Assembly: GCF_026210795.1 (NCBI RefSeq)
Contig: NC_089437.1
Coordinates: 1,612,001-1,676,000, forward strand
Origin: Rhizophagus irregularis
Taxonomy: Eukaryota > Glomeromycota > Glomeromycetes > Glomerales > Glomeraceae
Length of the DNA: 64,000 nucleotides
Direction: 5' to 3'
Shown: positions 1 through 64,000 of the stretch, piece after piece
How positions within the stretch are numbered: position 1 is the stretch's first letter
Layout: each line of letters begins with the position of its first letter
The notes under the pieces: generated by a model
What the model saw: only the letters and a program-made list of their open reading frames with translations
What the model was told of the DNA's origin: nothing
Database searches by the model: none
Position numbers and translations under genes: made by a program

Positions 1-1185
1 CCGTGATGATGAACTCAACAGAAACGACGTAATATAAAAAAATTTTTTTTAGTTATGTCTACACGTCCTGTCGTCCTCTATAAAAATTGTATATGTTGAA
101 TTAATAATAATAATAATAATTTTCACTATTAATCAGAATAATAAGAACTATAATATAATTAGTGCACATTGAAATTCCTTCGCGATGCGATGACAGTTAT
201 GGATAGAATCAGTAACTATGTTGACATTAAAGGCGCCGTGCTGTAGTGCTGTATACTTTCCTTTTTTTTCTTAATTATTTTACAAAATGTTACAACGAAA
301 TTCTTGCGTAAATCAGATATCAAATGTCACATACCCTGATACCCAACAATACGTACAATGATAATCTTACATAATATGTATGGAAGACCTAGACATATTG
401 TGCGCCATAGACTATTCAATACTTTAGATAATAACAAGTTTTACTGTAAGAAGTTACTCCAAAAACTTGCTTCAAAGCTCACACAGTCTTGTGTGGCGCA
501 GCAGCAGGCACAATCTCCACAGGTTATGAGGTAAAGGTGGGTAATTTCACGTTTATCGTCAAGATTTTGATTGTAAGGATATCGGGTGATAGGAGATGGT
601 CGTCCGAAAGGACGTTTCCCAGTGATATTGCCGGTTACATTTGGCAAAAACATTTAACTCGAACTTATGTATTTAATGTAACTTTGAAAATAAAATTTCA
701 ATTTAATTGTTTAGTCGATCTTTATAAATAATTTCCCATCTTGTTACTAATTTTTTTAAATAATATCTCCGATCCGAATAACGTATTATTTAAGGAAGTG
801 TATAATTAGTAATACAACACGATTGAAAATATCTTATTTTCTTTTTGAATTTATAGATTCGTTAACAGTAAAGTGAGAAAAAAGAAACTCTATGTAAATA
901 TAATACTCTATTACATTAAAGTTATTTAAAAATTTGTTGTTAAACGATGTCACAATTGTTCTATTACAGCTGGTTTTGAACGGGATATTTCAAGTTTATT
1001 GTAATTTTTTGATCCGCTGATCCGTGATTTTTAAATGATTTTAATTGGCTAATAAATTTTGTGAAAATCGGAAGTGAACAAGGCTGTAATGGCTTTGCAA
1101 CTTTTTTCCTGTTTCCAACGATCAAGAATAGAATAACCTTCGATACTTATTATATGAATTATTTAAATTGTCACGAGATTATTGC
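1..1185. other. AT-rich intergenic stretch
   Basis: I see no supportable gene here. Short overlapping open frames on both strands around 441-731 have no recognisable motif and look like chance ORFs. A short (taa)n microsatellite lies near 100-120. Confidence 0.5.
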
Positions 1186-2001
1186 TAGGGATTGGAACCG
1201 TCAAAAAAAAGCTTAACCGGTTAATAACCGGTTAATTAAAGCGTCTAACCGGTTAATAGTCGGTTAATTAATCGGTTAATTAACCGGTTAATTTGTAATG
1301 AGGCTAACCGGTTAATAACCGGTTAATATATAAATTTTATATTTTAACGTGTGTTTAGAGGCCTATTTTTTGTATTTTAACGCGCGTTTAAAGATAAATT
1401 TTTGTGTTTTTAACTAAATAGTATTATAATATTTATATTAAAATGTATACATTAGTAAAAAATTACATACAGTATATTGTAATTACTTACTACCCAGTCA
1501 TGCAGTGGTCACCGGTATCAGCACTAAGTTGAAAAGTTTTTTAATTATATTTTTAGTTCTATCCGAAATTCCATTCCAATTCTGATGGCCACTGTAGTAT
1601 TCAAATTTTTGCATTTTTTCTTATTTAAAATACTATACCCGATCATATGCTGATTTCTGCATAAATCAAGGTTATAACTTTAGAATATTTTAACATAAAT
1701 AATGTTAAATTATAAATATCATATGCAATATATTATATTAAAATATAAGATTGCAGGTTTATCATCGAATCTATTAGGGTGGGCAAAATTAAAGTTAATG
1801 CTAGTAAAGTTAAAGTTAGAAGTTGGCTAGGAATTACTAATTTAGGATGATCTGTATTTTAACCGGTTAAGTTAGCCGGTTAATTAGTCGGTTAATTTAA
1901 CCGGTTAAATTAACCGGTTAACCGTTTTTTGAGAGGTCTTAACCGGTTAACCGCCTTAACCGGTTAATTAACCGGTTAACCTTAACCGGTTCCAATCCCT
2001 A
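1186..2001. mobile_element. Non-autonomous hAT-like element, AACCGGTTAA-rich (816 bp)
   Basis: The element has short terminal inverted repeats TAGGGATTGGAACCG / CGGTTCCAATCCCTA. It is flanked by a perfect 8-bp target duplication, attattgc at 1178-1185 and 2002-2009, which is the TSD length of hAT transposons. Both subterminal regions are packed with the palindrome AACCGGTT, probably transposase-binding repeats. There is no coding capacity. The same TIR and palindrome occur in the 405-bp element at 3808-4212, so both belong to one family. Confidence 0.9.
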
Positions 2002-2317
2002 ATTATTGCACAGAAGACTATTAAGGCTGTACGGAATTTGAACATTTTTTTTAAGTTTGATCGACATTAATTTAGAATATGCATTAGTCTAATGACTAAA
2101 CGATAATAAAGATATTAAAGATATTGAACGGGGCTATATCGGTCGAAGACCGATATAGTTACTTCCATTAAATATGGTAGTCATCACATTATGTACTGAT
2201 TCTAATAACGGATAATCAAATAATATTCAAGAAATTTTCTATATAAACGTGAAATTTTCATTTGACCTCTTTTAAAAAAAAAAATCCGGATATATTTTTT
2301 TTAACTTCAAATTCACC
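2002..2317. other. Upstream region of the 2318 gene with a perfect hairpin
   Basis: The stretch holds a perfect 11-bp stem with a 3-nt loop (arms 2134-2144 and 2148-2158, ctatatcggtc gaa gaccgatatag), about 160 nt before the start codon of the next gene. It could be a regulatory palindrome or a tiny foldback remnant. Otherwise it is AT-rich promoter-like sequence. Confidence 0.4.
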
Positions 2318-5300
2318 ATGTGTACAATTTTTCGTCTCGGTGTTACACTAACCGTACTTCTAATTTTTTCTAAGTTATTATTACCATGTTCTGCTCAACC
2401 ACCACAAGGTCCTATACCTGTTCCTCCTAGTTCTTTAGGAACTTACACTGATGGAACTATTTTATTCGCTACTGGCGATGTAAAGTCACCGGGGCTTTCG
2501 AAGAGATCCTTCAATTCTAATTTTGCTAGTCAGCTTAAAATTACGCTTCATTTCCTTAATACAAATGGAGAATTTAAACATATTGATGTTTCATGTAATT
2601 GCGATGAATTGCTTGATATACGTCCATTAAATCCAAATTATTTACTATTATTAACAAGAGATATTCCTACTTCTCGTAATTTAACTGTAAAGATAATGGA
2701 TTGGACGAATAAGATATTAAGTAATGTGAGTACAAATGCACAAATTCAAGCTATTGGTACAAGTATGAATGGTACAAGATTTTTTGTAGCTGGAATAAAT
2801 GCCACACAACTTTTATGCATTGAATACGCTATCAATGATAATGAACAAATAGTCGATGGAAGAATAAATAAAAGTATAGAAATTCCTGTATCGTTGACAA
2901 TCAATCAAATCGTCTCATTAGATTATAAATCATGGGGAATTATATTTAAGGAAACATTAGATGCGGATTATTATAATTATCGGCTTTTAATTATTTCACC
3001 TGAAACCGAAAATCCAACACCCATAATATTAAATAAAGATAGAATTTCCAGTATTTTATCACAAATTGCTTGTGCTGCTAATAAAAATTTTCAATATTAT
3101 TGCTTATTTACAAGTTATAATGATTTATTATTGGTTAATATACACAATAATTTAACAAATCAAACCAATTTATTCCAGTCCATTTGTTTTGATTCCGCTA
3201 AAGTTTATACCATGCCGAATATTGGCTTTTTAGTAGAAGTTAAAACTCGTGCATACATCAAATATATTGTATTGAATATTGATATTGATTATGGAGATCC
3301 AAACAATGCTTTTGGAGAATCGGTAGTAAATAATAATCAAGACGATATCGATATTGACCCTTTTATGCTTCCGAATAATACAATTGTACGTATATTAAAA
3401 AAAGATAATGAGTATAATTTTTTATCTAAAGGATCGTCCATACCTAAGAAAAATCAAGAAAGTAAGCATAATCGTACAGTATTTACAGTAAATTATAACA
3501 ATATTTTAATGCTTTTTATTTAATAATAGATGGTTCATATGGTTTATTCAATAATACTCATATTAAAGAAACTTATCCATCAGATAATGAATTGATTCCT
3601 GTTGGCACTGATAAAATTAAATTAACATTTATTCACACTGTTGATCTAACAGCTGCTGTTGATATCTCAATCCATCTAGAATCTGATGGTAGATATTTTT
3701 TGCGTCAAACACTTTTATGTACGGATCAATATTGTGAGATAGGCGATAATGGTTATTCACTTACCATTAATTTACTTGATATTACTTTTAATACACCAAA
3801 TGCTGATTAGGGATTGGAACCGGTTAATGTTAACCGGTTAATTAACCGGTTAAGACGGTTAACCGGTTAAAGGATTTTGAAAATCGGTTAACCGGTTAAA
3901 ACTATATTTACCATAATTCTAGTCAGATTTATATAATGCGGCCCAGAGACATGTAAATTGCGGCCACGTGTTCCTAAACTTGAAGTTTTAATGCTGAATT
4001 TTTTTCTATTTATTTATAATAATTTTAGTGATACATAGTCTTCCTATAACTAAATTATAACTAAATATGCAAGTAAAATCCAAAATTGGTACAATTTGCA
4101 GTAAAAAAAGTTTTTAAAATATTTTTAATATTAACCGGTTATTAACCGGTTAAGACCCTTGGTTAACCGGTTTTTAACCGGTTAAGGTTTTTTTGGACGG
4201 TTCCAATCCCTAATGCTGATTATTCAGTTGAAATTGATGATAAATTTCTGAGATATCAAAATGAAAGTGAAACGATTCCTGGTATAAGGAAAGGTAGTTG
4301 GATGATAAAAACAGTCACGTATATTTAAGTTGTTGACTATTTAATTTTGATTATGGTTATTAATATATCTTCTTATATAGGTCCGGATTCAAATAATTAC
4401 GATTCTGATGACGATTCTAGTAAGTAAATTTATTATTTATTTTGATCTATTCGAACTATATTTATATATATGTATGTATTTTTTTTAGAATATTTAGTGG
4501 GAATTATACATTTAACTGTTAATGGTACAAACTATTATCAGAGTCTTAATGAAGATGAAAAGGAATCTTTTATTAAACAAATAGGCAAAGAGATTTCACA
4601 TAGTATTCCTGTTAATGAATTAAGATTAAACATTTTAAGTAAATTTCTTGAATATGATAAAATTGATAGAGTGAATTTACTTTTTATTAAATTTAAGATA
4701 GATCCTTCGGATAACAATAATATTGACAAAAAAAGTGCAAAACATGTTTTTGATGATTTTACTAAATTATTTGATTTCAATAATAATATTCAAACATATT
4801 TGGATACTAATGATTATACAAAACATATTGATAGAAAATTTAAACCTCGTGAAGCATGTAAGTGTCATTACCATTCATTCATTTTTGTATTTGATTTAAT
4901 AATTTATTTTGATTTAATTTTGAATAGCTAGCTTATGGGACGATATTAGAATAAATTTACAAGAGCTTATTAAAGATAGAATATTTTTAGCATTTTTAAT
5001 ATTTTTTATATTTCTGTTGATTGCTACATATATTTTCGGTCGATTCAAGAATAAGGAGGTATGTTCAAGTTGTTATAATTATTTTTTTAAAATTGAAATA
5101 AATTAATATGTATATTATATGTTTACATGTACTATACTTTTTTATAGGGATCTAATTTTATCTTTTTTAAGATAACTCTTATTTTTGTTGATATTGTAAA
5201 TGATATTTCATTTGTCACAAAGAATAGATACAATTTACGAAGTTTTTTAATTCCAAGGTATTTACTATAATTTTTTTTAAATTTCTACTAACAAAATTAA

Positions 5301-5898
5301 ATTAATTTCATATTTTTTTTTGTTTGTTGTAGTATTATATTTGTTGTCGTTCCATTACTTCTAAATACATTCTTAGCTTTTAAAGTATTTATATTCAAAT
5401 TAACGAAGAATTCAAAATTTAAAGATTGGTTTGAAGAACATGCAATCTTTATTAGAATAATTACATTATTTGCTTCAGGAAATGTTGAATTACTTCATTT
5501 ACTTGATTCAAAATTTGCAGGAATTTCATTATTTGATGCTCCATTTTCTCCAAAAGCATTATATTGGATATTTTGGGGTGGAATTGCAAATATTTTTATT
5601 GAAGATATACCTCAGTTATTAATTCAGGTAAATTTATGATATATTTAAATATATATATATATATATTTATTATATATTAATAATCAATAATGTCTATTCT
5701 ATTTTATAGATACTATATGCCATGGCAATTGAAACAGATTATGATAATTTGGCCTTTTTCACTTTAATTACAAGCTCTTTAATATTAATCACAAATGTTA
5801 TTGGTTCTATTTATGAAATTCTTGCAAAAAAATATGAAAAGTTGCAAAAAGATTACACTAAATACATGAAAGAATTAGAAGAAAAAGAAAAAAATTAG
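2318..5898 (+). CDS. Multi-exon secreted/membrane protein of unknown function, exon 2 interrupted by a MITE
   Basis: My exon model is 2318-3461, 3530-4281, 4381-4419, 4489-4857, 4928-5058, 5148-5257, 5333-5627 and 5710-5898, with GT/AG introns (gtaagc, gtataa, gtaagt, gtaagt, gtatgt, gtattt, gtaaat). Without the transposon and one TSD copy the exons total 2616 nt, or 871 residues, all in frame. The protein starts with a signal peptide (hydrophobic core VTLTVLLIFSKLLLP, then CSA). A ~450-residue extracellular part with several N-glycosylation sequons follows. The C-terminal third has several membrane helices (IFLAFLIFFIFLLIATYIF, IIFVVVPLLLNTFLAFKVF and others) and ends in a basic/acidic coiled coil. 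This suits a plasma-membrane receptor or channel-like protein, but I do not recognise the family. The 405-bp insertion at 3808-4212 introduces a stop at its first codon, so this copy is probably inactive unless the insert is removed. The exon 1 and exon 2 donors are the least certain. Confidence 0.75.
3808..4212. mobile_element. hAT-like MITE inside coding exon (405 bp)
   Basis: It has the same TAGGGATTGGAACCG terminal repeats and AACCGGTT palindromes as 1186-2001. A perfect 8-bp TSD, atgctgat, lies at 3800-3807 and 4213-4220. The stop codon that truncates the host exon is formed by the host 't' junction and the TIR (gat tag). Removing the element plus one TSD restores an open frame across the site. 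Confidence 0.93.
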
Positions 5899-6219
5899 AA
5901 GAATAGTATAAAACAAATTCAATCACATGATATGCGATTTATCTATTAAGAATAGCTGTGGAAGACAAAGGTTTTTATTTCAAAAAACAAAAATGTTAAA
6001 TGTATAAAATAATTTAAATTATAAAAGAAAAAGTATTTATAACTTCATTAACACAAACTTTTATTAATTTCTATATTCCATTTATAATATATAATATTTC
6101 TTTTTTATCTCATGGTTCCTAGTTAAAATTTGTGATTTTTTGCGCCATGAAAATCATTGATATCCATAATTCCTGTGAAATCATTAATTGTTTAAACAAA
6201 GTCATTAAAATCACTGTAT
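5899..6219. other. 3' flank and intergenic
   Basis: AT-rich 3' flank of the preceding gene. I see nothing else in it. Confidence 0.4.
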
Positions 6220-6414
6220 CCCTATAAAAACGAAATGTGCTAAATTTTTTTATATTTGTGCTCATGTGTAATAAATGTCTAAAAAAGCACCATTATGTTT
6301 AATTTTTGTTTATTTGTAATAAGACATAAATCGGATAAAATGGTGCTTTTTTAGACATTTATTACACATGAACACGAATTTAAAATAAATTTAACACATT
6401 TCGTTTTTATAGGG
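6220..6414. mobile_element. 195-bp hairpin MITE
   Basis: Almost the whole sequence is an inverted repeat. The outer arms begin CCCTATAAAAACGAAATGTG and end with its complement at 6395-6414. The inner arms, around AATAAATGTCTAAAAAAGCA, flank a short AT-rich loop. The flanks read tat on both sides, consistent with a 2-3-bp (TA-type) target duplication as in Tc1/mariner- or Harbinger-related MITEs. There is no coding capacity. Confidence 0.75.
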
Positions 6415-7629
6415 TATTCATTCATAAATTTCTTTGGCCATATTTGCATCACAATCTTTTATGATCTCAAAACCTAATCAAACTAAACCATTATTATGTA
6501 TGTATAAATAATCCATTTTCGTTCTCTCCCATGTGTAATTTGATTTTTAAAAATGATTAGAAACACAAAAATAATTTTTTAAGAGAAAGAAATGCTCATT
6601 CTATTCATGTGTGTTATTTTATTATAACGCTTTGAAAGGGCTGGCCTGGCCTAAAACCACAGCTCTAGTTTTTTTTAAAAAATAGTATACAAATTATCAT
6701 GTAAATGATGTGATCAATTCAAAAATCCATAGCACACCATACTCCATTGATTTTTGAAAGACTTGGTTTAACTTTAATTTGTCCTAATGTCCGTCCAACA
6801 AGTGTATTTTTAGAATTAACTAATTTACTGTATTACATTTATCGCGTATGTAGAGTTACACCCAGCTCCCAGAAGAGTTGACTGGCATTGAAAAATTTGG
6901 CCAGAGAAGTCTAATGTACTGGTAACAAATTGGTAATACCTATTTGTACACATTTGAAAATGTCCGTTCACGATTTTAGTTGATTGAACTTCAGTTTATC
7001 ACGCCCCTTCACTTAGGAATATTTGATCAGCCCGATTTAAATTAAAACAAAAATATTGAATATTAAAAAGCACGGTATATTACTGTATTATATAGTATAA
7101 TAAGGGTCAAATCCAAAAATGTAATAATTATATAGATTTCCAGCCATATAACTATAAAATTAACCAAAAATAAAGTCAATTAATTATTTTTACCTCTAAA
7201 AATATAATAACTTTTTTATTTGCAACATCACTTTAACTTTCTAAACCCTTAATTCATCCTCTATCTCTTAACAGTTAACACAAAAAAAAAATCATCATTA
7301 GAAACGTCTTGCATATGCCTACCTATTATTACTATTACAACATGATGCATCCATGTTTAGTCACTACATCTGCAATCGAGGTATGATGAGTGAATTTATA
7401 TTCCTTTTCACATTCCTATAAAAATTAAATCATTTGATGAACAGATAACGCTAACTAAACAAAACATGATTCTAATATTAGTGCAATGAAAGTGACACGG
7501 TAATTTAAATACTTCAATACTTATCATATTATACAATTTATAGTTTTTTTAATTCACAAAATACTTTTGACTTAATAATTATTTCACTAAACTATTTCTA
7601 TCATTTAAGACATCATCAGTTATTAAAGT
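6415..7629. other. Intergenic, AT-rich
   Basis: No convincing ORF, RNA or repeat was found. Confidence 0.4.
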
Positions 7630-7910
7630 AATCCATTAATTGAAAGGACTTCGCAAAATCCTGAATAATTAAACAATGGTGAATTTTAAGTAAGTGGTTA
7701 AATGAAAATTACATTTTTGCATAAAAGTTCTTTTGATTCATTGGGAATACAAGCAATTAATGTACTTGCCACCCTTAATGAACATAGCTGATAAGACCTT
7801 TTAAAATCCAGAATATTCCTGCATAAAATTCTAACAGCTATTTTACGCCAAAAACGATTAATCCCTGTAAAAAAAGTTGATCCGTTTTTTATATTCCATC
7901 TTTTTTCCAT
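7630..7910 (-). pseudogene. F-box gene relic
   Basis: Read on the minus strand, this is clearly related at the DNA level to the F-box gene at 46881-48349. Both share the blocks around 'aattgaaaggact', 'ttttgattca(c/t)tgggaa' and 'attctaacagctattttac', in the same order. Encoded remnants include KIAVRIL, which matches the intact gene's segment CKIAVRILWSNVWDF after the F-box core. Upstream and downstream parts are missing and the frame is broken, so this is a truncated dead paralogue. Confidence 0.7.
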
Positions 7911-8392
7911 AAAGGGCTCATATTTCCAGAATGAATAGCCTTATATCATGGAATTTATCAAATTATTTACATTTTCCGTGAAAGGCCCATCTCTACAGAG
8001 CTTTTACGAAAATAATGGATAAATTTTTTATAGGGTTGATGTTGCCGTAGTAAATAAATTTTGTTGTACAGTAAATGGTTACACAATGTACATCTGAAAA
8101 TCTCCATATATTTATAGCCATGAATGATTAATAGAATTTTTTACATTTTTAACTCCTTTATACACCAATACTCTTTTTTTCAAAAAAAAAAGAAAAGGTT
8201 TGTTAAATGTGCACAAAAACAGAAAATTTTTGATAGATTAATATAATTGATAGTTGGCTTTATTACCTTAATAAAATTGGTTTCTTTTATAAAATTATGG
8301 CTAAAAATAATATATTTACTATTAGTTTAATATTTTTTTCTTTAAAGTTTTATTGATGTAAAAAAGCTCTTTTTTACCAAAAAACCAATTTT
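7911..8392. other. Intergenic, AT-rich
   Basis: Only homopolymer-rich sequence. I see no supportable feature. Confidence 0.35.
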
Positions 8393-9170
8393 TTGTATTT
8401 ATATGAAAACTACTTGAAAACCTGCCTTTCCAATCTTAGAAAATCTTTCCCCTTGTGCAAAATTACATGTATACTAACTCCATCACAATTGAATTTCACT
8501 CCACCAAGTGGTAGTGATGAAGTGAGCATTATTGGAAGCATTCTTTCTGACGATATAGCACTATCAACTCCACCACAATCGAATTTCACTCCACCAAGTG
8601 ATAGTGATGAAGTGAAAGTTCCTTTACAAATTGGAAGCATCCTTCCTGATGGTACAGTACTACCAAAGCCACCACCACAACTGAATTTCATTCCAGCAAG
8701 AGACAGTGATGAAGTGAGCTTTTCTTCTTCACAAATGACATTTGATGATGATGATGATGATGAGGAATCCCTGATTTAAACAGTTTTCTAAGTTCTATGC
8801 CAACTAATACACAAAAATGGGATTTACCTTCAGGAAATTTTGTTAAAGAAATTTACTTTGTAAATATATCTCAATGTGCAGAAGTCTTAAAAAAAAAGAA
8901 AACACTAAGTCCAGTGGAGAGATCCACCTTGAGATATGGTATGTCAGAGATCATAGATCTCTTGATGCATATGCGAAATTGGTTTTCTGTTTCAGCACAT
9001 GATGAAAAATCACATAGCAGTCTTAACGGTTCCTGCATTAGATGAAGAGATGAATGCGTTCATTGCAGATGTAGAAAAGGTACATTTGTAAATGTGCATT
9101 ATGTATAGTTGGTTCAACTTACAAAAATTTCCATTTTTATACATTGTTAACAGGTTCGTCTCAGACTCTG
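8393..9170 (+). pseudogene. Decayed host gene, 5' pieces (repeat region and following exon)
   Basis: Two open stretches lie in different frames. The first (8393-8779) holds three imperfect repeats with a core like LNFTPPSGSDEV, separated by IGSIL(S/P)D(D/G)-type spacers and ending in a DDDDDDEE acidic run. The second (8797-9045) reads MPTNTQKWDLPSGNFV and continues in a shifted frame (LTVPALDEEMNAFIADVEK) to a plausible donor at 9079-9080 (gtacat). The second piece looks like the start of the same host gene whose later exons appear at 12590-13438 and 41751-41920. The start codon is uncertain and no function is recognised. Confidence 0.45.
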
Positions 9171-9179
9171 TCAACTATA

Positions 9180-12100
9180 ACTAAACATTAGGGAGACAAT
9201 AGCTATAATGTAGTTTATACCAGCAAGACATGCAAAAATACAATACACAAAATATAACACAATCACAGTTCATTTTTAATATAAGAGTTTATTGAATAGT
9301 AATATAAGTTAATCTCTAACTTATACTAACTAAACTTAACACACTTCGATCTCTCTATTTCTACCTATTCGACACTAACTTAACTCAAGAAAAATCAAAA
9401 GATATTTATATGAAAATAAAATATAAAGACAATAATATAACTAAAATAAATAAAATATATAAAATAAATAAAATAAATATAATAAATAAAAGAAATAATA
9501 AAAATAATAAAAATAACATAAATAATATAAATAACAAAAATAATTGTAAACGTTAATCAGATCTACTTTATTTATTTATTTAGTTATTTTATTACTAAAA
9601 GAGTGGTAGAACCCAGACTATTACAAATAAAAGAAGAAAGAGTTCAAAAAGACTTAAAACTAATATATGTGTATAGAACTTTGTTCGTCATCCCTACAAG
9701 ACCACACTCTTCGATCTGTACTATTAGATAAAGTAGGACTATGCTAATAAATCAAATGGGAACCATAAAAAAACCATCTGAGAGACTAGCTACTATTTAA
9801 AACAATCAAAATTAGAAAAAAAATAATGATCCGTAATTTCCTTTCAATCAAGGTTGCCACCTGTGAATACTGTAAGATGTGGAGTGGTTCACACTATTTT
9901 AAGTTGTGTTATACGTATGATAACAAAAAAAGAACAAAAATGTAGATAAATCTACTGGATAAGGGTATCGTACACCTAATATTGCGAATACTAATATATA
10001 TGATATATATAAATTAAACGGTCTTGGAACTTGAAGGTTCTGTAACCAGGGAGTCATCAGTGGTGACTGGTGTAGGATGGAGTCATTTCATTTTGTGATC
10101 CAGAAATGGCAAATACTAATGATAATCATTATGAGCATTATCCCTTTTGTATGGGCGGTATTCAATTTCAGCTGTATCGTTAGATACCTCAGCGTGTGGG
10201 TGTGTAGGAAATCACATAGCTCCTTGAGTTTGGAGATTATTATTTATTATTCTTGAGAAATTTATTAAGATTTTTATCTAGCGTAGCATTGCTAAAACTG
10301 TATTCGTGGTTCTCTTTTCTCTTTGCCAAATAATTAGGCATGCGACTATAAAAACTATCTGATGCATTCGTTAAAGATGTGACAGTATTTGTATGAGAGT
10401 AGTAATGTTTGGGAGTTGTACCATGATATGTTGCCTCTTTTATTAAAGCATCCGCCTTTAATTTTTCAATTCTTTGCTGTTGAGTTTTTTTCTACAATAT
10501 GAGTAGGTATATATTCATCACTAAATTGTGTACGGTATATTGGACGTCTCACAATGTATTTGCCTTTTCTATTGTAGCGTGCAGTTTTATCTTCTAGTGG
10601 ATAAAAAGATTTATCAACATTATACATATAGGTGAATCACTCATGAAATCCAGGAACTACATAACGATTATTTACGTATATTGGGTCCTTTAGTATAATA
10701 TCATGATATTTTGTAGGTATGAATACATCTGGAATCGGGTTGTAATCAGAAGGTGGTGCAGAAGGTGTTGTATCTATTTGACTAAATTTAGTCCAGATTT
10801 ATTTCTTGTGATATGAATCCACCACAAAAAAGGGGACCAAGAACGGATAGTCATTAGCGTTTGGGATCGTATAAGGTTGTTTGTACAATAAATATCGAAT
10901 AGGTGCTTTCACATATTGAGATTTCAAAAATAAAAAACAATATTTGCGCACTATTGCCAAATAATCTTGATTTTTAGCTTTGCGATTAGATGGTAATTGC
11001 ATCTTATTAAATATACGATAGCAGGTGCATTTAAAACGTATTTCTTGTTGTTTTTGTGTCTGTAAGTTAGAACTCAATTCATATCGGAAGTTGGACAAAG
11101 ATTTTTGGTACATATGTCTGTTACCCGTTTAGTGATAGAAAGAGAATCTCTAGCATGAATATTGCTATCGTATGAAATACCCAGTCGTCTAGAGGTAATA
11201 CGTTTGGTTTTACCCTTGAGCTATCTGTAATATAATAAATTAGCATGGGAGGACTTATTGTTAACAAAGTCTGTTAATGTTGATTCTGAATTTTGTAAAT
11301 TTTTTTGTTTAATATTATTGAAACACTGTGTTTTTGCGAAGTGTGTTGATGAGTAATGCATGTGCTTTATTGTGTGACATGACAAAGGAAGTAGGAATAC
11401 CACATTATGTATCTTTATGAAAGTGTTTAGGGTCATTAATGTGAGGGCAGAGAATGTATATGCCAAAATAAAAGCATCGTTTCTTATAAGTAAAGTTAAA
11501 AAATGTCTTTGTAGAATAATTTCTATTGGCTGTGCTAATTGCACGTGATTTTATAATGTTAATTCTATCCAATAATTTGTTACGGAGAAAATTAAAATAT
11601 TTATCTTGTACACAGCGAGGAAGAACTCTTTGTAAGGTAAAAAATGTGTAAGCATACAGCTAATCTGGTGTTTGTGGCTGAGGAAAGGACTTGTGTTATT
11701 ATAACTAATCGGTTTAGTATTCATATGATAATCATTTGTGTGTATTGTTAAATGAATGTCATTGGTATTTTGCTTGTGATCAGCAAGCTCAAAAAAGAAT
11801 CTTCTCGATCGGTGGATTTCATAAATCTTGTTATAACCTGATCATTTTAGTGTAGTCACGTGAAATTTTTTCAGGGAAACTGAAAGGGTAGTTTTTTTCT
11901 GGTCTTTGAGTAAATTTTTTGTGATAGATGTAATGTCTTAAGGCGATAAAGGAATATTGTCCTGTGTGGAAGTGATAGGAGCGCTAGAAACTGAAGGTAT
12001 ATCATTTCCTCCATAGCTAGTTTCTTCTATTTTAGCTTTAGCTAACTGTTCAAAATAATCATCTTCATCATCATAGAATTCTTCTGTTTTATCGTCTTTA

Positions 12101-12580
12101 AGATGAAGAGTTGAGTACGTATAAGGATAAATATCATCAATATCAAGGGAAAGAATATCCTTAGCAGAAAGTACCGTTGGACGCTCAGTATTATGTAATA
12201 TTTTATCTGAGTCATTTTCAGGTGGTGTTGGGTCACCGAGTTGAGGATATGGTTGTTGTGAAGTGGGAGACCAGTCTATTTCGATATAAGGTGTAAAAGC
12301 CATATTCCTTTATGATATAGGTTATAATAATAAGAACAGAAAAAACCTCGTATAAGACAGAGGCGCCCGTTTGGGCCTCTTCCCCTTTGGCATTTCAAAT
12401 AGAAACTAAAAAAAAAAACTTGCACAAAATTACTGCAGAAAACTATCAAAAATAAAAAAAGGGGAAAGAGTTTTTTTTCCCTTTTAATCAGATCTACAAA
12501 ATTATTTGATTACATAATGATTGATCTACTAATTAATCATCTGATTTTTGAATCACGTGATTTTTACTGCACCTAGATGG
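9180..12580 (-). mobile_element. Unidentified decayed minus-strand element or gene
   Basis: This ~3.4-kb block separates two parts of the decayed host gene and has minus-strand coding character throughout. An acidic ORF starts at 12303 (MAFTPYIEIDWSPTSQ) and runs to 11938. A conserved-looking stretch around 11440-11660 reads RVLPRCVQDKYFNFLRNKLL in one frame. An ORF at 10799-11113 is followed, after stops, by PIPDVFIPTKYHDIILKDPI and further readable pieces down to ~10100. Many stops and frame changes are present. I could not assign a family, and neither TIRs, LTRs nor a TSD could be fixed, so the boundaries are approximate. Confidence 0.35.
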
Positions 12581-12589
12581 TACAGAAGA

Positions 12590-13438
12590 AAGGATCCAAT
12601 GAGGCATACAAATATTGTCTTGAGAAGCATACCAACTCATTAAACAATACTTGTATTTATAAAATAAGAAAGATATACAGTGAATTGTATGTATTTACTT
12701 TATTTGTATTTAATATTTGTAGCTTATCTTGATTTGTCTTTTATTTGCTTTCATAGTCTTTTCAAAGTAAAAGATGGTGATGATTTGTTAGATTGTGGAG
12801 AGGGCTACACTGAAATAGACATTATCATAAAGACATGCTCTTATATTGTGAAAGGATTAAGGAAAGGCCTCAGAATAAATTGCAAATGGTAACTAAGCAT
12901 ACTTTTTTGGTTTTTTAATTCTAGCTAATATATAAATCATAAATTTATTCACAGAGGAGAATCTTTTTGTCCTATGAGCTGATCTACAAGTTATGAAAAG
13001 GGACAGAAATGTGACGTCTGATTCTTAAGTTCTTCAAGGATAAACTTTGGTAAATAGGAATTTTCACCACATTGTATTAATGCAAAAATGATTAGGGATC
13101 GCTGTCATTCTGCCAAAGTAAATCAATTAACATTTTGAGGCTAAACTTAACTAAGGAGCAAGTGGATAAAATGAAGATCCCTTTTTTACAAATTTCTGGC
13201 GTTTATAGGCAGATGTTATTAGAAGACTTAATAAATGACTTTTATGTTATTTTTTCTGGGATAATATTTGAGGTACTTACCAAATTGGCTTATATTAAAA
13301 AGTTAAAGTCAACGGTAAAAATTTTTAAATATATAATGGTAAGTATTATTATGGAATACTGGAAATGTACAGTGCAAGTTAGCTTTTTGGATATCAAAAG
13401 ATCTAATGTGTTATGTTCAACAGGAAATGTATAAAGAA
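12590..13438 (+). pseudogene. Decayed host gene, middle exons
   Basis: Readable pieces with plausible introns: an exon at ~12590-12685 (KKGSNEAYKYCLEKHTNSLN), donor gtatgt, and an acceptor at 12762. The next exon reads LFKVKDGDDLLDCGEGYTEI to KGLRINCKW. A short intron follows, then CPMS, stop, STSYEKGQKCDV, stop, FLSSSR. The final piece is 13135-13438 (LTKEQVDKMKIPFLQISGVY). The last exon, beginning after acceptor ttcaacag, reads EMYKEVDS and is cut by the hAT element at 13447. The stops lie where arginine-like codons would fit (for example tga after CDV). I believe this is a repeated fungal family but cannot name a function. Confidence 0.55.
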
Positions 13439-14089
13439 GTTGATAGTAATGGTGCCACCCGAAACTGTTTACAAATTCTGAAACTGTTTCGAATTTTAGT
13501 TTAGTTCCGAAACTTCTTCCAAAATACTGAAACTATTCTGAAATACCTAAATTTTTCTGAAATTTCCAAACTTTTCCAAAACTCAAAACCTTTCCAAATC
13601 TTTCTAAAACACCAAAAAAATATGATTATTTCACTTATTTGCTCAAAAATAATAAAAAAAAATTATAAGATTAATTTATTTCGCACTTTTGTTCAGTGAT
13701 TAATGTTACGTTGTAGCCATAGATACTGAAGTAATCGCATAATATGGAGGAATAATATGGAATAAAAGATCGAACAATAGAAAGTCACATGATTGGATAA
13801 AATTAACCGGAAAGGATAAACTTTTAGGAGAAGGAATGATCTACATGATGTAATGTTTATTAAATGATTAGCGGAGAACCAATAGATCAAGTAGGGAGTT
13901 GATCGATGTGGCTTAGTAACCAGTTTATCAAGTTCAACAATAAGAGCAATTAGGAGGAGTAATCATAAGCCACAAATGATAAATCATATAAAAAGGAAGG
14001 ATAGCGAATTGAAGGAACAAAAAAATAGGAACATGTAAAATATTGATGAACTGCAGCCGCAGTAGAAGAATAGCGGACGAGACGCAGTA

Positions 14090-14375
14090 GAAAAGATAGC
14101 ACAGCCACAAAAGATGGATCTTTACGATATAATATTTGAAAGATTACTTTATTTTAAAGAAAAGATAGCATAGCCACAAAAGATGGATCTTTACGATATA
14201 ATATTTGAAAGATTACTTTATTTTAAAGAAAAGATAGCACAGCCACAAAAGATGGATCTTTACGATATAATATTTGAAAGATTACTTTATTTTAAAGAAA
14301 AGATAGCACAGCCACAAAAGATGGATTATATCTTTACGACATAACATGCGAAAGATTATTTTAAAGAAAAGATAG
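14090..14375 (+). repeat. ~71-bp tandem repeats inside the 5' LTR
   Basis: About three and a half copies of a unit starting aaaagatagcacagccacaa and containing gatctttacgatataatatt. The same array is in the 3' LTR at 37905-38190. Direct repeats inside an LTR are often promoter/enhancer units. Confidence 0.85.
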
Positions 14376-14523
14376 CATATTAAAATAGTATAATATATTA
14401 GAAAAGATAACATATAAAATAGCATATAAGATAGCGCATAAAAGATAACGTATGAAATAGTAGAAAGAAATAAGAATTAGGAAAAGAAAGAATAAGAAAG
14501 TTGGTTTAAATAGAAGCGGAATG

Positions 14524-15053
14524 CACAGGTCGAAAAGTGAAAAATCAGGCACCAATCGGTCACCAATCAGGTAGCTGATTGGTGACTGATTGGTGACTGA
14601 TTGGTGCCTGATTGGCATTTTCGCCAAATACCGTCACCAATCAGGCAGTTTGCTAACTTTTGATCCAGTAATCAGAAAAGGATGAAATATAGCTCATTGG
14701 AATCGTCTCAACAAGACGAATCTAATGGTAGTAAAATCGCATCTCTAGAATTAATAGTTAATAAAAAATTAAATAAAATATAAATGATACATTTTTATTT
14801 TTATATTTTACTTAATTTCTCATCAAGTATTAATCCTAGAAATGCGATTTTACTACCATTAGATTCGTCTTGTTGAGACGATTCCAATGAGCTATATTTC
14901 ATCTTTTTCTGATCACTGGATCAAAAGTTAGCAAACTGCCTGATTGGTGACGGCGAAAATGCCAATCAGGCACTAATCGGTCACCAATCAGGTACCTGAT
15001 TGGTGACCGATTGGTGCCTGATTGATGCCTGATTTTTCACTTTTCGACCTGTG
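14524..15053. mobile_element. Foldback MITE in the 5' LTR (530 bp)
   Basis: It begins CACAGGTCGAAAAGTG and ends with the exact complement. The long inverted arms run inward for ~240 bp, including repeated ccaatcaggca/ggtcaccaatcag units near the ends. The TSD is ATG (14521-14523 and 15054-15056). The 3' LTR has the uninterrupted site (gcggaatgggaag), which gives direct proof of insertion after the retrotransposon integrated. The family is uncertain; a 3-bp TSD suits Harbinger- or CACTA-type elements. Confidence 0.92.
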
Positions 15054-15553
15054 ATGGGAAGTGAATTCCACAGTCGTCAGATACGATATAAAACTTTAAG
15101 TAAATTAGTTAATTGTGAATTTTATGAAGAATAAATAAAATACCCTTTATATGAAAATTAATTGTTTCGATTGTTTTTGTTACTATTTTCTTATGATGAA
15201 AAAGTAATTTTGTTTAATTAATTGTTAGTAAAGCGTAATGTTATTTTAAAGGTAATAGGTTCGCCCTAAACTTTATTGTAATGTTCGCTTAATTAATTTT
15301 AATTGGACAAATTCATGGTGAATTTAATGTCATAACAAGAATTATGAAATGAATAAAATATAAACTTTTGTAAAGAGAACTATCGTATTTTGAAAGAAGA
15401 TAATGGATGAAATATCGTGGCGAGAGCTATCGCAATTTGAAAGTTAAGTAGTAATAAAACTAAACCAAGCAAGAATATTAATGTTTCGTGGAGAACGAAT
15501 ATACATTAAAGCAGGGAAGCTTGTTTACCGCCAGGTGGCAGACGGGGGTGACA

Positions 15554-17230
15554 ATTTGGTGCATGCTCCGAGAAAGGAAATGTCGACTTTGCGTCAACAT
15601 TTTGACTATCTTCATATAGTCAAGTACCTATGCGGTATTAAGAAGGAAACGGTTAACAACTAAGTGAATTGATCACTCGCGAAGGGAAAGATCGTTCCGA
15701 TCATGGTACTGACGTGGTATTCTGAAGAATCTGAACTCAGAAAAAGAGGTGTTAGAATTAAAATATAATATTGGGGAAAAAGGTTGTAAGTACCTGAAAA
15801 ACTTAAAATGGGAACGGGCGAAATAGCGATATTATACACCTACCTTAGGAATTATAAAAAGAAGGATGCGGTGATATGATGGAATATAATGAACTCGTTT
15901 CAAAATAATAGATTTATTACAGGAAAATCCGGAAAGTATTGTAGTAAGTCACAAAAGTTGTCGTCTTTGAAGTTTTCGCGCTAATAATTGTAAAACCAAA
16001 AAAAATTAAGGAAGCCCTCGTAAGATGTTGTATTCTGGGAGGGGCACCATTGTATTTTGCAGATGCCAAAAGTTCCTGGGGATACAATGTTGTAACGAAA
16101 AGTTGACGAGTAAGCTATAAACTCAAGGGTTACGTGGGAACCTGTTACTAAAACACAAGGGTTGCGTGGGAACCTATTTAAAACACAAGGGTTATGGGGG
16201 AACCTATTACAAAAACACCGGCTGTGAATATAACTTCTTCGGATGGGAATCGAAATAATTGGACTCAGACGTGAGTGGAACATCTCCCTACTAAAAGCAT
16301 TTTGAGAATGCGTAACTGAATTCACAAGGCAAAAAGAGAAACCATTGTGAGTATAATTTCTTCAGATGGAACTGAAAGCATTGAGGGAAATGCGCAACTG
16401 AACTCATGAAAAGAAGATAAGTATTATGGATAAGATGAATAGCAAACCTCGAAACTACTATACTTCATTGTGAAGGTAAAGGCAAGCCGAGTATAGGTTA
16501 TTAAATTGTAAAAGATAATAAATAAGAAGAAACACCGTTAAATAAGTGTAAATGCGTGTGTCGCATAAGTGTAAATGCGTGTGTCACATAAAGTATAATA
16601 TGTTGTGTGTCGACATAATGGTTATAATAAGAATTAGTACAAGATTAAACAAAGAAGATATTTTGCGTAATATTGAATATATAGATGTAAAGATTACATA
16701 TATAATGAAAAAGAACTAAAAATTCACGAACTTTAGAAGTTATGAGAATTTTGAAGTTCGTGAAATGCGAAAATTATAAATTTTGATGATAAAAGAAAAT
16801 TTTGAGGCGCAGTAAAAACTTAGAAAATTTTTGAAATTTTTAGAATGCGCAATAAAAACCTCCGCAGTTTGAGGAGATTGTGGACTTAGAATAATTTTTG
16901 AATTAATGGCGCAGTAAAATATATACATGAAATTATGAAAGATAAGAATAGCAGAAGAAACTTGTGAAAAAAAAAAAAAAAAGGAGGATTTAAAGATTGA
17001 AAGATTAACATAAGAATATTATGAATAAGTAAAAGATTTAGAAAAAATAAGTTGTTAAATGAATATTCATAATGAAAGAAAGATTATACATTCAATATAG
17101 GTAATAGGAAAGGACAATATAGTAAAGGATGGTTAGAAGATCAAAATAGAAGCGATAAAAATGATATATAAGAGAGCGGAATTTCAATTTGAATTCTGGA
17201 TGAATATTTATAATAATTTAATTGGAGTAT
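15554..17230 (+). other. Retrotransposon leader with PBS-like site and short tandem repeats
   Basis: A candidate primer-binding site (tggtgcatgctccgag, 15557-15572) lies 3 nt after the 5' LTR; its first bases TGG pair with a tRNA CCA end. Three ~31-bp repeats around 'caaggg tt.cgtgggaacct' lie at 16121-16215. Two copies of ataagtgtaaatgcgtgtgt lie at 16545-16590. No convincing ORF is present in this ~1.7-kb leader. Confidence 0.6.
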
Positions 17231-18811
17231 ATGATGGAATGGTACCATCAATGGGAAAGTGAATATAGGACACATAAAGAAGAACATGAGTTAAGAACAA
17301 GAGAATTAGATGAATGTTTAAATTGTGAATTATGTCATCCGATAGAAAATGAACCAATGGTATTCAAGAAATTTTGGGATGCATTATTTAAGTTCGAAGA
17401 TACAATAATAATATATAATAATGTAACGATCAAGGGAGTAATAGATTTATTAAGTATGGATAATTCAGAAAGAGAAGATACAATACACAAGGGAAAATGT
17501 AGAGACATAATGGATAGAATAACGGAATCAATAAGATATAGGATACAACCAAAAATGAAAGAAAAAGGATTACGGACAATTATACTAGTAATTGTAAGGG
17601 ATTATATCGAAAGAAATTTAGAGAATGAAGTATTTGACAGATTAATTGGGAATCCTGAATTAGTAGAACATAAATATATCCTGGAAGGTTGGGATGTCGA
17701 AAGAAGATTTGAGAAATTTTGGCAATGGTATAGAGTCGCATTAGGAGAAATTAGAGCTGTAAATGCAGAAGTAGGAGCAATAGAGAAGTTCAAAGAATTA
17801 TTATATGAAGAAGAAAAGATAGCGGAAAGTGAAGAAAAAGTGAAGGGATTAATGCAAGGAATAATATATGAAAATATAGAAATAGATAATGTTCAAGAAC
17901 ATCATAAGAATATGATACAAAAGATAATAAGAATATTTATAGACACTAGGGGCTTTACAAAAGAACCAGAGGATTCAGAGAGTGAAGGTAGTCCAGCGAG
18001 TTACGAATTAGAAAATAGTTCTGAGGAAGAATTAGAGATAATAATAGGAGACAAATCATGGAAATTTAGTGAATTAAAGAGAAGGACAAGTTCTATAGAT
18101 GAAGATCAATTGAGATACATTTGGAAGATAGGAATAAAGTTGATGATAGAAATGGATATATTGGTAACGAAAATATTTATAGATAAAGTCCAAGAGGTAG
18201 AGGAAATGGATGAAAGGGAAAAAGAATTGGAGATAAGAGAATGGTTAGAAAAAGAAACAGTAATATGTAAAAGATGTGGTAATAGGAGATTCGAAATGGA
18301 CAGAACAGATAATGAATGTGGGGAATGTATTAAAGAAATGCAGAAAGATGGACAAGATGAGTTAGCAGAATTAAAAGATGATTTAGAAAAATTGGGATAC
18401 GAAATAGATGTATCAGAAATTCAAAGGATAAAAAGTTTTGGAGTAAATAATCGAATAATAATAACTAAAGAATTTGTGGAAGAATATATGGAAATGATAA
18501 ATTTGGAAGATAAAGAATTAAGAAAAGAGATTCATAAGTGGTTAAATGAGAATACAACTTGGTGTGAAAGATGCGAAATAAGATGGATGAATGATATGTT
18601 TAGATTAGGAGGAACTGTATGCAGAGATTGTGAAGAAGAAGATATTGATAAAGTTGATGATCGGGTAAAAAGATTACAGAAGATTTTTGAGGATATTGGA
18701 ATAATGATAATTGAAGAGGAATTGTTAAGATTAACTAGTATGGGATATACAGATGGAGAAATTTTAGATAAAGAATTTATTGAAATCTTTCAAGAAATAA
18801 AAATGAGTTAG
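17231..18811 (+). CDS. Retrotransposon ORF upstream of gag, zinc-ribbon repeats, unknown function
   Basis: This 526-residue protein is counted from ATG 17231. It is rich in Glu/Lys/Ile. It has CxxC pairs near the N-terminus (CLNCELC) and two zinc-ribbon-like modules: CKRCGNRRF...CGEC (about residues 345-370) and CERCEIRW...CRDC (about 440-470). The helical segments before each module resemble each other (EIREWLEKETVICKRC versus EIHKWLNENTTWCERC), and a third, finger-less copy ends the protein, so the C-terminal half is an internal repeat. It stops in the -1 frame relative to gag at a run of five A (ataaaaatgag, 18798-18808). I know no Ty3 family with such a pre-gag protein. It may be an N-terminal Gag extension or a separate DNA/RNA-binding factor. 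Confidence 0.65.
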   Translation: MMEWYHQWESEYRTHKEEHELRTRELDECLNCELCHPIENEPMVFKKFWDALFKFEDTIIIYNNVTIKGVIDLLSMDNSEREDTIHKGKCRDIMDRITESIRYRIQPKMKEKGLRTIILVIVRDYIERNLENEVFDRLIGNPELVEHKYILEGWDVERRFEKFWQWYRVALGEIRAVNAEVGAIEKFKELLYEEEKIAESEEKVKGLMQGIIYENIEIDNVQEHHKNMIQKIIRIFIDTRGFTKEPEDSESEGSPASYELENSSEEELEIIIGDKSWKFSELKRRTSSIDEDQLRYIWKIGIKLMIEMDILVTKIFIDKVQEVEEMDEREKELEIREWLEKETVICKRCGNRRFEMDRTDNECGECIKEMQKDGQDELAELKDDLEKLGYEIDVSEIQRIKSFGVNNRIIITKEFVEEYMEMINLEDKELRKEIHKWLNENTTWCERCEIRWMNDMFRLGGTVCRDCEEEDIDKVDDRVKRLQKIFEDIGIMIIEEELLRLTSMGYTDGEILDKEFIEIFQEIKMS

Positions 18812-19361
18812 AAAAAGAACTAAAGAAAAAGTTAGATAAGTTGTTGAAAGAACAAGCAGGAGTGATAGATAGTGAAGAAAGTGGTGAAAAGAGTGATAAT
18901 GAAGAATCAGAAGAAGATAATACGGATGATTCAGAAAAGATTGGAGAAATATTAAGTCCAGAAGAATATGAAATATGGGACGGAAGTGATGAAGATTTTG
19001 AAGAAGAAGAATCTGAAAATGAAATCGAAAATGTTATAAATACAGGAGGTTTTGGTCCGAATCAAAATTCAGATTCGAATAGTTCATTAAATTTTAAAAA
19101 TTCTGACACAGAAAGTGAAATATCTGATTACAATTTACAAGAATTATTTCAAGAGAATATAGTAAATATGGCAAATGAAGCACAAATAAGAAGAATAATG
19201 GAGAATGCTATGGGATTGGCACCAAATGCATTAGATAATGCGTTAGGAGCAGGACAGACTTTGGCGGATAGGATTCAGACCGCAGGAATGGGGGGAATAG
19301 TAGGTATGCCAACTTTTAGTGGAAAAGAGGATGAAGATATTAATGATTGGATTAGACAATA
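18784..19361 (+). CDS. gag: Retrotransposon gag, 5' part (split by the 12-kb TIR element)
   Basis: The frame is open from 18784 with no ATG near its start, so it is probably reached by -1 frameshifting from the preceding ORF or by a one-base mutation. It has a very acidic region (SEESGEKSDNEESEEDNTDD), then QIRRIMENAMGLAPNALDN, and GMPTFSGKEDEDINDWIRQ, the start of a Ty3-type Gag capsid domain (F.G...D...W). The reading is cut after IRQ by the TIR element at 19362. It resumes at 31454 as YEIAFTVSG in the same frame once the element and one TSD are removed. Confidence 0.8.
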
Positions 19362-19799
19362 AGTAGTATGAAAACCCCAATTCTGGCTCACTCCCACCAT
19401 ATAATCTAAAATACTACCACTTTATATAATCTAATTACCACCATCATATAACTTAATTACCATCATATAATCCACCTACCACTTTTACTATAATTTAACT
19501 ACCACTTTATATAATCTAGTTACCACCATCATATAATTTTAATTACCACCATATAATCCACCTACCACTTTTCATATAATCTAGTTACCATCATATAGTT
19601 TTATTACCACCATACAACTCTATTACCACCACACAATCTGAAAAAATTAACCGAACAAGAAATAGGATTTCAAAGCCAACGGAGCCAAAAAAGGTAAGGA
19701 ATATTAACCCATCCAGGAAACCAGCCATGGAGTCAATAGAGCGGAATAGCAAGGCAAGCAATTACCCTTATACCGAGAAAAAATGTAATTGAATAAAAG
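19362..19799 (+). repeat. Left TIR of the 12-kb element (438 bp)
   Basis: It matches the right TIR along its full length as read by eye. It is largely built from irregular repeats of a ttaccaccatcatataatct-like unit (19390-19640), followed by a more unique inner part ending in ttgaataaaag. The repeats may bind the integrase or the replication machinery. Confidence 0.92.
19776..19799 (+). promoter_or_regulatory. Promoter-like motif before the 19824 gene
   Basis: AGAAAAAATGTAATTGAATA followed by AAAG lies 24 nt before the ATG at 19824. Near-identical motifs precede the ATGs of the genes at 21413 (+), 30336 (-) and 30976 (-). This copy and that of 30976 are the two TIR inner ends, so they are not independent. 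Confidence 0.6.
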
Positions 19800-19823
19800 A
19801 TTCACATATAAAAGACTTACAAG

Positions 19824-20495
19824 ATGTCACAATACAGACCATTACTAAGACGTATACTAGGCCAGTTTGAACTCAACATAGAAGAATGGGTAAAGGAAAT
19901 AATGTGGTATTTAGATATAGCATATTTAAAAGCTTTAGATTCCGAATTTAGCAAAGAAAGTATGTTAGTATCTGGATTAGAAGAGCTAGTAGAAATATTT
20001 GATGAGATGTTAGAAGGTGATGATATATGGATACATCCATCACTTTTATCACGAATAAGATATTCTATTCTACCAGATGAGATGGCAATATATGAAAGAT
20101 TTTCAGATATCATTAAGAACTTCTCAGAGGATAAAGAATTAGCATATGCATTATTAGACTTAGTAGAAATATTATCAAAAAAGAAACCTACAACATTCAA
20201 CATTATAGATTACAATATACAAAGAATATTCACGAATCCTAATGATGAATATAGAAATGAATTCAGCATCTACCATATTAAAGGAGATGAAGATATGGAC
20301 GAAGACACAGATGAAGACATAGATGAAGTAGAGCAGAATGAATTCAATGAATACTATCAGAATCTTGCACCGACCACCGAGAGTCAGCTGGATAGACTAA
20401 AAAATGAGTTGGCTATAACTCTATGTGACGAATGTCTTATGCCAACAAGAAGTCAGGAATGCGATTGCTGGATTTTACAAATAGAGGGTTTTTAG
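19824..20495 (+). CDS. Acidic protein of unknown function in the TIR element
   Basis: A 223-residue protein starting MSQYRPLLRRIL. The helical N-terminal two-thirds precede a strongly acidic linker (EDMDEDTDEDIDEVEQ). A short C-terminal cysteine cluster (CDECLMPTRSQECDC) may bind zinc. It is the first gene inside the left TIR, with the shared promoter-like motif just upstream. I recognise no family. By position it could be a terminal protein, regulator or accessory factor, but nothing in the sequence proves that. Confidence 0.7.
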   Translation: MSQYRPLLRRILGQFELNIEEWVKEIMWYLDIAYLKALDSEFSKESMLVSGLEELVEIFDEMLEGDDIWIHPSLLSRIRYSILPDEMAIYERFSDIIKNFSEDKELAYALLDLVEILSKKKPTTFNIIDYNIQRIFTNPNDEYRNEFSIYHIKGDEDMDEDTDEDIDEVEQNEFNEYYQNLAPTTESQLDRLKNELAITLCDECLMPTRSQECDCWILQIEGF

Positions 20496-20516
20496 TTCTC
20501 AGTGAAACCATTTTTT

Positions 20517-21308
20517 TTACCTCTCACAATCTGGAATAGGTGCATCACAAATAAAATCCCCAAAATCATTCGGATTAGAAAACAACTTCTGTAAGAACTT
20601 ATAAACCATATCAGCATCCAATTCAGTCTTAGTGCCAAATATATTAACCTTACCAGATTTAGGCCAGATATGTACCCGAATCTTTGAAGTAAAGATTATA
20701 GCAATTTTAGAATGAATATCACCTGCATCATTCTTAATATACTTTATCGGAAAGGGAAGAATCTCACGAATACCATCTATAGATTCTAAAGCATATGCTA
20801 AGGTAGAAAGATTAATAAACTTATCACCCCCAATATTAATCACAAATTTATAATTGCGCAGGAGAGCCTTATTTCCACCCACAAGTTTTACAGAAGAAAA
20901 TTCAGGTAGGGAACATTCAGAAAGGTAACGTAAGAAGATAGCAACAGGATCAAAAGACCCGAAAACTTGTATACTACCAGATTTAGGAAAATAACGAATA
21001 GTATGTACAGTATCAGCTAAGATGATAACAAACTCAATGCATGCATTAAAAGTGCTACCATCCCCTGTACGTCGCCGTCTATTTAATGGATTGTCAGGTG
21101 TACTTCGTCTGCATCGCCTCTCACCTTTTGGTTTAGACAAGTACTGTTCATAACCCTCAAAAGCTTTATGAATAAAGTTGCTATTAATGGCAATAACATC
21201 CTTAGTAGGTTCAAGCTTATGACCAAGCACGGTGTAATCAAGCCCTTCAACATTGATCTTAAATTCAGTAACAGTAAGAGATGGAGTAAGTTCACTAAAA
21301 GTAAGCAT
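20517..21308 (-). CDS. Possible TBP-like two-repeat protein
   Basis: A 263-residue protein starting MLTFSELTPSLTV. Its two halves look related: each has a beta-rich stretch ending in a 'sGkv.ifG' turn (IRYFPKSGSIQVFGSFDP and VHIWPKSGKVNIFGTKTELD) followed by a helix (AIFLRYL, MVYKFLQKLF). The second half also has FINLSTLAYALESI before it. This spacing resembles the TATA-binding-protein saddle repeat (INLE.iA..., ...iF.sGkiv.tGa...), which some DNA viruses encode. A basic arginine-rich insert (RRCRRSTPDNPLNRRRRTGD) interrupts repeat one. The fold assignment is inference from pattern only. Confidence 0.5.
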   Translation of the reverse strand: MLTFSELTPSLTVTEFKINVEGLDYTVLGHKLEPTKDVIAINSNFIHKAFEGYEQYLSKPKGERRCRRSTPDNPLNRRRRTGDGSTFNACIEFVIILADTVHTIRYFPKSGSIQVFGSFDPVAIFLRYLSECSLPEFSSVKLVGGNKALLRNYKFVINIGGDKFINLSTLAYALESIDGIREILPFPIKYIKNDAGDIHSKIAIIFTSKIRVHIWPKSGKVNIFGTKTELDADMVYKFLQKLFSNPNDFGDFICDAPIPDCER

Positions 21309-21359
21309 GTCTGGTTTTTTCTATTGATAGAAAAGAAATGTTCAAATTATTTTATCCTA

Positions 21360-21382
21360 AGAAAAAATCTAATTAAATAAAA
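21360..21382 (+). promoter_or_regulatory. Promoter-like motif before the 21413 F-box gene
   Basis: AGAAAAAATCTAATTAAATA followed by AAA lies 30 nt before ATG 21413. It differs at only two or three positions from the PolB and TIR copies. Confidence 0.6.
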
Positions 21383-21412
21383 CTTCTTCATCAATATCTC
21401 ATATGAGATACC

Positions 21413-21925
21413 ATGACAAACAATAGCTTACCTTTCGAACTTTTAGAAAAGATATTCAAAACTTCATATGAAGGTACTTACTCCCGTTGGCATTATCTTT
21501 GCAATTATGCATTAGTGTGTCGAAAATGGGCTGTAGTAGCAAACTCTCTCCTATGGGGTGAAACAGACCTTTATAACCTCTATAATATTAAGGAGTTCCA
21601 AATGTACAAACATCTCACAAAACCAGGAACAGTATGTGGAAAATATATCAGAAAGCTTAATATGGATGGAGTAAAATTATGGCCCATTTGTATTGTAAAA
21701 ATGCTACAAGCTTGTCCCAATATCCAGGAACTTAGCATAATAGATTATCAATACTATGGTGGAAAAGGTGACGTTAGAGATTTGCTAAGTGAAATCCTGC
21801 ATATATTACCAAACCTTCAAAAGCTAGATATCAGATATAGTCGATATTTTAAAAATAGAAATGCCATTGAAAAACTCATAGAAACCCGTAAAGACCTAGA
21901 AATCAGAGTAACATGGCAAATGTAA
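21413..21925 (+). CDS. F-box protein carried by the TIR element
   Basis: A 170-residue protein. The N-terminal F-box reads LPFELLEKIFKTSYEG, then LCNYALVCRKWAVVANSLLW, the classic LP.ell..I / l..c.lVcr.W pattern. A short leucine-rich tail follows (ACPNIQELSIIDYQYYGG, ILPNLQKLDIRYSRYF). F-box proteins recruit substrates to SCF ubiquitin ligases. This one is much shorter than the ~500-residue host copies (for example 46881-48349), so it looks like a captured host gene trimmed to the F-box and two LRRs. It has the element's own promoter-like motif. Confidence 0.8.
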   Translation: MTNNSLPFELLEKIFKTSYEGTYSRWHYLCNYALVCRKWAVVANSLLWGETDLYNLYNIKEFQMYKHLTKPGTVCGKYIRKLNMDGVKLWPICIVKMLQACPNIQELSIIDYQYYGGKGDVRDLLSEILHILPNLQKLDIRYSRYFKNRNAIEKLIETRKDLEIRVTWQM

Positions 21926-21942
21926 TATTTGTAAAGGCTAAT

Positions 21943-22060
21943 CACTACCGAAAAAATTTGGGCACTGCCCTGTTACTGCCCGTCACTGCCGAAAAAATTT
22001 GGGCACTGCCCTGTCACTGCCCGCCACTGCCCATCATTGCCGCAGAAGTTTGGGAAACAC
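21943..22060. repeat. 41-bp tandem duplication, locally GC-rich
   Basis: Two copies of a unit containing gaaaaaatttgggcactgcc, starting at 21950 and 21991, plus shorter cactgccc repeats. It lies between the F-box gene and the end of the Gag-Pro unit and overlaps the end of the zinc-finger frame. Confidence 0.7.
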
Positions 22061-22170
22061 ATGGATTTTTCCTAGCAAGATGACGCTTTAACTTAGAGGG
22101 AAAGTCAAAACTTGCTCCACATAGATGACAGGTTAATCTTCCTCGAGAGTGTGAATTTTTTTTAAGTCGA
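22014..22170 (-). CDS. C2HC zinc-finger frame after the retropepsin
   Basis: In the -1 frame relative to the protease, after an A8 tract (22154-22161), the minus strand reads RLTCHLCGASFDFPSKLKRH and continues LARKNPC, ending at a stop at 22014-22016. The CxxC...HLxRKxxC pattern is a zinc finger common in large DNA viruses and Polinton-like elements. It has no ATG of its own close by, so it is either a frameshifted C-terminal domain of the Gag-Pro polyprotein or a leftover of a separate gene. Confidence 0.5.
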
Positions 22171-23041
22171 TAGTATCCATCTGCAAGGAAGTCACGTTAG
22201 TTTTCCGTTTATGTAGAGAAATTGGAATGGTAATTTTTTTACGTGATGATAGAGGGATGGTCAGTTGTCGATTTTGGAAATCTAGAATGACATTAGCACG
22301 ATCAATCCAAGGTACACCTAGCAATAAAAAGTCCTTATCACTCTTAACAACCATGAAGTCATCTTCAATTTTTTTAGAGTTCTCCCCATCATATACAAGA
22401 ATACCAAGACCATATACTGTCCCAATAGTATCAGATTTTGTTGCAACACCACTAAGATCAGGAGCATTACTTCTATCAACGTCAAGATTTAGGCGCTTTA
22501 CAATATTGTTAGATATCAGAGAACTATCAGAACCAGTATCAAAAATTGTCGTAGGAATAACTAAAGATTTTTCACTCTCAGGTGCGACTACTTTGGTCTT
22601 AATAGTGACTACATCACTAGCAGACTTGCGGTTAACAATTCCAATACCCGCTATAGAAGACCATAAGTCATTATTACATATAACATCATCATTTTTACGG
22701 ATTAAATTTGCAGCCATACTATTAGTTACAACCGAAATCATAGGATGAAGGATAGATGTGAAAAGGTCCTTAACATTATCCCAAACTTTTTCACGTGTTT
22801 TTATCGAGGGTTCTCCTTTAAGCTGACTGAGTACTGGTTCTTTATAATTAATGAATTCAGCATTCAGAGCATTGTAAGCAGATATAACAGTCTCTTTTGG
22901 TACAGCATTAACGAAGGATTGAACCAGAAGCTTTAAGAGTTGTATAAAAACCTCAAAGATAATACGCTGCCTTTCAAGTTGTGATTTTTTCTTATCAGTA
23001 GGCTTTTTATCTACACGTTTCCTTTCTGTAGGCTTTTTTTT
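22133..23041 (-). CDS. pro: Retropepsin-like aspartic protease in the TIR element
   Basis: The frame is open for 302 codons after the A10 tract. The N-terminal ~100 residues are a lysine-rich helical linker (KKPTDKKKSQLERQRIIFEV). The protease core has the catalytic motif IPTTIFDTGSDSSLI, a flap-like region, and FLLLGVPWIDRANVILDF, typical of the hydrophobic psi-loop of retropepsins. It probably cleaves the Gag polyprotein as in retroelements. There is no start codon at the junction; it follows Gag in the +1 frame, as a retroelement gag-pro arrangement would. A conventional Polinton uses a cysteine protease instead. Confidence 0.85.
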   Translation of the reverse strand, partial: KKKPTERKRVDKKPTDKKKSQLERQRIIFEVFIQLLKLLVQSFVNAVPKETVISAYNALNAEFINYKEPVLSQLKGEPSIKTREKVWDNVKDLFTSILHPMISVVTNSMAANLIRKNDDVICNNDLWSSIAGIGIVNRKSASDVVTIKTKVVAPESEKSLVIPTTIFDTGSDSSLISNNIVKRLNLDVDRSNAPDLSGVATKSDTIGTVYGLGILVYDGENSKKIEDDFMVVKSDKDFLLLGVPWIDRANVILDFQNRQLTIPLSSRKKITIPISLHKRKTNVTSLQMDTIDLKKIHTLEED

Positions 23042-25343
23042 TTAATCCATAGCAGGCATGTCCAGAGTCTGAATCACTATCAGAGGAGTCAGAGGAGTCA
23101 GAGGCGTCAGAAGAGTTAGAGGAATCAGAGGAGTCATGTGCATAATTTGTTTTCCTCTTTCCCTTCTTAGATTTTGGACAGGAACTCTTAGTATGACCAG
23201 ATTTTCCACAACTTGAGCATTTCTTTGATTTCTTTGGTTTGCGTGTACCTGAACTTATACCAAATACCTGATTACCACGGTAAATATGGTCAGATGGTAA
23301 ATTTTTATTAAGTTCTGTATCAATAAATATTTCAAGATCACTAAGGGTTACTTTACTTATATCGATATCTCTTGGAAGACCTAATTTATATGCTAAAGCA
23401 AGTAATCTCTGAAATGATGTATCATTTTGAGGACTTGAAAATGGACTAGAAGATGGTACTGGTACTGCAGATGATTTAGCCGTAGTCATAGGAATTTTAG
23501 AATTTATAAGATTCTCAATATCCGCTAAAGTTGGACCCTGGTATGTAACTATAGGAGTAGGTGGCATATCTGTCCTGTATTTCTCAACTTCTTCCAATTT
23601 ATTCAGAATAGATGCAACTGAATTTTCTAAACCAATACGTCGCGCATCCAACTTATTTTCACTGGAAAGACCATTTAAGAACTGTTGCCGTACTAATTCA
23701 TTCTGATTTACCTCTGGAAGAGTTGGATATGCAAGTCTAACCATTCTTCGTAATTTAGAATAGAATCGGCTTACAGTATCACTACCCTGAACAATAGCAT
23801 TAAATGCAAGCTTAGACTTTTCAGATGTTATAGTAGGGAAGTAATGCTTAAAACGATATATTAATTGTCCAATACGTATTCCAGGAGCCACAATTGTACC
23901 TCCATTATTAGCATTAGGATTATTAACAGCTATATCAGTAGGACGACCCTCGACTATTGACCAATCTTCATCCCATACAGTATGATCAGGTATAAAATTA
24001 GCACCAGTAATAGTATTATCTGCAGCTGCTTGTCCATGTAATACACCAGCCCCTCCACGAAATTGATTCGCCGCTACAGCCTGTATAGCGGCATTATTCA
24101 AAGCATTAAAAGCAGCAAGAGTGGCCACACCAGTATTATCCAGAAGATTTACACATTCCCAATTTTTTCCTTTGATATGTGTTTCATACCAATCTCTAGC
24201 ATCATCTTCAAGTAAAGTTTCAAAGATCCCATGAATCCTAACACGAGTCCTAGCATTAGCAGCAGGATCAAGTCCAGCAGACTCACACCATTGCCTGAAT
24301 TCTTGAAGCCAAAGTTCTGGATCTTCACCAGATGCTCCTCTAAATTTTTTAGGTGCATATCCTGCCATTATAGGTTGTTGTATTACCGGAGGGTTATTTT
24401 GTAATGCTAGAATCTGTTGATTCAAATTATTGACCTGATTTTGCAAATTTTGACCATGATTGCGACAGTTTAAAAATTGCCCTCTCCATGCTCGAGCTTG
24501 CTGAATGATACCATTAGCCCGCCTTCTACTTCGCTCTGTTTCAGTATTATAGCGCTGTAATAATCTATGAGCATTTCTTCTACTCTCATCACGTTCTCTC
24601 TGGACATTAGCTAGTTGGATTTGACTGTTAGCAAATTGAGCCTGGATGTTAGCCAATTGGATCTGAGTATTTTGTGCAAGGCCTTCCCAATGTTGGCGAT
24701 GACGCACTTCATTTGCATATGCATCCTCATAGGTACGTCTTGTTCTTAGTATAGTAGCACGTGTATTATTAAGTTCTCGTCTAAGATATTCTTCACGGTT
24801 ATGTGCATCATCTAACAAACCTTCAAGTCTATCCTCCATATTATCTTGATCTTCTATAATATTTCGCAACTCATTAGCATATCGGATAATGGCATCAAGA
24901 CTATCATTTGCAGTGTTAAATAAATGATTTATATGAGGGTGTGCTGCTATAGTTGTATGATCAAGGTGAATACGAATACCAGCTACACTATTTGCTATAG
25001 TTGTCCGATTATTTAAGATTTCTGTAATAGGGTCAGGAGGAATTGCTGCCATGTTTTTCCGTTGTCTATTAGCAAGTTCTTTTATTCGATCTTTGAGTTG
25101 AATATTTAGAGTATCAACTTCAATCAGCTGACGTTCTAATGCTTGAAGCCCTTCCTCCTTTAGTGATGCCGTTTCTAATGCTTTCTTAAGCTTTGCACGC
25201 AACTCAGCATTTTTTTGCCTAAGTTCTTCTATCTCAGATTCATGACCCTCGATTACACCATACAGGTATTTTATATATTGCTCTTGTGATTGCAATGTAT
25301 GTGCAAGCTTTGTAATCTGTGTCTTTAACGATGTATCTTCCAT
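23007..25343 (-). CDS. gag: Gag-like capsid/nucleocapsid protein of the TIR element
   Basis: 778 residues from ATG 25343 (a GTG lies 12 nt upstream). The N-terminal ~330 residues are long coiled coil and Gln/Asn-rich helices. The central capsid-like domain begins APKKFRGASGEDPELWLQEF, continues with an inserted Ala/Asn-rich segment, and ends around SEKSKLAFNAIVQGSDTVSR, FYSKLRRMVRLAYP, QQFLNGL, the layout of Ty3-type Gag. A CCHC knuckle, CSSCGKSGHTKSSC (23178-23219), is followed by a Ser/Asp tail. The frame ends 9 codons after an A10 tract from which the protease frame is entered by +1. The 5' end overlaps the divergent integrase by 13 nt. Confidence 0.88.
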   Translation of the reverse strand: MEDTSLKTQITKLAHTLQSQEQYIKYLYGVIEGHESEIEELRQKNAELRAKLKKALETASLKEEGLQALERQLIEVDTLNIQLKDRIKELANRQRKNMAAIPPDPITEILNNRTTIANSVAGIRIHLDHTTIAAHPHINHLFNTANDSLDAIIRYANELRNIIEDQDNMEDRLEGLLDDAHNREEYLRRELNNTRATILRTRRTYEDAYANEVRHRQHWEGLAQNTQIQLANIQAQFANSQIQLANVQRERDESRRNAHRLLQRYNTETERSRRRANGIIQQARAWRGQFLNCRNHGQNLQNQVNNLNQQILALQNNPPVIQQPIMAGYAPKKFRGASGEDPELWLQEFRQWCESAGLDPAANARTRVRIHGIFETLLEDDARDWYETHIKGKNWECVNLLDNTGVATLAAFNALNNAAIQAVAANQFRGGAGVLHGQAAADNTITGANFIPDHTVWDEDWSIVEGRPTDIAVNNPNANNGGTIVAPGIRIGQLIYRFKHYFPTITSEKSKLAFNAIVQGSDTVSRFYSKLRRMVRLAYPTLPEVNQNELVRQQFLNGLSSENKLDARRIGLENSVASILNKLEEVEKYRTDMPPTPIVTYQGPTLADIENLINSKIPMTTAKSSAVPVPSSSPFSSPQNDTSFQRLLALAYKLGLPRDIDISKVTLSDLEIFIDTELNKNLPSDHIYRGNQVFGISSGTRKPKKSKKCSSCGKSGHTKSSCPKSKKGKRKTNYAHDSSDSSNSSDASDSSDSSDSDSDSGHACYGLKKKAYRKETCR
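23034..23043 (-). promoter_or_regulatory. A10 frameshift or slippage site between Gag and protease
   Basis: The minus strand reads gga tta then A10 gcc. Gag continues in frame 0 to a stop at 23007. The protease frame (aag cct aca gaa) opens immediately after a TAA that overlaps the tract. A +1 ribosomal shift or polymerase slippage would fuse the two. A simple one-base length error or mutation is the alternative. Confidence 0.6.
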
Positions 25344-26329
25344 TGCCAGTTCCACAGATTTTTATAGACCCTACATTTAATAAACAAATCGAACAAAATT
25401 ATATCCTTCAACAAATCTATTACCATCCATGTGGATATTATCGTACTCCTGAAAAACTTTGGGCTAAAGTGCAAGCTGAAGGCCATGATTTTAATATATC
25501 TGATATTACAGAGTGGTTGCATAAACAGGCTATATGGCAAATACACTCACCTATACCCAAGTATGTTCCACAGGTTTCTTTTAATAAGATTACTCGACCA
25601 AATATGTATCATCAAGCAGATATCTTATATATGCCCTATGATACTGTAGATAGAAAGCTGTATAAATACTGTCTGAATATTGTAGATGTTGCTAGCCGAT
25701 ATAAAGCTTCAGTACCTCTAGAAGATCGCAGCTCTGCACGTGTTGCTAAGGCATTTAAAAAGATTTATGGTAAAGCAGACTGCCCGCTTATTTGGCCAAG
25801 AGTTTTACAAGTAGATGGGGGATCAGAATTTAAGGATGAAGTTATCCGATTAATGGATGAAAAAGGTGTGCGTATTCGGGTGGGTACTACTCATAAGAGT
25901 CAGGCTATTGTTGAACGGTATAATCGAACTTTAGCAGAGAGACTTTTCAAAATACAGGATGCAAAGGAACTCCTTACAGAAGGTGTGAATACTGCCTGGG
26001 TTAAGAACCTTTCTGATATTGTGAATGAGCTAAATAATTCTAATACTCGTCTACTAGGTATGTCTCCAGTTGAGGCAATCCAGAAAGATCAAGTGTATGC
26101 ACTACCTTCAAAAATTTGGAAGGATAGACCTGTAGGTGCAGAAGAAATACGTTTACCAGCTGGTTCTCTTGTGAGATACTTACTTGATAACTCAGATTAC
26201 CAAGGTAGGAGACGTGCAACTGATCCAATATGGTCTACTAAAGTTTATACAATTGAATCTTCCACAGTTGTTGATGGGCAGCCGGTTATATATAGGTTAT
26301 CTGATGGACCTAAAAAAATATTTACTTGA
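25331..26329 (+). CDS. int: Polinton/retrovirus-type DDE integrase in the TIR element
   Basis: 332 residues from ATG 25331. An N-terminal helical region (YYHPCGYYRTPEKLWAKVQ) precedes the rve core. The catalytic triad is visible in MYHQADILYMPYD, RVLQVDGGSEFKDE and HKSQAIVERYNRTLAE. A C-terminal beta-barrel region (PAGSLVRYLLDNSDYQGRR) resembles the DNA-binding end of Maverick integrases. The first TGA (26327-26329) is followed in frame by EELLVVPSDTMLPPTHILY and a TAA at 26387-26389 that overlaps the convergent PolB stop by two bases, so the TGA is probably a nonsense mutation that trimmed 20 residues. No promoter space exists 5', as the start overlaps gag. Confidence 0.88.
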   Translation: MYLPLPVPQIFIDPTFNKQIEQNYILQQIYYHPCGYYRTPEKLWAKVQAEGHDFNISDITEWLHKQAIWQIHSPIPKYVPQVSFNKITRPNMYHQADILYMPYDTVDRKLYKYCLNIVDVASRYKASVPLEDRSSARVAKAFKKIYGKADCPLIWPRVLQVDGGSEFKDEVIRLMDEKGVRIRVGTTHKSQAIVERYNRTLAERLFKIQDAKELLTEGVNTAWVKNLSDIVNELNNSNTRLLGMSPVEAIQKDQVYALPSKIWKDRPVGAEEIRLPAGSLVRYLLDNSDYQGRRRATDPIWSTKVYTIESSTVVDGQPVIYRLSDGPKKIFT

Positions 26330-26385
26330 GAAGAATTATTAGTTGTGCCATCTGATACTATGCTGCCTCCTACTCATATATTATA

Positions 26386-29300
26386 TTAATTTTCAAGTTG
26401 TGGTATCCTATAATCTCCATGTGCATACATTGTGATATTATCTTGTGCAATCCATTTTTTATCATCCATAGGGGATAATCCTACCTTCGACATTTCTATA
26501 ACATTTATGGCATGTCTATCAGATCGGATTGCTCTAAAGGTGACTGTATCATTATGTTTAGGATCAAAGAGTGCCTTATTATACCGCTCATGGTGGAACT
26601 CTTTTTTAACTACCTTTGAGGGGACACCTTTAGCCTTACGGATACCATGTTTTGGATTGGTGGTCTCATCCCCTACCTTGAGAATGGAATACATTTTGGG
26701 ACGGAGGCCAATAAATTCTGCTATAACTGCTCCATTACATTCATCCTTAAATTTCCCTGGGATTTTCATATTTATGTCAGTCTTATCACCTAATGCTTTT
26801 CGTACAGGATGATCTTTAGGATAATCACTGAAGTCAAATTGGTCTGCCATATCTATGAGGTCTGCATTAATATCCTCAGTTTGGATTTGTACAAGAAGTG
26901 AGTCTGTGTCTGTATAACATAACTGGATTTTTTCACCATATCGTACTTTAAGAGTATCATAGTAGAATTGATACATACAGAGCTTCGAGAGGTCAAGCAC
27001 ACTCATACCCACATATGTTGGACGGTTAAGCATTACCTCCACTTTTCGTCGGTGGATTGCAACAAGATTTTCTGAGAATATTTTACGACCCTTGAATGCA
27101 GGATCTGAGGTAAGCTTTTTATATTTCTTGGGATGGGTTTGGGGTTGTACTACTGAGACACGTACACGTTTCCTGAGATTTTCCATAGTTTTACCAAATA
27201 CACTATTATTCATGAGTTTATAGAAGTCCTTCTCAAAATCATTCTTAGCCTTAGCACGTTCGGCGGTGTTAAATTCTATATATGGTTTCATCCATGGAGC
27301 CTGCTCGAATTTTATAGCTTCATAGACCTTCTTGATTACTAAGCCCTGGCTAACATAATACTGGAGATTTCTATAATGAACTACATATTCATCCTTATCA
27401 AATAGGTTAGGGATGAGCTTATCTGTGGGTGTGTATCGTTGTCCTGAGCGTGCTATTATTTCCTGCTGCTTTTTACTAAGCCATTCCTTCTTAACCTTCA
27501 TTCGTTCTGGTGCAAGGGGGTAATCTGTGTGTTGTGAATGGAGGACTTGAGGGTACTCCAGTTTAACTTTAAGGATATATCCTTCAGAAGAATTGTCTGG
27601 TATTTCATTACTTTCTATTTGCCTTTGAATGTTAGATAACTCGTTTTCCTCCTTTATCCAGTGGAAGTTACCTGTAGGTAAGTATTGCAACATGGCCCAT
27701 CCATATAGGTTATTTGCGTCTAAGTATAGAATAGATGACTTGGGCTTATCTGTGGTCCATTTACCTTCTCCCATACCTGGATTATTTGCACGAGCATATC
27801 GTTTACTTACCATAGAGATTCCACCACGTAATCCTTGTTCTACCATCATGTACATGTCCTGGTCAGTTATAAGATCCAATCTTTGCCCTGTCATTAAGAA
27901 TAGTGCATCCCATGCGAAGCCTGGTGTTGAATAATACCAGAGAGGATCTAACCCATATTTTTTCAAGGCCATTTCTCGGAAATTCTGAAATATATCGGCT
28001 AGTAGGAGGACGTCAGTTTTGAGATAAATGTCATGATAATCTTGCATTGTTTTACATCCTGCTTTTTCCCATACATACTGTGCATATTCATATTCTTTAT
28101 CACTAATGTGGGTTTCATTAAGTTTGCTATAAAATGCTCCTTTAGGTGGTAAACTAGTTTTCTCGAACTTTTTCCAGTCATCCATATATTCATACGGGTA
28201 GACACCTTTCTTAAGATAAATCTCGAGTAATTCAGGTGGTATTTGACTTCGTGTTATCTTAAAGTTTTCGGGATGTGCAAAGCATCTACCTGCATCAATT
28301 CGCCATAAGTGTTGTGAATTACTACATTCTTGTGCTCTACATTTTTCTGCACCTAGATTGGATGCTAATTTGTCGAGACTTGATTTCATGAATTGTAAGC
28401 TGTCTATAAATCGGAGGGAACCTAACTTGAATGCCATATACTTTTCCATGTTATAAGGGATAGGATCAATATCATCCTCACATTCCATTGCACCAATTCC
28501 TTGCATAATTATGTGTCCATCATATCCTGATAAATTGTGAAAGATTACTGGGATATGCATTTCACGAGGTTTTATGGATAAGTCAAGATTACATCCTCTA
28601 TGTGCTGCACCTCGATACCTTCCTGTAATATGGCAGTGGTCTCTTACTTTATTTCCATCTAAGGGGTTACGACATATCCAGCAGTTTATTGCATTATCAT
28701 AACTTGCTTGCTCTTGGGTTGTTAACGGCATCATTTCCATTGGGTTTCTGAATTCATTACGGATTGCTTCAGCCTCATTTAGCATTTCGATTACAAATTT
28801 TTGTGCTGCATTTTCTCCTGTAAATATCTTCTGTGATTCACTTACACCATCATATCTTACCTTAATATACGAGTATGAGCAGGGGATTTGCTCTTGTACT
28901 TTCTTGGTTTTCTTATCTTTGTCTTCATCTGTGGGTGGTATGTCCATTACTAGGGCTTCAAAGTCTGCAACAAAGTAATATGGAACTTGCATGCGGCGTT
29001 TCCAGTTTTTGAATTCATATATATCATTTCCTTTCTTTACTGATGGCATTCGGTCTGCTTGTGGGGTTTTCTTTAATCCTCGACATATTGCTACATGTTT
29101 GTCATGGATTTCTTGTTGATGTGTGAAGTGGGAGATACACCATCGGCAGACAAATGTTGCATGTCCATCTTTTGTACGTTTATTTACTAAACGGCTCATA
29201 TTCTTAATCCAGCAATAGTGCTGCTTTTCCCCGTTACTGATAAGTACTAAATCTATTATTTTACGGCCCTCTGCATCATCCCTATCAGTAACATATATTG

Positions 29301-30336
29301 GGCATAGGCGGTGGTCACGCCATTCACAGATGCAGAGGGCAATAGTTGGATTCTGTCGCTCAAATCTTCTTAGAATTACCTCATCAGCTTGTACTGGAAA
29401 TTCGATACCTTCAAAGTTTAACTCATTTACATACTCCTTATACTTGGAAATTCTTTCTGCGTTCTTTTCTACTGGATGTAATGCTGCTAGGATTGCCCAC
29501 TGGAAGCATTTGTCATCATCATTAGCTGGATTTACTACTCCCTTTTTCGTGGCAAGATCTTTTGGGAGTGGTATATGTCCTGCTCCTGTGGGTGGTTGGA
29601 ATTGCGAGATTTCTATAAATATTTTTTCTACACGATAGAATTCCCAACCTGATCCGTAATTTACATAGTCTTCTACTTTCTGCATGATTCTTGCTAATGC
29701 AAAGTTAAATGTACCATTAATATCTGTTGATGGTAGGATTGGCATATTGCGAGTTTTAAATGGTATGTTATATCTGTAGATATACTCTACTCCATCATCT
29801 TCACTAAAGTTACCATCTCCGAATAATCCCTCAAGGTAAGAATCTAAACGTCTTATTGTGGCAAATATTCCAATTCTTACTTTTATTGATCCCAATCGAT
29901 TTCTTTCATCCTGAAGAATATTCTGGATTGTTTGACTGTGTGCTGTAAGAAATGAAGCATAGTCATGCTCTCCAGGTGTTCCTATAGCAATATCAGCCGT
30001 AAAGTTTGAGTCCGTTAACTCCTTTCCAGGTGTTCATATAGCAATATCAGCCGTAAAGTTTGAGTCTGTTAACTCCTTTCCTATACGTACCTGATCACGA
30101 CGTTCAAAGACTACCTCATAATGTGGGTCTGGATCAATTTGCATCATGCGGGTTATCTCTTCATTGGTTACTGCCGCTTGTGCTTCACGGATTTGGCGGA
30201 TCTCATCCTCATATTCCTGCAATTTTGCATTTGAGCGGGGATATGGGATGGACTTGACAGGTACCTGCTTGAGTTCAGCTAGAACTGATCGGGTGACTTG
30301 TCTGTGTTGGGCACTTCTTGCTTGATGTGTTGACAT
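26386..30336 (-). CDS. polB: Protein-primed family-B DNA polymerase, interrupted by one TGA
   Basis: 1316 codons from ATG 30336, with one in-frame TGA at 30034-30036. Exonuclease motifs: FVADFEALV (Exo I, ~28960), IFHNLSGYDGH (Exo II), DYHDIYLKTDVLLLADIF (Exo III). Polymerase motifs: LYLDANNLYGWAM (motif A, ~27710), FYKLMNNSVFGKTMEN (motif B), CYTDTDSLLVQ (motif C, ~26910). CWICRNPLDGNKVRDHCHIT and RCFAHP-type cysteine motifs match Polinton and linear-plasmid polymerases. All catalytic residues are present. A 54-bp in-frame tandem duplication at 29972-30079 carries the stop, leaving a downstream 1169-codon frame that starts after the lesion. The upstream promoter-like motif supports ATG 30336. 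The natural start of a functional product in this copy is unclear. Confidence 0.92.
29972..30079 (-). repeat. 54-bp in-frame tandem duplication inside PolB
   Basis: Two 54-bp units (29972-30025 and 30026-30079) differ at two positions. One difference turns GGA (unit 1) into TGA (unit 2) on the coding strand. The duplication adds 18 codons without changing frame. Confidence 0.95.
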
Positions 30337-30358
30337 CTTGTAAACTTTTTATACTCCT

Positions 30359-30382
30359 CTTTTATTCAATTAGATTTTTTCT
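30359..30382 (-). promoter_or_regulatory. Promoter-like motif before PolB
   Basis: On the minus strand AGAAAAAATCTAATTGAATA followed by AAAG lies 22 nt before ATG 30336, with a TATAAAAA-like run between them. It lies outside the TIR, so it is independent of the TIR copies. Confidence 0.65.
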
Positions 30383-30538
30383 GAAAATAAAAATTAATTG
30401 TCTGCCTACCCTATGAGGGTAAAAAAAAGGGAGACAGATTAGTACTGTCTTCCTAAACTATTCGTCACCATCTGAGTCATCATCATCCGAGTCACCGAAC
30501 ACATCCTCATCCCGATGTATTCTCTATCCTTAAGTAAC

Positions 30539-30976
30539 TTATAGTTGTAAATTACAACGGCGAATAGCTTCTTTTACTATAATATGCTTTACTGCGGCAT
30601 TTGTTCTCTCTTTACAAGCCTTTTGATATGCCTCCCATTCAAGTTCACGGAGGATACCCTCCTCCTCCAATGATTGGCCAAGAGCATCATTTGCTTTTTC
30701 CTTCTTTTCTACTGCCCTGTCGTATACCTCCTCGGCTTCTTTATGCCGCTTCCAGAGTATTCGTTCAGCTTCGGCTCTCCAGATTGGGCTGACTTCTAGA
30801 AGATGTGTCCCGAAATTTCTACTTGGAATGTATTCCAGGATATGGCCCACAAGTTCAGGGATTACTGATACTGCGTACGGGGTTTGGTGGCTTTTTAGGA
30901 TTTCCCTATTGATAGCCATAAGATCGGAGACTGTGCAGCCGAAGATTGTTGCTAACTTTTCTGCGGTATATACCAT
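30539..30976 (-). CDS. F-box-like small protein of the TIR element
   Basis: A 145-residue protein. The N-terminus (MVYTAEKLATIFGCTVSDLM) precedes an F-box-like segment, VIPELVGHILEYIPSRNFGT then LLEVSPIWRAEAERILWKR. The C-terminal half is a charged helix (AEEVYDRAVEKKEKANDALG). It is divergent from the other F-box protein of the element and may have a different role. Its promoter-like motif is the inner end of the right TIR (31016-31039). Confidence 0.65.
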   Translation of the reverse strand: MVYTAEKLATIFGCTVSDLMAINREILKSHQTPYAVSVIPELVGHILEYIPSRNFGTHLLEVSPIWRAEAERILWKRHKEAEEVYDRAVEKKEKANDALGQSLEEEGILRELEWEAYQKACKERTNAAVKHIIVKEAIRRCNLQL

Positions 30977-31015
30977 GTTATGTACTATTTATCTGTATAG
31001 TTACTTGGTACCTAC

Positions 31016-31453
31016 CTTTTATTCAATTACATTTTTTCTCGGTATAAGGGTAATTGCTTGCCTTGCTATTCCGCTCTATTGACTCCATGGCTGGTTTCCT
31101 GGATGGGTTAATATTCCTTACCTTTTTTGGCTCCGTTGGCTTTGAAATCCTATTTCTTGTTCGGTTAATTTTTTCAGATTGTGTGGTGGTAATAGAGTTG
31201 TATGGTGGTAATAAAACTATATGATGGTAACTAGATTATATGAAAAGTGGTAGGTGGATTATATGGTGGTAATTAAAATTATATGATGGTGGTAACTAGA
31301 TTATATAAAGTGGTAGTTAAATTATAGTAAAAGTGGTAGGTGGATTATATGATGGTAATTAAGTTATATGATGGTGGTAATTAGATTATATAAAGTGGTA
31401 GTATTTTAGATTATATGGTGGGAGTGAGCCAGAATTGGGGTTTTCATACTACT
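31016..31453 (-). repeat. Right TIR of the 12-kb element (438 bp)
   Basis: The inverted copy of 19362-19799, same length, ending ...catactact followed by the caata target duplication. Its inner end (31016-31039) carries the promoter-like motif reading outward-to-inward toward the gene at 30976. Confidence 0.92.
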
Positions 31454-32887
31454 CAATATGAGATAGCATTTACAGTAAGTGGACGACCAGGAGGAAATGT
31501 TGGAGGAGGTGCATGTAGACAAAATAAGGCAAATATAGCCATAACTTGTTTGAGAGGAATTGCATTACAATGGTATAATGAGGAAAAAGAAAGGGTAGCA
31601 GCTAATTTAGTGAATTGGTGTGATTATAATGAGGATAGGAATTTAAAAAGAAGATTAATCGACAGATTTACTAGGAATGATGTTTAAAGAAGAAAGATGT
31701 TAGAATTAACAAGAATTAAACAGGGAACAAATGAAAGTGTTGAGGAATATACTAGAAGATTTAGGTCAATATTAAGAGTTGCAACTAGAGGTCATGCATT
31801 AGATGATTTATATCAAGTGAATTATTTTATTCAAGGGTTAGATGCCATGCTAGGTTATCATGTTAGGAGAAGTAATCTGACGAATCTGAATGATGCAGTT
31901 AACGAAGCAAAAAGAGAAGAGGAAGCAAAAGATGAATTGTTAATGAAAACAACAGGGTTGGATATGAAACGAGTAGGACAAGAGAAAAACATGAAAGAAA
32001 TTTTGAAAGAAGAGACAAATAAGTATAAAGGAATGAATCCAATTGCGAAAGAGTTACAAAATAAAGAAGTTAAAAGTGATGAATGGGATGAGTTAATTAA
32101 TGGAATGAAAAGGTTGGAAGCACATGTAATGCAGAGAAATGAAGCATATGTAATGCAAAGGAATGGGAATGATAGGAGACCGATCGGAAATAATAATGTC
32201 CAAAGAAATAATATGAACTGGGATAGAATGACTTGCTATACATGTGGAAGAAAAGGACATACTTCTAGAGTTTGTAGGGAAGGTCAAAGAAGATCATATG
32301 GAGGAAATAATAAAGGGTCATATAGCCAAAATAATCAAGTTAATTACTTTGATGAAGAATATTATGGTGAAGGATATAATGTGTATAATATGGAATATAA
32401 TGATGAATATGATGGATATAATGAGGGTGATGGATATGATAACTATAATAATGGATTCGATGGATACGAAGTGAATAACTATGGAGATGAGGAAAGATAC
32501 GATATGTTCCCAGTACCACCTAGAAAGAGTGAAAGAAATAAAGACAAGGTTATGAATGATGAAAGAGATAGAAGAAGAAATGCACAATGGCAAGGACAAC
32601 AGCAAAAAGCACAGGGGAATAATAAGAGGGGTTTTACAAAAGAACAATTACAGAAAGGATATGAAACTAGAAAGAATAATAATAGGTGTCACAATTGTGG
32701 ACAACAAGGACATTTTGCTAGAGAATGTACAAACGAGAAAGTGAAGTTAAATCGAAATATACCAAATGTTGGAGATTTTGATCCATTTGAGCAATTTGTA
32801 AATTCAAGCGTACCAATTAATTGGGGACAAATGATAAATGAAAGACCAGAAGTAAGGAAGAAATTATTAAATGGTTTGAGATATTGA
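31454..32887 (+). pseudogene. gag: Retrotransposon gag, 3' part, with one internal stop
   Basis: This continues the frame of 18784-19361. Capsid part: CLRGIALQWYNEEKERVAAN, then a TAA at 31685-31687 in frame (RNDV stop RRKMLEL), then LTRIKQGTNESVEEYTRRFR, the Ty3 Gag signature. Two CCHC knuckles are present, CYTCGRKGHTSRVC and CHNCGQQGHFAREC, flanking a Tyr/Asn/Gly-rich stretch. It ends in TGA CTA (32885-32890), after which the same frame continues into the protease. The TAA makes this copy defective. Confidence 0.85.
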
Positions 32888-33493
32888 CTACACTCGGGGG
32901 AATTGAAGAATATTAATCAGAAAGAAGAAAAATCACAAGCAACAAGATGTAATATAATAATTGAAGGAAAAATGATTAGAGCATTAGTTGATACAGGAGC
33001 AGGACCTTCAGTAATAACGAATGAACTGAGAAAAGAATTAAATATACCAATAACGAAGAAAAGTAATGTCGTATTAACAATAGCAGATGGAAATAACATA
33101 GCTTCATTAGGAAGAGTGGAAATTAGAATAGAAATTGATGAAAATTTAGAAATACCTTTAGAGTTCGAAGTAATTGACTCGAGAAGAAAAGATTTGATAT
33201 TAGGAACTGATTTATTAAGATATGGGATAATAAATATGAAAGAAGGTCTGTTAACAATAGAATGGGATAATGGAATATATGAAATACCAATTGATTTTAG
33301 AGGAAAGAAAAATGTTGAATTTGAGGAGTCAGAGAATAGGGGTGAATTTGATGAAGATCCAAAGAATATGGATGATATAGATAGTAATTCTAGTGAAGAG
33401 TCAGAGGGTGAAGATGAATATGAGGAGATGGAAAAAGAAGAATTGTTATCGATTGTAAAAACTGATAGAGAAAAGAGAGATGAGGAAAAATGA
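32888..33493 (+). CDS. pro: Retrotransposon aspartic protease, in frame after gag UGA
   Basis: It is in the same frame as gag, separated only by TGA. The core motif is MIRALVDTGAGPSVITNEL, and the later segment RRKDLILGTDLLRYGIINM is the retropepsin psi-loop (ILG.D.L). A very acidic tail follows (SNSSEESEGEDEYEEMEKEE). The frame ends in ATGA, where the next ORF (33490) starts in the -1 frame. Expression probably depends on UGA readthrough, since the first ATG lies well inside. Confidence 0.82.
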   Translation, partial: LHSGELKNINQKEEKSQATRCNIIIEGKMIRALVDTGAGPSVITNELRKELNIPITKKSNVVLTIADGNNIASLGRVEIRIEIDENLEIPLEFEVIDSRRKDLILGTDLLRYGIINMKEGLLTIEWDNGIYEIPIDFRGKKNVEFEESENRGEFDEDPKNMDDIDSNSSEESEGEDEYEEMEKEELLSIVKTDREKRDEEK

Positions 33494-33807
33494 ATGGTCA
33501 TGGTTTTCTGAATGAAGGAGAGACGGTAAAGATGCTAAATGAGAGCAAAGAAGAAAAATTTGAAGAGAAAACACATCTGGGAGAAATGAGCAATGAAGAG
33601 AGAACAGTATTTAAGGAATTGATAAGGAAATATGAGGATATATTTGAATATGATGAAGAGAAACTAGGGAGGATAAATACAGTTAAACATGAAATAATAA
33701 TCGGAGAAAATCAAGGACCAATAGCACAAAAGAGATATAAAGAAACTGATGAAAAAGGAAAGTTTATAAAGAAAGAAATTGAACAATTGTTAAGATGGGA
33801 AAGATAA
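33490..33807 (+). CDS. Pol N-terminal segment before RT
   Basis: A 105-residue ORF overlapping the protease stop (ATGA at 33490-33493). It contains FKELIRKYEDIFEYDEEKLG and HEIIIGENQGPIAQKRYKET, the region that precedes the Ty3 RT fingers. It ends IEQLLRWER stop. The RT frame overlaps it by 13 nt in the -1 frame, exactly where Ty3 Pol would continue LL..G.I..S.S.WASP. So either two frameshifts are used or one-base deletions have broken Pol. Confidence 0.7.
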   Translation: MNGHGFLNEGETVKMLNESKEEKFEEKTHLGEMSNEERTVFKELIRKYEDIFEYDEEKLGRINTVKHEIIIGENQGPIAQKRYKETDEKGKFIKKEIEQLLRWER

Positions 33808-35822
33808 GAGAATCATGGAGTAATTGGGCATCTCCAGTAACGTTAGCAGGAAAGAAAACTGGAAATTATAGATTTTGTATAGATTATAGAAAGCTAAATA
33901 ATGTGACAAAGTCAGATGAATATCCTTTACCCCGGATAGACGAATTGTTGGAAAAATTTAGAAAGGGAAGTTGGTTCACAAGTTTGGACTTAGCAGCGGG
34001 ATATCATCAAGTGGAAATGGCAGAAGAAGATAAAGAGAAAACAGCATTCATTTGTTCACAAGGATTATATGAATACAATGTTATGCCATTTGGATTGAAG
34101 AATGCACCAGGAACATTTCAGAGATTAATGGATAAAATATTAAAAGAATATATAGGAGAATTTGTTACAGTGTATTTAGATGATATAATGATTTATTCAG
34201 AAGATTTTGAGGAACATATAGAACATGTAGATAAAGTATTGAGTAAATTGAGAGAGAATAATATGATTGTAAAATTGAAGAAATGTCAGTTTGGATTGAG
34301 AAATATAAATTTCTTAGGACATATAGTAGGAAGAGATGGATTGCGACCGGATAAAGAGAAAGTTGAGAAAATAGAAAATATGAGGAGGCCGAAAACTGTT
34401 ACAGAAGTAAGATCATTTTTAGGATTATGTTCATATTATAGGAGATTTATAAAAGGTTTTTCGAAGATAGCAAAACCTTTGCTTAACTTAACAAGAAAGA
34501 ATGAAAAGTTTGAATGGAAAGAAGAACAACAAGAAGCATTTGACGTATTGAGGACAAAATTGACAAAAAATCCAATTTTAGTATATCCGGACTTCAGTAG
34601 AGAATTTATATTGATAACTGATGGATCTAAGATAGGATTAGGAGCAGTGTTAGCTCAAATGAATGAAGAAAATAAAGAGGTTGTAATAGCTTACGCAAGT
34701 AGGAGTACAGTTGGAGCAGAGAAGAATTATCCACCAACAGAATTGGAATGCTTAGCGGTATTTTGGGGAATACAACATTTTCAGAAATATTTAGTAGGAA
34801 GGAAATTTATAGTGATAACAGATCACGCAGCATTAAAAGGATTAACAGATGGAAAGGAACAAACGGGAAGGAGAGCAAGATGGGTAATGAAATTACAACA
34901 ATTTGACTTTAAAATAGTACATAGAAGTGGAAAGAAAATTAAAAATGCAGATGGATTATCAAGATTGAGATTTAAAGAAAAAGAAACAGAAAGGAACGAG
35001 AATCAAGAAATAACAAAAATAGAAAGTAATAAGGGGAAATTGAGATATATCAAATTTAGGAATAAATGGTATAATGCTAAAAGATTTAAAGGGAGATGGG
35101 ATGATGAAAAATATTTTACCGATAAAGAAGCAATACTTTTAAATTTGGAGGAAAAGACAGAAAAAGAATTATTAAAGAAATTGGGAAGAGAAAATAAGCC
35201 ACAAGTTATTATAATCGATGGAGTGGATGGATTAGGAAAAACAAGTATAGTACAAAATTTGATTAAAGAGTGGGAAAAGCAAGGATTAAAAGTAAGATTT
35301 AATACATTCAAAAGGAGAAGAAAAGACAAAGGTGAATTTCACGAATCAAAATTAGAAACAGAATGGAAATTTAGAAAGGAAGTAGTAGAACAAATAAACA
35401 GAAGAATGTTAGAATATGATGAAGATACGGATATAATAATTCTAGACAAATCGCCATATTGCGAATATTATTATCAGAAGACGAAAAGTTTCAACAGAGG
35501 ATTAATTACTCCACATGGGAACCATGAGATGGAAAAAGAAATATTCAGATTAAAAGAAACAATAGATGAATCAATAGTGATATTTTTGGAAAAAGATGGC
35601 GATGTATGTTGGGAAAATTATATTGGAAGAGAAACGAAGAAAATGGAGAAATCGTCATACCCAACATTAAAGAAAAATGAATATTTGGACATGGTTAAAA
35701 TGTTTAAAGAAAACCAGGATGTATACAAAGATACCAAAAGATACAGTCAAATTGAAGTTAGGAACGACGATAGTAGTTGGAGAAAAGTATATAAGGAGTT
35801 AGAAAGACACCAAAGAGCTTAG
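33795..35822 (+). CDS. pol: Ty3 reverse transcriptase-RNase H fused to a thymidylate-kinase-like domain
   Basis: 675 residues. RT (about 10-190): YPLPRIDELLEKF, SLDLAAGYHQVEM, MPFGLKNAPGTFQRLMD and TVYLDDIMIYSE with the YLDD catalytic box. RNase H (about 265-385): EFILITDGSKIGLGAVLAQ, ELECLAVFWGIQHFQKYLVG, FIVITDHAALKGL. A ~75-residue linker follows. The C-terminal ~205 residues form a P-loop kinase: VIIIDGVDGLGKTSIVQNL (Walker A), IIILDKSPYCEYYYQKTKS (like the DR.-S..Y.Q motif of dTMP kinases) and IVIFLEKDGDVCWENYI. The domain order is RT, RNase H, kinase. The integrase is a separate ORF. It ends in TAG; the small ORF at 35838 is in the same frame. Confidence 0.9.
   Translation: MGKIRESWSNWASPVTLAGKKTGNYRFCIDYRKLNNVTKSDEYPLPRIDELLEKFRKGSWFTSLDLAAGYHQVEMAEEDKEKTAFICSQGLYEYNVMPFGLKNAPGTFQRLMDKILKEYIGEFVTVYLDDIMIYSEDFEEHIEHVDKVLSKLRENNMIVKLKKCQFGLRNINFLGHIVGRDGLRPDKEKVEKIENMRRPKTVTEVRSFLGLCSYYRRFIKGFSKIAKPLLNLTRKNEKFEWKEEQQEAFDVLRTKLTKNPILVYPDFSREFILITDGSKIGLGAVLAQMNEENKEVVIAYASRSTVGAEKNYPPTELECLAVFWGIQHFQKYLVGRKFIVITDHAALKGLTDGKEQTGRRARWVMKLQQFDFKIVHRSGKKIKNADGLSRLRFKEKETERNENQEITKIESNKGKLRYIKFRNKWYNAKRFKGRWDDEKYFTDKEAILLNLEEKTEKELLKKLGRENKPQVIIIDGVDGLGKTSIVQNLIKEWEKQGLKVRFNTFKRRRKDKGEFHESKLETEWKFRKEVVEQINRRMLEYDEDTDIIILDKSPYCEYYYQKTKSFNRGLITPHGNHEMEKEIFRLKETIDESIVIFLEKDGDVCWENYIGRETKKMEKSSYPTLKKNEYLDMVKMFKENQDVYKDTKRYSQIEVRNDDSSWRKVYKELERHQRA
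35200..35819 (+). other. Thymidylate-kinase-like domain within Pol
   Basis: The Walker A sequence GVDGLGKTS has the G.DG.GK(S/T) form of thymidylate kinases rather than the GxxGxGKS of generic P-loops. The LDKSPYCEYYYQ motif sits ~80 residues later, as expected for the substrate-binding D-R element, but with Lys in place of the usual Arg. A late 'FKENQDVYKDTKRYSQIEV' segment fits the C-terminal helix of these kinases. Known members phosphorylate dTMP or deoxynucleosides; activity here is unproven. Confidence 0.75.
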
Positions 35823-35837
35823 AATTATATTTCCAAA

Positions 35838-36179
35838 ATGGTATTAGTAAATCGTTATGAGAATTGTTTTCTTACCTATCGAGTAAAGGTCGATAAGATA
35901 TGGAAAGTAACTATAAAAGAAGAAGGGAACAAAACAATTATCCGTTTAAGGATTGAAGAGGGAGAAAACTTCATACTAGTAGATGTACACATTATAATAA
36001 GACTAAAAGAGAAAAAGGTGAAATTGATTATGGAAGATAAAGACAATATGATAATAGAAGAAAGATTAATGGAAAAAGGATTAGGTTGGGTACGATCTAA
36101 ATTGATTATAGGAAATGAAAAATATATAAGAAGGATAGGAATACCAAGGATCAAAAATAAATCGAGAGATAGAAATTAA
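35838..36179 (+). CDS. Small beta-rich ORF between Pol and integrase
   Basis: A 113-residue protein (MVLVNRYENCFLTYRVKVDK), with alternating hydrophobic/charged residues, likely beta-rich, and a basic C-terminus (RIKNKSRDRN). It lies in the frame of RT-kinase, 15 nt after its TAG, and could be read by stop readthrough or reinitiation. No family recognised. Confidence 0.55.
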   Translation: MVLVNRYENCFLTYRVKVDKIWKVTIKEEGNKTIIRLRIEEGENFILVDVHIIIRLKEKKVKLIMEDKDNMIIEERLMEKGLGWVRSKLIIGNEKYIRRIGIPRIKNKSRDRN

Positions 36180-36305
36180 AAAATATATATGGAACAGTTA
36201 TCACGACGCTTTATTTTTACAACACCTTAATTTTTACAACACTTCAACCCTTTACAACATTTCAACCTTTTACAACCCTTTAGCTTTTAGAATTACAACA
36301 TAGAC
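36180..36305 (+). other. Spacer with ttacaac repeats before integrase
   Basis: Several irregular copies of a (t)ttacaacactt-like unit (36226-36290). No ORF crosses it, so the integrase is not simply fused to RT. It could hold a separate transcription or translation start. Confidence 0.4.
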
Positions 36306-37493
36306 ATGGAAGAGGAAGAATATAATAAGATAGCGAGAAATATCAACAACGAACGGGAATATAAAATTATAGGAGGATTAATTTACAAAATAAAAGATGA
36401 GAAAAGACTAAGAGTGATAAGAAAATACGAATTTGAAGGATTAATGTACATAGCTCACGATCATGAATTATCAGGACATTTTGGAATAGATGCAACGTAT
36501 AATAGGATCAAAGATGGATATTATTGGAAAGGGATGAGAAAAGATGTGGAAGCTTATGTCAAATCATGTAATAATTGTCAGAGAAGAGGAAAACCAATAG
36601 GAAAACATGAACTGAATGTAATCAAAGTTATAGAACCATTTTATCAAATTGGGATTGATGTAGTGGGACCATTACCAGTAACAAAGAGAAATAATAGATA
36701 TATAGTTACAGCGATGGATTATTTTACAAAATGGCCTGAAGCAAAGGCATTGGAAACAGCAGATGCTAAGGAAATTGCAAGATTTATTTATGAAGATATA
36801 ATATGTAGGCATGGATGTCCAAAGAAGATATTGAGTGATAGAGGGAGTCATTTCAATAATAAATTAGTGAAATCATTAATGGAGGAATTTCAGATAAAAC
36901 ATAACTTTTCGATGCCTTATCATCCAAAAACTAATGGGTTGATTGAAAGATTTAATAAGACATTATGTGAATCATTAGCAAAGCTAAGTAATATTGAAGA
37001 TTGGGATTTAAAAGTACCAGGAGTATTGTTCGCGTATCGAACTAAAAGAAATGATTCAACGAAAATGGAACCAGGATATTTAATATATGGAAGACAAATG
37101 AAGACATTATTAGATTTAGAAGATAAGGAAATTACCATGGCAGAGAGAATTAATGGGTTGATCGAAGAATTACCAAACATTAGGAATCAAGCTAAAGAAA
37201 ATGTCAGGAAATCTCAGGAAAAACAAAAATCATACCATGATAAAAAGAATAGAATAAAGCAGAAATTACAAATCGGAGATAAAGTACTATATTATGACGC
37301 AGCAAAAGAGAAACAATGGTCTGGAAAGTTAGAAGAAAAATGGAAAGGACCTTATTATGTACATGAGATAATTTCTAAAGGATCATACAGAATTAAAACT
37401 ATGGAAGGGAAGATATTGAAAACACCAGTAAATGGTGAATTACTGAAAGAATATATTGATAGGACAAATTTTGAAATAATAGTTCGAATTTGA
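36306..37493 (+). CDS. int: Ty3-type integrase
   Basis: 395 residues starting at ATG 36306. The zinc-binding H2C2 finger is HDHELSGHFG with CNNCQRRG. Core catalytic acidic residues are in FYQIGIDVVGPLP, KILSDRGSHFNNK and HPKTNGLIERFNKTL. The C-terminal domain has the GPY/F-like module (LQIGDKVLYYD, then KWKGPYYVHEIISKGSYRI). There is no chromodomain. The frame is intact. Having integrase on a separate ORF after a spacer is unusual, since Ty3 elements normally encode one Pol polyprotein. Confidence 0.92.
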   Translation: MEEEEYNKIARNINNEREYKIIGGLIYKIKDEKRLRVIRKYEFEGLMYIAHDHELSGHFGIDATYNRIKDGYYWKGMRKDVEAYVKSCNNCQRRGKPIGKHELNVIKVIEPFYQIGIDVVGPLPVTKRNNRYIVTAMDYFTKWPEAKALETADAKEIARFIYEDIICRHGCPKKILSDRGSHFNNKLVKSLMEEFQIKHNFSMPYHPKTNGLIERFNKTLCESLAKLSNIEDWDLKVPGVLFAYRTKRNDSTKMEPGYLIYGRQMKTLLDLEDKEITMAERINGLIEELPNIRNQAKENVRKSQEKQKSYHDKKNRIKQKLQIGDKVLYYDAAKEKQWSGKLEEKWKGPYYVHEIISKGSYRIKTMEGKILKTPVNGELLKEYIDRTNFEIIVRI

Positions 37494-37508
37494 TGGGACT
37501 CAAATTTT

Positions 37509-37518
37509 AGGTGGGGGC
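37509..37518 (+). promoter_or_regulatory. Polypurine tract before the 3' LTR
   Basis: aggtgggggc lies 4 nt before the 3' LTR start at 37523, in the position where the plus-strand primer is expected. Confidence 0.6.
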
Positions 37519-37522
37519 AAAC

Positions 37523-38831
37523 TGTAGCCATAGATACTGAAGTAATCGCATAATATGGAGGAATAATATAAAATAAAAGATCAAACAATAGAAAGTCACA
37601 TGATTGGATAAAATTAACCGGAAAGGATAAACTTTTAGGAGAAGGAATGATCTACATGATGTAATGTTTATTAAATGATTAGCGGAGAACCAATAGATCA
37701 AGTAGGGAGTTGATCGATGTGGCTTAGTAACCAGTTTATCAAGTTCAACAATAAGAGCAATTAGGAGGAGTAATCATAAGCCACAAATGATAAATCATAT
37801 AAAAAGGAAGGATAGCGAATTGAAGGAACAAAAAAATAGGAACATGTAAAATATTGATGAACTGCAGCCGCAGTAGAAGAATAGCGGACGAGACGCAGTA
37901 GAAAAGATAGCACAGCCACAAAAGATGGATCTTTACGATATAATATTTGAAAGATTACTTTATTTTAAAGAAAAGATAGCATAGCCACAAAAGATGGATC
38001 TTTACGATATAATATTTGAAAGATTACTTTATTTTAAAGAAAAGATAGCACAGCCACAAAAGATGGATCTTTACGATATAATATTTGAAAGATTACTTTA
38101 TTTTAAAGAAAAGATAGCACAGCCACAAAAGATGGATTATATCTTTACGACATAACATGCGAAAGATTATTTTAAAGAAAAGATAGCATATTAAAATAGT
38201 ATAATATATTAGAAAAGATAACATATAAAATAGCATATAAGATAGCGCATAAAAGATAACGTATGAAATAGTAGAAAGAAATAAGAATTAGGAAAAGAAA
38301 GAATAAGAAAGTTGGTTTAAATAGGAGCGGAATGGGAAGTGAATTCCACAGTCGTCAGATACGATGTAAAACTTTAAGTAAATTAGTTAATTGTGAATTT
38401 TATGAAGAATAAATAAAATACCCTTTATATGAAAATTAATTGTTTCGATTGTTTTTGTTACTATTTTCTTATGATGAAAAAGTAATTTTGTTTAATTAAT
38501 TGTTAGTAAAGCGTAATGTTATTTTAAAGGTAATAGGTTCGCCCTAAACTTTATTGTAATGTTCGCTTAATTAATTTTAATTGGACAAATTCATGGTGAA
38601 TTTAATGTCATAACAAGAATTATGAAATGAATAAAATATAAACTTTTGTAAAGAGAACTATCGTATTTTGAAAGAAGATAATGGATGAAATATCGTAGCG
38701 AGAGCTATCGCAATTTGAAAGTTAAGTAGTAATAAAACTAAACCAAGCAAGAATATTAATGTTTCGTGGAGAACGAATATACATTAAAGCAGGGAAGCTT
38801 GTTTACCGCCGGGTGGCAGACGGGGGTGACA
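37523..38831 (+). repeat. 3' LTR (1309 bp)
   Basis: Starts tgtagccata, ends gggggtgaca, and is followed by the acgt target duplication. It contains the ~71-bp tandem array at 37905-38190. It lacks the MITE found in the 5' LTR and thus preserves the MITE's empty site near 38333-38337. Confidence 0.95.
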
Positions 38832-38958
38832 ACGTAATTAATATATCCATATTTAGCAGACAATTGGTATAAATTATAAAATCTAACGTCATAAAATTGA
38901 TAATCTTTTTTTTATTTTATACGTTCATTTTTTAAAAAAAGATTAATAGTATAATAAT

Positions 38959-41370
38959 ATGCCACCTAAAAGAAAAGCTATACAATTAACATTAATAGAA
39001 CGGTCAGAACCAGTTCTCAGAAGTAAAGGTGGACGCCCACAAGACCCTGTCTGGACACATTTTATTCAGACTCCTTTAGCAACAGCTGGTCATTTTGCAG
39101 CTGAATGTCTTTATTGTGGAAAAAAATGGCCAAGAGGATGACCACAAGACCTTCAGGTTCATCTTGCTAAAGATTGTCTTAATGTTGATGATGAAATAAG
39201 AAGGGTTTTTGTTAGAAATATTTTGCGTTTATGTGATGACGATAATGATATCATAGATGATGAAAGTAACAAATATCAGAAACTTGATCAGCTTAACATT
39301 ACCAATTTTGGGATAATGAACATAACGAAGCATTATCAAAACCAAGACAAGACTCGATGGATCAATCTTTAATTAAAATGTTTGTATGCTGCGGTATTCC
39401 CTTTAGTGTTGTTGAACATCCATTTTTCATAGAGATGTTTAAGAAAGCTTGTCCCAGTTATACTTTACCTTCCCGTGATATACTGTCAGGAATAATGCTT
39501 TCACATTTGGCAGTCAAAATTGAAGACAAAATCGATACTATATTTAAAAATACAACAAATTTAACGTTAGGTAACATTAAATACATTATATTAATTATAT
39601 TAATAATTTTTTTTATATATTTAGTGGATTTATTAATTTATAAATAATATTACTTATTTACTTTCATTCCTGTTATAGGTTTGGATGGCTGGACGAACCC
39701 TGCAGGCCATTCTATTTATAATTTTATAATAATGACATATGATTGTTGAGAATTTCTCTATCAACTTCGAGATCTTTCAATTGTAAAGCATACAGCTCAA
39801 CTTATAGCTGAAGAAATTGAAAAAGTACTTAAAGATATTGGACCTAACAAGTTTGTAGCCATCGTTACAGATAATGTGGCTAATTGTGCTGCAGCTTGAA
39901 ATATTATTAGTGAAAAATATCCTTTTATATTTAATACCCGTTGTGTTGCACATTGTGTAAATTTAATTACTAAAGATATACTAGGTATTATTTATTTAAA
40001 AGTAATACGCCCGAATATGCATTATGATGATTGTAAATTCAATTTTTGTTTTTTTACATTTAAATAGATTACAATTTTTCAAGACGGATTTTAATTGCAA
40101 ATAATGAAATAGTGAAATTTTTCAAAAAATCGCATCAAGGAAAGGCTTTATTAGAAAAATACACTAAAGATCTTAAAATTGAAGGCGGAGGATTAAAGTC
40201 TTGGGTTGAGACGCGATGGATGACAATGTTTGAATCTGCAGACTCTATTTGGCATCTAAAATTAGCACTAGAAAAGGTACCACACTATTGTAAAATTTAA
40301 AAATTATTTTTATTAAATTATTAATTTTTTTAACATAATAATAATTTAATAGGTTGCAAATGAAAACAGTAATATTATTACCAGCAAGAGTGTATTGAAA
40401 AGCATTAATGCTCGAGGTTTTTTTCACGATGTCAACTTATTATTAAAAGTGTTAGACCTATTAAAGAAGACAGTTTTGTCTGTTGAGGCATCTAATACCA
40501 ATTATGCAGATTGTTTTATTGCTTTGATTCGCCTAGCAAATGCTATTAAACAAATTCCAGTTGAACGAGGTTTAGTTGGCTTTTGAAATCACGCAATAGA
40601 TTCTATTAATAGGCGTTGGGAATCTTTTGATAATATGCCATTCATATTAACTTATTTTCTTCATCCTGATTATCAGGGTAAGTTAATTTAATAGTTTAGA
40701 AAAGTTTTTTTTTTTTGGTCATTAACTTATGGTTTGTCTATTTAATTTAGGTGAGGGATTAAAACAAGGCATGTGGACAAAAATTTTGGCTTATGCACAA
40801 GACATCTGGAAGAATATGGGATATGACATTAATGATCAAGAAATCCTAATTGCTCAAATGTTAAATTTCAAAGATAAACAAGGTACTTACGCAATACCTT
40901 TTGTTAAAAAACATGTTACGCCACGTATATAGTGGATGTCATGTGATGATCAACCTCCCTATTTGAAACAACTGGCATTAAAGATGTTTTCAGTAGTTCC
41001 GCACAGTGCTTCATGTGAAAGAATGTTTTCCGCACTAGGATGGCTTTATGGGAAAAAAAGAACAACTTTGGACATTAATACAGTTGAAACAATGGCTAAG
41101 ATTCGTCATTTTTATCAGAATAATTCCAAACTGATTTCTTCAGAGAAAACACATACCGATAATGAAGTCCAAAAGATGGTAAATGAATCTTTCTTTTTTG
41201 ATGAAGTTGATTATAATGAAGATAATAATAATGAAGATGGTTATGAAGAAATATTTGAAACTCAAATACCAAATCATGAAGTTTATGTGCTTATTGAGGA
41301 TAACGTTGATTTGACTAATGCAATATTTTTGAATAATGAAGAGGAGGAAGAAGATGAAATTTATAACTAA
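38959..41370 (+). pseudogene. hAT transposase relic (BED finger to hATC)
   Basis: The N-terminus at ATG 38959 has a BED zinc finger (DPVWTHF, ECLYCGKKW, then QVHLAKDC after a TGA). Later pieces: MDQSLIKMFVCCGIPFSVVE, LDGWTNPAGHSIYNF, FVAIVTDNVANCAAA, RCVAHCVNLITKDI. The C-terminal dimerisation segment is SVVPHSASCERMFSALGWLY. Introns are likely at ~39571-39679, ~39983-40060, ~40277-40352 and ~40679-40750. At least four in-frame TGA and one TAG interrupt it, at 39139 (RG stop PQDL), within YDC stop EFLYQL, CAAA stop NII, GF stop NHAI, and RI stop WMSC. The first four fit lost CGA arginine codons. The transposase is therefore dead in this copy. Confidence 0.9.
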
Positions 41371-41750
41371 GAGTATTAGAATTTAGAAATCTAAATATTG
41401 CCATGATTATAAATTGTAAAATTGTGAATATTATATGCTGGCAATTGCCATATGTAGTATGAAATATGAATTATGAAATAAAATAAATTTGGTGTAAGAA
41501 TTTTATTGTTTTTTATTGTTTAAGATGAAATTATACATAAAAATAAACAAAACTTTAAATATTTTCGTTTGATTGTAAAAAATGTAATTTTGATTATCAA
41601 GATGTAGATTATAAGTTTCAGAAAATTTTGTATATTTCAGGTGAGTTTCAGTATTTTGGACTTGATTGATTTTTCCGAAACTGGTTTTACCATTTCAGTT
41701 TCAGCACATGGTAAAACCTCCCAGTTTCGGGCAGCACCATTAGTTGATAG

Positions 41751-41925
41751 CATGCTTTATAAACTAGACCATGGGTATAATTTACTCAATCATGTCTTCA
41801 ATGTCAAGATTGTCAATAGATTATTGCATTACAAATCAAATTTTATCCATGATTCATGGTGGACACAAAAAAAAAAATGTTTATTCCCAATTAATGATTG
41901 CGTTTGAAGAAATGGAAAGTAAGTA
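41751..41925 (+). pseudogene. Decayed host gene, 3' piece after the hAT insertion
   Basis: It continues the exon cut at 13438: after one TSD copy the frame reads MLYKLDHGYNLLNHVFNVKI. A run of eleven A (41868-41878) shifts the frame; beyond it VYSQLMIAFEEMES can be read to a possible donor (gtaagtaag). This piece, together with 8393-9170 and 12590-13438, makes one gene spread over ~33 kb. Confidence 0.75.
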
Positions 41926-42899
41926 AGGATAAAAGTATTATAAATAATTATATTTGTGGGAAAAGCAGAGAAATCAATGATAATTTATGTCTATTAGGTT
42001 TTATTATTTCAAAATAAATGATGCATTTATTTTAGCCAGCCTTTTATATCAATAAAAAAAAACAATAAAACTTAATAAAGCATTTATTAATCTGTCCTTT
42101 GTTTTAATGTGTGTATACTGTACATACATTCAATGTAGTATGGTTGTAATAAAAATATAAATGTAATTGCAATTCTTTTTTTTGTGATAGCAATGTAAGC
42201 AATTATGACCAATCTATAACTACTGTTATTTATGTGGGGTAATGATTAGATATTGAAGAAGCGTATATTATTACAAATCATAATCCAAATCAAAAAAATC
42301 ATATGACTGATCGTTTCCTGAGGAAATGGTTTTTATAATCCAAAATTTAGGCTGGTCATGAAATGGGATTGTCAGATCAATCAACTTGTGTTGACTATTG
42401 CTTATTTTTCATATTTATAGAACTTTTTAAAATATTATATATTTAATTTTTATTTTAATTTTCACTAATGGTAAGTATTAATTTTGTACTACATTTCACA
42501 ATTTTATATAAAAAAAATTTTTTTTGATGAAATTTCAGTTTTTTTTTCAATATTTTATTAATTATCTTTCAATAGTATCTTTTTAATTTTTATTAAACTC
42601 GGTATATTATTTTTAATATAAAATTACTATATTGTACATGTTTATTTTGTTATTGCACTTTTCAAAATTGTGCTACCCCTATAGACTATCTAATAAAAAA
42701 ATTATTAGATTACAGGATGATTACTGGACAAAAATTGTACAATGTTATCCTGTAATCATCCTGTAATCGTCCTGCAATCATAATCACTCAATCATTACAA
42801 TGTACACAGAATTCTGAAAACTGCAATAAATAAAATTACTGTAAATATGTTTTACTTTAAAATATAATTTTACTACTCACCATTTTGGTTATATCAAAT
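41926..42899. other. Intergenic
   Basis: AT-rich. A small cluster of gattacagga / atcctgtaatc direct and inverted copies lies at 42711-42780 and may be a degraded short repeat. No gene is seen. Confidence 0.4.
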
Positions 42900-43375
42900 T
42901 ATCTTTTATGCTTAAGTAAGGTTGTTCAGCAAGTTAAATCTACTTGTATTTTAATTTTCATAAGGCTAACTTTTAAATTTTCACTTTTTCGTTTACAACT
43001 TCAGAGCGTATTTACACCACTTTGGTCAAATGAAATCGACTTTCTAAATTAATTGATAGTTGTTCAGCAAGGTCGAAACTACTTACTATATATTAATTTT
43101 CATGAGTGTGAGTATAATACTTATGGAGAAACGTGCATTTTTCATAACAGTACTAACTTCCGAATTTTTCATTTCTTTGTTTACAACTTCAGAGCGTAAT
43201 TACACCCCTTTGGTCAAATGAAATCAACTTTCTAAATTAATTGATAATTGTTAAGCAAGGTCGAAACTACCTACATATTAATATTTATGGGTGTAAGTAT
43301 AATACTTATGGAGAAATATACATTTTTTGTAATGGTATTAATTTTGGATTTTTCTTTTACTGTTTATTAACTTTA
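42900..43375. repeat. ~188-bp imperfect tandem repeat, about 2.5 copies
   Basis: The block gtttacaacttcagagcgta recurs at 42991 and 43179. The block ggtcaaatgaaatc(g/a)actttctaaattaat recurs at about 43024 and 43211. A third, diverged copy ends near 43375. No coding potential. Confidence 0.8.
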
Positions 43376-43739
43376 TTAATTGAATATTGTTAATCTACTT
43401 GTATATTATGTTTAGTTTAGCTTCACAACATATTTAAAATTAGATTTAATAAAATATATTAATTAATAAATATATTTTATAAATTATATGTGTTATAATA
43501 AAAATTTAATTAGGTTAGAAGATTGATTTGCTTATTTTTATATAATTTTTAAGGTTAGATATCAACAATGCTTAGTGATCATAGTAAAAATTTATGCTTA
43601 GAGCTACTAATAAAAAAATTTTTGTGACCTTACTTATATAAGTATTTTCTGGGGTCCTGTTTCAACTCCAAAAAATTCATAGAATAGAAATCAATCTCAT
43701 ATATGTAATTTTATAGATTTTCATGTGGTATGACATGCT

Positions 43740-44530
43740 ATCATTAATAAAAATTTTTTCTTGACAAATTTCAGCAAACTGAGTTCACCAAAATCACATG
43801 ATTTTTTATTTTTGAATATTATTAACATACTGATATTACATTACACAAGCATGCAATCTAAAATAGATAGTTCCAGTGAGACTAATACATTAAAACAATA
43901 CATTAGCAAGCTTGAGGCTGAGAATAGGGATGCCAAAAGTTTCGGTTATAACCGATTATAACTGGTTTTTACCAGTTCGGTTACGGTTCGGTTTCAGTCC
44001 AAGACCGACCGGTTAACCGTCGGTTTTATATATAAAAAAAACTGACAAAAAAACCGATCAGTTAATCATATATTTCAAAAGAAAAAAATGTTTGTTTTAT
44101 TAATTTTATTGAGAATACTATTAAAAATTATGATTTAGTTGTATATATATATATAGTATTCTTGTTTTTGAAATAATAAGAAAATTTATATTTTACGCGT
44201 CGATCACGTGATTTTTTGTTCCGCTGAAAAAAATCGCAAAATTGACATTACTATCGTAAAAAAAATTATAACTTTAAGAAATATTATCAAATAAAATTAT
44301 AATTAATACTTTCTAACATTAGTTCATTCAATTTGCAGTAGTTTTGCGATCGGTTTTGCAATTCGGTTTTATCGGTCGGTTTTGCGGTCGGTTCGGTTTC
44401 AGCTGAAAACCGCAGTTTTAAAACCGAAACCGAACCGAACCGACCGTTGGCATCCCTAGCTGAGAATAATAAAATTAAGGCCAAAAATATTGAGCTTAAG
44501 CCAGAATTGTGAAATTGGAAGATAAGCAAT
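43740..44530 (+). pseudogene. Coiled-coil gene relic split by a MITE
   Basis: Read on the plus strand: MQSKIDSSSETNTLKQYISK, then LEAEN, interrupted at 43925. After the element the frame continues NKIKAKNIELKPEL to a TGA. The heptad-rich 'LEAEN..IKAKN.EL' pattern is a long coiled coil. A possible acceptor precedes it (43774). With one TSD removed the exon is continuous (AENNKIKAKN). Confidence 0.65.
43925..44458. mobile_element. hAT-like MITE, second family (534 bp)
   Basis: TIRs TAGGGATGCCAA / TTGGCATCCCTA. Perfect 8-bp TSD gctgagaa at 43917-43924 and 44459-44466. Subterminal regions are rich in aaccg/cggtt motifs (ccgaaaccgaaccgaacc), related in style to the AACCGGTT elements at 1186 and 3808 but with a different terminal sequence. 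Confidence 0.9.
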
Positions 44531-44903
44531 CACAAAATGAATTAGTAAAAAATTTATTATCTGTATCACAAAAAATGTGATCATGTATTAATGCTGGCAA
44601 AATTGATTAGCATTACAATTTGTAATGCACATGTGATTTTTCTTGATTGTAGTTGTATTTCTAGCAGATCTCTCATGAACTTGATGCGTAAATTTATTTT
44701 TCAAATTCTGTGAATGTACTGAATGTACTGAATGCTTCATCACAATTCTTAGATTTTCAGAATTTTTTATTATCTGTATAAAATGACTAATAATATACTG
44801 ACACCATTTTTTTCACATATATTACTTGAAGCAACTTAACCAGCTTCCTCGCTCCATCAAAATAAATATATGGTGATGCCTTACATCTCAAAAATATCTG
44901 TTA

Positions 44904-45437
44904 TTGCTAGAACAGGCAAGTAGTATTCACCCAGAAGTGGAAAATTTGTTAAATAAGGCAGTTGAAAATTATATTAAGAAAAAGGAGCATCAGAAGATGA
45001 AGCCTATTACTAGCAACTGTGAAATTTCATTAAGGCAAAAAAATGAGGAGTTGTGTATATCAAAGCAGATATTGGAAAAAAAGATTGAAAAGCTTCTCGA
45101 CTTGCAAAAGCAATATAAGTCTCGTGAGGTAGTCATAACCAGGTCTTTGGAGAAGAGTGATGGGAAAGTCATCCAATTATCAGATTCGGTAGCTTTTTTA
45201 AAAGTATAATTTCTGATACAAGAAAAACCATTGCATCAGCTGAAAAGTCCATTGACCTGTTAGAGAATAAATGCCGGCATCTGAAGGACATTATTTCTAC
45301 TAAAAATAGAAAAATTATCGCTTTTGTTGATCAGATCCTTCTCAAAACGAAGTATAGTGATGTGACTATAAAGCCAGAAATGTATTCTAACACTTATGAA
45401 AGGAAAAGAGGTGTAGTGAATCTGAACATGATCTAGA
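44904..45437 (+). pseudogene. Coiled-coil protein gene, possibly frameshifted
   Basis: The first frame (44904-45209; ATG not seen, TTG at start) reads ASSIHPEVENLLNKAVENYI and ISLRQKNEELCISKQILEKK. It stops at 45207, but another frame continues smoothly with ISDTRKTIASAEKSIDLLEN and HLKDIISTKNRKIIAFVDQI, ending NLNMI stop at 45435-45437. Either a one-base frameshift or a tiny intron (gtataa) joins them. It is predicted to be a long coiled coil, with no known family. It may be the 3' part of the coiled-coil gene at 43740. Confidence 0.5.
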
Positions 45438-46880
45438 AACCAGGAAAAAATATAAATTTCATCGTTAGTACCTAAAAAAATTCTACTCATTAGTTGAGGC
45501 ACTTTTTTCCAAACTTCATCCCAACCAAGTGTATCCTATGTGAATGCTCGCCAAGTACAGTTAGATAGAAAATAATGAATTTTTGCTCACATAATGCCTT
45601 ATTAATAATCTTAATCACACTATGCCAATCATTAGCATATTGACGCATAATTCTGACTAGCATGTATTTTATTTATTTAAATTTCAACATTGTGTTTTAT
45701 ATGTTTACACTATTTTGTTTAATGCATTTTTTATTGTTTAGTAGTTAAGTGATATCATAGTGAAACTTTTTCATTCAAATATATATATTGTAACTTTTAA
45801 TGATATTGTAAATAAATTAAATTTGATAACCTATGTTTAATAATTGGCAAAAAAGATTTATTTTAAGAAATATGTAAAATATTACTACTCTAACCTTAGT
45901 GTTTAAATAATTCTAAGTAAAATAAGAAGCTATAATAAAAGAGAAATTATTTAAGAAACTTGTGTAAAATATTTTAAGAATAAAATAAAGAACATTTTAT
46001 ATTTGGGTGTATAATTAATTTTCATCTGTTTTAATATCTAAAAATTAAATAAATGAATTAATTTCACATAAATAATCGTGACATCTGACACATACCTTAT
46101 TCTCATAAATATCCGAGTATCTTTTATGTGATTGATATATTGTTGGTAATATTTCTAAAAACTAAAAAGTTTTTAATTTTATATAATTTTGTATGCTGTA
46201 ATCTGTTATCTGTTCCAATATGATCAACTTTCGAAAATTCGTGTAAGATTATTTCTTCTTAATTGCACCTCTAGCATTTTCTCTGATTATTTTTTAGTTT
46301 TTTCCTTTCCAGAACAAGCTATATTCCCATGCTGTATTTTCAACCATTATAGTATAACTTGAAGTTTCGCTCATTCTTCCTAATTCTGTAATTTATTACT
46401 CCTGATTGCTCTGTGCGATTGTACTTTTTCTATTTTAACTGTTATAATACTTGATTTAATGAACTGTCTAACCCACTTTCATATTTGAATATTATCCACG
46501 TTCCAGATTCTTCTTGTATTCCATTTTACTTGGTTATTGTTAATTATGTTATAAAAGGCCCTATTCTTAAAAAAACACTATTTGACTTCTAATTGATTGC
46601 TTTTGTCCGCCTTGTCTGAGTGTCTTGTAGTATTCTTCCATCAATATTATTAAAATTTCGTTATTTATACTGTATAATAAAGGGTGGAGTGGACACAGTT
46701 TGAACTGCCAGTTTTTATTAGTAAATCTTCATTCAAAATACAACATTCAAGAATAAAATGGATAAATACTTTATTAAATAAAATATATAATTATTACAAA
46801 TATATTATTAAAATCCTATCATACTAGTATTCTAGAATATTTAAAATAATATTATAATTATTACCAGCTTTTAATATAAG
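45438..46880. other. Intergenic
   Basis: No gene, RNA or clear repeat was seen. It includes the 3' flank of the minus-strand F-box gene. Confidence 0.4.
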
Positions 46881-48349
46881 TTAATAATAATGTGAAAATC
46901 CTTCCTCCAGTTGTTCTTCTTCATACCGTTTATTGTAAAATTTAATAATACCTAGATTTTCATATTTTTCAATTATCTCCAAGTATTCTTTATCTATTAT
47001 AGAATTACCAAGAAATACTAAATTAAGTAATTTTTTAGGTGTTCTATATTTCCAGCTTATAAAAAATGATTCCCAATCTTCTGGAGAAGCACAAATATTT
47101 GATCTAATATACATTTTTAATTCATGAAATTTATTTGGTGAATAATTTACAATAGTATCTAATACTTCCTTTTCATTAAGATCATATCCACACCAAATTA
47201 TGATACTTTCTAAGTATGGACAACAATTAAATATAACTCTTAATATAGCCATTTCTTTATCAAGTCTTATAAGGAAACTTTTGATATTTGGACAATGATT
47301 AGCAATAGATAAATTTAAAGATGCATTCATTTCACCCACATAAAATTTTTTAAGGTTACTTCCATTATTTCTTAAAAAATTCACTATATACTCAGTCTTT
47401 GGACGTTTATAAGGAATTTTTAAAATTTCTAACTTTGAAAAATTAACATTTTCTAACTTTTCAAATTCTTCAAAATATATTCCACATTCAAATGAAAATA
47501 TTAATTCTTTTAAATTTGTGAATGAACTGACAAATGTAAATGGTAAATTCTCATCATCACCATAAAGTTGTAATTTTGTTATTGTGTGAGAATGCTCTAT
47601 TATAGTAGGTATAATACATGCCCAATTACATCCATCATAAGCTGATAAAGTTATATTTTTTAAATTATTTTGTGAAGAAATTAATTCTTTTAATTCATTT
47701 GAAACATCAACCCCACAAATGATATAGAAATTGATTGCAAATTATGACATATTTGAGATAGTTGATAGAAAAAACTTGAAGAAAGATTTGAACTACAACA
47801 TAATTCTGCAAGATCTTTAGCCCAATTAACATGTGGAAAACTAGAAATATCAATATTATTACTATGTAAATAACTCATATAGTTACAAGTAAATTTTTTC
47901 AAAGATGAAATTTGACTTATAAACATCTTACAAACTTCATTTGCAACTAAACTGTTTCTAAAATCTGATGGCTTAATGGATTTCTTAATTCTAAGGACAT
48001 TATCAACTATAATATTGATCTCATTAATTGAAAGGACTTTACAAAATTCTACATAATTAAATAAAGTTGGTTTTAGATCCGACGCAGAAATGTAAAACTT
48101 ATTTTTAATTAAAAGTTCTTTTGATTCACTGGGAAGGCAAGCAATTAATGTATCAAGAATTGATGATGCTTTTGATACTGGACGTCGTTGATAGGAGCTT
48201 TTAAAATCCCAAACATTACTCCACAAAATTCTAACAGCTATTTTACACCAAAGACGATTAACTAGCAAACATGAATACAAAGTGGGTTCATCTTTTTCTA
48301 AATATTCAAGAATTTCACTTAAACATTCATTTGGAATTTGACAAGCCAT
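46881..48349 (-). pseudogene. F-box/LRR protein gene with one frameshift
   Basis: Start ATG 48349 (MACQIPNECLSEILEYLEKD), preferred over an upstream ATG because F-box proteins of this type begin directly at the box. The F-box continues LYSCLLVNRLWCKIAVRILW. The frame is open to about 47730 and stops at 47690. An overlapping frame shifted by one base (VSNELKELISSQNNLKNITL) is open from ~47720 to the stop at 46881 and carries the LRR-like tail (CPNIKSFLIRLDKEMAILRV). The total would be ~490 codons, the usual length for this family. F-box proteins recruit substrates to SCF ubiquitin ligase. A single indel near 47715-47735 is either a real mutation or a sequencing error. Confidence 0.8.
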
Positions 48350-49735
48350 TTTTTTTAAAAAGAGAAAATTAAAATTCAAGAGAATTTAAAAATGAAAAAA
48401 AAATTAATTGTCCATTGTCTTATTGTGTAATAAATACGGAATTTTTCGGATGTTTACGTTGTATTAATTTTTATTCGTGTAACAAAAAATTTAGTTTGTA
48501 CGATCATCGTACCCCACTTTTGGTTATTCATACTCCTTCCCCTATAAACAGTTTCAAACATTTCAAGTTATTGGAAAATTGGGTGTTTCATATTATTCCC
48601 AAAAATTGAAATCGGGAAATTGGTGTTCAGAAGACTGGAGTTTCAGGAAATGATACAGTTCGTGAAATGGGCAGAAGAAGGTATATTCAATTCGGGAAAT
48701 CTTACATCCGTCTCCAGAATACTTGGTATTAAACTTATTCATATTGAATCATATGATAAGCCTAATATTGTGCAACACATGTTAGTGGAAAAAATATGAC
48801 TATTATTTATTTTTTCATTTCTGTTGTTTTATTAGAAAGTTAAATTACATTTTCTTAACGCTTCTCATGAGATGACCCCTTATTTAATCCTGGAATAATA
48901 ATTGATTTTTATCCTCATTAATCGCAATATAACCATTATTCCTTGCAAATGATAGATCTTAAAATTTTATACGGTATGAAATTGAAAAACTGGTATGGTA
49001 TGGTTAGTCAAATTCCTATTATTTCGAGCAGAAATAGAATGATTTGCTATCAATTTTTTTTTTTTATTATAATTTTATAAATTTTTGATGGTAATCACTT
49101 AACTTCTTCATTATATTCTCTGTTTTATTGACTGTAATTAAAGAGTAAGCGTAATTTTATAATTTTTTATTATTATTAATTTTGCTAATATCAATTTTTA
49201 TTTAGAGCTAAAGAATTTGACCATAGAAAGTGAATGGAGTATTAAATTTTGAAAATATAATATAATTGGTAAAAATAATCATAGGTGCAAAATACAAAGA
49301 AATAGTCAACTATTCAAGTAAGTTAATTTACTTACAATTTTTATTATTTAATAAGAAAAAAGAAAACAAAAAAACAAACAAAAGATTTAACCGTAAACTA
49401 AAATATATACCATAGAAAAATAGTATGTACATGTACAGAATAGTTATTCAAAAATAAATGGATTTATTAATCATTTTGTAAAAATAAATAAAACTTATTA
49501 TTATATTAATATACAAGTTTAATATTTGTCCTTTTTTTTATTAAATATTATTTTGAGAACTGTTAATTTTAATAAAATAATTTTTTAACATTCTACAATC
49601 TATTTAAATTAAAAGTATTTTAAAAACATTTAACAATACGTAAATATTAAAATATTTTAAAAAGTTTATTTTTAAAAGTTATCTATTTTTATTTTGGCAA
49701 TTTGTTTCTTATAATTAAATTTGTAAAAAATAACT
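48350..49735. other. Intergenic
   Basis: AT-rich. A short ORF at 48415-48609 has no recognisable motif. Nothing else supportable. Confidence 0.4.
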
Positions 49736-50320
49736 TTACTGAAGAATTAAAAAATTTTCTTAGTAGAGATGGTAAATGTTTTTCTGAAAAATTTGATAAT
49801 AGTAATAGTAAATCTAGTTTATTATTATGTTATGAATGATTCATAGTATTGAAAATCCTAATTCGTCCCTTGTGCGGGTCACAAATATACTCGCTATCAA
49901 TAAGGGCGGGAAAATGTCTTTCCCAAGAACATATTAACAGTTATACTCCTTTAATCTGAAAATGTAATAAAGCCCACAAATGGTCTGCAAAATTTCACGA
50001 AGTCAAATGCACGCGGCTTATCCTTGAAGAAACTAATCAAATTGCGTCTATAAAAAAATGGTAAACGTTTATCTGAAAAATATCCCAATAGTCATCAGAC
50101 TTTATTATGGCAATGTTTGCAAGCCTTGATAGTGTAAAAAATAAAAATACATGGTGTCCTAAATGCAATCATCTATTGAGACAGCACGTATTAAAAATGG
50201 TGAATGTCTCTCTTCAGATACATAAATAATAAAACTCTTTTACAATGGAAGTGTGACAAGGGATTTATAGACTATGACATCAGAGATACCTAAACAATAA
50301 TTATGTAATAATACAGGATT
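49736..50320 (+). pseudogene. Relic of a zinc-ribbon/treble-clef repeat protein
   Basis: Scattered readable pieces follow a repeated pattern 'dGkC.Se.y.n..t.L.w.C..gH.W...l..i....WCp.C'. Examples: SRDGKCFSEKFDNSNSKSSL, then INSYTPLI, stop, KCNKAHKWSAKF, then SVKNKNTWCPKCN, and NNKTLLQWKCDKG. Frames change several times and stops are frequent. I recognise the repeat as a type common in Glomeromycotina but cannot state its function. Confidence 0.5.
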
Positions 50321-52955
50321 ATTTTGCAAAGCAAACTAACCTTAATAGTTTTGTTAACAGATCAAGTTTTCAATTTGAAATTTAGTTAAATACCAGCAAT
50401 AATAAAAACTTTTAGATTTACGTGATGACAAAGTTTTTTTTAATTCCGTCAAAGAGGTAAAAAAATGTTTGAAATTATGATAACCGATTTTGAAGTTTGC
50501 GAATGAACATGAAGTTTTGGCGCAACTTCCTACAGCAACTTTCTTCATAGACGAGTTAAATTTAATTTATTTAAATTAGTTTTATTTAAATTAGCACACG
50601 AAAGGTGCATAGTGCATTTTTTCAATATAGTTTTCATTTTTATTACTTCCTCCCTTTTATCTGTCATGTCATATTCCTTTTCCAAAATTCCCTTTTACCT
50701 TATTCCTGGGGGTTTCATTCCCTTTGAGTAGAGTTTTGTTTTCTTTTGAGAGTTTGTCTTGCTAGGAATTACTAGTGTGAACGTGATAATTCACTTCACT
50801 ATCGCATCAGAATTTCCAGATTAACTGGGTTAACGGAATGCAGTCAATTTTTCTCACTCTAGCAATGTGTGTTTTCTCACTGCAAAGTGGGCATTTACTC
50901 TTTTGTCAAAAATAAAAATAAAAATAAAATTCCATAACTTCATACCACATGCGCAATGTAAAAGAAAACATCAAGCTACATCAACTACAACTAACACATG
51001 AACAAACCTCCACACATCGCTGACTCAATGACAATCTATTTCCTCCACCAAACATTTTTGTAGATCCTGACTGAAATTAACCTTTTTTTTTTTGTAACGC
51101 ATTTCATTTTATTAAGGATAGAAATCCAAATACAGAAATACCTAGAACCATACGTGCAACTCGATATAGCTCTATAACAAAATGTAATATATCTTACTAA
51201 ATCAAAACAAAAATACAAAAAAAAAACAGACCTTACCCTAAACAAACCTATACTATCAAATCTCTATCTCTAACTATCCTAATCCTATACTACGAGTGTT
51301 CTCCGATACAGAAGTGGTTCTTATCCTTAACAAGTTAATATACTAGGTTTATGCGACAAGCCCCCCCTCTTCCAACGTCAAACACCCAATTCCTTTCATC
51401 CTAACTACCTACAAAACAAAAAGTTAGTATGTATCCCCAAGAAATTAGAACCAACGACTCCTAAGGGACACTAAGCATAAAGCAGAATCGCGGCGCGATT
51501 GGTCCAGCCTGTCCAGTTCAAGTTCCTCGAATCAAATTAACCTTTTGGTTCCCATCAGAGATTCTTATTTAATAACAACACACTCTTATTACATCGGACA
51601 GAATTGAATCTTTTAGCTTTCAGTTGTCTAATTCATTAATACAATAAATCATCTTTGATACTTTCTGATAATATTTTAATGTCATATCATCTTTGTTACT
51701 TGTCTGTGCTGATAATATTTTAATTGTCATAATTCACCCTTCTCTTGTATTTTTAATTAATAAGCTCTATATATAGAATTTTGATGTTGTTTTTAATTTA
51801 AATAGCGAACTGTGTTTTCCAATTAGAATTAATCAACGTCTGATTTCTTGCTAATTCTTTTAGCTGGTTACAAAAGTGCAGACTGAGGCGATATTAACAA
51901 TAAATAACACAATTACCTTGTAATCGTACTTTATTCCTTCCAATTTTTATTATATTTCATTTATCACCGTTCATCTTACATTTGGCTGCGATATAAGCGT
52001 GACTGTTAGATTAAATATAACTACTGTATTGTAATATATCTGAAGATGAGTCAAATTGGAGTAATAACATAATGCTTACCTTTAACAAATAAGCTTAAAT
52101 AATTTTTTAACTGAAGTATCTCATAATCGCCACCAATATTGAAATACTTATAAGGATTCATCTTTTTATTTACCAAGATTTTCATCTTTTTTCAAAATCT
52201 TTACTTCTTTTTGCATAACGCCAAAAACCTTCAAATTTATTTATTTTAGAAAAAAAAAATCCATACATAATTCTTTAGATAATTGATTTATAAAAAAATC
52301 CAGAAGCGAAAAAAAAACACTTATTAATTTATTGAGAAATGTTTTATATTCTTTCTTTCTTTTTTTTCTAAATAATTCTAAATTAAATAAAAAAAAGTAA
52401 ACGGTAATTATTACAGAACATATTAGAATTTATTAACTAAATTAATTGTTTTAAGTCATCATAGTAATTATGATTATTATCAACTAATTTATTTACTTTT
52501 AATACACACATAACAAATTTTTTTGAGATTTTTTTTCGTCAAAGTAAAATTTTCATAGTTATCTTTTCATACTAAAATTATTGGTTTATGGAAATGATTT
52601 CCACTTTGAACTAGCCAAAAGTCCATCTATATAACTAAAAATTTTGTCTGCCGTTTAGAATAGTCTCCATATAAATAATTTGAATTATGTAATATGAAAC
52701 CCCGTGACATATTTGCGCCTGATCTATTAATCGTTACGTAATAATTTCTTTCATTCAAACTTATTAAACCAAATATTCTACGGAAATTCTTCTCTTAGAT
52801 ATAACTTTTTTAGTAGACGGAAATAACCACGTTGTTTATTTAAAATAAATTCAATTGAAAATAACTAAATTGACTTTTCATCAATCATGTTTTTATTGAT
52901 TTTTTTAAATAAGATTTAAAAATAACAACAAATTAATAATTATTGCTCATTTTCA
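50321..52955. other. Intergenic
   Basis: No gene could be supported. It is AT-rich with scattered short ORFs. A GC-richer patch lies near 51480-51530. Confidence 0.4.
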
Positions 52956-53100
52956 TTTTATGATTATAGTATTATTGATTATCTTTTAAATGATTTAAGT
53001 GAAGAAGATAAAATAAAATTAAAAGAAAATGAAATTAATTACCATTAAATACATTATTTAATTATCCAAGTTTTATTAAAAAGTTAAATAATTGGATTTT
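52956..53100 (+). pseudogene. F-box family gene fragment
   Basis: Plus-strand reading SIIDYLLNDLSEEDKIKLKE NEIN, then after a frame change PLNTLFNYPSFIKKLNNWIL. The phrases 'LSEEDKIKLKE' and 'FNYPSFIK.L' resemble the internal part of fungal F-box/LRR paralogues. Only ~45 codons remain, with no F-box. Confidence 0.45.
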
Positions 53101-53208
53101 GTAATTTATCGACCCCCTGATGCATCGACCCCCCTATGTGATACAAATCATGAAACACACATATAGGTATATAAATAAACCTTTATTTATTAATAATAAT
53201 AAAAAATT

Positions 53209-53288
53209 GCTCAGTTAGTTCAATCAGTAGAACACTTGATAATATACTTTTTATCATAGAGATGCAGGTTCGATTCCTGCACTGGGTC
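53209..53288 (+). tRNA. tRNA-like gene with abnormal anticodon arm
   Basis: The acceptor stem GCTCAGT pairs with ACTGGGT (7 bp with wobbles). The D arm is GTTC-AATCAGTA-GAAC. The T arm is TGCAG-GTTCGATTC-CTGCA with a perfect B box. A T-rich run (53288-53315) provides a Pol III terminator. The anticodon region is ~7 nt too long and folds as TGATAA-TATACTTT-TTATCA rather than a 5-bp/7-nt arm, so no anticodon can be read with confidence. It may be a tRNA pseudogene, a tRNA with an unusual intron, or the head of a tRNA-derived SINE. Confidence 0.55.
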
Positions 53289-53449
53289 TTTTATTTATTT
53301 GTTTTTTTTTTTTAAACATCCGGAGTTTCGTTCAGCGACTAAGTCACATTACATATAACACGTGATTAAATATATGCGCATGCGTCAAAGCGCATTCAAG
53401 AACGATTAACAGTAAAGAAAGCATTAAAGAATCTTTATTCACTAAAGAA

Positions 53450-53704
53450 CTAAGCATTACAATTCTTTTGGTAGTGTCCCAAATTGCCACATTTCTTGCA
53501 ACACCTTCGTTGCTTTTGTTTTTTCGCTCTGATCCTTCTCATTCGATGCTTTATATACAAACAACCAAAAATAGTTTGAACCATTCCACCTCTTACAGAA
53601 TTTACAGGTGGTGGCTTTTTAGCCAAAAGAAAAATACGGATCATGAGACTACAACCTATATTTCGTTGAAATACCTTGATCATATTATCATGATCGTTGA
53701 TCAA
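53450..53704 (-). pseudogene. Short CCHC zinc-knuckle ORF, probable transposon relic
   Basis: 84 residues ending RRCCKKCGNLGHYQKNC, a CCHC knuckle (CxxCxxxGHxxxxC) preceded by a basic stretch (RIRAKKQKQ). Such C-terminal knuckles occur in Gag and in FAR1/Mutator-type transposases. Upstream on the minus strand nothing further is recognisable, so this is a fragment or a chance survivor. Confidence 0.4.
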
Positions 53705-54640
53705 AACTTATTTTATTACAATATATAAACTCTTCGCACAATTTTTATATAGACTATATTTTAGCTAGGAACAATTAATTTTATGTTTTTCTTTTTTTAG
53801 ATGCTTTTTTACTTTCGGATGGGCCAGTGCGATTTATTTTTTTCCCATTTGAATAGTTAGCGTAGTCCTAGCTTTTTGAATAGTTTGTTCGAAGGGTGAG
53901 GTCCCATAGGGAATGAATTTCCAAAATTCTGTACACGTATATTAGCTATCATCATGTAAATGTTGCATTACTTCTATTTGTAATAGCTTTGGTTATACTA
54001 CTCTTCTAGTAATAAAATAAAAAATAAATAAAATAAAAAATTTTTTTTATAAAGAAAAAATCGTATTTTTTTAATCTGTATAACAGTACTATTTGCATTG
54101 TTTGTAGACCATGTCACATCGGCCTAAATTAAAAGATCATCGTTGGTACAGTCTTAAGGCATTATTAGAATGGGCCGATAATTTAGGCCGATGGTACGAT
54201 TTGTACTCTTTGGGATGTATGATTTAATAGCTTACATATATACATGTATGGTTTCATACACTACATACTTCGTCATCCATACACTACAAGTTATCTATAT
54301 ACTCCGATTTGGGACATAGTAGAGTTTGGTCTACAACAGTATAATGCGCATTATGCCATAATAAAATGAAATTTTCGTCCCTAGGCACAATTATTTCAGT
54401 ATGTCACTAGCAGTTACCCGTTGCCCCGCACCGGGACCAATGAGTTTGTTTAAATAGAAAATTTTAGTATTATAATGTAATACTAAGTTAATTAAAGATG
54501 GTTACAGCAGTTTTTTGTTTATAATTAGAATTTAATATAGGTAATAATTAGTTAACAAAATAATATGTACTAAAATTATAATCATAATATTAGAATGATA
54601 TAAATTATATTGGAAATTGGTAAACATCGCCTGGGTCTTC
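53705..54640. other. Intergenic with a 77-bp hairpin
   Basis: A perfect 14-bp inverted repeat CATCGGCCTAAATT / AATTTAGGCCGATG spans 54117-54193. It may be a small foldback relic. No gene is seen. Confidence 0.4.
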
Positions 54641-54959
54641 GATCATGCGGCAGATTTGTCATATTTATTTGTTTATAGGTTCAAGGTTCGTTTTCTCAGT
54701 TATTTCGGTCTCGAGGTATTTTTCTTTTTTTCTTTTTATTTTTATTTCTAACTTACATCCTTACACTTTGTTTCCTACTAACTCTATTTCATTATTTTTA
54801 GGTCTTTTAGTCCTTCCGGTTCTACAATTAATAAAGGTATGTTTTTATTTTTTATTTATTTTATTTATTTTGTTTCTATCTTATATTTCGTTTCTTACTA
54901 ACTTCATTTTTTTTACTTTATGATTTATTTTATTACTTGGTTTCCTATCATTATCTTTT

Positions 54960-55480
54960 GCTACCCAACCTCGTATCATGATTTTTTTTTTATTTTTTAT
55001 CTCTCATCATTTTTCACCTCCTATTACTTCTTATTATTACATCCTTTTCGTATCCCATTATTTTCTATTACATCTTTTCATTTTCCATTATTTCTTTTTC
55101 TCTCCTGTTTACTTCCCATCATTTCTTTTTGTTTCTCATCACTTCTTTTCGTCTCCCATCACTCCTCTTCATCTTCCTATTACTCTTCTTCGTCTTCCAT
55201 CACTCCTCTTCATCTTCCTATTACTCCTCCTCGTCTCCCATCACTCCTCTTCATCTTCCCATCACTTCTTTTTGTCTCCCATCACTCCTTTTCGTCCTCC
55301 ATCACTCCTTTTCACCTTGTCATTACTCCTCTTCATCTTCCAATCACTCTTTTTCGTCTCCCATCACTCCTCTTCATCTTCCATCATGTCCTATTTCTCC
55401 TTTTTGCTTCCTAACACTTCTCATTACTCTTTTTTACTCCCTTTCATCTTCTATTACTTCTCATTACTCCATTGTTATTT
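54960..55480 (+). repeat. Polypyrimidine minisatellite
   Basis: A CT-rich tract of irregular ~20-33-bp units such as tcccatcactcctcttcatc. It leaves all three plus-strand frames open for long stretches, but the encoded Pro/Ser/His/Leu repeats are a composition artefact. It may form H-DNA-like triplex on the polypurine complement. Confidence 0.8.
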
Positions 55481-55574
55481 TAGAATCTTTTTTCTTGATC
55501 ATTATAATTTACTTATCTTTTCTTTTATTTGTATCACTTCATTAAAAAATAAATACAGCAATTTTTTTCTTTAA

Positions 55575-56261
55575 AATTGTAAATGTGTGATTTAAAATTT
55601 AATATTTACAAATAAAATTTTATTAGATAAGATTATTTTGGATAAATATGCTTGCAAAAAAATTTTTTTTTTAAAAATAGATGTTTGCGATAAAATTTTT
55701 AAGTTTAGCCGATCAAAAATTATTCTTTATATATTGTACATCATGTGACATATTTAAAAAAAATCCAGGCGACAATCGCCGAAAAAACTTTAATATTGTG
55801 AAATTACTACAAATATTTTTATTAATTAATTATAAATTTTATAATTATTTCTTTTTTATAAAAAAATTTATGTAAAAAAAAAATAATAAATAATAACGTT
55901 TATCAAATAATTGTTATAATCGAAAAAAGTCAAAAAGTATTATAAAAAAAATCATAACAAAAAAAGTGATAAATAAAAAAAAAGTCATAACGGGAAAAAA
56001 TATTTATAAAAAAAATTACGTAAAAAAAAATGGGTTTAGTCTATAAAAAAAAAATTAATAATCAACAAATGATCTAAACAAATGATGATCTGCAATTCGG
56101 AATTCATACCTTGAACTTACCGATATTAACCTAAATAGTCTAGAAAATAAAGAAGGCGCAAGCAGAAAATATATTACACAATTCAAAACTATTTATACAT
56201 GATAGTCTAAACGTTACGATTTTTTCATGTATTTTCTTAGTTATATAGTTTGTAAAATAAT
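55575..56261. other. Intergenic, AT-rich
   Basis: Homopolymer-rich sequence; nothing supportable. Confidence 0.4.
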
Positions 56262-56373
56262 AAATTTCGTTGTATTCTCTTGGTTAGTGTATAATATGCA
56301 TCATTCTATTTTCTAAATTTGTATTGGGCGCAAATGTTTGTGATCTTCCAAAAGCGCCTAATGGTGATTGTGG
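56262..56373. repeat. Left direct repeat flanking the giant inverted repeat
   Basis: It starts ttcgttgtattctct and contains ggttagtgtataatatgcat, gtttgtgatct and aatggtgattgtg. A longer version with the same blocks in the same order lies at 59041-59211, immediately after the right arm. Confidence 0.75.
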
Positions 56374-56567
56374 AAATTTCCACCCCACTCGGGTGATCAT
56401 CAAAGGATATAACCTTATTATTTACGTCACAAGTGCATAGGTTATATCCTTTGGTGCATTACTATATAAGTCACGTGACTTTTAATTTTAACGTTAATAT
56501 TTTAATGCTAATTTCAGCACATACCTATAATGCCCATAACGTCTGGCGCACATTTCCAGAGAAACAT

Positions 56568-56895
56568 GCATTAGTCTGGCGCATGTTTCCCAGAGTAACA
56601 TGCGCTAGTCCTGCCGCATGTTTCCTAGAGTAACATGCGCTAGTCCTTGCCGCATGTTTCCCAGAGTAACATGCGCTAGTCCTTGCCGCATGTTTCCCAG
56701 AGTAACATGCGCTAGTCCTTGCCGCATGTTTCCCAGAGTAACATGCGCTAGTCCTTGCCGCATGTTTCCCAGAGTAACATGCGCTAGTCCTTGCCGCATG
56801 TTTCCCAGAGTAACATGCGCTAGTCCTTGCCGCATGTTTCCCAGAGTAACATGCGCTAGTCCTTGCCGCATGTTTCCCAGAGTAACATGCGCTAA
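56568..56895. repeat. 36-bp tandem array, left arm
   Basis: About nine copies of a unit reading gcatgtttcccagagtaaca tgcgctagtccttgcc. Each unit contains the palindromic pair gcatgttt / aacatgc. Because the unit is a multiple of three it keeps both strands open, which explains spurious repetitive ORFs (MFPRVTCASPCR). Confidence 0.92.
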
Positions 56896-57479
56896 TTCCC
56901 TACCACACATTTTCCAGAGGTTATATCCTTTGGTGGGCATCCCATGGGCATTACTATATAAGTCACGTGACATATAATTTTATAAAGTTCTTAATTCTGG
57001 AACATATTACTAAAGCAATATGTGATAATTCTAGCACACAAATTCTCTCCATGTTTATTTCTGTAACATGCAATAACTTTGGTGCATATTTCCTACTGTA
57101 ACATGCGGTAATTCTGGTGCATGTTTCTTACTATAACATGTGGTAACTCTGGTGTATATTCCTTACTGTAATGATTCTGATTTCTGATACATGTTCTTAT
57201 GTTTAAAACATCAAATATTTAAACTGAATATTACCAGAATCACTGCATTATATTATAGAATATTGCATATTATACATCAGGAATATATGCAAGAATTGTT
57301 GTATATACATTATAAATTTACATTGGAATGTATGTTAAATTACTGCATATTATATTAATAAATAATATACAGCATCTGGAATATGTGCTATGATTACTGC
57401 ATATTATGGTAGAAAATACATATTAAATTGTTATATATTTTTTTTGAAATAGTATTTAAAGTTTATTTTAGTAATTTTA

Positions 57480-58030
57480 GCAAAAAAATAATAAACAATA
57501 AAAAATTAAAAATAAATAAAAAAAAATAAATAAAATTAACAAAAAAAAAAAGATAAAATTAACAAAAAAAAAATAAAATTAACAAAAAAAAAATAAAATT
57601 AACAAAAAAAAATAAAATCAATAAAAAAAATAAAATCAAATAAAAAAAAAAGAAAAAATTGAATATATAGGAATGAAAAAAAACAAATGATTATTATATT
57701 TGTATCAGTAAAGTGATTTACATGATCATAAAATTAATTACTTATAAACTTTAAAATATACAACATGATTATGCAAATCATTTGTTATTTTTTATTTTTT
57801 GTTGTTTTTTGTTATTTTATTATTTTTTTTTTTTGTTTATTTTTTTTTTGTTTATTTTTTTTTGTTTATTTTTTTTTTGTTTATTTATTTTTTTTTTGTT
57901 TATTTTTTTTTTGTTTATTTTTTTTTTTGTTTATTTTTTTTTGTTTATTTTTTTTTTGTTTATTTTTTTTGTTTATTTTTTTTTTGTTTATTTTTTTTGT
58001 TTATTTTTTTTTGTTTTATTATTTTTTTGC
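57480..58030. repeat. Central A-rich and T-rich repeats
   Basis: Left: repeated aaaaaaaataaaattaac units (57480-57650). Right: ttttttttgtttat units (57820-58020). They are approximate complements around the palindrome centre, and the junction agtaattttagcaaaaaaat is present in both orientations (57468 region and 58023 region). Confidence 0.8.
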
Positions 58031-58229
58031 TAAAATTACTAAAAATAAACCTTAAATACTATTTCAAAAAAATGGCCATTTTTAGTAAAGTTATATATAT
58101 TTCTAAAACATAATATGCAATATTCTATAACATAATATGCATTGATTCTAGTAATGCTTAGTATTAAATATTTGGTATTTTAGATATAAGAATATGTACT
58201 AAAATCACTGCATGTTACAGTAAGAAAAA

Positions 58230-58815
58230 TAAACTAGAGTTACCACATGTTACTATAGGGAACATGCGCCAGAGTCACCGCATGTTACAGTAGGAAACAT
58301 GCGCCAGAGTCACCGCATGTTACAGTAGGAAACATGCGCCAGAGTCACCGCATGTTACAGTAGGAAACATGCGCCAGAGTCACCGCATGTTACAGTAGGA
58401 AACATGCGCCAGAGTCACCGCATGTTACTATAGGGAACATGCGCCAGAGTCACCGCATGTTACAGTAGGAAACATGCGCCAGAGTCACCGCATGTTACAG
58501 TAGGGAACATGCGCCAGAGTCACCGCATGTTACAGTGGGGAACATGCGCCAGAGTCACCGCATGTTACAGTGGGAACATGCGCCAGAGTCATCGCATGTT
58601 ACAGTAAGGAACATGCGCCAGAGTCATCGCATGTTACAGTAAGGAACATGCGCCAGAGTCATCGCATGTTACAGTAAGGAACATGCGCCAGAGTCATCGC
58701 ATGTTACAGTAGGGAACATGCGCCAGAGTCATCGCATGTTACATTAGGGAACATGCGCCAGAGTCATCGCATGTTACTGGGAACATGCGCCAGAGTTACC
58801 GCATGTTACTCTGGG
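58230..58815. repeat. 35-bp tandem array, right arm
   Basis: About sixteen copies of aacatgcgccagagtcaccg catgttacagtaggg. The unit is related by inversion to the left-arm unit (gcatgttac / aacatgcg) but has a different spacer and a different copy number, so the two arrays expanded separately. Confidence 0.92.
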
Positions 58816-59040
58816 AAACATGCGCTAAACCAGCGCATGTTTCTCTGGGATTGTGTGCCAGACATTATGGGCATTATAAGTATGTGCTGAAATTAGCATT
58901 AAAATATTAACGTTAAAATTAAAAGTCACGTGACTTATATAATAATGCCCATGGGCCGCCCACCAAAGGATATATCCTATGCACTTGTGACATAAATAAT
59001 AAGGTTATATCCTTTGATGATCACCCGAGTGGGGTGGAAA

Positions 59041-59211
59041 TTTCGTTGTATTCTCTATATTTGGTTAGTGTATAATATGCATTATCTATTTCTCTAAATT
59101 TGGATTATTTTTTTATTGGGGCGATGGACTACGCCGAATCAGTCTGTGTACAAGAAATTTTAAATTACTCAGAATGTTTGTGATCTCACAAAAGAGCGCC
59201 CAATGGTGATT
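59041..59211. repeat. Right direct repeat flanking the giant inverted repeat
   Basis: It shares ttcgttgtattctct, ggttagtgtataatatgcat, gtttgtgatct and caatggtgattgtg with 56262-56373. It has ~60 bp extra in the middle (gcgatggactacgccgaatc region). Confidence 0.75.
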
Positions 59212-60971
59212 GTGTCATTATCATTTTGCTCATTGTCGGAATTTTGGTTTAGGAAGATCAATCTAAATAATCTAAATTTTGCGAAAATAAAAGAAATTAA
59301 GTGATACAGATAAACGTACAATCTGTAAAATCATATACTGTATACAGTCCATTATATCTTTTCTAAAACGGGCCAATTTTATTACTTTGTTGTTATTGAT
59401 TATTTAGTTTTTATTGTAAAAATTATAGCGAAGATTGATCATCTGAGTGTTATGTCAATTTATCGTAGAGTAAAAAACAGACAATAGCCTTTTCCTATTC
59501 GGTAATCTGTCGTACTCTCTGAAATATAGGGTTACAATTTTTTTTTATATTCTTTAAAATAGGGTGCCCATAGACTCCCGGTTAAACGATCATCAAAACA
59601 CTTGCAAAGTATACTCTTTTTTGGTTGTGATCTACACGAAAAGTTTCCCTGCGAATTTAATATCTTAGATTTAGATTATTGGATTTAAGAATAAGAATAA
59701 TGAATCCTAAATCTAAGAGTATAACGCCCACCCACACTCCTTATGAATCGATGGGCTATATATATTTTTTTCTTATTTTTTTTTTCATTCAAAAAAAAAA
59801 AAAGAAAAAAAATTACGGGTTACTCTATTACGCAATATTTACTTACGCAAATTACACAATTTACTTACGCAAAAAATAAATTAAAAAAAGGTTTTATGTA
59901 TTACTCAAAATAATCAATATTACTTTATTTACACAATATAAATTTATCAATTTATTCAAATCAACAAATCAAAAAAATTTTCTTCATTTTCTTCATATAT
60001 AAAAAATTTTTTACGTGTTACTCAACATATTTATGCAATATTGACAAAAAAAAATTTAAAAAATTTTACGTATTACTCAATATATATTATATAAAATTAT
60101 CAATTTATTTAAAAATAAAAGTTACCGCAATATAAAATTTATTTTTTTCATACGTTACTCAATCAGTATATTTTGCAATATAAAATTTATTTCTATATAA
60201 AAAAATTTAAATCAAAAGAAAAAAATCTGATCTTTATTTGTTTCCTATCTCTTTTTTTACTCATTTACTCAATCAAATTTCATAATTTACATTTACATAA
60301 ATAAATGAATCATGTAAAAAACCGGTATAAAAAAAAAATTTTTTTTTTTTCGCAACTTTTATTTGACTGTTCCAAATTTCCATAAAGGTATAAATGAATA
60401 ATTACAAAAAGGCAAATATCATCAGATGATGTGGCTTATAATACAAATATTACATTAATCAAAATATAAATTATTTCCAAATATGTAAGTTGTTTACGAT
60501 ATAATATAAATTTTTATATATTATCTATATAAAAAAGGAAAAAATTCGGATGATGTGGCTTAAATTACTCGTGCTTCTAAAAAAATTTCCCAAAATAGGT
60601 TTTTTTCCAGCGATCAACTCCTTTATTTTATTATCGAAAAAAAAAAATTAGATCTTTAGTTATCAAATATCAAATAAAAAAATTTTTTAAAAAAAATGAA
60701 TCTTTACTCTGGTATTTTTTTAAATTGATTTAAATTAAAATAAAAAAAAAAATTTCATGTAATTAAAATAACAATTCATGTCGTAAATTCATACACCTTA
60801 TATTTTTTTTTTCTTTAAATTAAAACCCAATTATCACTTCATCTATTGAAAATTTGTATATAAATACTCTATCTTTTTTTTTACTTAAAAAAAACGAAAA
60901 AAAACGTATATTTATATTTTTAAAATTTGAAAAAAAAAAATTACAATATATTTTCTACCACCTATATTTTA
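59212..60971. other. Intergenic, very AT-rich
   Basis: Repeated ttacgcaa and tta(c/t)tcaata-type words, long A/T runs, and no supportable gene. Confidence 0.4.
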
Positions 60972-61259
60972 ATGCCAGCAAACTTGAGTACGATGTGCTA
61001 CATTTACGATTCAACTCAGCGGCCAGCGGAATATAACATAAAAGAAATAACTGGAATATCCAGACTGAGCGATGAAGACCCAACCAAAATCATATATCTA
61101 AAAATCAAAGTGTTTGTTCCATTGAATAAAGAAATTGAAACACAAATCAAAGAATTTGAAAATGGTCAGGTAATTTACTTGAGAGGTAAATTTATTGCCT
61201 GCAATGGATGGTTCATGTATGTTATTGACTTTTTAATTCAAAAAACAAAAAAAAAATAA
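60972..61259 (+). CDS. Small OB-fold-like protein or first exon
   Basis: From ATG 60972 (MPANLSTMCYIYDSTQRPAE) 95 residues. The middle IIYLKIKVFVPLNKEIETQ and QVIYLRGKFIACNGWFMYVI has the strand pattern of an OB-fold, as in ssDNA-binding or telomere-related proteins. The track's earlier in-frame start has no support because it is A/T-run sequence. The following region (61315 onward) looks like later exons of the same gene. Function is inferred only from strand pattern. Confidence 0.45.
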   Translation: MPANLSTMCYIYDSTQRPAEYNIKEITGISRLSDEDPTKIIYLKIKVFVPLNKEIETQIKEFENGQVIYLRGKFIACNGWFMYVIDFLIQKTKKK

Positions 61260-61314
61260 TGAAATAAAATAAAAATTAATATCAAATTATTAAATTTGAA
61301 AATTGAATTAATAG

Positions 61315-61925
61315 ATGAACGCTACATTCATTAAACCTATGGCAAATCTTGATTTTGATATGATGCCAGCTGTAGGCATAAACATAATGGTGACAGGTTT
61401 GGCCCCTCAAACTGTTAAAAATGTGGATGGCGAATCTGTTCTTGACTTTCACGTGGAATAAAATCTTGGAAATAGAGAACCAAAGGATTTTGGGTTATAG
61501 ATGAGACATAATTCAAATATTAATTATTTCCAATAAAACTAATTCTATCAATCAACAATAAGGTCTACAATGGCAATTTTAACAGACCTACTTTATTATC
61601 AAGAATCCATCATAGATAATACACAAGTGAAAAACTACACCTGGGAAACGTATCTTGAAATTAGATGATATATCACTAATTTCTAGCAATCGACCTAATA
61701 CATCTGCTCAATCCATTAATCTACCATGGTTAAACCAAGAGTCAACAAGTTCAAGAAACACATCCCATACGTCAAGAGGATCCACACCATGTTCAAAAAG
61801 AAGTTATGTTACACTTTCACATCTATCCCCCATCAGGAAGACTCAAGATCAATCACTAGCATCCGCATTACAAGAAACCCCCTTCCAACCATGACCCAAA
61901 ATAAACCTCTAGTGAAACTTAAATA
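61315..61925 (+). pseudogene. Downstream remnants of the OB-fold-like gene
   Basis: Readable pieces: ANLDFDMMPAVGINIMVTGL then APQTVKNVDGESVLDFHVE stop NLGNREPKDFG; TDLLYYQESIIDNTQVKNYTWE; and a Ser/Thr-rich tail SLISSNRPNTSAQSINLPWL to ALQETPFQP. Stops and frame changes separate them. Their order suggests one gene with a degraded middle. Confidence 0.5.
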
Positions 61926-63510
61926 ATAACATTTATTCTCTTTTTTTTAAAAAATATATATATATATATATATATATTTTTTAACCATATAATTGCCAAG
62001 TGTAAAAAAATCAATAATAAACAAAAAAGGTATCAGATTACATAAAACTTATTTTCCTTTATTAATAAGATATACTTTCCATAATTCCGTTAATTTTTTA
62101 TTTATTATTTTTTTTTTTTTAATAATTATCCTCAAAGGGAACAGGATTTTTTATTATTTCTCAAAATAATGTATTTTACATAATTTCTTTATTTTCTTTA
62201 CAATAAAATCCAATTAAAGTAAAAATACTATGCTTTATATTTTTAAGTATATCAATAATCGTATCTCACCAAAAAAATTATTTATATTAAAAAAAGCTAA
62301 GAAACTTTTCACATATTATATACCATCAATCATACTTTGATCCTTAAGATTTATGCACACTAAATTTATACATGCTAAAATACTATTAATCAGACCTTGA
62401 ATCTTAAAACCAAGAAACAGAAAATGTCACGGAAACCTTAATACTGATAGATTATTAAAATAAAATGAAACCTCATTTTTGAGTTATTAAGTCGTTGTTT
62501 GTTGCATATTTTTTAGTTTTTGGAACAACTAACTTGTGATTCCTTTCTTTTTGCACCTGTAAATCATAGGTTATTAAGAAAGGTTTGGTTTTCACAAAAA
62601 ACTTTTTTTTTCATATTAAGAGACTCTTAGTGTAAGTAAAAAATAATAAAATGCAATCAGTAGACGATAGGGAGGACTCTATCTTTCTGACGATCATTCC
62701 AACCAAAATTTTGCGGAAAGAAAAATGTCTTTTACATGAAATTTTATTAATTAGAGTTTTTTTACGAACAAAAATACCTAAAAAAGTGGTGTGGGTATAG
62801 TTCTTTCATAGGAAACAGTGGAACTCTCCTTTTGGTCCTTCATTTTAAGTAATAATGTCCTCGTTTATGGTCTTTTACTTGACAAAAACATTTTCTTTTC
62901 TTCGTCACTGGCTTCAGTTTCATATAGCGCTGCAAAAAAAATTATACTGGACAAAAAAAGTTAAAGGAATAGAGAAGAACCAATTAAAGTTCAGAGTTAT
63001 GAGTTGATCATTGTAGATCGGATAAATTATTTTTTCTGTAGCAATCACATGGTACATTTGTAGATTCTATATAATTAGTTTTCAGAAGCTTAGTTAATTC
63101 GTTACCAAATTGATTTCATTTTGGTGACACTCATTTCCCATTACAAGGGATAAGAATTCAGGTCTAGTGATACTTGATAGTTTCGCGTATGTTAGTCAAG
63201 GATGTCTATAGAGAAGGATGACAAATAGGATTTTTTTGTGCAGGGTTAAAGTATTTAAATTTACTTATTAAAATAAATATGTTCCGATCCTTGATCATTG
63301 ATCCCTTGATACTATTAATTAATACACTTAACTCCCATCAGTCCCATGTTCTGTGGTGGGTACTGGAACAAAAAATACTGGCTAGTTATTATATTAAAAT
63401 TAACGGACCTAATTAAGGTTACACAAGTTTTTCTAATATAAAAATGATCTAAGTACGTTCCATGACTGACACATAATTGTTTGTAAAAAAATAAAAAAAC
63501 AGACAAAAAT
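61926..63510. other. Intergenic
   Basis: It contains an (at)n run at ~61953-61977 and otherwise AT-rich sequence. It is the likely promoter region of the LRR gene at 63511. No other gene is seen. Confidence 0.45.
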
Positions 63511-64000
63511 ATGGCAAATGCACAAGAGTATATAAATCAAAAGTACCCTACTAAAGAAAAAAGGGGGGAAATAAAAATCTTGCGTCTTGAACGAAAAGAT
63601 TTAGAAGGTCATTTAGACTTATCTGACTTCGTGAATTTAGAAAAGTTATATTGTTCAGAAAATGAACTTGTTGGTATTGATTTGTCACTTACTCATCCCG
63701 AAAAAATGACCTATTTAGATATTGGCAATAACAACTTCGCTCCTTCTGACTTATCGCTTTTTAGTAAGTTTATTAATTTAAAAGTGTTGTCTATAGGTGC
63801 TGATAAGGAAGAAAAAGTAAAGCTAAATAAATATAACCGGTTTTACGGAAGTTTGGAGCCTTTGAAGAGTTTAAAATTGAATACCTTAGATATTAGAGCT
63901 ACTGACATAAACGAGGGTCTAGAATTTTTATCGGATTCTTTGGATTCTATTCTTTGTGAACCAGTTAGAGATGATGCCAAAGTGAAAACAATCCATGAAT
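63511..64000 (+). CDS. Leucine-rich-repeat protein, truncated by window end
   Basis: Start ATG 63511 (MANAQEYINQKYPTKEKRGE), open to the window edge (163 codons). LRR-like units follow: ILRLERKDLEGHLDLSDFVN, LEKLYCSENELVGIDLSLTH, MTYLDIGNNNFAPSDLSLFS, FINLKVLSIGA, LNTLDIRATDINEGLEFL. The opening 'AQEYI..KYP.KE.R..I' followed by 'L.L....LeG.LDLSDF.NL' looks like a repeated LRR family of these fungi, often a scaffold or signalling partner. The C-terminus, and any kinase or other domain, lies outside the window. Confidence 0.85.
   Translation, partial: MANAQEYINQKYPTKEKRGEIKILRLERKDLEGHLDLSDFVNLEKLYCSENELVGIDLSLTHPEKMTYLDIGNNNFAPSDLSLFSKFINLKVLSIGADKEEKVKLNKYNRFYGSLEPLKSLKLNTLDIRATDINEGLEFLSDSLDSILCEPVRDDAKVKTIHE

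What the first reader, a model, noticed from the sequence alone, without database searches (positions are those of the whole stretch)
19362..31453. A TIR transposon that pairs protein-primed PolB and integrase with retroelement-like Gag and retropepsin, and has no reverse transcriptase
Seen directly: 438-bp TIRs, 5-bp TSD, a PolB with all exonuclease and polymerase motifs, a DDE integrase, a 778-residue Gag-like protein with a CCHC knuckle, and a DTGS aspartic protease in the +1 frame after an A10 tract. Known: Polintons/Mavericks carry PolB and integrase but use an FtsK-type ATPase, a cysteine protease and jelly-roll capsids. I see none of these here. Inference: the capsid/maturation module comes from a Ty3-like retroelement, giving a DNA-replicating element that might package through a Gag shell. 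To my knowledge such a gene set is not described.
Basis: partly seen in the sequence, partly recalled or inferred. Interest (0 to 1): 0.97.

Follow-up and report, generated by a model that had tools for sequence, protein, structure and literature searches.

The report
Polinton-type transposon carrying Gag and protease
In the genome of a plant-root fungus, a family of DNA transposons that copy themselves with their own DNA polymerase also carries, as a regular part of its gene set, the shell-protein and protease genes normally found in retroviruses, which hints at a DNA element that may use a retrovirus-style coat.

Summary
The element (19362-31453; identical 438-bp TIRs; 5-bp TSD) sits in the gag of a Ty3-like LTR element in an assembly that fits Rhizophagus irregularis. 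It encodes Polinton-type PolB and integrase, a Gag and a retropepsin; no RT, packaging ATPase, Ulp1-type protease or capsid-sized unassigned ORF was found. It is not a nested insertion: Gag lies inside 13 of 14 complete TIR pairs, and 33 of 40 Gag loci have both integrase and PolB beside them. Predicted folds match retroviral CA-CTD and retropepsin. Three further families repeat Gag-Pro plus integrase: C is a minimal TIR element with its own pPolB; B has an asfarvirus-like PolB and an A32-type ATPase; D has an A32-type ATPase. In A, B and C an A9-A10 run marks the Gag/Pro frame change, as in slippage. Polintons of this fungus were reported without a capsid gene; Gag-Pro may be what they have instead. 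Shown: a recurrent gene set of mobile elements. Inferred: that Gag assembles around element DNA. No description turned up in ten library searches; their lists were partly cut and founding papers are not held.

The parts
19357..19361 (.). left target-site duplication CAATA
19362..19799 (+). left TIR, 438 bp, starts AGTAGTATGAAAACCCC
   Evidence: 33 full-length matches in the genome
19824..20495 (+). acidic protein, 223 aa, function unknown
   Evidence: pooled dN/dS 0.07 among young copies
20517..21308 (-). 263-aa protein; TBP-like by my own reading only, no profile match above cut-off
21413..21925 (+). F-box-like protein, 170 aa; capture from the host is inference
   Evidence: Pfam F-box-like 28.3 bits, cut-off 24.3
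22133..22741 (-). retropepsin (Pro), DTGSDSS; continuous with Gag in copies with A9
   Evidence: Pfam below cut-off; fold match of the homologue P0001 to Ddi1 retropepsin, best E 9e-6, prob 1.00
23007..25355 (-). Gag: coiled coil, CA-like domain, CCHC knuckle
   Evidence: (Pfam below cut-off)
23034..23043 (-). A10 run at the Gag/Pro frame change
25319..26329 (+). RVE integrase of Polinton type, start overlaps the Gag start head to head
26386..29895 (-). family B DNA polymerase of Polinton type, 1169 aa, with Endonuclease VII-like insert
   Evidence: (Endonuclease_7 below cut-off)
30034..30336 (-). conserved small ORF, 100 aa
30539..30976 (-). small ORF, 145 aa, highest dN and dS of the nine genes among young copies
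31016..31453 (-). right TIR, 438 bp
31454..31458 (.). right target-site duplication CAATA
18841..19356 (+). 5' part of the gag of the host LTR element interrupted by the insertion
31459..37493 (+). rest of the host LTR element: gag, protease, RT-RNase H, integrase ORF
   Evidence: integrase read by eye

Best explanation
It is a Polinton/Maverick-type self-replicating DNA transposon in which a retroelement-type Gag-Pro gene stands where capsid-bearing Polintons carry jelly-roll capsid, cysteine protease and ATPase genes. SHOWN by sequence: the element moves as one unit (TIR, TSD), Gag-Pro is part of its regular gene set, and no RT was found. PREDICTED: Gag has a CA-CTD-like fold and Pro a retropepsin fold. 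INFERRED: PolB copies linear element DNA by protein priming; integrase inserts it; Gag is made in excess over Gag-Pro through slippage at the A9-A10 run; Gag multimers coat or enclose the protein-capped linear DNA; Pro cleaves Gag to mature the particle. In a fungus whose hyphae hold many nuclei in common cytoplasm (general knowledge), such a particle could carry copies between nuclei, or between hyphae on fusion. The confidence is for the whole chain including a Gag shell around DNA; for 'a regular, selected Gag-Pro module of Polinton-type elements' alone I put 0.95.
Against: No particle, transcript or protein evidence. Families A and C have no recognisable packaging ATPase. The rest of CA, with a long insertion, is modelled poorly; no Foldseek match of the CA model reaches E 0.001 (best 0.07), and helical bundles can reach such Z by chance (tool note). 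Pfam matches to Gag and Pro of the window are below cut-off. Gag dN/dS among young family A copies is 0.47 pooled, 0.79 and 1.19 in two copies, undefined in one with 0 synonymous and 2 other changes; family B Pro gives 0.75 on 14 changes. Family B and D proteases read DPG, not DTG, and family B Gag has no CCHC knuckle.
Confidence: 0.5

Rival explanations
1. Gag-Pro is a core gene but not a shell: Gag serves as a DNA-binding chaperone, condensate former or chromatin/nuclear-import tether for the PolB-DNA-integrase complex, and Pro processes it.
For: No packaging ATPase in A and C; long N-terminal coiled coil and lysine- and serine-rich C-terminus suit a scaffold; Gag and Int starts overlap head to head, and a metagenome protein fuses protease to integrase (P0195). 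A passage links Gag proteins of retroviruses to integration site choice (PMC8547959).
Against: A CA-CTD-like lattice domain plus a shared slippage-like Gag/Pro junction is what particle-forming retroelements have (the comparison is general knowledge).
Confidence: 0.3
2. Gag-Pro acts against, or on, LTR retrotransposons: it poisons their particles or lets the element use them.
For: The window copy sits inside a Ty3-like gag; restriction of a retrotransposon by a CA-derived fragment is known for Ty1 (recalled, no call).
Against: Element Gag is barely similar to the flanking LTR Gag (E 0.01); whether other copies prefer LTR elements was not examined.
Confidence: 0.1
3. Gag-Pro is passive cargo captured once, like the F-box gene, with no role.
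For: Elements do carry cargo (F-box-like gene); Gag dN/dS in young family A copies is not low (0.47 pooled); family B Pro 0.75.
Against: Recognisably homologous Gag and Pro in A, B and C (Gag A-B 35%, A-C 34%) and a CCHC Gag with protease-like ORF in D; the minimal family C has little else; dN/dS 0.13 for family B Gag and 0.21 pooled for family A Pro.
Confidence: 0.07
4. A retrotransposon fragment inserted by chance into one DNA transposon.
For: None beyond the homology to retroelement proteins.
Against:: the same order at dozens of loci; no LTR around Gag-Pro and no RT found.
Confidence: 0.01

Closest known systems
Polinton/Maverick self-synthesising transposons (Polintoviruses)
   Same: PolB 48-53% identical to proteins of named land snails and sea slugs, snakes and a sea anemone, RVE integrase, TIRs, TSD of 6 bp in most copies.
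   Different: Gag-Pro in place of jelly-roll MCP/mCP, Ulp1-like protease and FtsK-type ATPase; 12 kb, small for the 15-40 kb given for most Polintons (PMC7805220, passage).
MCP-less Polintons, including those noted from Glomus intraradices (R. irregularis)
   Same: Probably the same elements (inference): PMC7805220 (passage) says no MCP gene was detectable in them; PMC4028283 (passages) says nine MCP-less Polintons also lack PRO and ATPase and suggests concerted loss.
   Different: Here a Gag-Pro module is found; the passages I saw do not mention one.
Ty3/Metaviridae LTR retrotransposons and retroviruses
   Same: Predicted Gag CA-CTD fold, CCHC knuckle, retropepsin, Gag and Pro in different frames.
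   Different: No RT found, no LTRs; integrase 48% identical to a Polinton-like integrase and 24% to the flanking LTR integrase; a DNA polymerase in place of RT.
Ginger/TDD DNA transposons
   Same: Gypsy-like integrase in a TIR DNA transposon (PMC2836005, passages).
   Different: Cut-and-paste, 4-5 bp TSD; no PolB or Gag mentioned as part of them in the 12 of 23 places shown.
Bidnavirids
   Same: Precedent for replacement of the DJR capsid by an unrelated capsid protein in a pPolB lineage (PMC11071308, figure legend).
   Different: The replacement there is not stated to be retroviral Gag.

Membership tests
Polinton/Maverick | family B DNA polymerase of Polinton type with exonuclease and polymerase motifs | tested here: met
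   PF03175 itself did not match this protein at E 1, though many of its homologues carry it
Polinton/Maverick | N-terminal terminal-protein domain and vOTU in pPolB | tested here: inconclusive
   Cys and His motifs that fit vOTU are present (motif reading is mine); no structure was modelled for this part
Polinton/Maverick | RVE integrase without the N-terminal zinc finger | tested here: met
   absence of the finger read by eye, criterion from PMC2836005 (passage)
Polinton/Maverick | long TIRs and 6-bp TSD | tested here: met
   TIR 438 bp; TSD 6 bp in 6, 7 bp in 1, 5 bp in 2 (window among them), none in 1 of 10 copies with both ends (read). The 6-bp criterion is recalled
Polinton/Maverick | FtsK/HerA packaging ATPase | tested here: not met
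   no Pfam match in nine ORFs, no PHROGs match in six of them; no Walker A-like motif in any frame of 60 residues or more
Polinton/Maverick | Ulp1/adenovirus-type cysteine protease | tested here: not met
   no profile match
Polinton/Maverick | double jelly-roll MCP and penton protein | tested here: not met
   largest unassigned ORF is 263 aa with no profile match above cut-off; not modelled; absent in some accepted Polintons too
Ty3-like LTR retrotransposon | Gag with CA fold and CCHC knuckle | tested here: met
   predicted fold; knuckle; Pfam below cut-off
Ty3-like LTR retrotransposon | retropepsin | tested here: met
   predicted fold of the homologue P0001; DTGS motif; Pfam below cut-off
Ty3-like LTR retrotransposon | reverse transcriptase and RNase H | tested here: not met
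   no such match among the nine ORFs
Ty3-like LTR retrotransposon | long terminal direct repeats | tested here: not met
   longest direct repeats in 17000-34000 are 59 nt and lie inside the TIRs

The most novel reading that the evidence does not exclude
A class of DNA mobile elements, perhaps DNA viruses, of Glomeromycotina whose shell is a retroviral-type Gag lattice matured by a retropepsin and loaded with double-stranded, protein-capped DNA. The Gag-Pro-integrase module has been paired with at least two unrelated DNA-copying machineries (Polinton pPolB in A and C; asfarvirus-like PolB with an A32-type ATPase in B), so it would be a capsid module that crossed from RNA-copying to DNA-copying elements and then spread.
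Probability: 0.4. Interest if true: 0.97.

Novelty: new variant of a known kind. Interest (0 to 1): 0.9.

Why it matters
Gag-type capsids are known from elements that copy RNA into DNA, and Polinton-type elements from jelly-roll capsids or none (general knowledge). A recurrent, selected Gag-Pro module in DNA-copying elements would break that division, offers an answer to what the capsid-less Polintons of this fungus do instead, and gives a natural test case for whether Gag can package double-stranded DNA. It also bears on the asfarvirus-like polB copies found on many chromosomes in this species and read as a sign of infections (PMC10640383, passages): the one such gene that I could place sits beside a Gag-Pro-integrase module.

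Tried and rejected
Chance nested insertion of a retroelement: rejected. Programmed +1 frameshift as a fixed trait of family A: not supported as such; the run length varies between copies, though an A9-A10 run at the junction is shared with B and C. Slippage versus plain length variation cannot be separated without RNA or protein data.

C28 copy as a diverged subfamily: first taken so, then dropped, because it has 16 stops in Gag and dN/dS 0.61-1.15 in 8 of 9 genes; it is a decayed or mosaic copy. It stays in the copy counts.

Relatives in viral contigs: none with P0001 or P0031; one distant PolB locus with an alignment (L060), whose ORFs look like a capsid-bearing Polinton-like virus by my own reading only. 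PDB by sequence gave nothing for PolB and nothing useful for Gag-Pro. The whole-length Gag-Pro model had low confidence (pLDDT 49), as had the CA model outside its last helices (pLDDT 46 overall); only the protease and CA-CTD parts were used. Family B ends: no TIRs found; family D: none in the 10-kb piece. The own-genome search with the window PolB never ran, nor one with the family B PolB; I used the C-terminal part of family C PolB instead, so family A PolB counts are lower bounds, as are all repeat counts (only part of the candidates is scored: 58 of 466, 40 of 102). In one search the Int and PolB rows of family A were picked by hand; this can only lower the Gag-centred counts, but the reverse counts printed there (35 of 35 Int, 36 of 39 PolB) are biased and not used. 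Two of the 65 Gag rows (family B) were left out of the 40 loci. The 13 of 14 TIR pairs were counted by eye. The Int rows for the A32 count were likewise picked by hand. dN/dS figures compare each copy with the window copy only and are not independent; Gag was recomputed without stretches under 90% identity. The family D Gag spans two frames and was compared in one frame only, so its lack of similarity to A is weakly tested. The Gag homologue search admitted only proteins of 0.55-1.75 times the query length and scored 7,999 candidates, so long gag-pol polyproteins could not appear. That 8ywg is the ASFV polymerase is recalled; the tool prints only 'DNA polymerase'.

Papers: only search listings and 'find' passages were seen, no section or whole text. 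Passages: PMC8647823, PMC11075540, PMC7805220, PMC11071308, PMC5294986, PMC6431247, PMC4028283, PMC10640383, PMC2836005, PMC8547959, PMC12220804. PMC3671162: none of my five terms occurred. Kapitonov and Jurka 2006 and Pritham 2007: recalled, nothing seen. No paper with this gene set was seen in the ten searches; of these, searches listed 20 of 119, 24 and 25 papers.
Full report
WHAT IS THERE. The window lies in an unnamed 146.7-Mb genome of 32 contigs. Its proteins match Rhizophagus irregularis DAOM 197198 records at up to 99%, and five R. irregularis assemblies of 146.8-161.9 Mb are listed in PMC10640383 (passage), so I take it to be that species (inference). The element runs from 19362 to 31453 with 438-bp TIRs, 100% complementary, and a 5-bp TSD, CAATA. 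It interrupts the gag of a Ty3-like LTR element that is otherwise present with protease and RT-RNase H and an integrase ORF (read); joining the flanks without one TSD gives a continuous Gag reading across the site.

GENES. PolB (1169 aa) carries ExoI-III and Pol A, B and C motifs and Cys and His motifs that fit the vOTU domain described for polinton pPolBs. It is 48-53% identical to proteins of named molluscs (Bradybaena, Elysia), snakes and a sea anemone. The integrase has rve above cut-off, a D101-D166-E199 triad, 48% identity to a Polinton-like integrase of an unnamed record and 24% to the integrase of the flanking LTR element. Gag (782 aa from GTG) has a long coiled coil, a CA-like region and a CCHC knuckle; Pro has DTGSDSS. 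Pfam matches to Gag and Pro are below their cut-offs in this copy; among the eight relatives in A1, zf-CCHC is matched by 6, gag-asp_proteas by 5 and Retrotrans_gag by 4 at E up to 0.1. No profile for an ATPase, Ulp1 protease or capsid protein appears in the nine ORFs scanned against Pfam or the six scanned against PHROGs; no Walker A-like motif lies in any frame of 60 residues or more; the largest unassigned ORF is 263 aa.

A REGULAR GENE SET, NOT A NESTED INSERTION. The TIR has 33 full-length matches in the genome, 28 of which form 14 opposite-strand pairs; Gag matches lie inside 13 of the 14 (my count). I fetched 11 other copies, two of them with one incomplete TIR; 10 have Gag, 10 have at least part of Pro. 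The copy without Gag is a 5.6-kb derivative that has also lost Int and about two thirds of PolB; the copy without Pro is 9.6 kb and has Gag residues 1-477. Of 10 copies (window included) with both outer ends complete, 9 have a TSD: 7 bp in 1, 6 bp in 6, 5 bp in 2; one has none (read). Genome-wide, 63 of the 65 Gag rows fall into 40 loci; at least 36 have a PolB row within 5 kb, 35 an Int row within 2 kb and 33 both. No RT was found by tblastn with the flanking element's RT in 28 fetched loci (L031-L058) and the window element, while the control flank was hit. Selection: pooled dN/dS against the window copy is 0.16 for PolB, 0.21 for Pro, 0.40 for Int and 0.47 for Gag without poorly aligned stretches, so constraint on Gag is visible but not strong at this shallow depth.

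FOUR FAMILIES. Family C (C16, L057/L055) is a separate element of about 11.85 kb between 802-bp TIRs of 97.6% identity. It has a 1376-aa pPolB (open frame), Gag and Pro, an integrase head to head with Gag, and two small ORFs between integrase and TIR. Its PolB is 35%, Int 47%, Pro 34% and Gag 34% identical to the window's (the Gag match covers mainly the coiled coil). Family B (C8, L051-L053; second copy C14, L054/L059) has Int head to head with Gag (35% to the window Gag over 705 columns), Pro, a coiled-coil protein with a likely membrane segment, a PF00136 DNA polymerase whose best PDB match is 8ywg at E 3e-200, against 5e-21 or worse for polymerase delta (I recall 8ywg as ASFV polymerase), and an ATPase matching Pox_A32 above cut-off. 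PMC5294986 (passage) reports a R. irregularis polymerase branching within Asfarviridae. Between its two copies dN/dS is 0.13 for Gag (70 synonymous, 34 other changes), 0.20 for the ATPase, 0.47 for Int, 0.64 for the coiled-coil protein and 0.75 for Pro (14 changes). Family D (C5, L056) has a CCHC Gag in two frames, a protease-like ORF, an ATPase 42% identical to B's and an integrase; its protease is similar to C's (E 3e-8), while its Gag, compared in one frame only, shows no significant similarity to A. Of the 40 best A32 matches in the genome 29 have an Int row within 2.5 kb. Another large A32 group (36-39% identity, many 411-aa frames) was not examined. Ends of B and D were not found.

GAG/PRO JUNCTION. 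In A, B and C the end of Gag reads ...KKK over an A9 or A10 run, the Gag frame stops 0-8 codons later, and Pro continues in another frame (+1 in the window copy, -1 in B and C). In 27,536 bases of sense sequence of these families there are four runs of nine or more A; three are these junctions and one lies at the end of Pro in C. Within family A the run is A9 in 4 places (continuous Gag-Pro), A10 in 6, A8 in 1. I read this as a slippage site that sets a Gag to Gag-Pro ratio, as retroviruses do by frameshifting; plain length variation or assembly error in single copies is not excluded.

REACH. Gag-Pro proteins that end soon after the protease, with no RT, occur among unnamed and metagenome proteins at 48-56% identity (P0016, P0022, P0023) and in Paraglomus brasilianum (P0024, 53% over 34% of the query); a Gag of Diversispora epigaea is a distant match (P0029, 26%, E 9e-4). 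The search could not return gag-pol proteins longer than 1.75 times the query. Gag-Pro P0016 and integrase P0162 are both listed with a longest contig of 6,578 bases, which suggests, but does not show, that they are neighbours. P0195 fuses a DTG protease to an integrase of this type.

MECHANISM. Shown: a mobile DNA element with PolB, integrase, Gag and Pro as a unit, the Gag-Pro-integrase part repeated in three more families. From established knowledge (not tested here): Polintons are held to copy by protein priming and integrate by an RVE integrase; Gag CA domains form lattices; retropepsins mature them. Inferred: the Gag lattice encloses or coats element DNA. The A32-type ATPase in B and D suits DNA loading; its absence from A and C, and the DPG in place of DTG in the B and D proteases, count against one uniform scheme.

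WHAT IS KNOWN. PMC7805220 (passage) names Polintons of Glomus intraradices (R. irregularis) among those without a detectable MCP and cites the idea that some lost it for a transposon life. PMC4028283 (passages) reports nine Polintons without MCP, PRO and ATPase. In the passages seen, two TE surveys of R. irregularis name Maverick only as a class (PMC8647823, PMC11075540). PMC10640383 (passages) finds asfarvirus-like polB on multiple chromosomes of all strains and suggests infections; the one I could place lies beside a Gag-Pro-integrase module. Ten searches showed me no paper with this gene set (some searches listed only part of their papers); the founding Polinton papers are recalled and not held, so prior mention in them cannot be ruled out.

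VERDICT. The packaging step is unproven.

Noticed in passing
L051:1-2667, L052:379-1155 (C8:1662500-1673555): An asfarvirus-like DNA polymerase gene and a poxvirus A32-type ATPase lie beside a Gag-Pro-integrase module; such polB copies in R. irregularis may be carried by mobile elements and need not each mark a giant-virus infection. One locus and its C14 relative seen.
   Followed up: partly
own genome: A large group of 36-39%-identical A32-type ATPases, many in 411-aa open frames, is spread over many contigs apart from the integrase loci; carrier unknown.
   Followed up: no
L038/L039 (C28:895646-907595): A copy with TIRs 96-99% identical to the window's and nearly unchanged Int and 100-aa ORF (dS 0.05 and 0.03), but dS 0.29-0.84 in the other seven genes and 16 stops in Gag: its parts seem to have different ages.
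   Followed up: partly
window 33795-35822: The RT-RNase H ORF of the flanking LTR element continues into a P-loop region (weak NB-ARC/NACHT matches below cut-off; nucleotide-kinase-like by eye), an unusual fusion.
   Followed up: no
L051:5357-6058 and L056:1354-2049: Both families with an A32-type ATPase have DPG in place of the DTG of the retropepsin active site, so their protease may be inactive.
   Followed up: partly
window 25319-25355: Gag and integrase reading frames overlap head to head at their start codons, so each transcript must start inside the other gene.
   Followed up: no
L054/L059 versus L051: Two family B copies are 95.6% identical over 6,660 bases with Int-Gag-Pro but 65-70% in the polymerase, which points to exchange of modules or gene conversion.
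   Followed up: no
window 29968-30075: A 54-bp tandem duplication (94%) overlaps the end of the 100-aa ORF.
   Followed up: no
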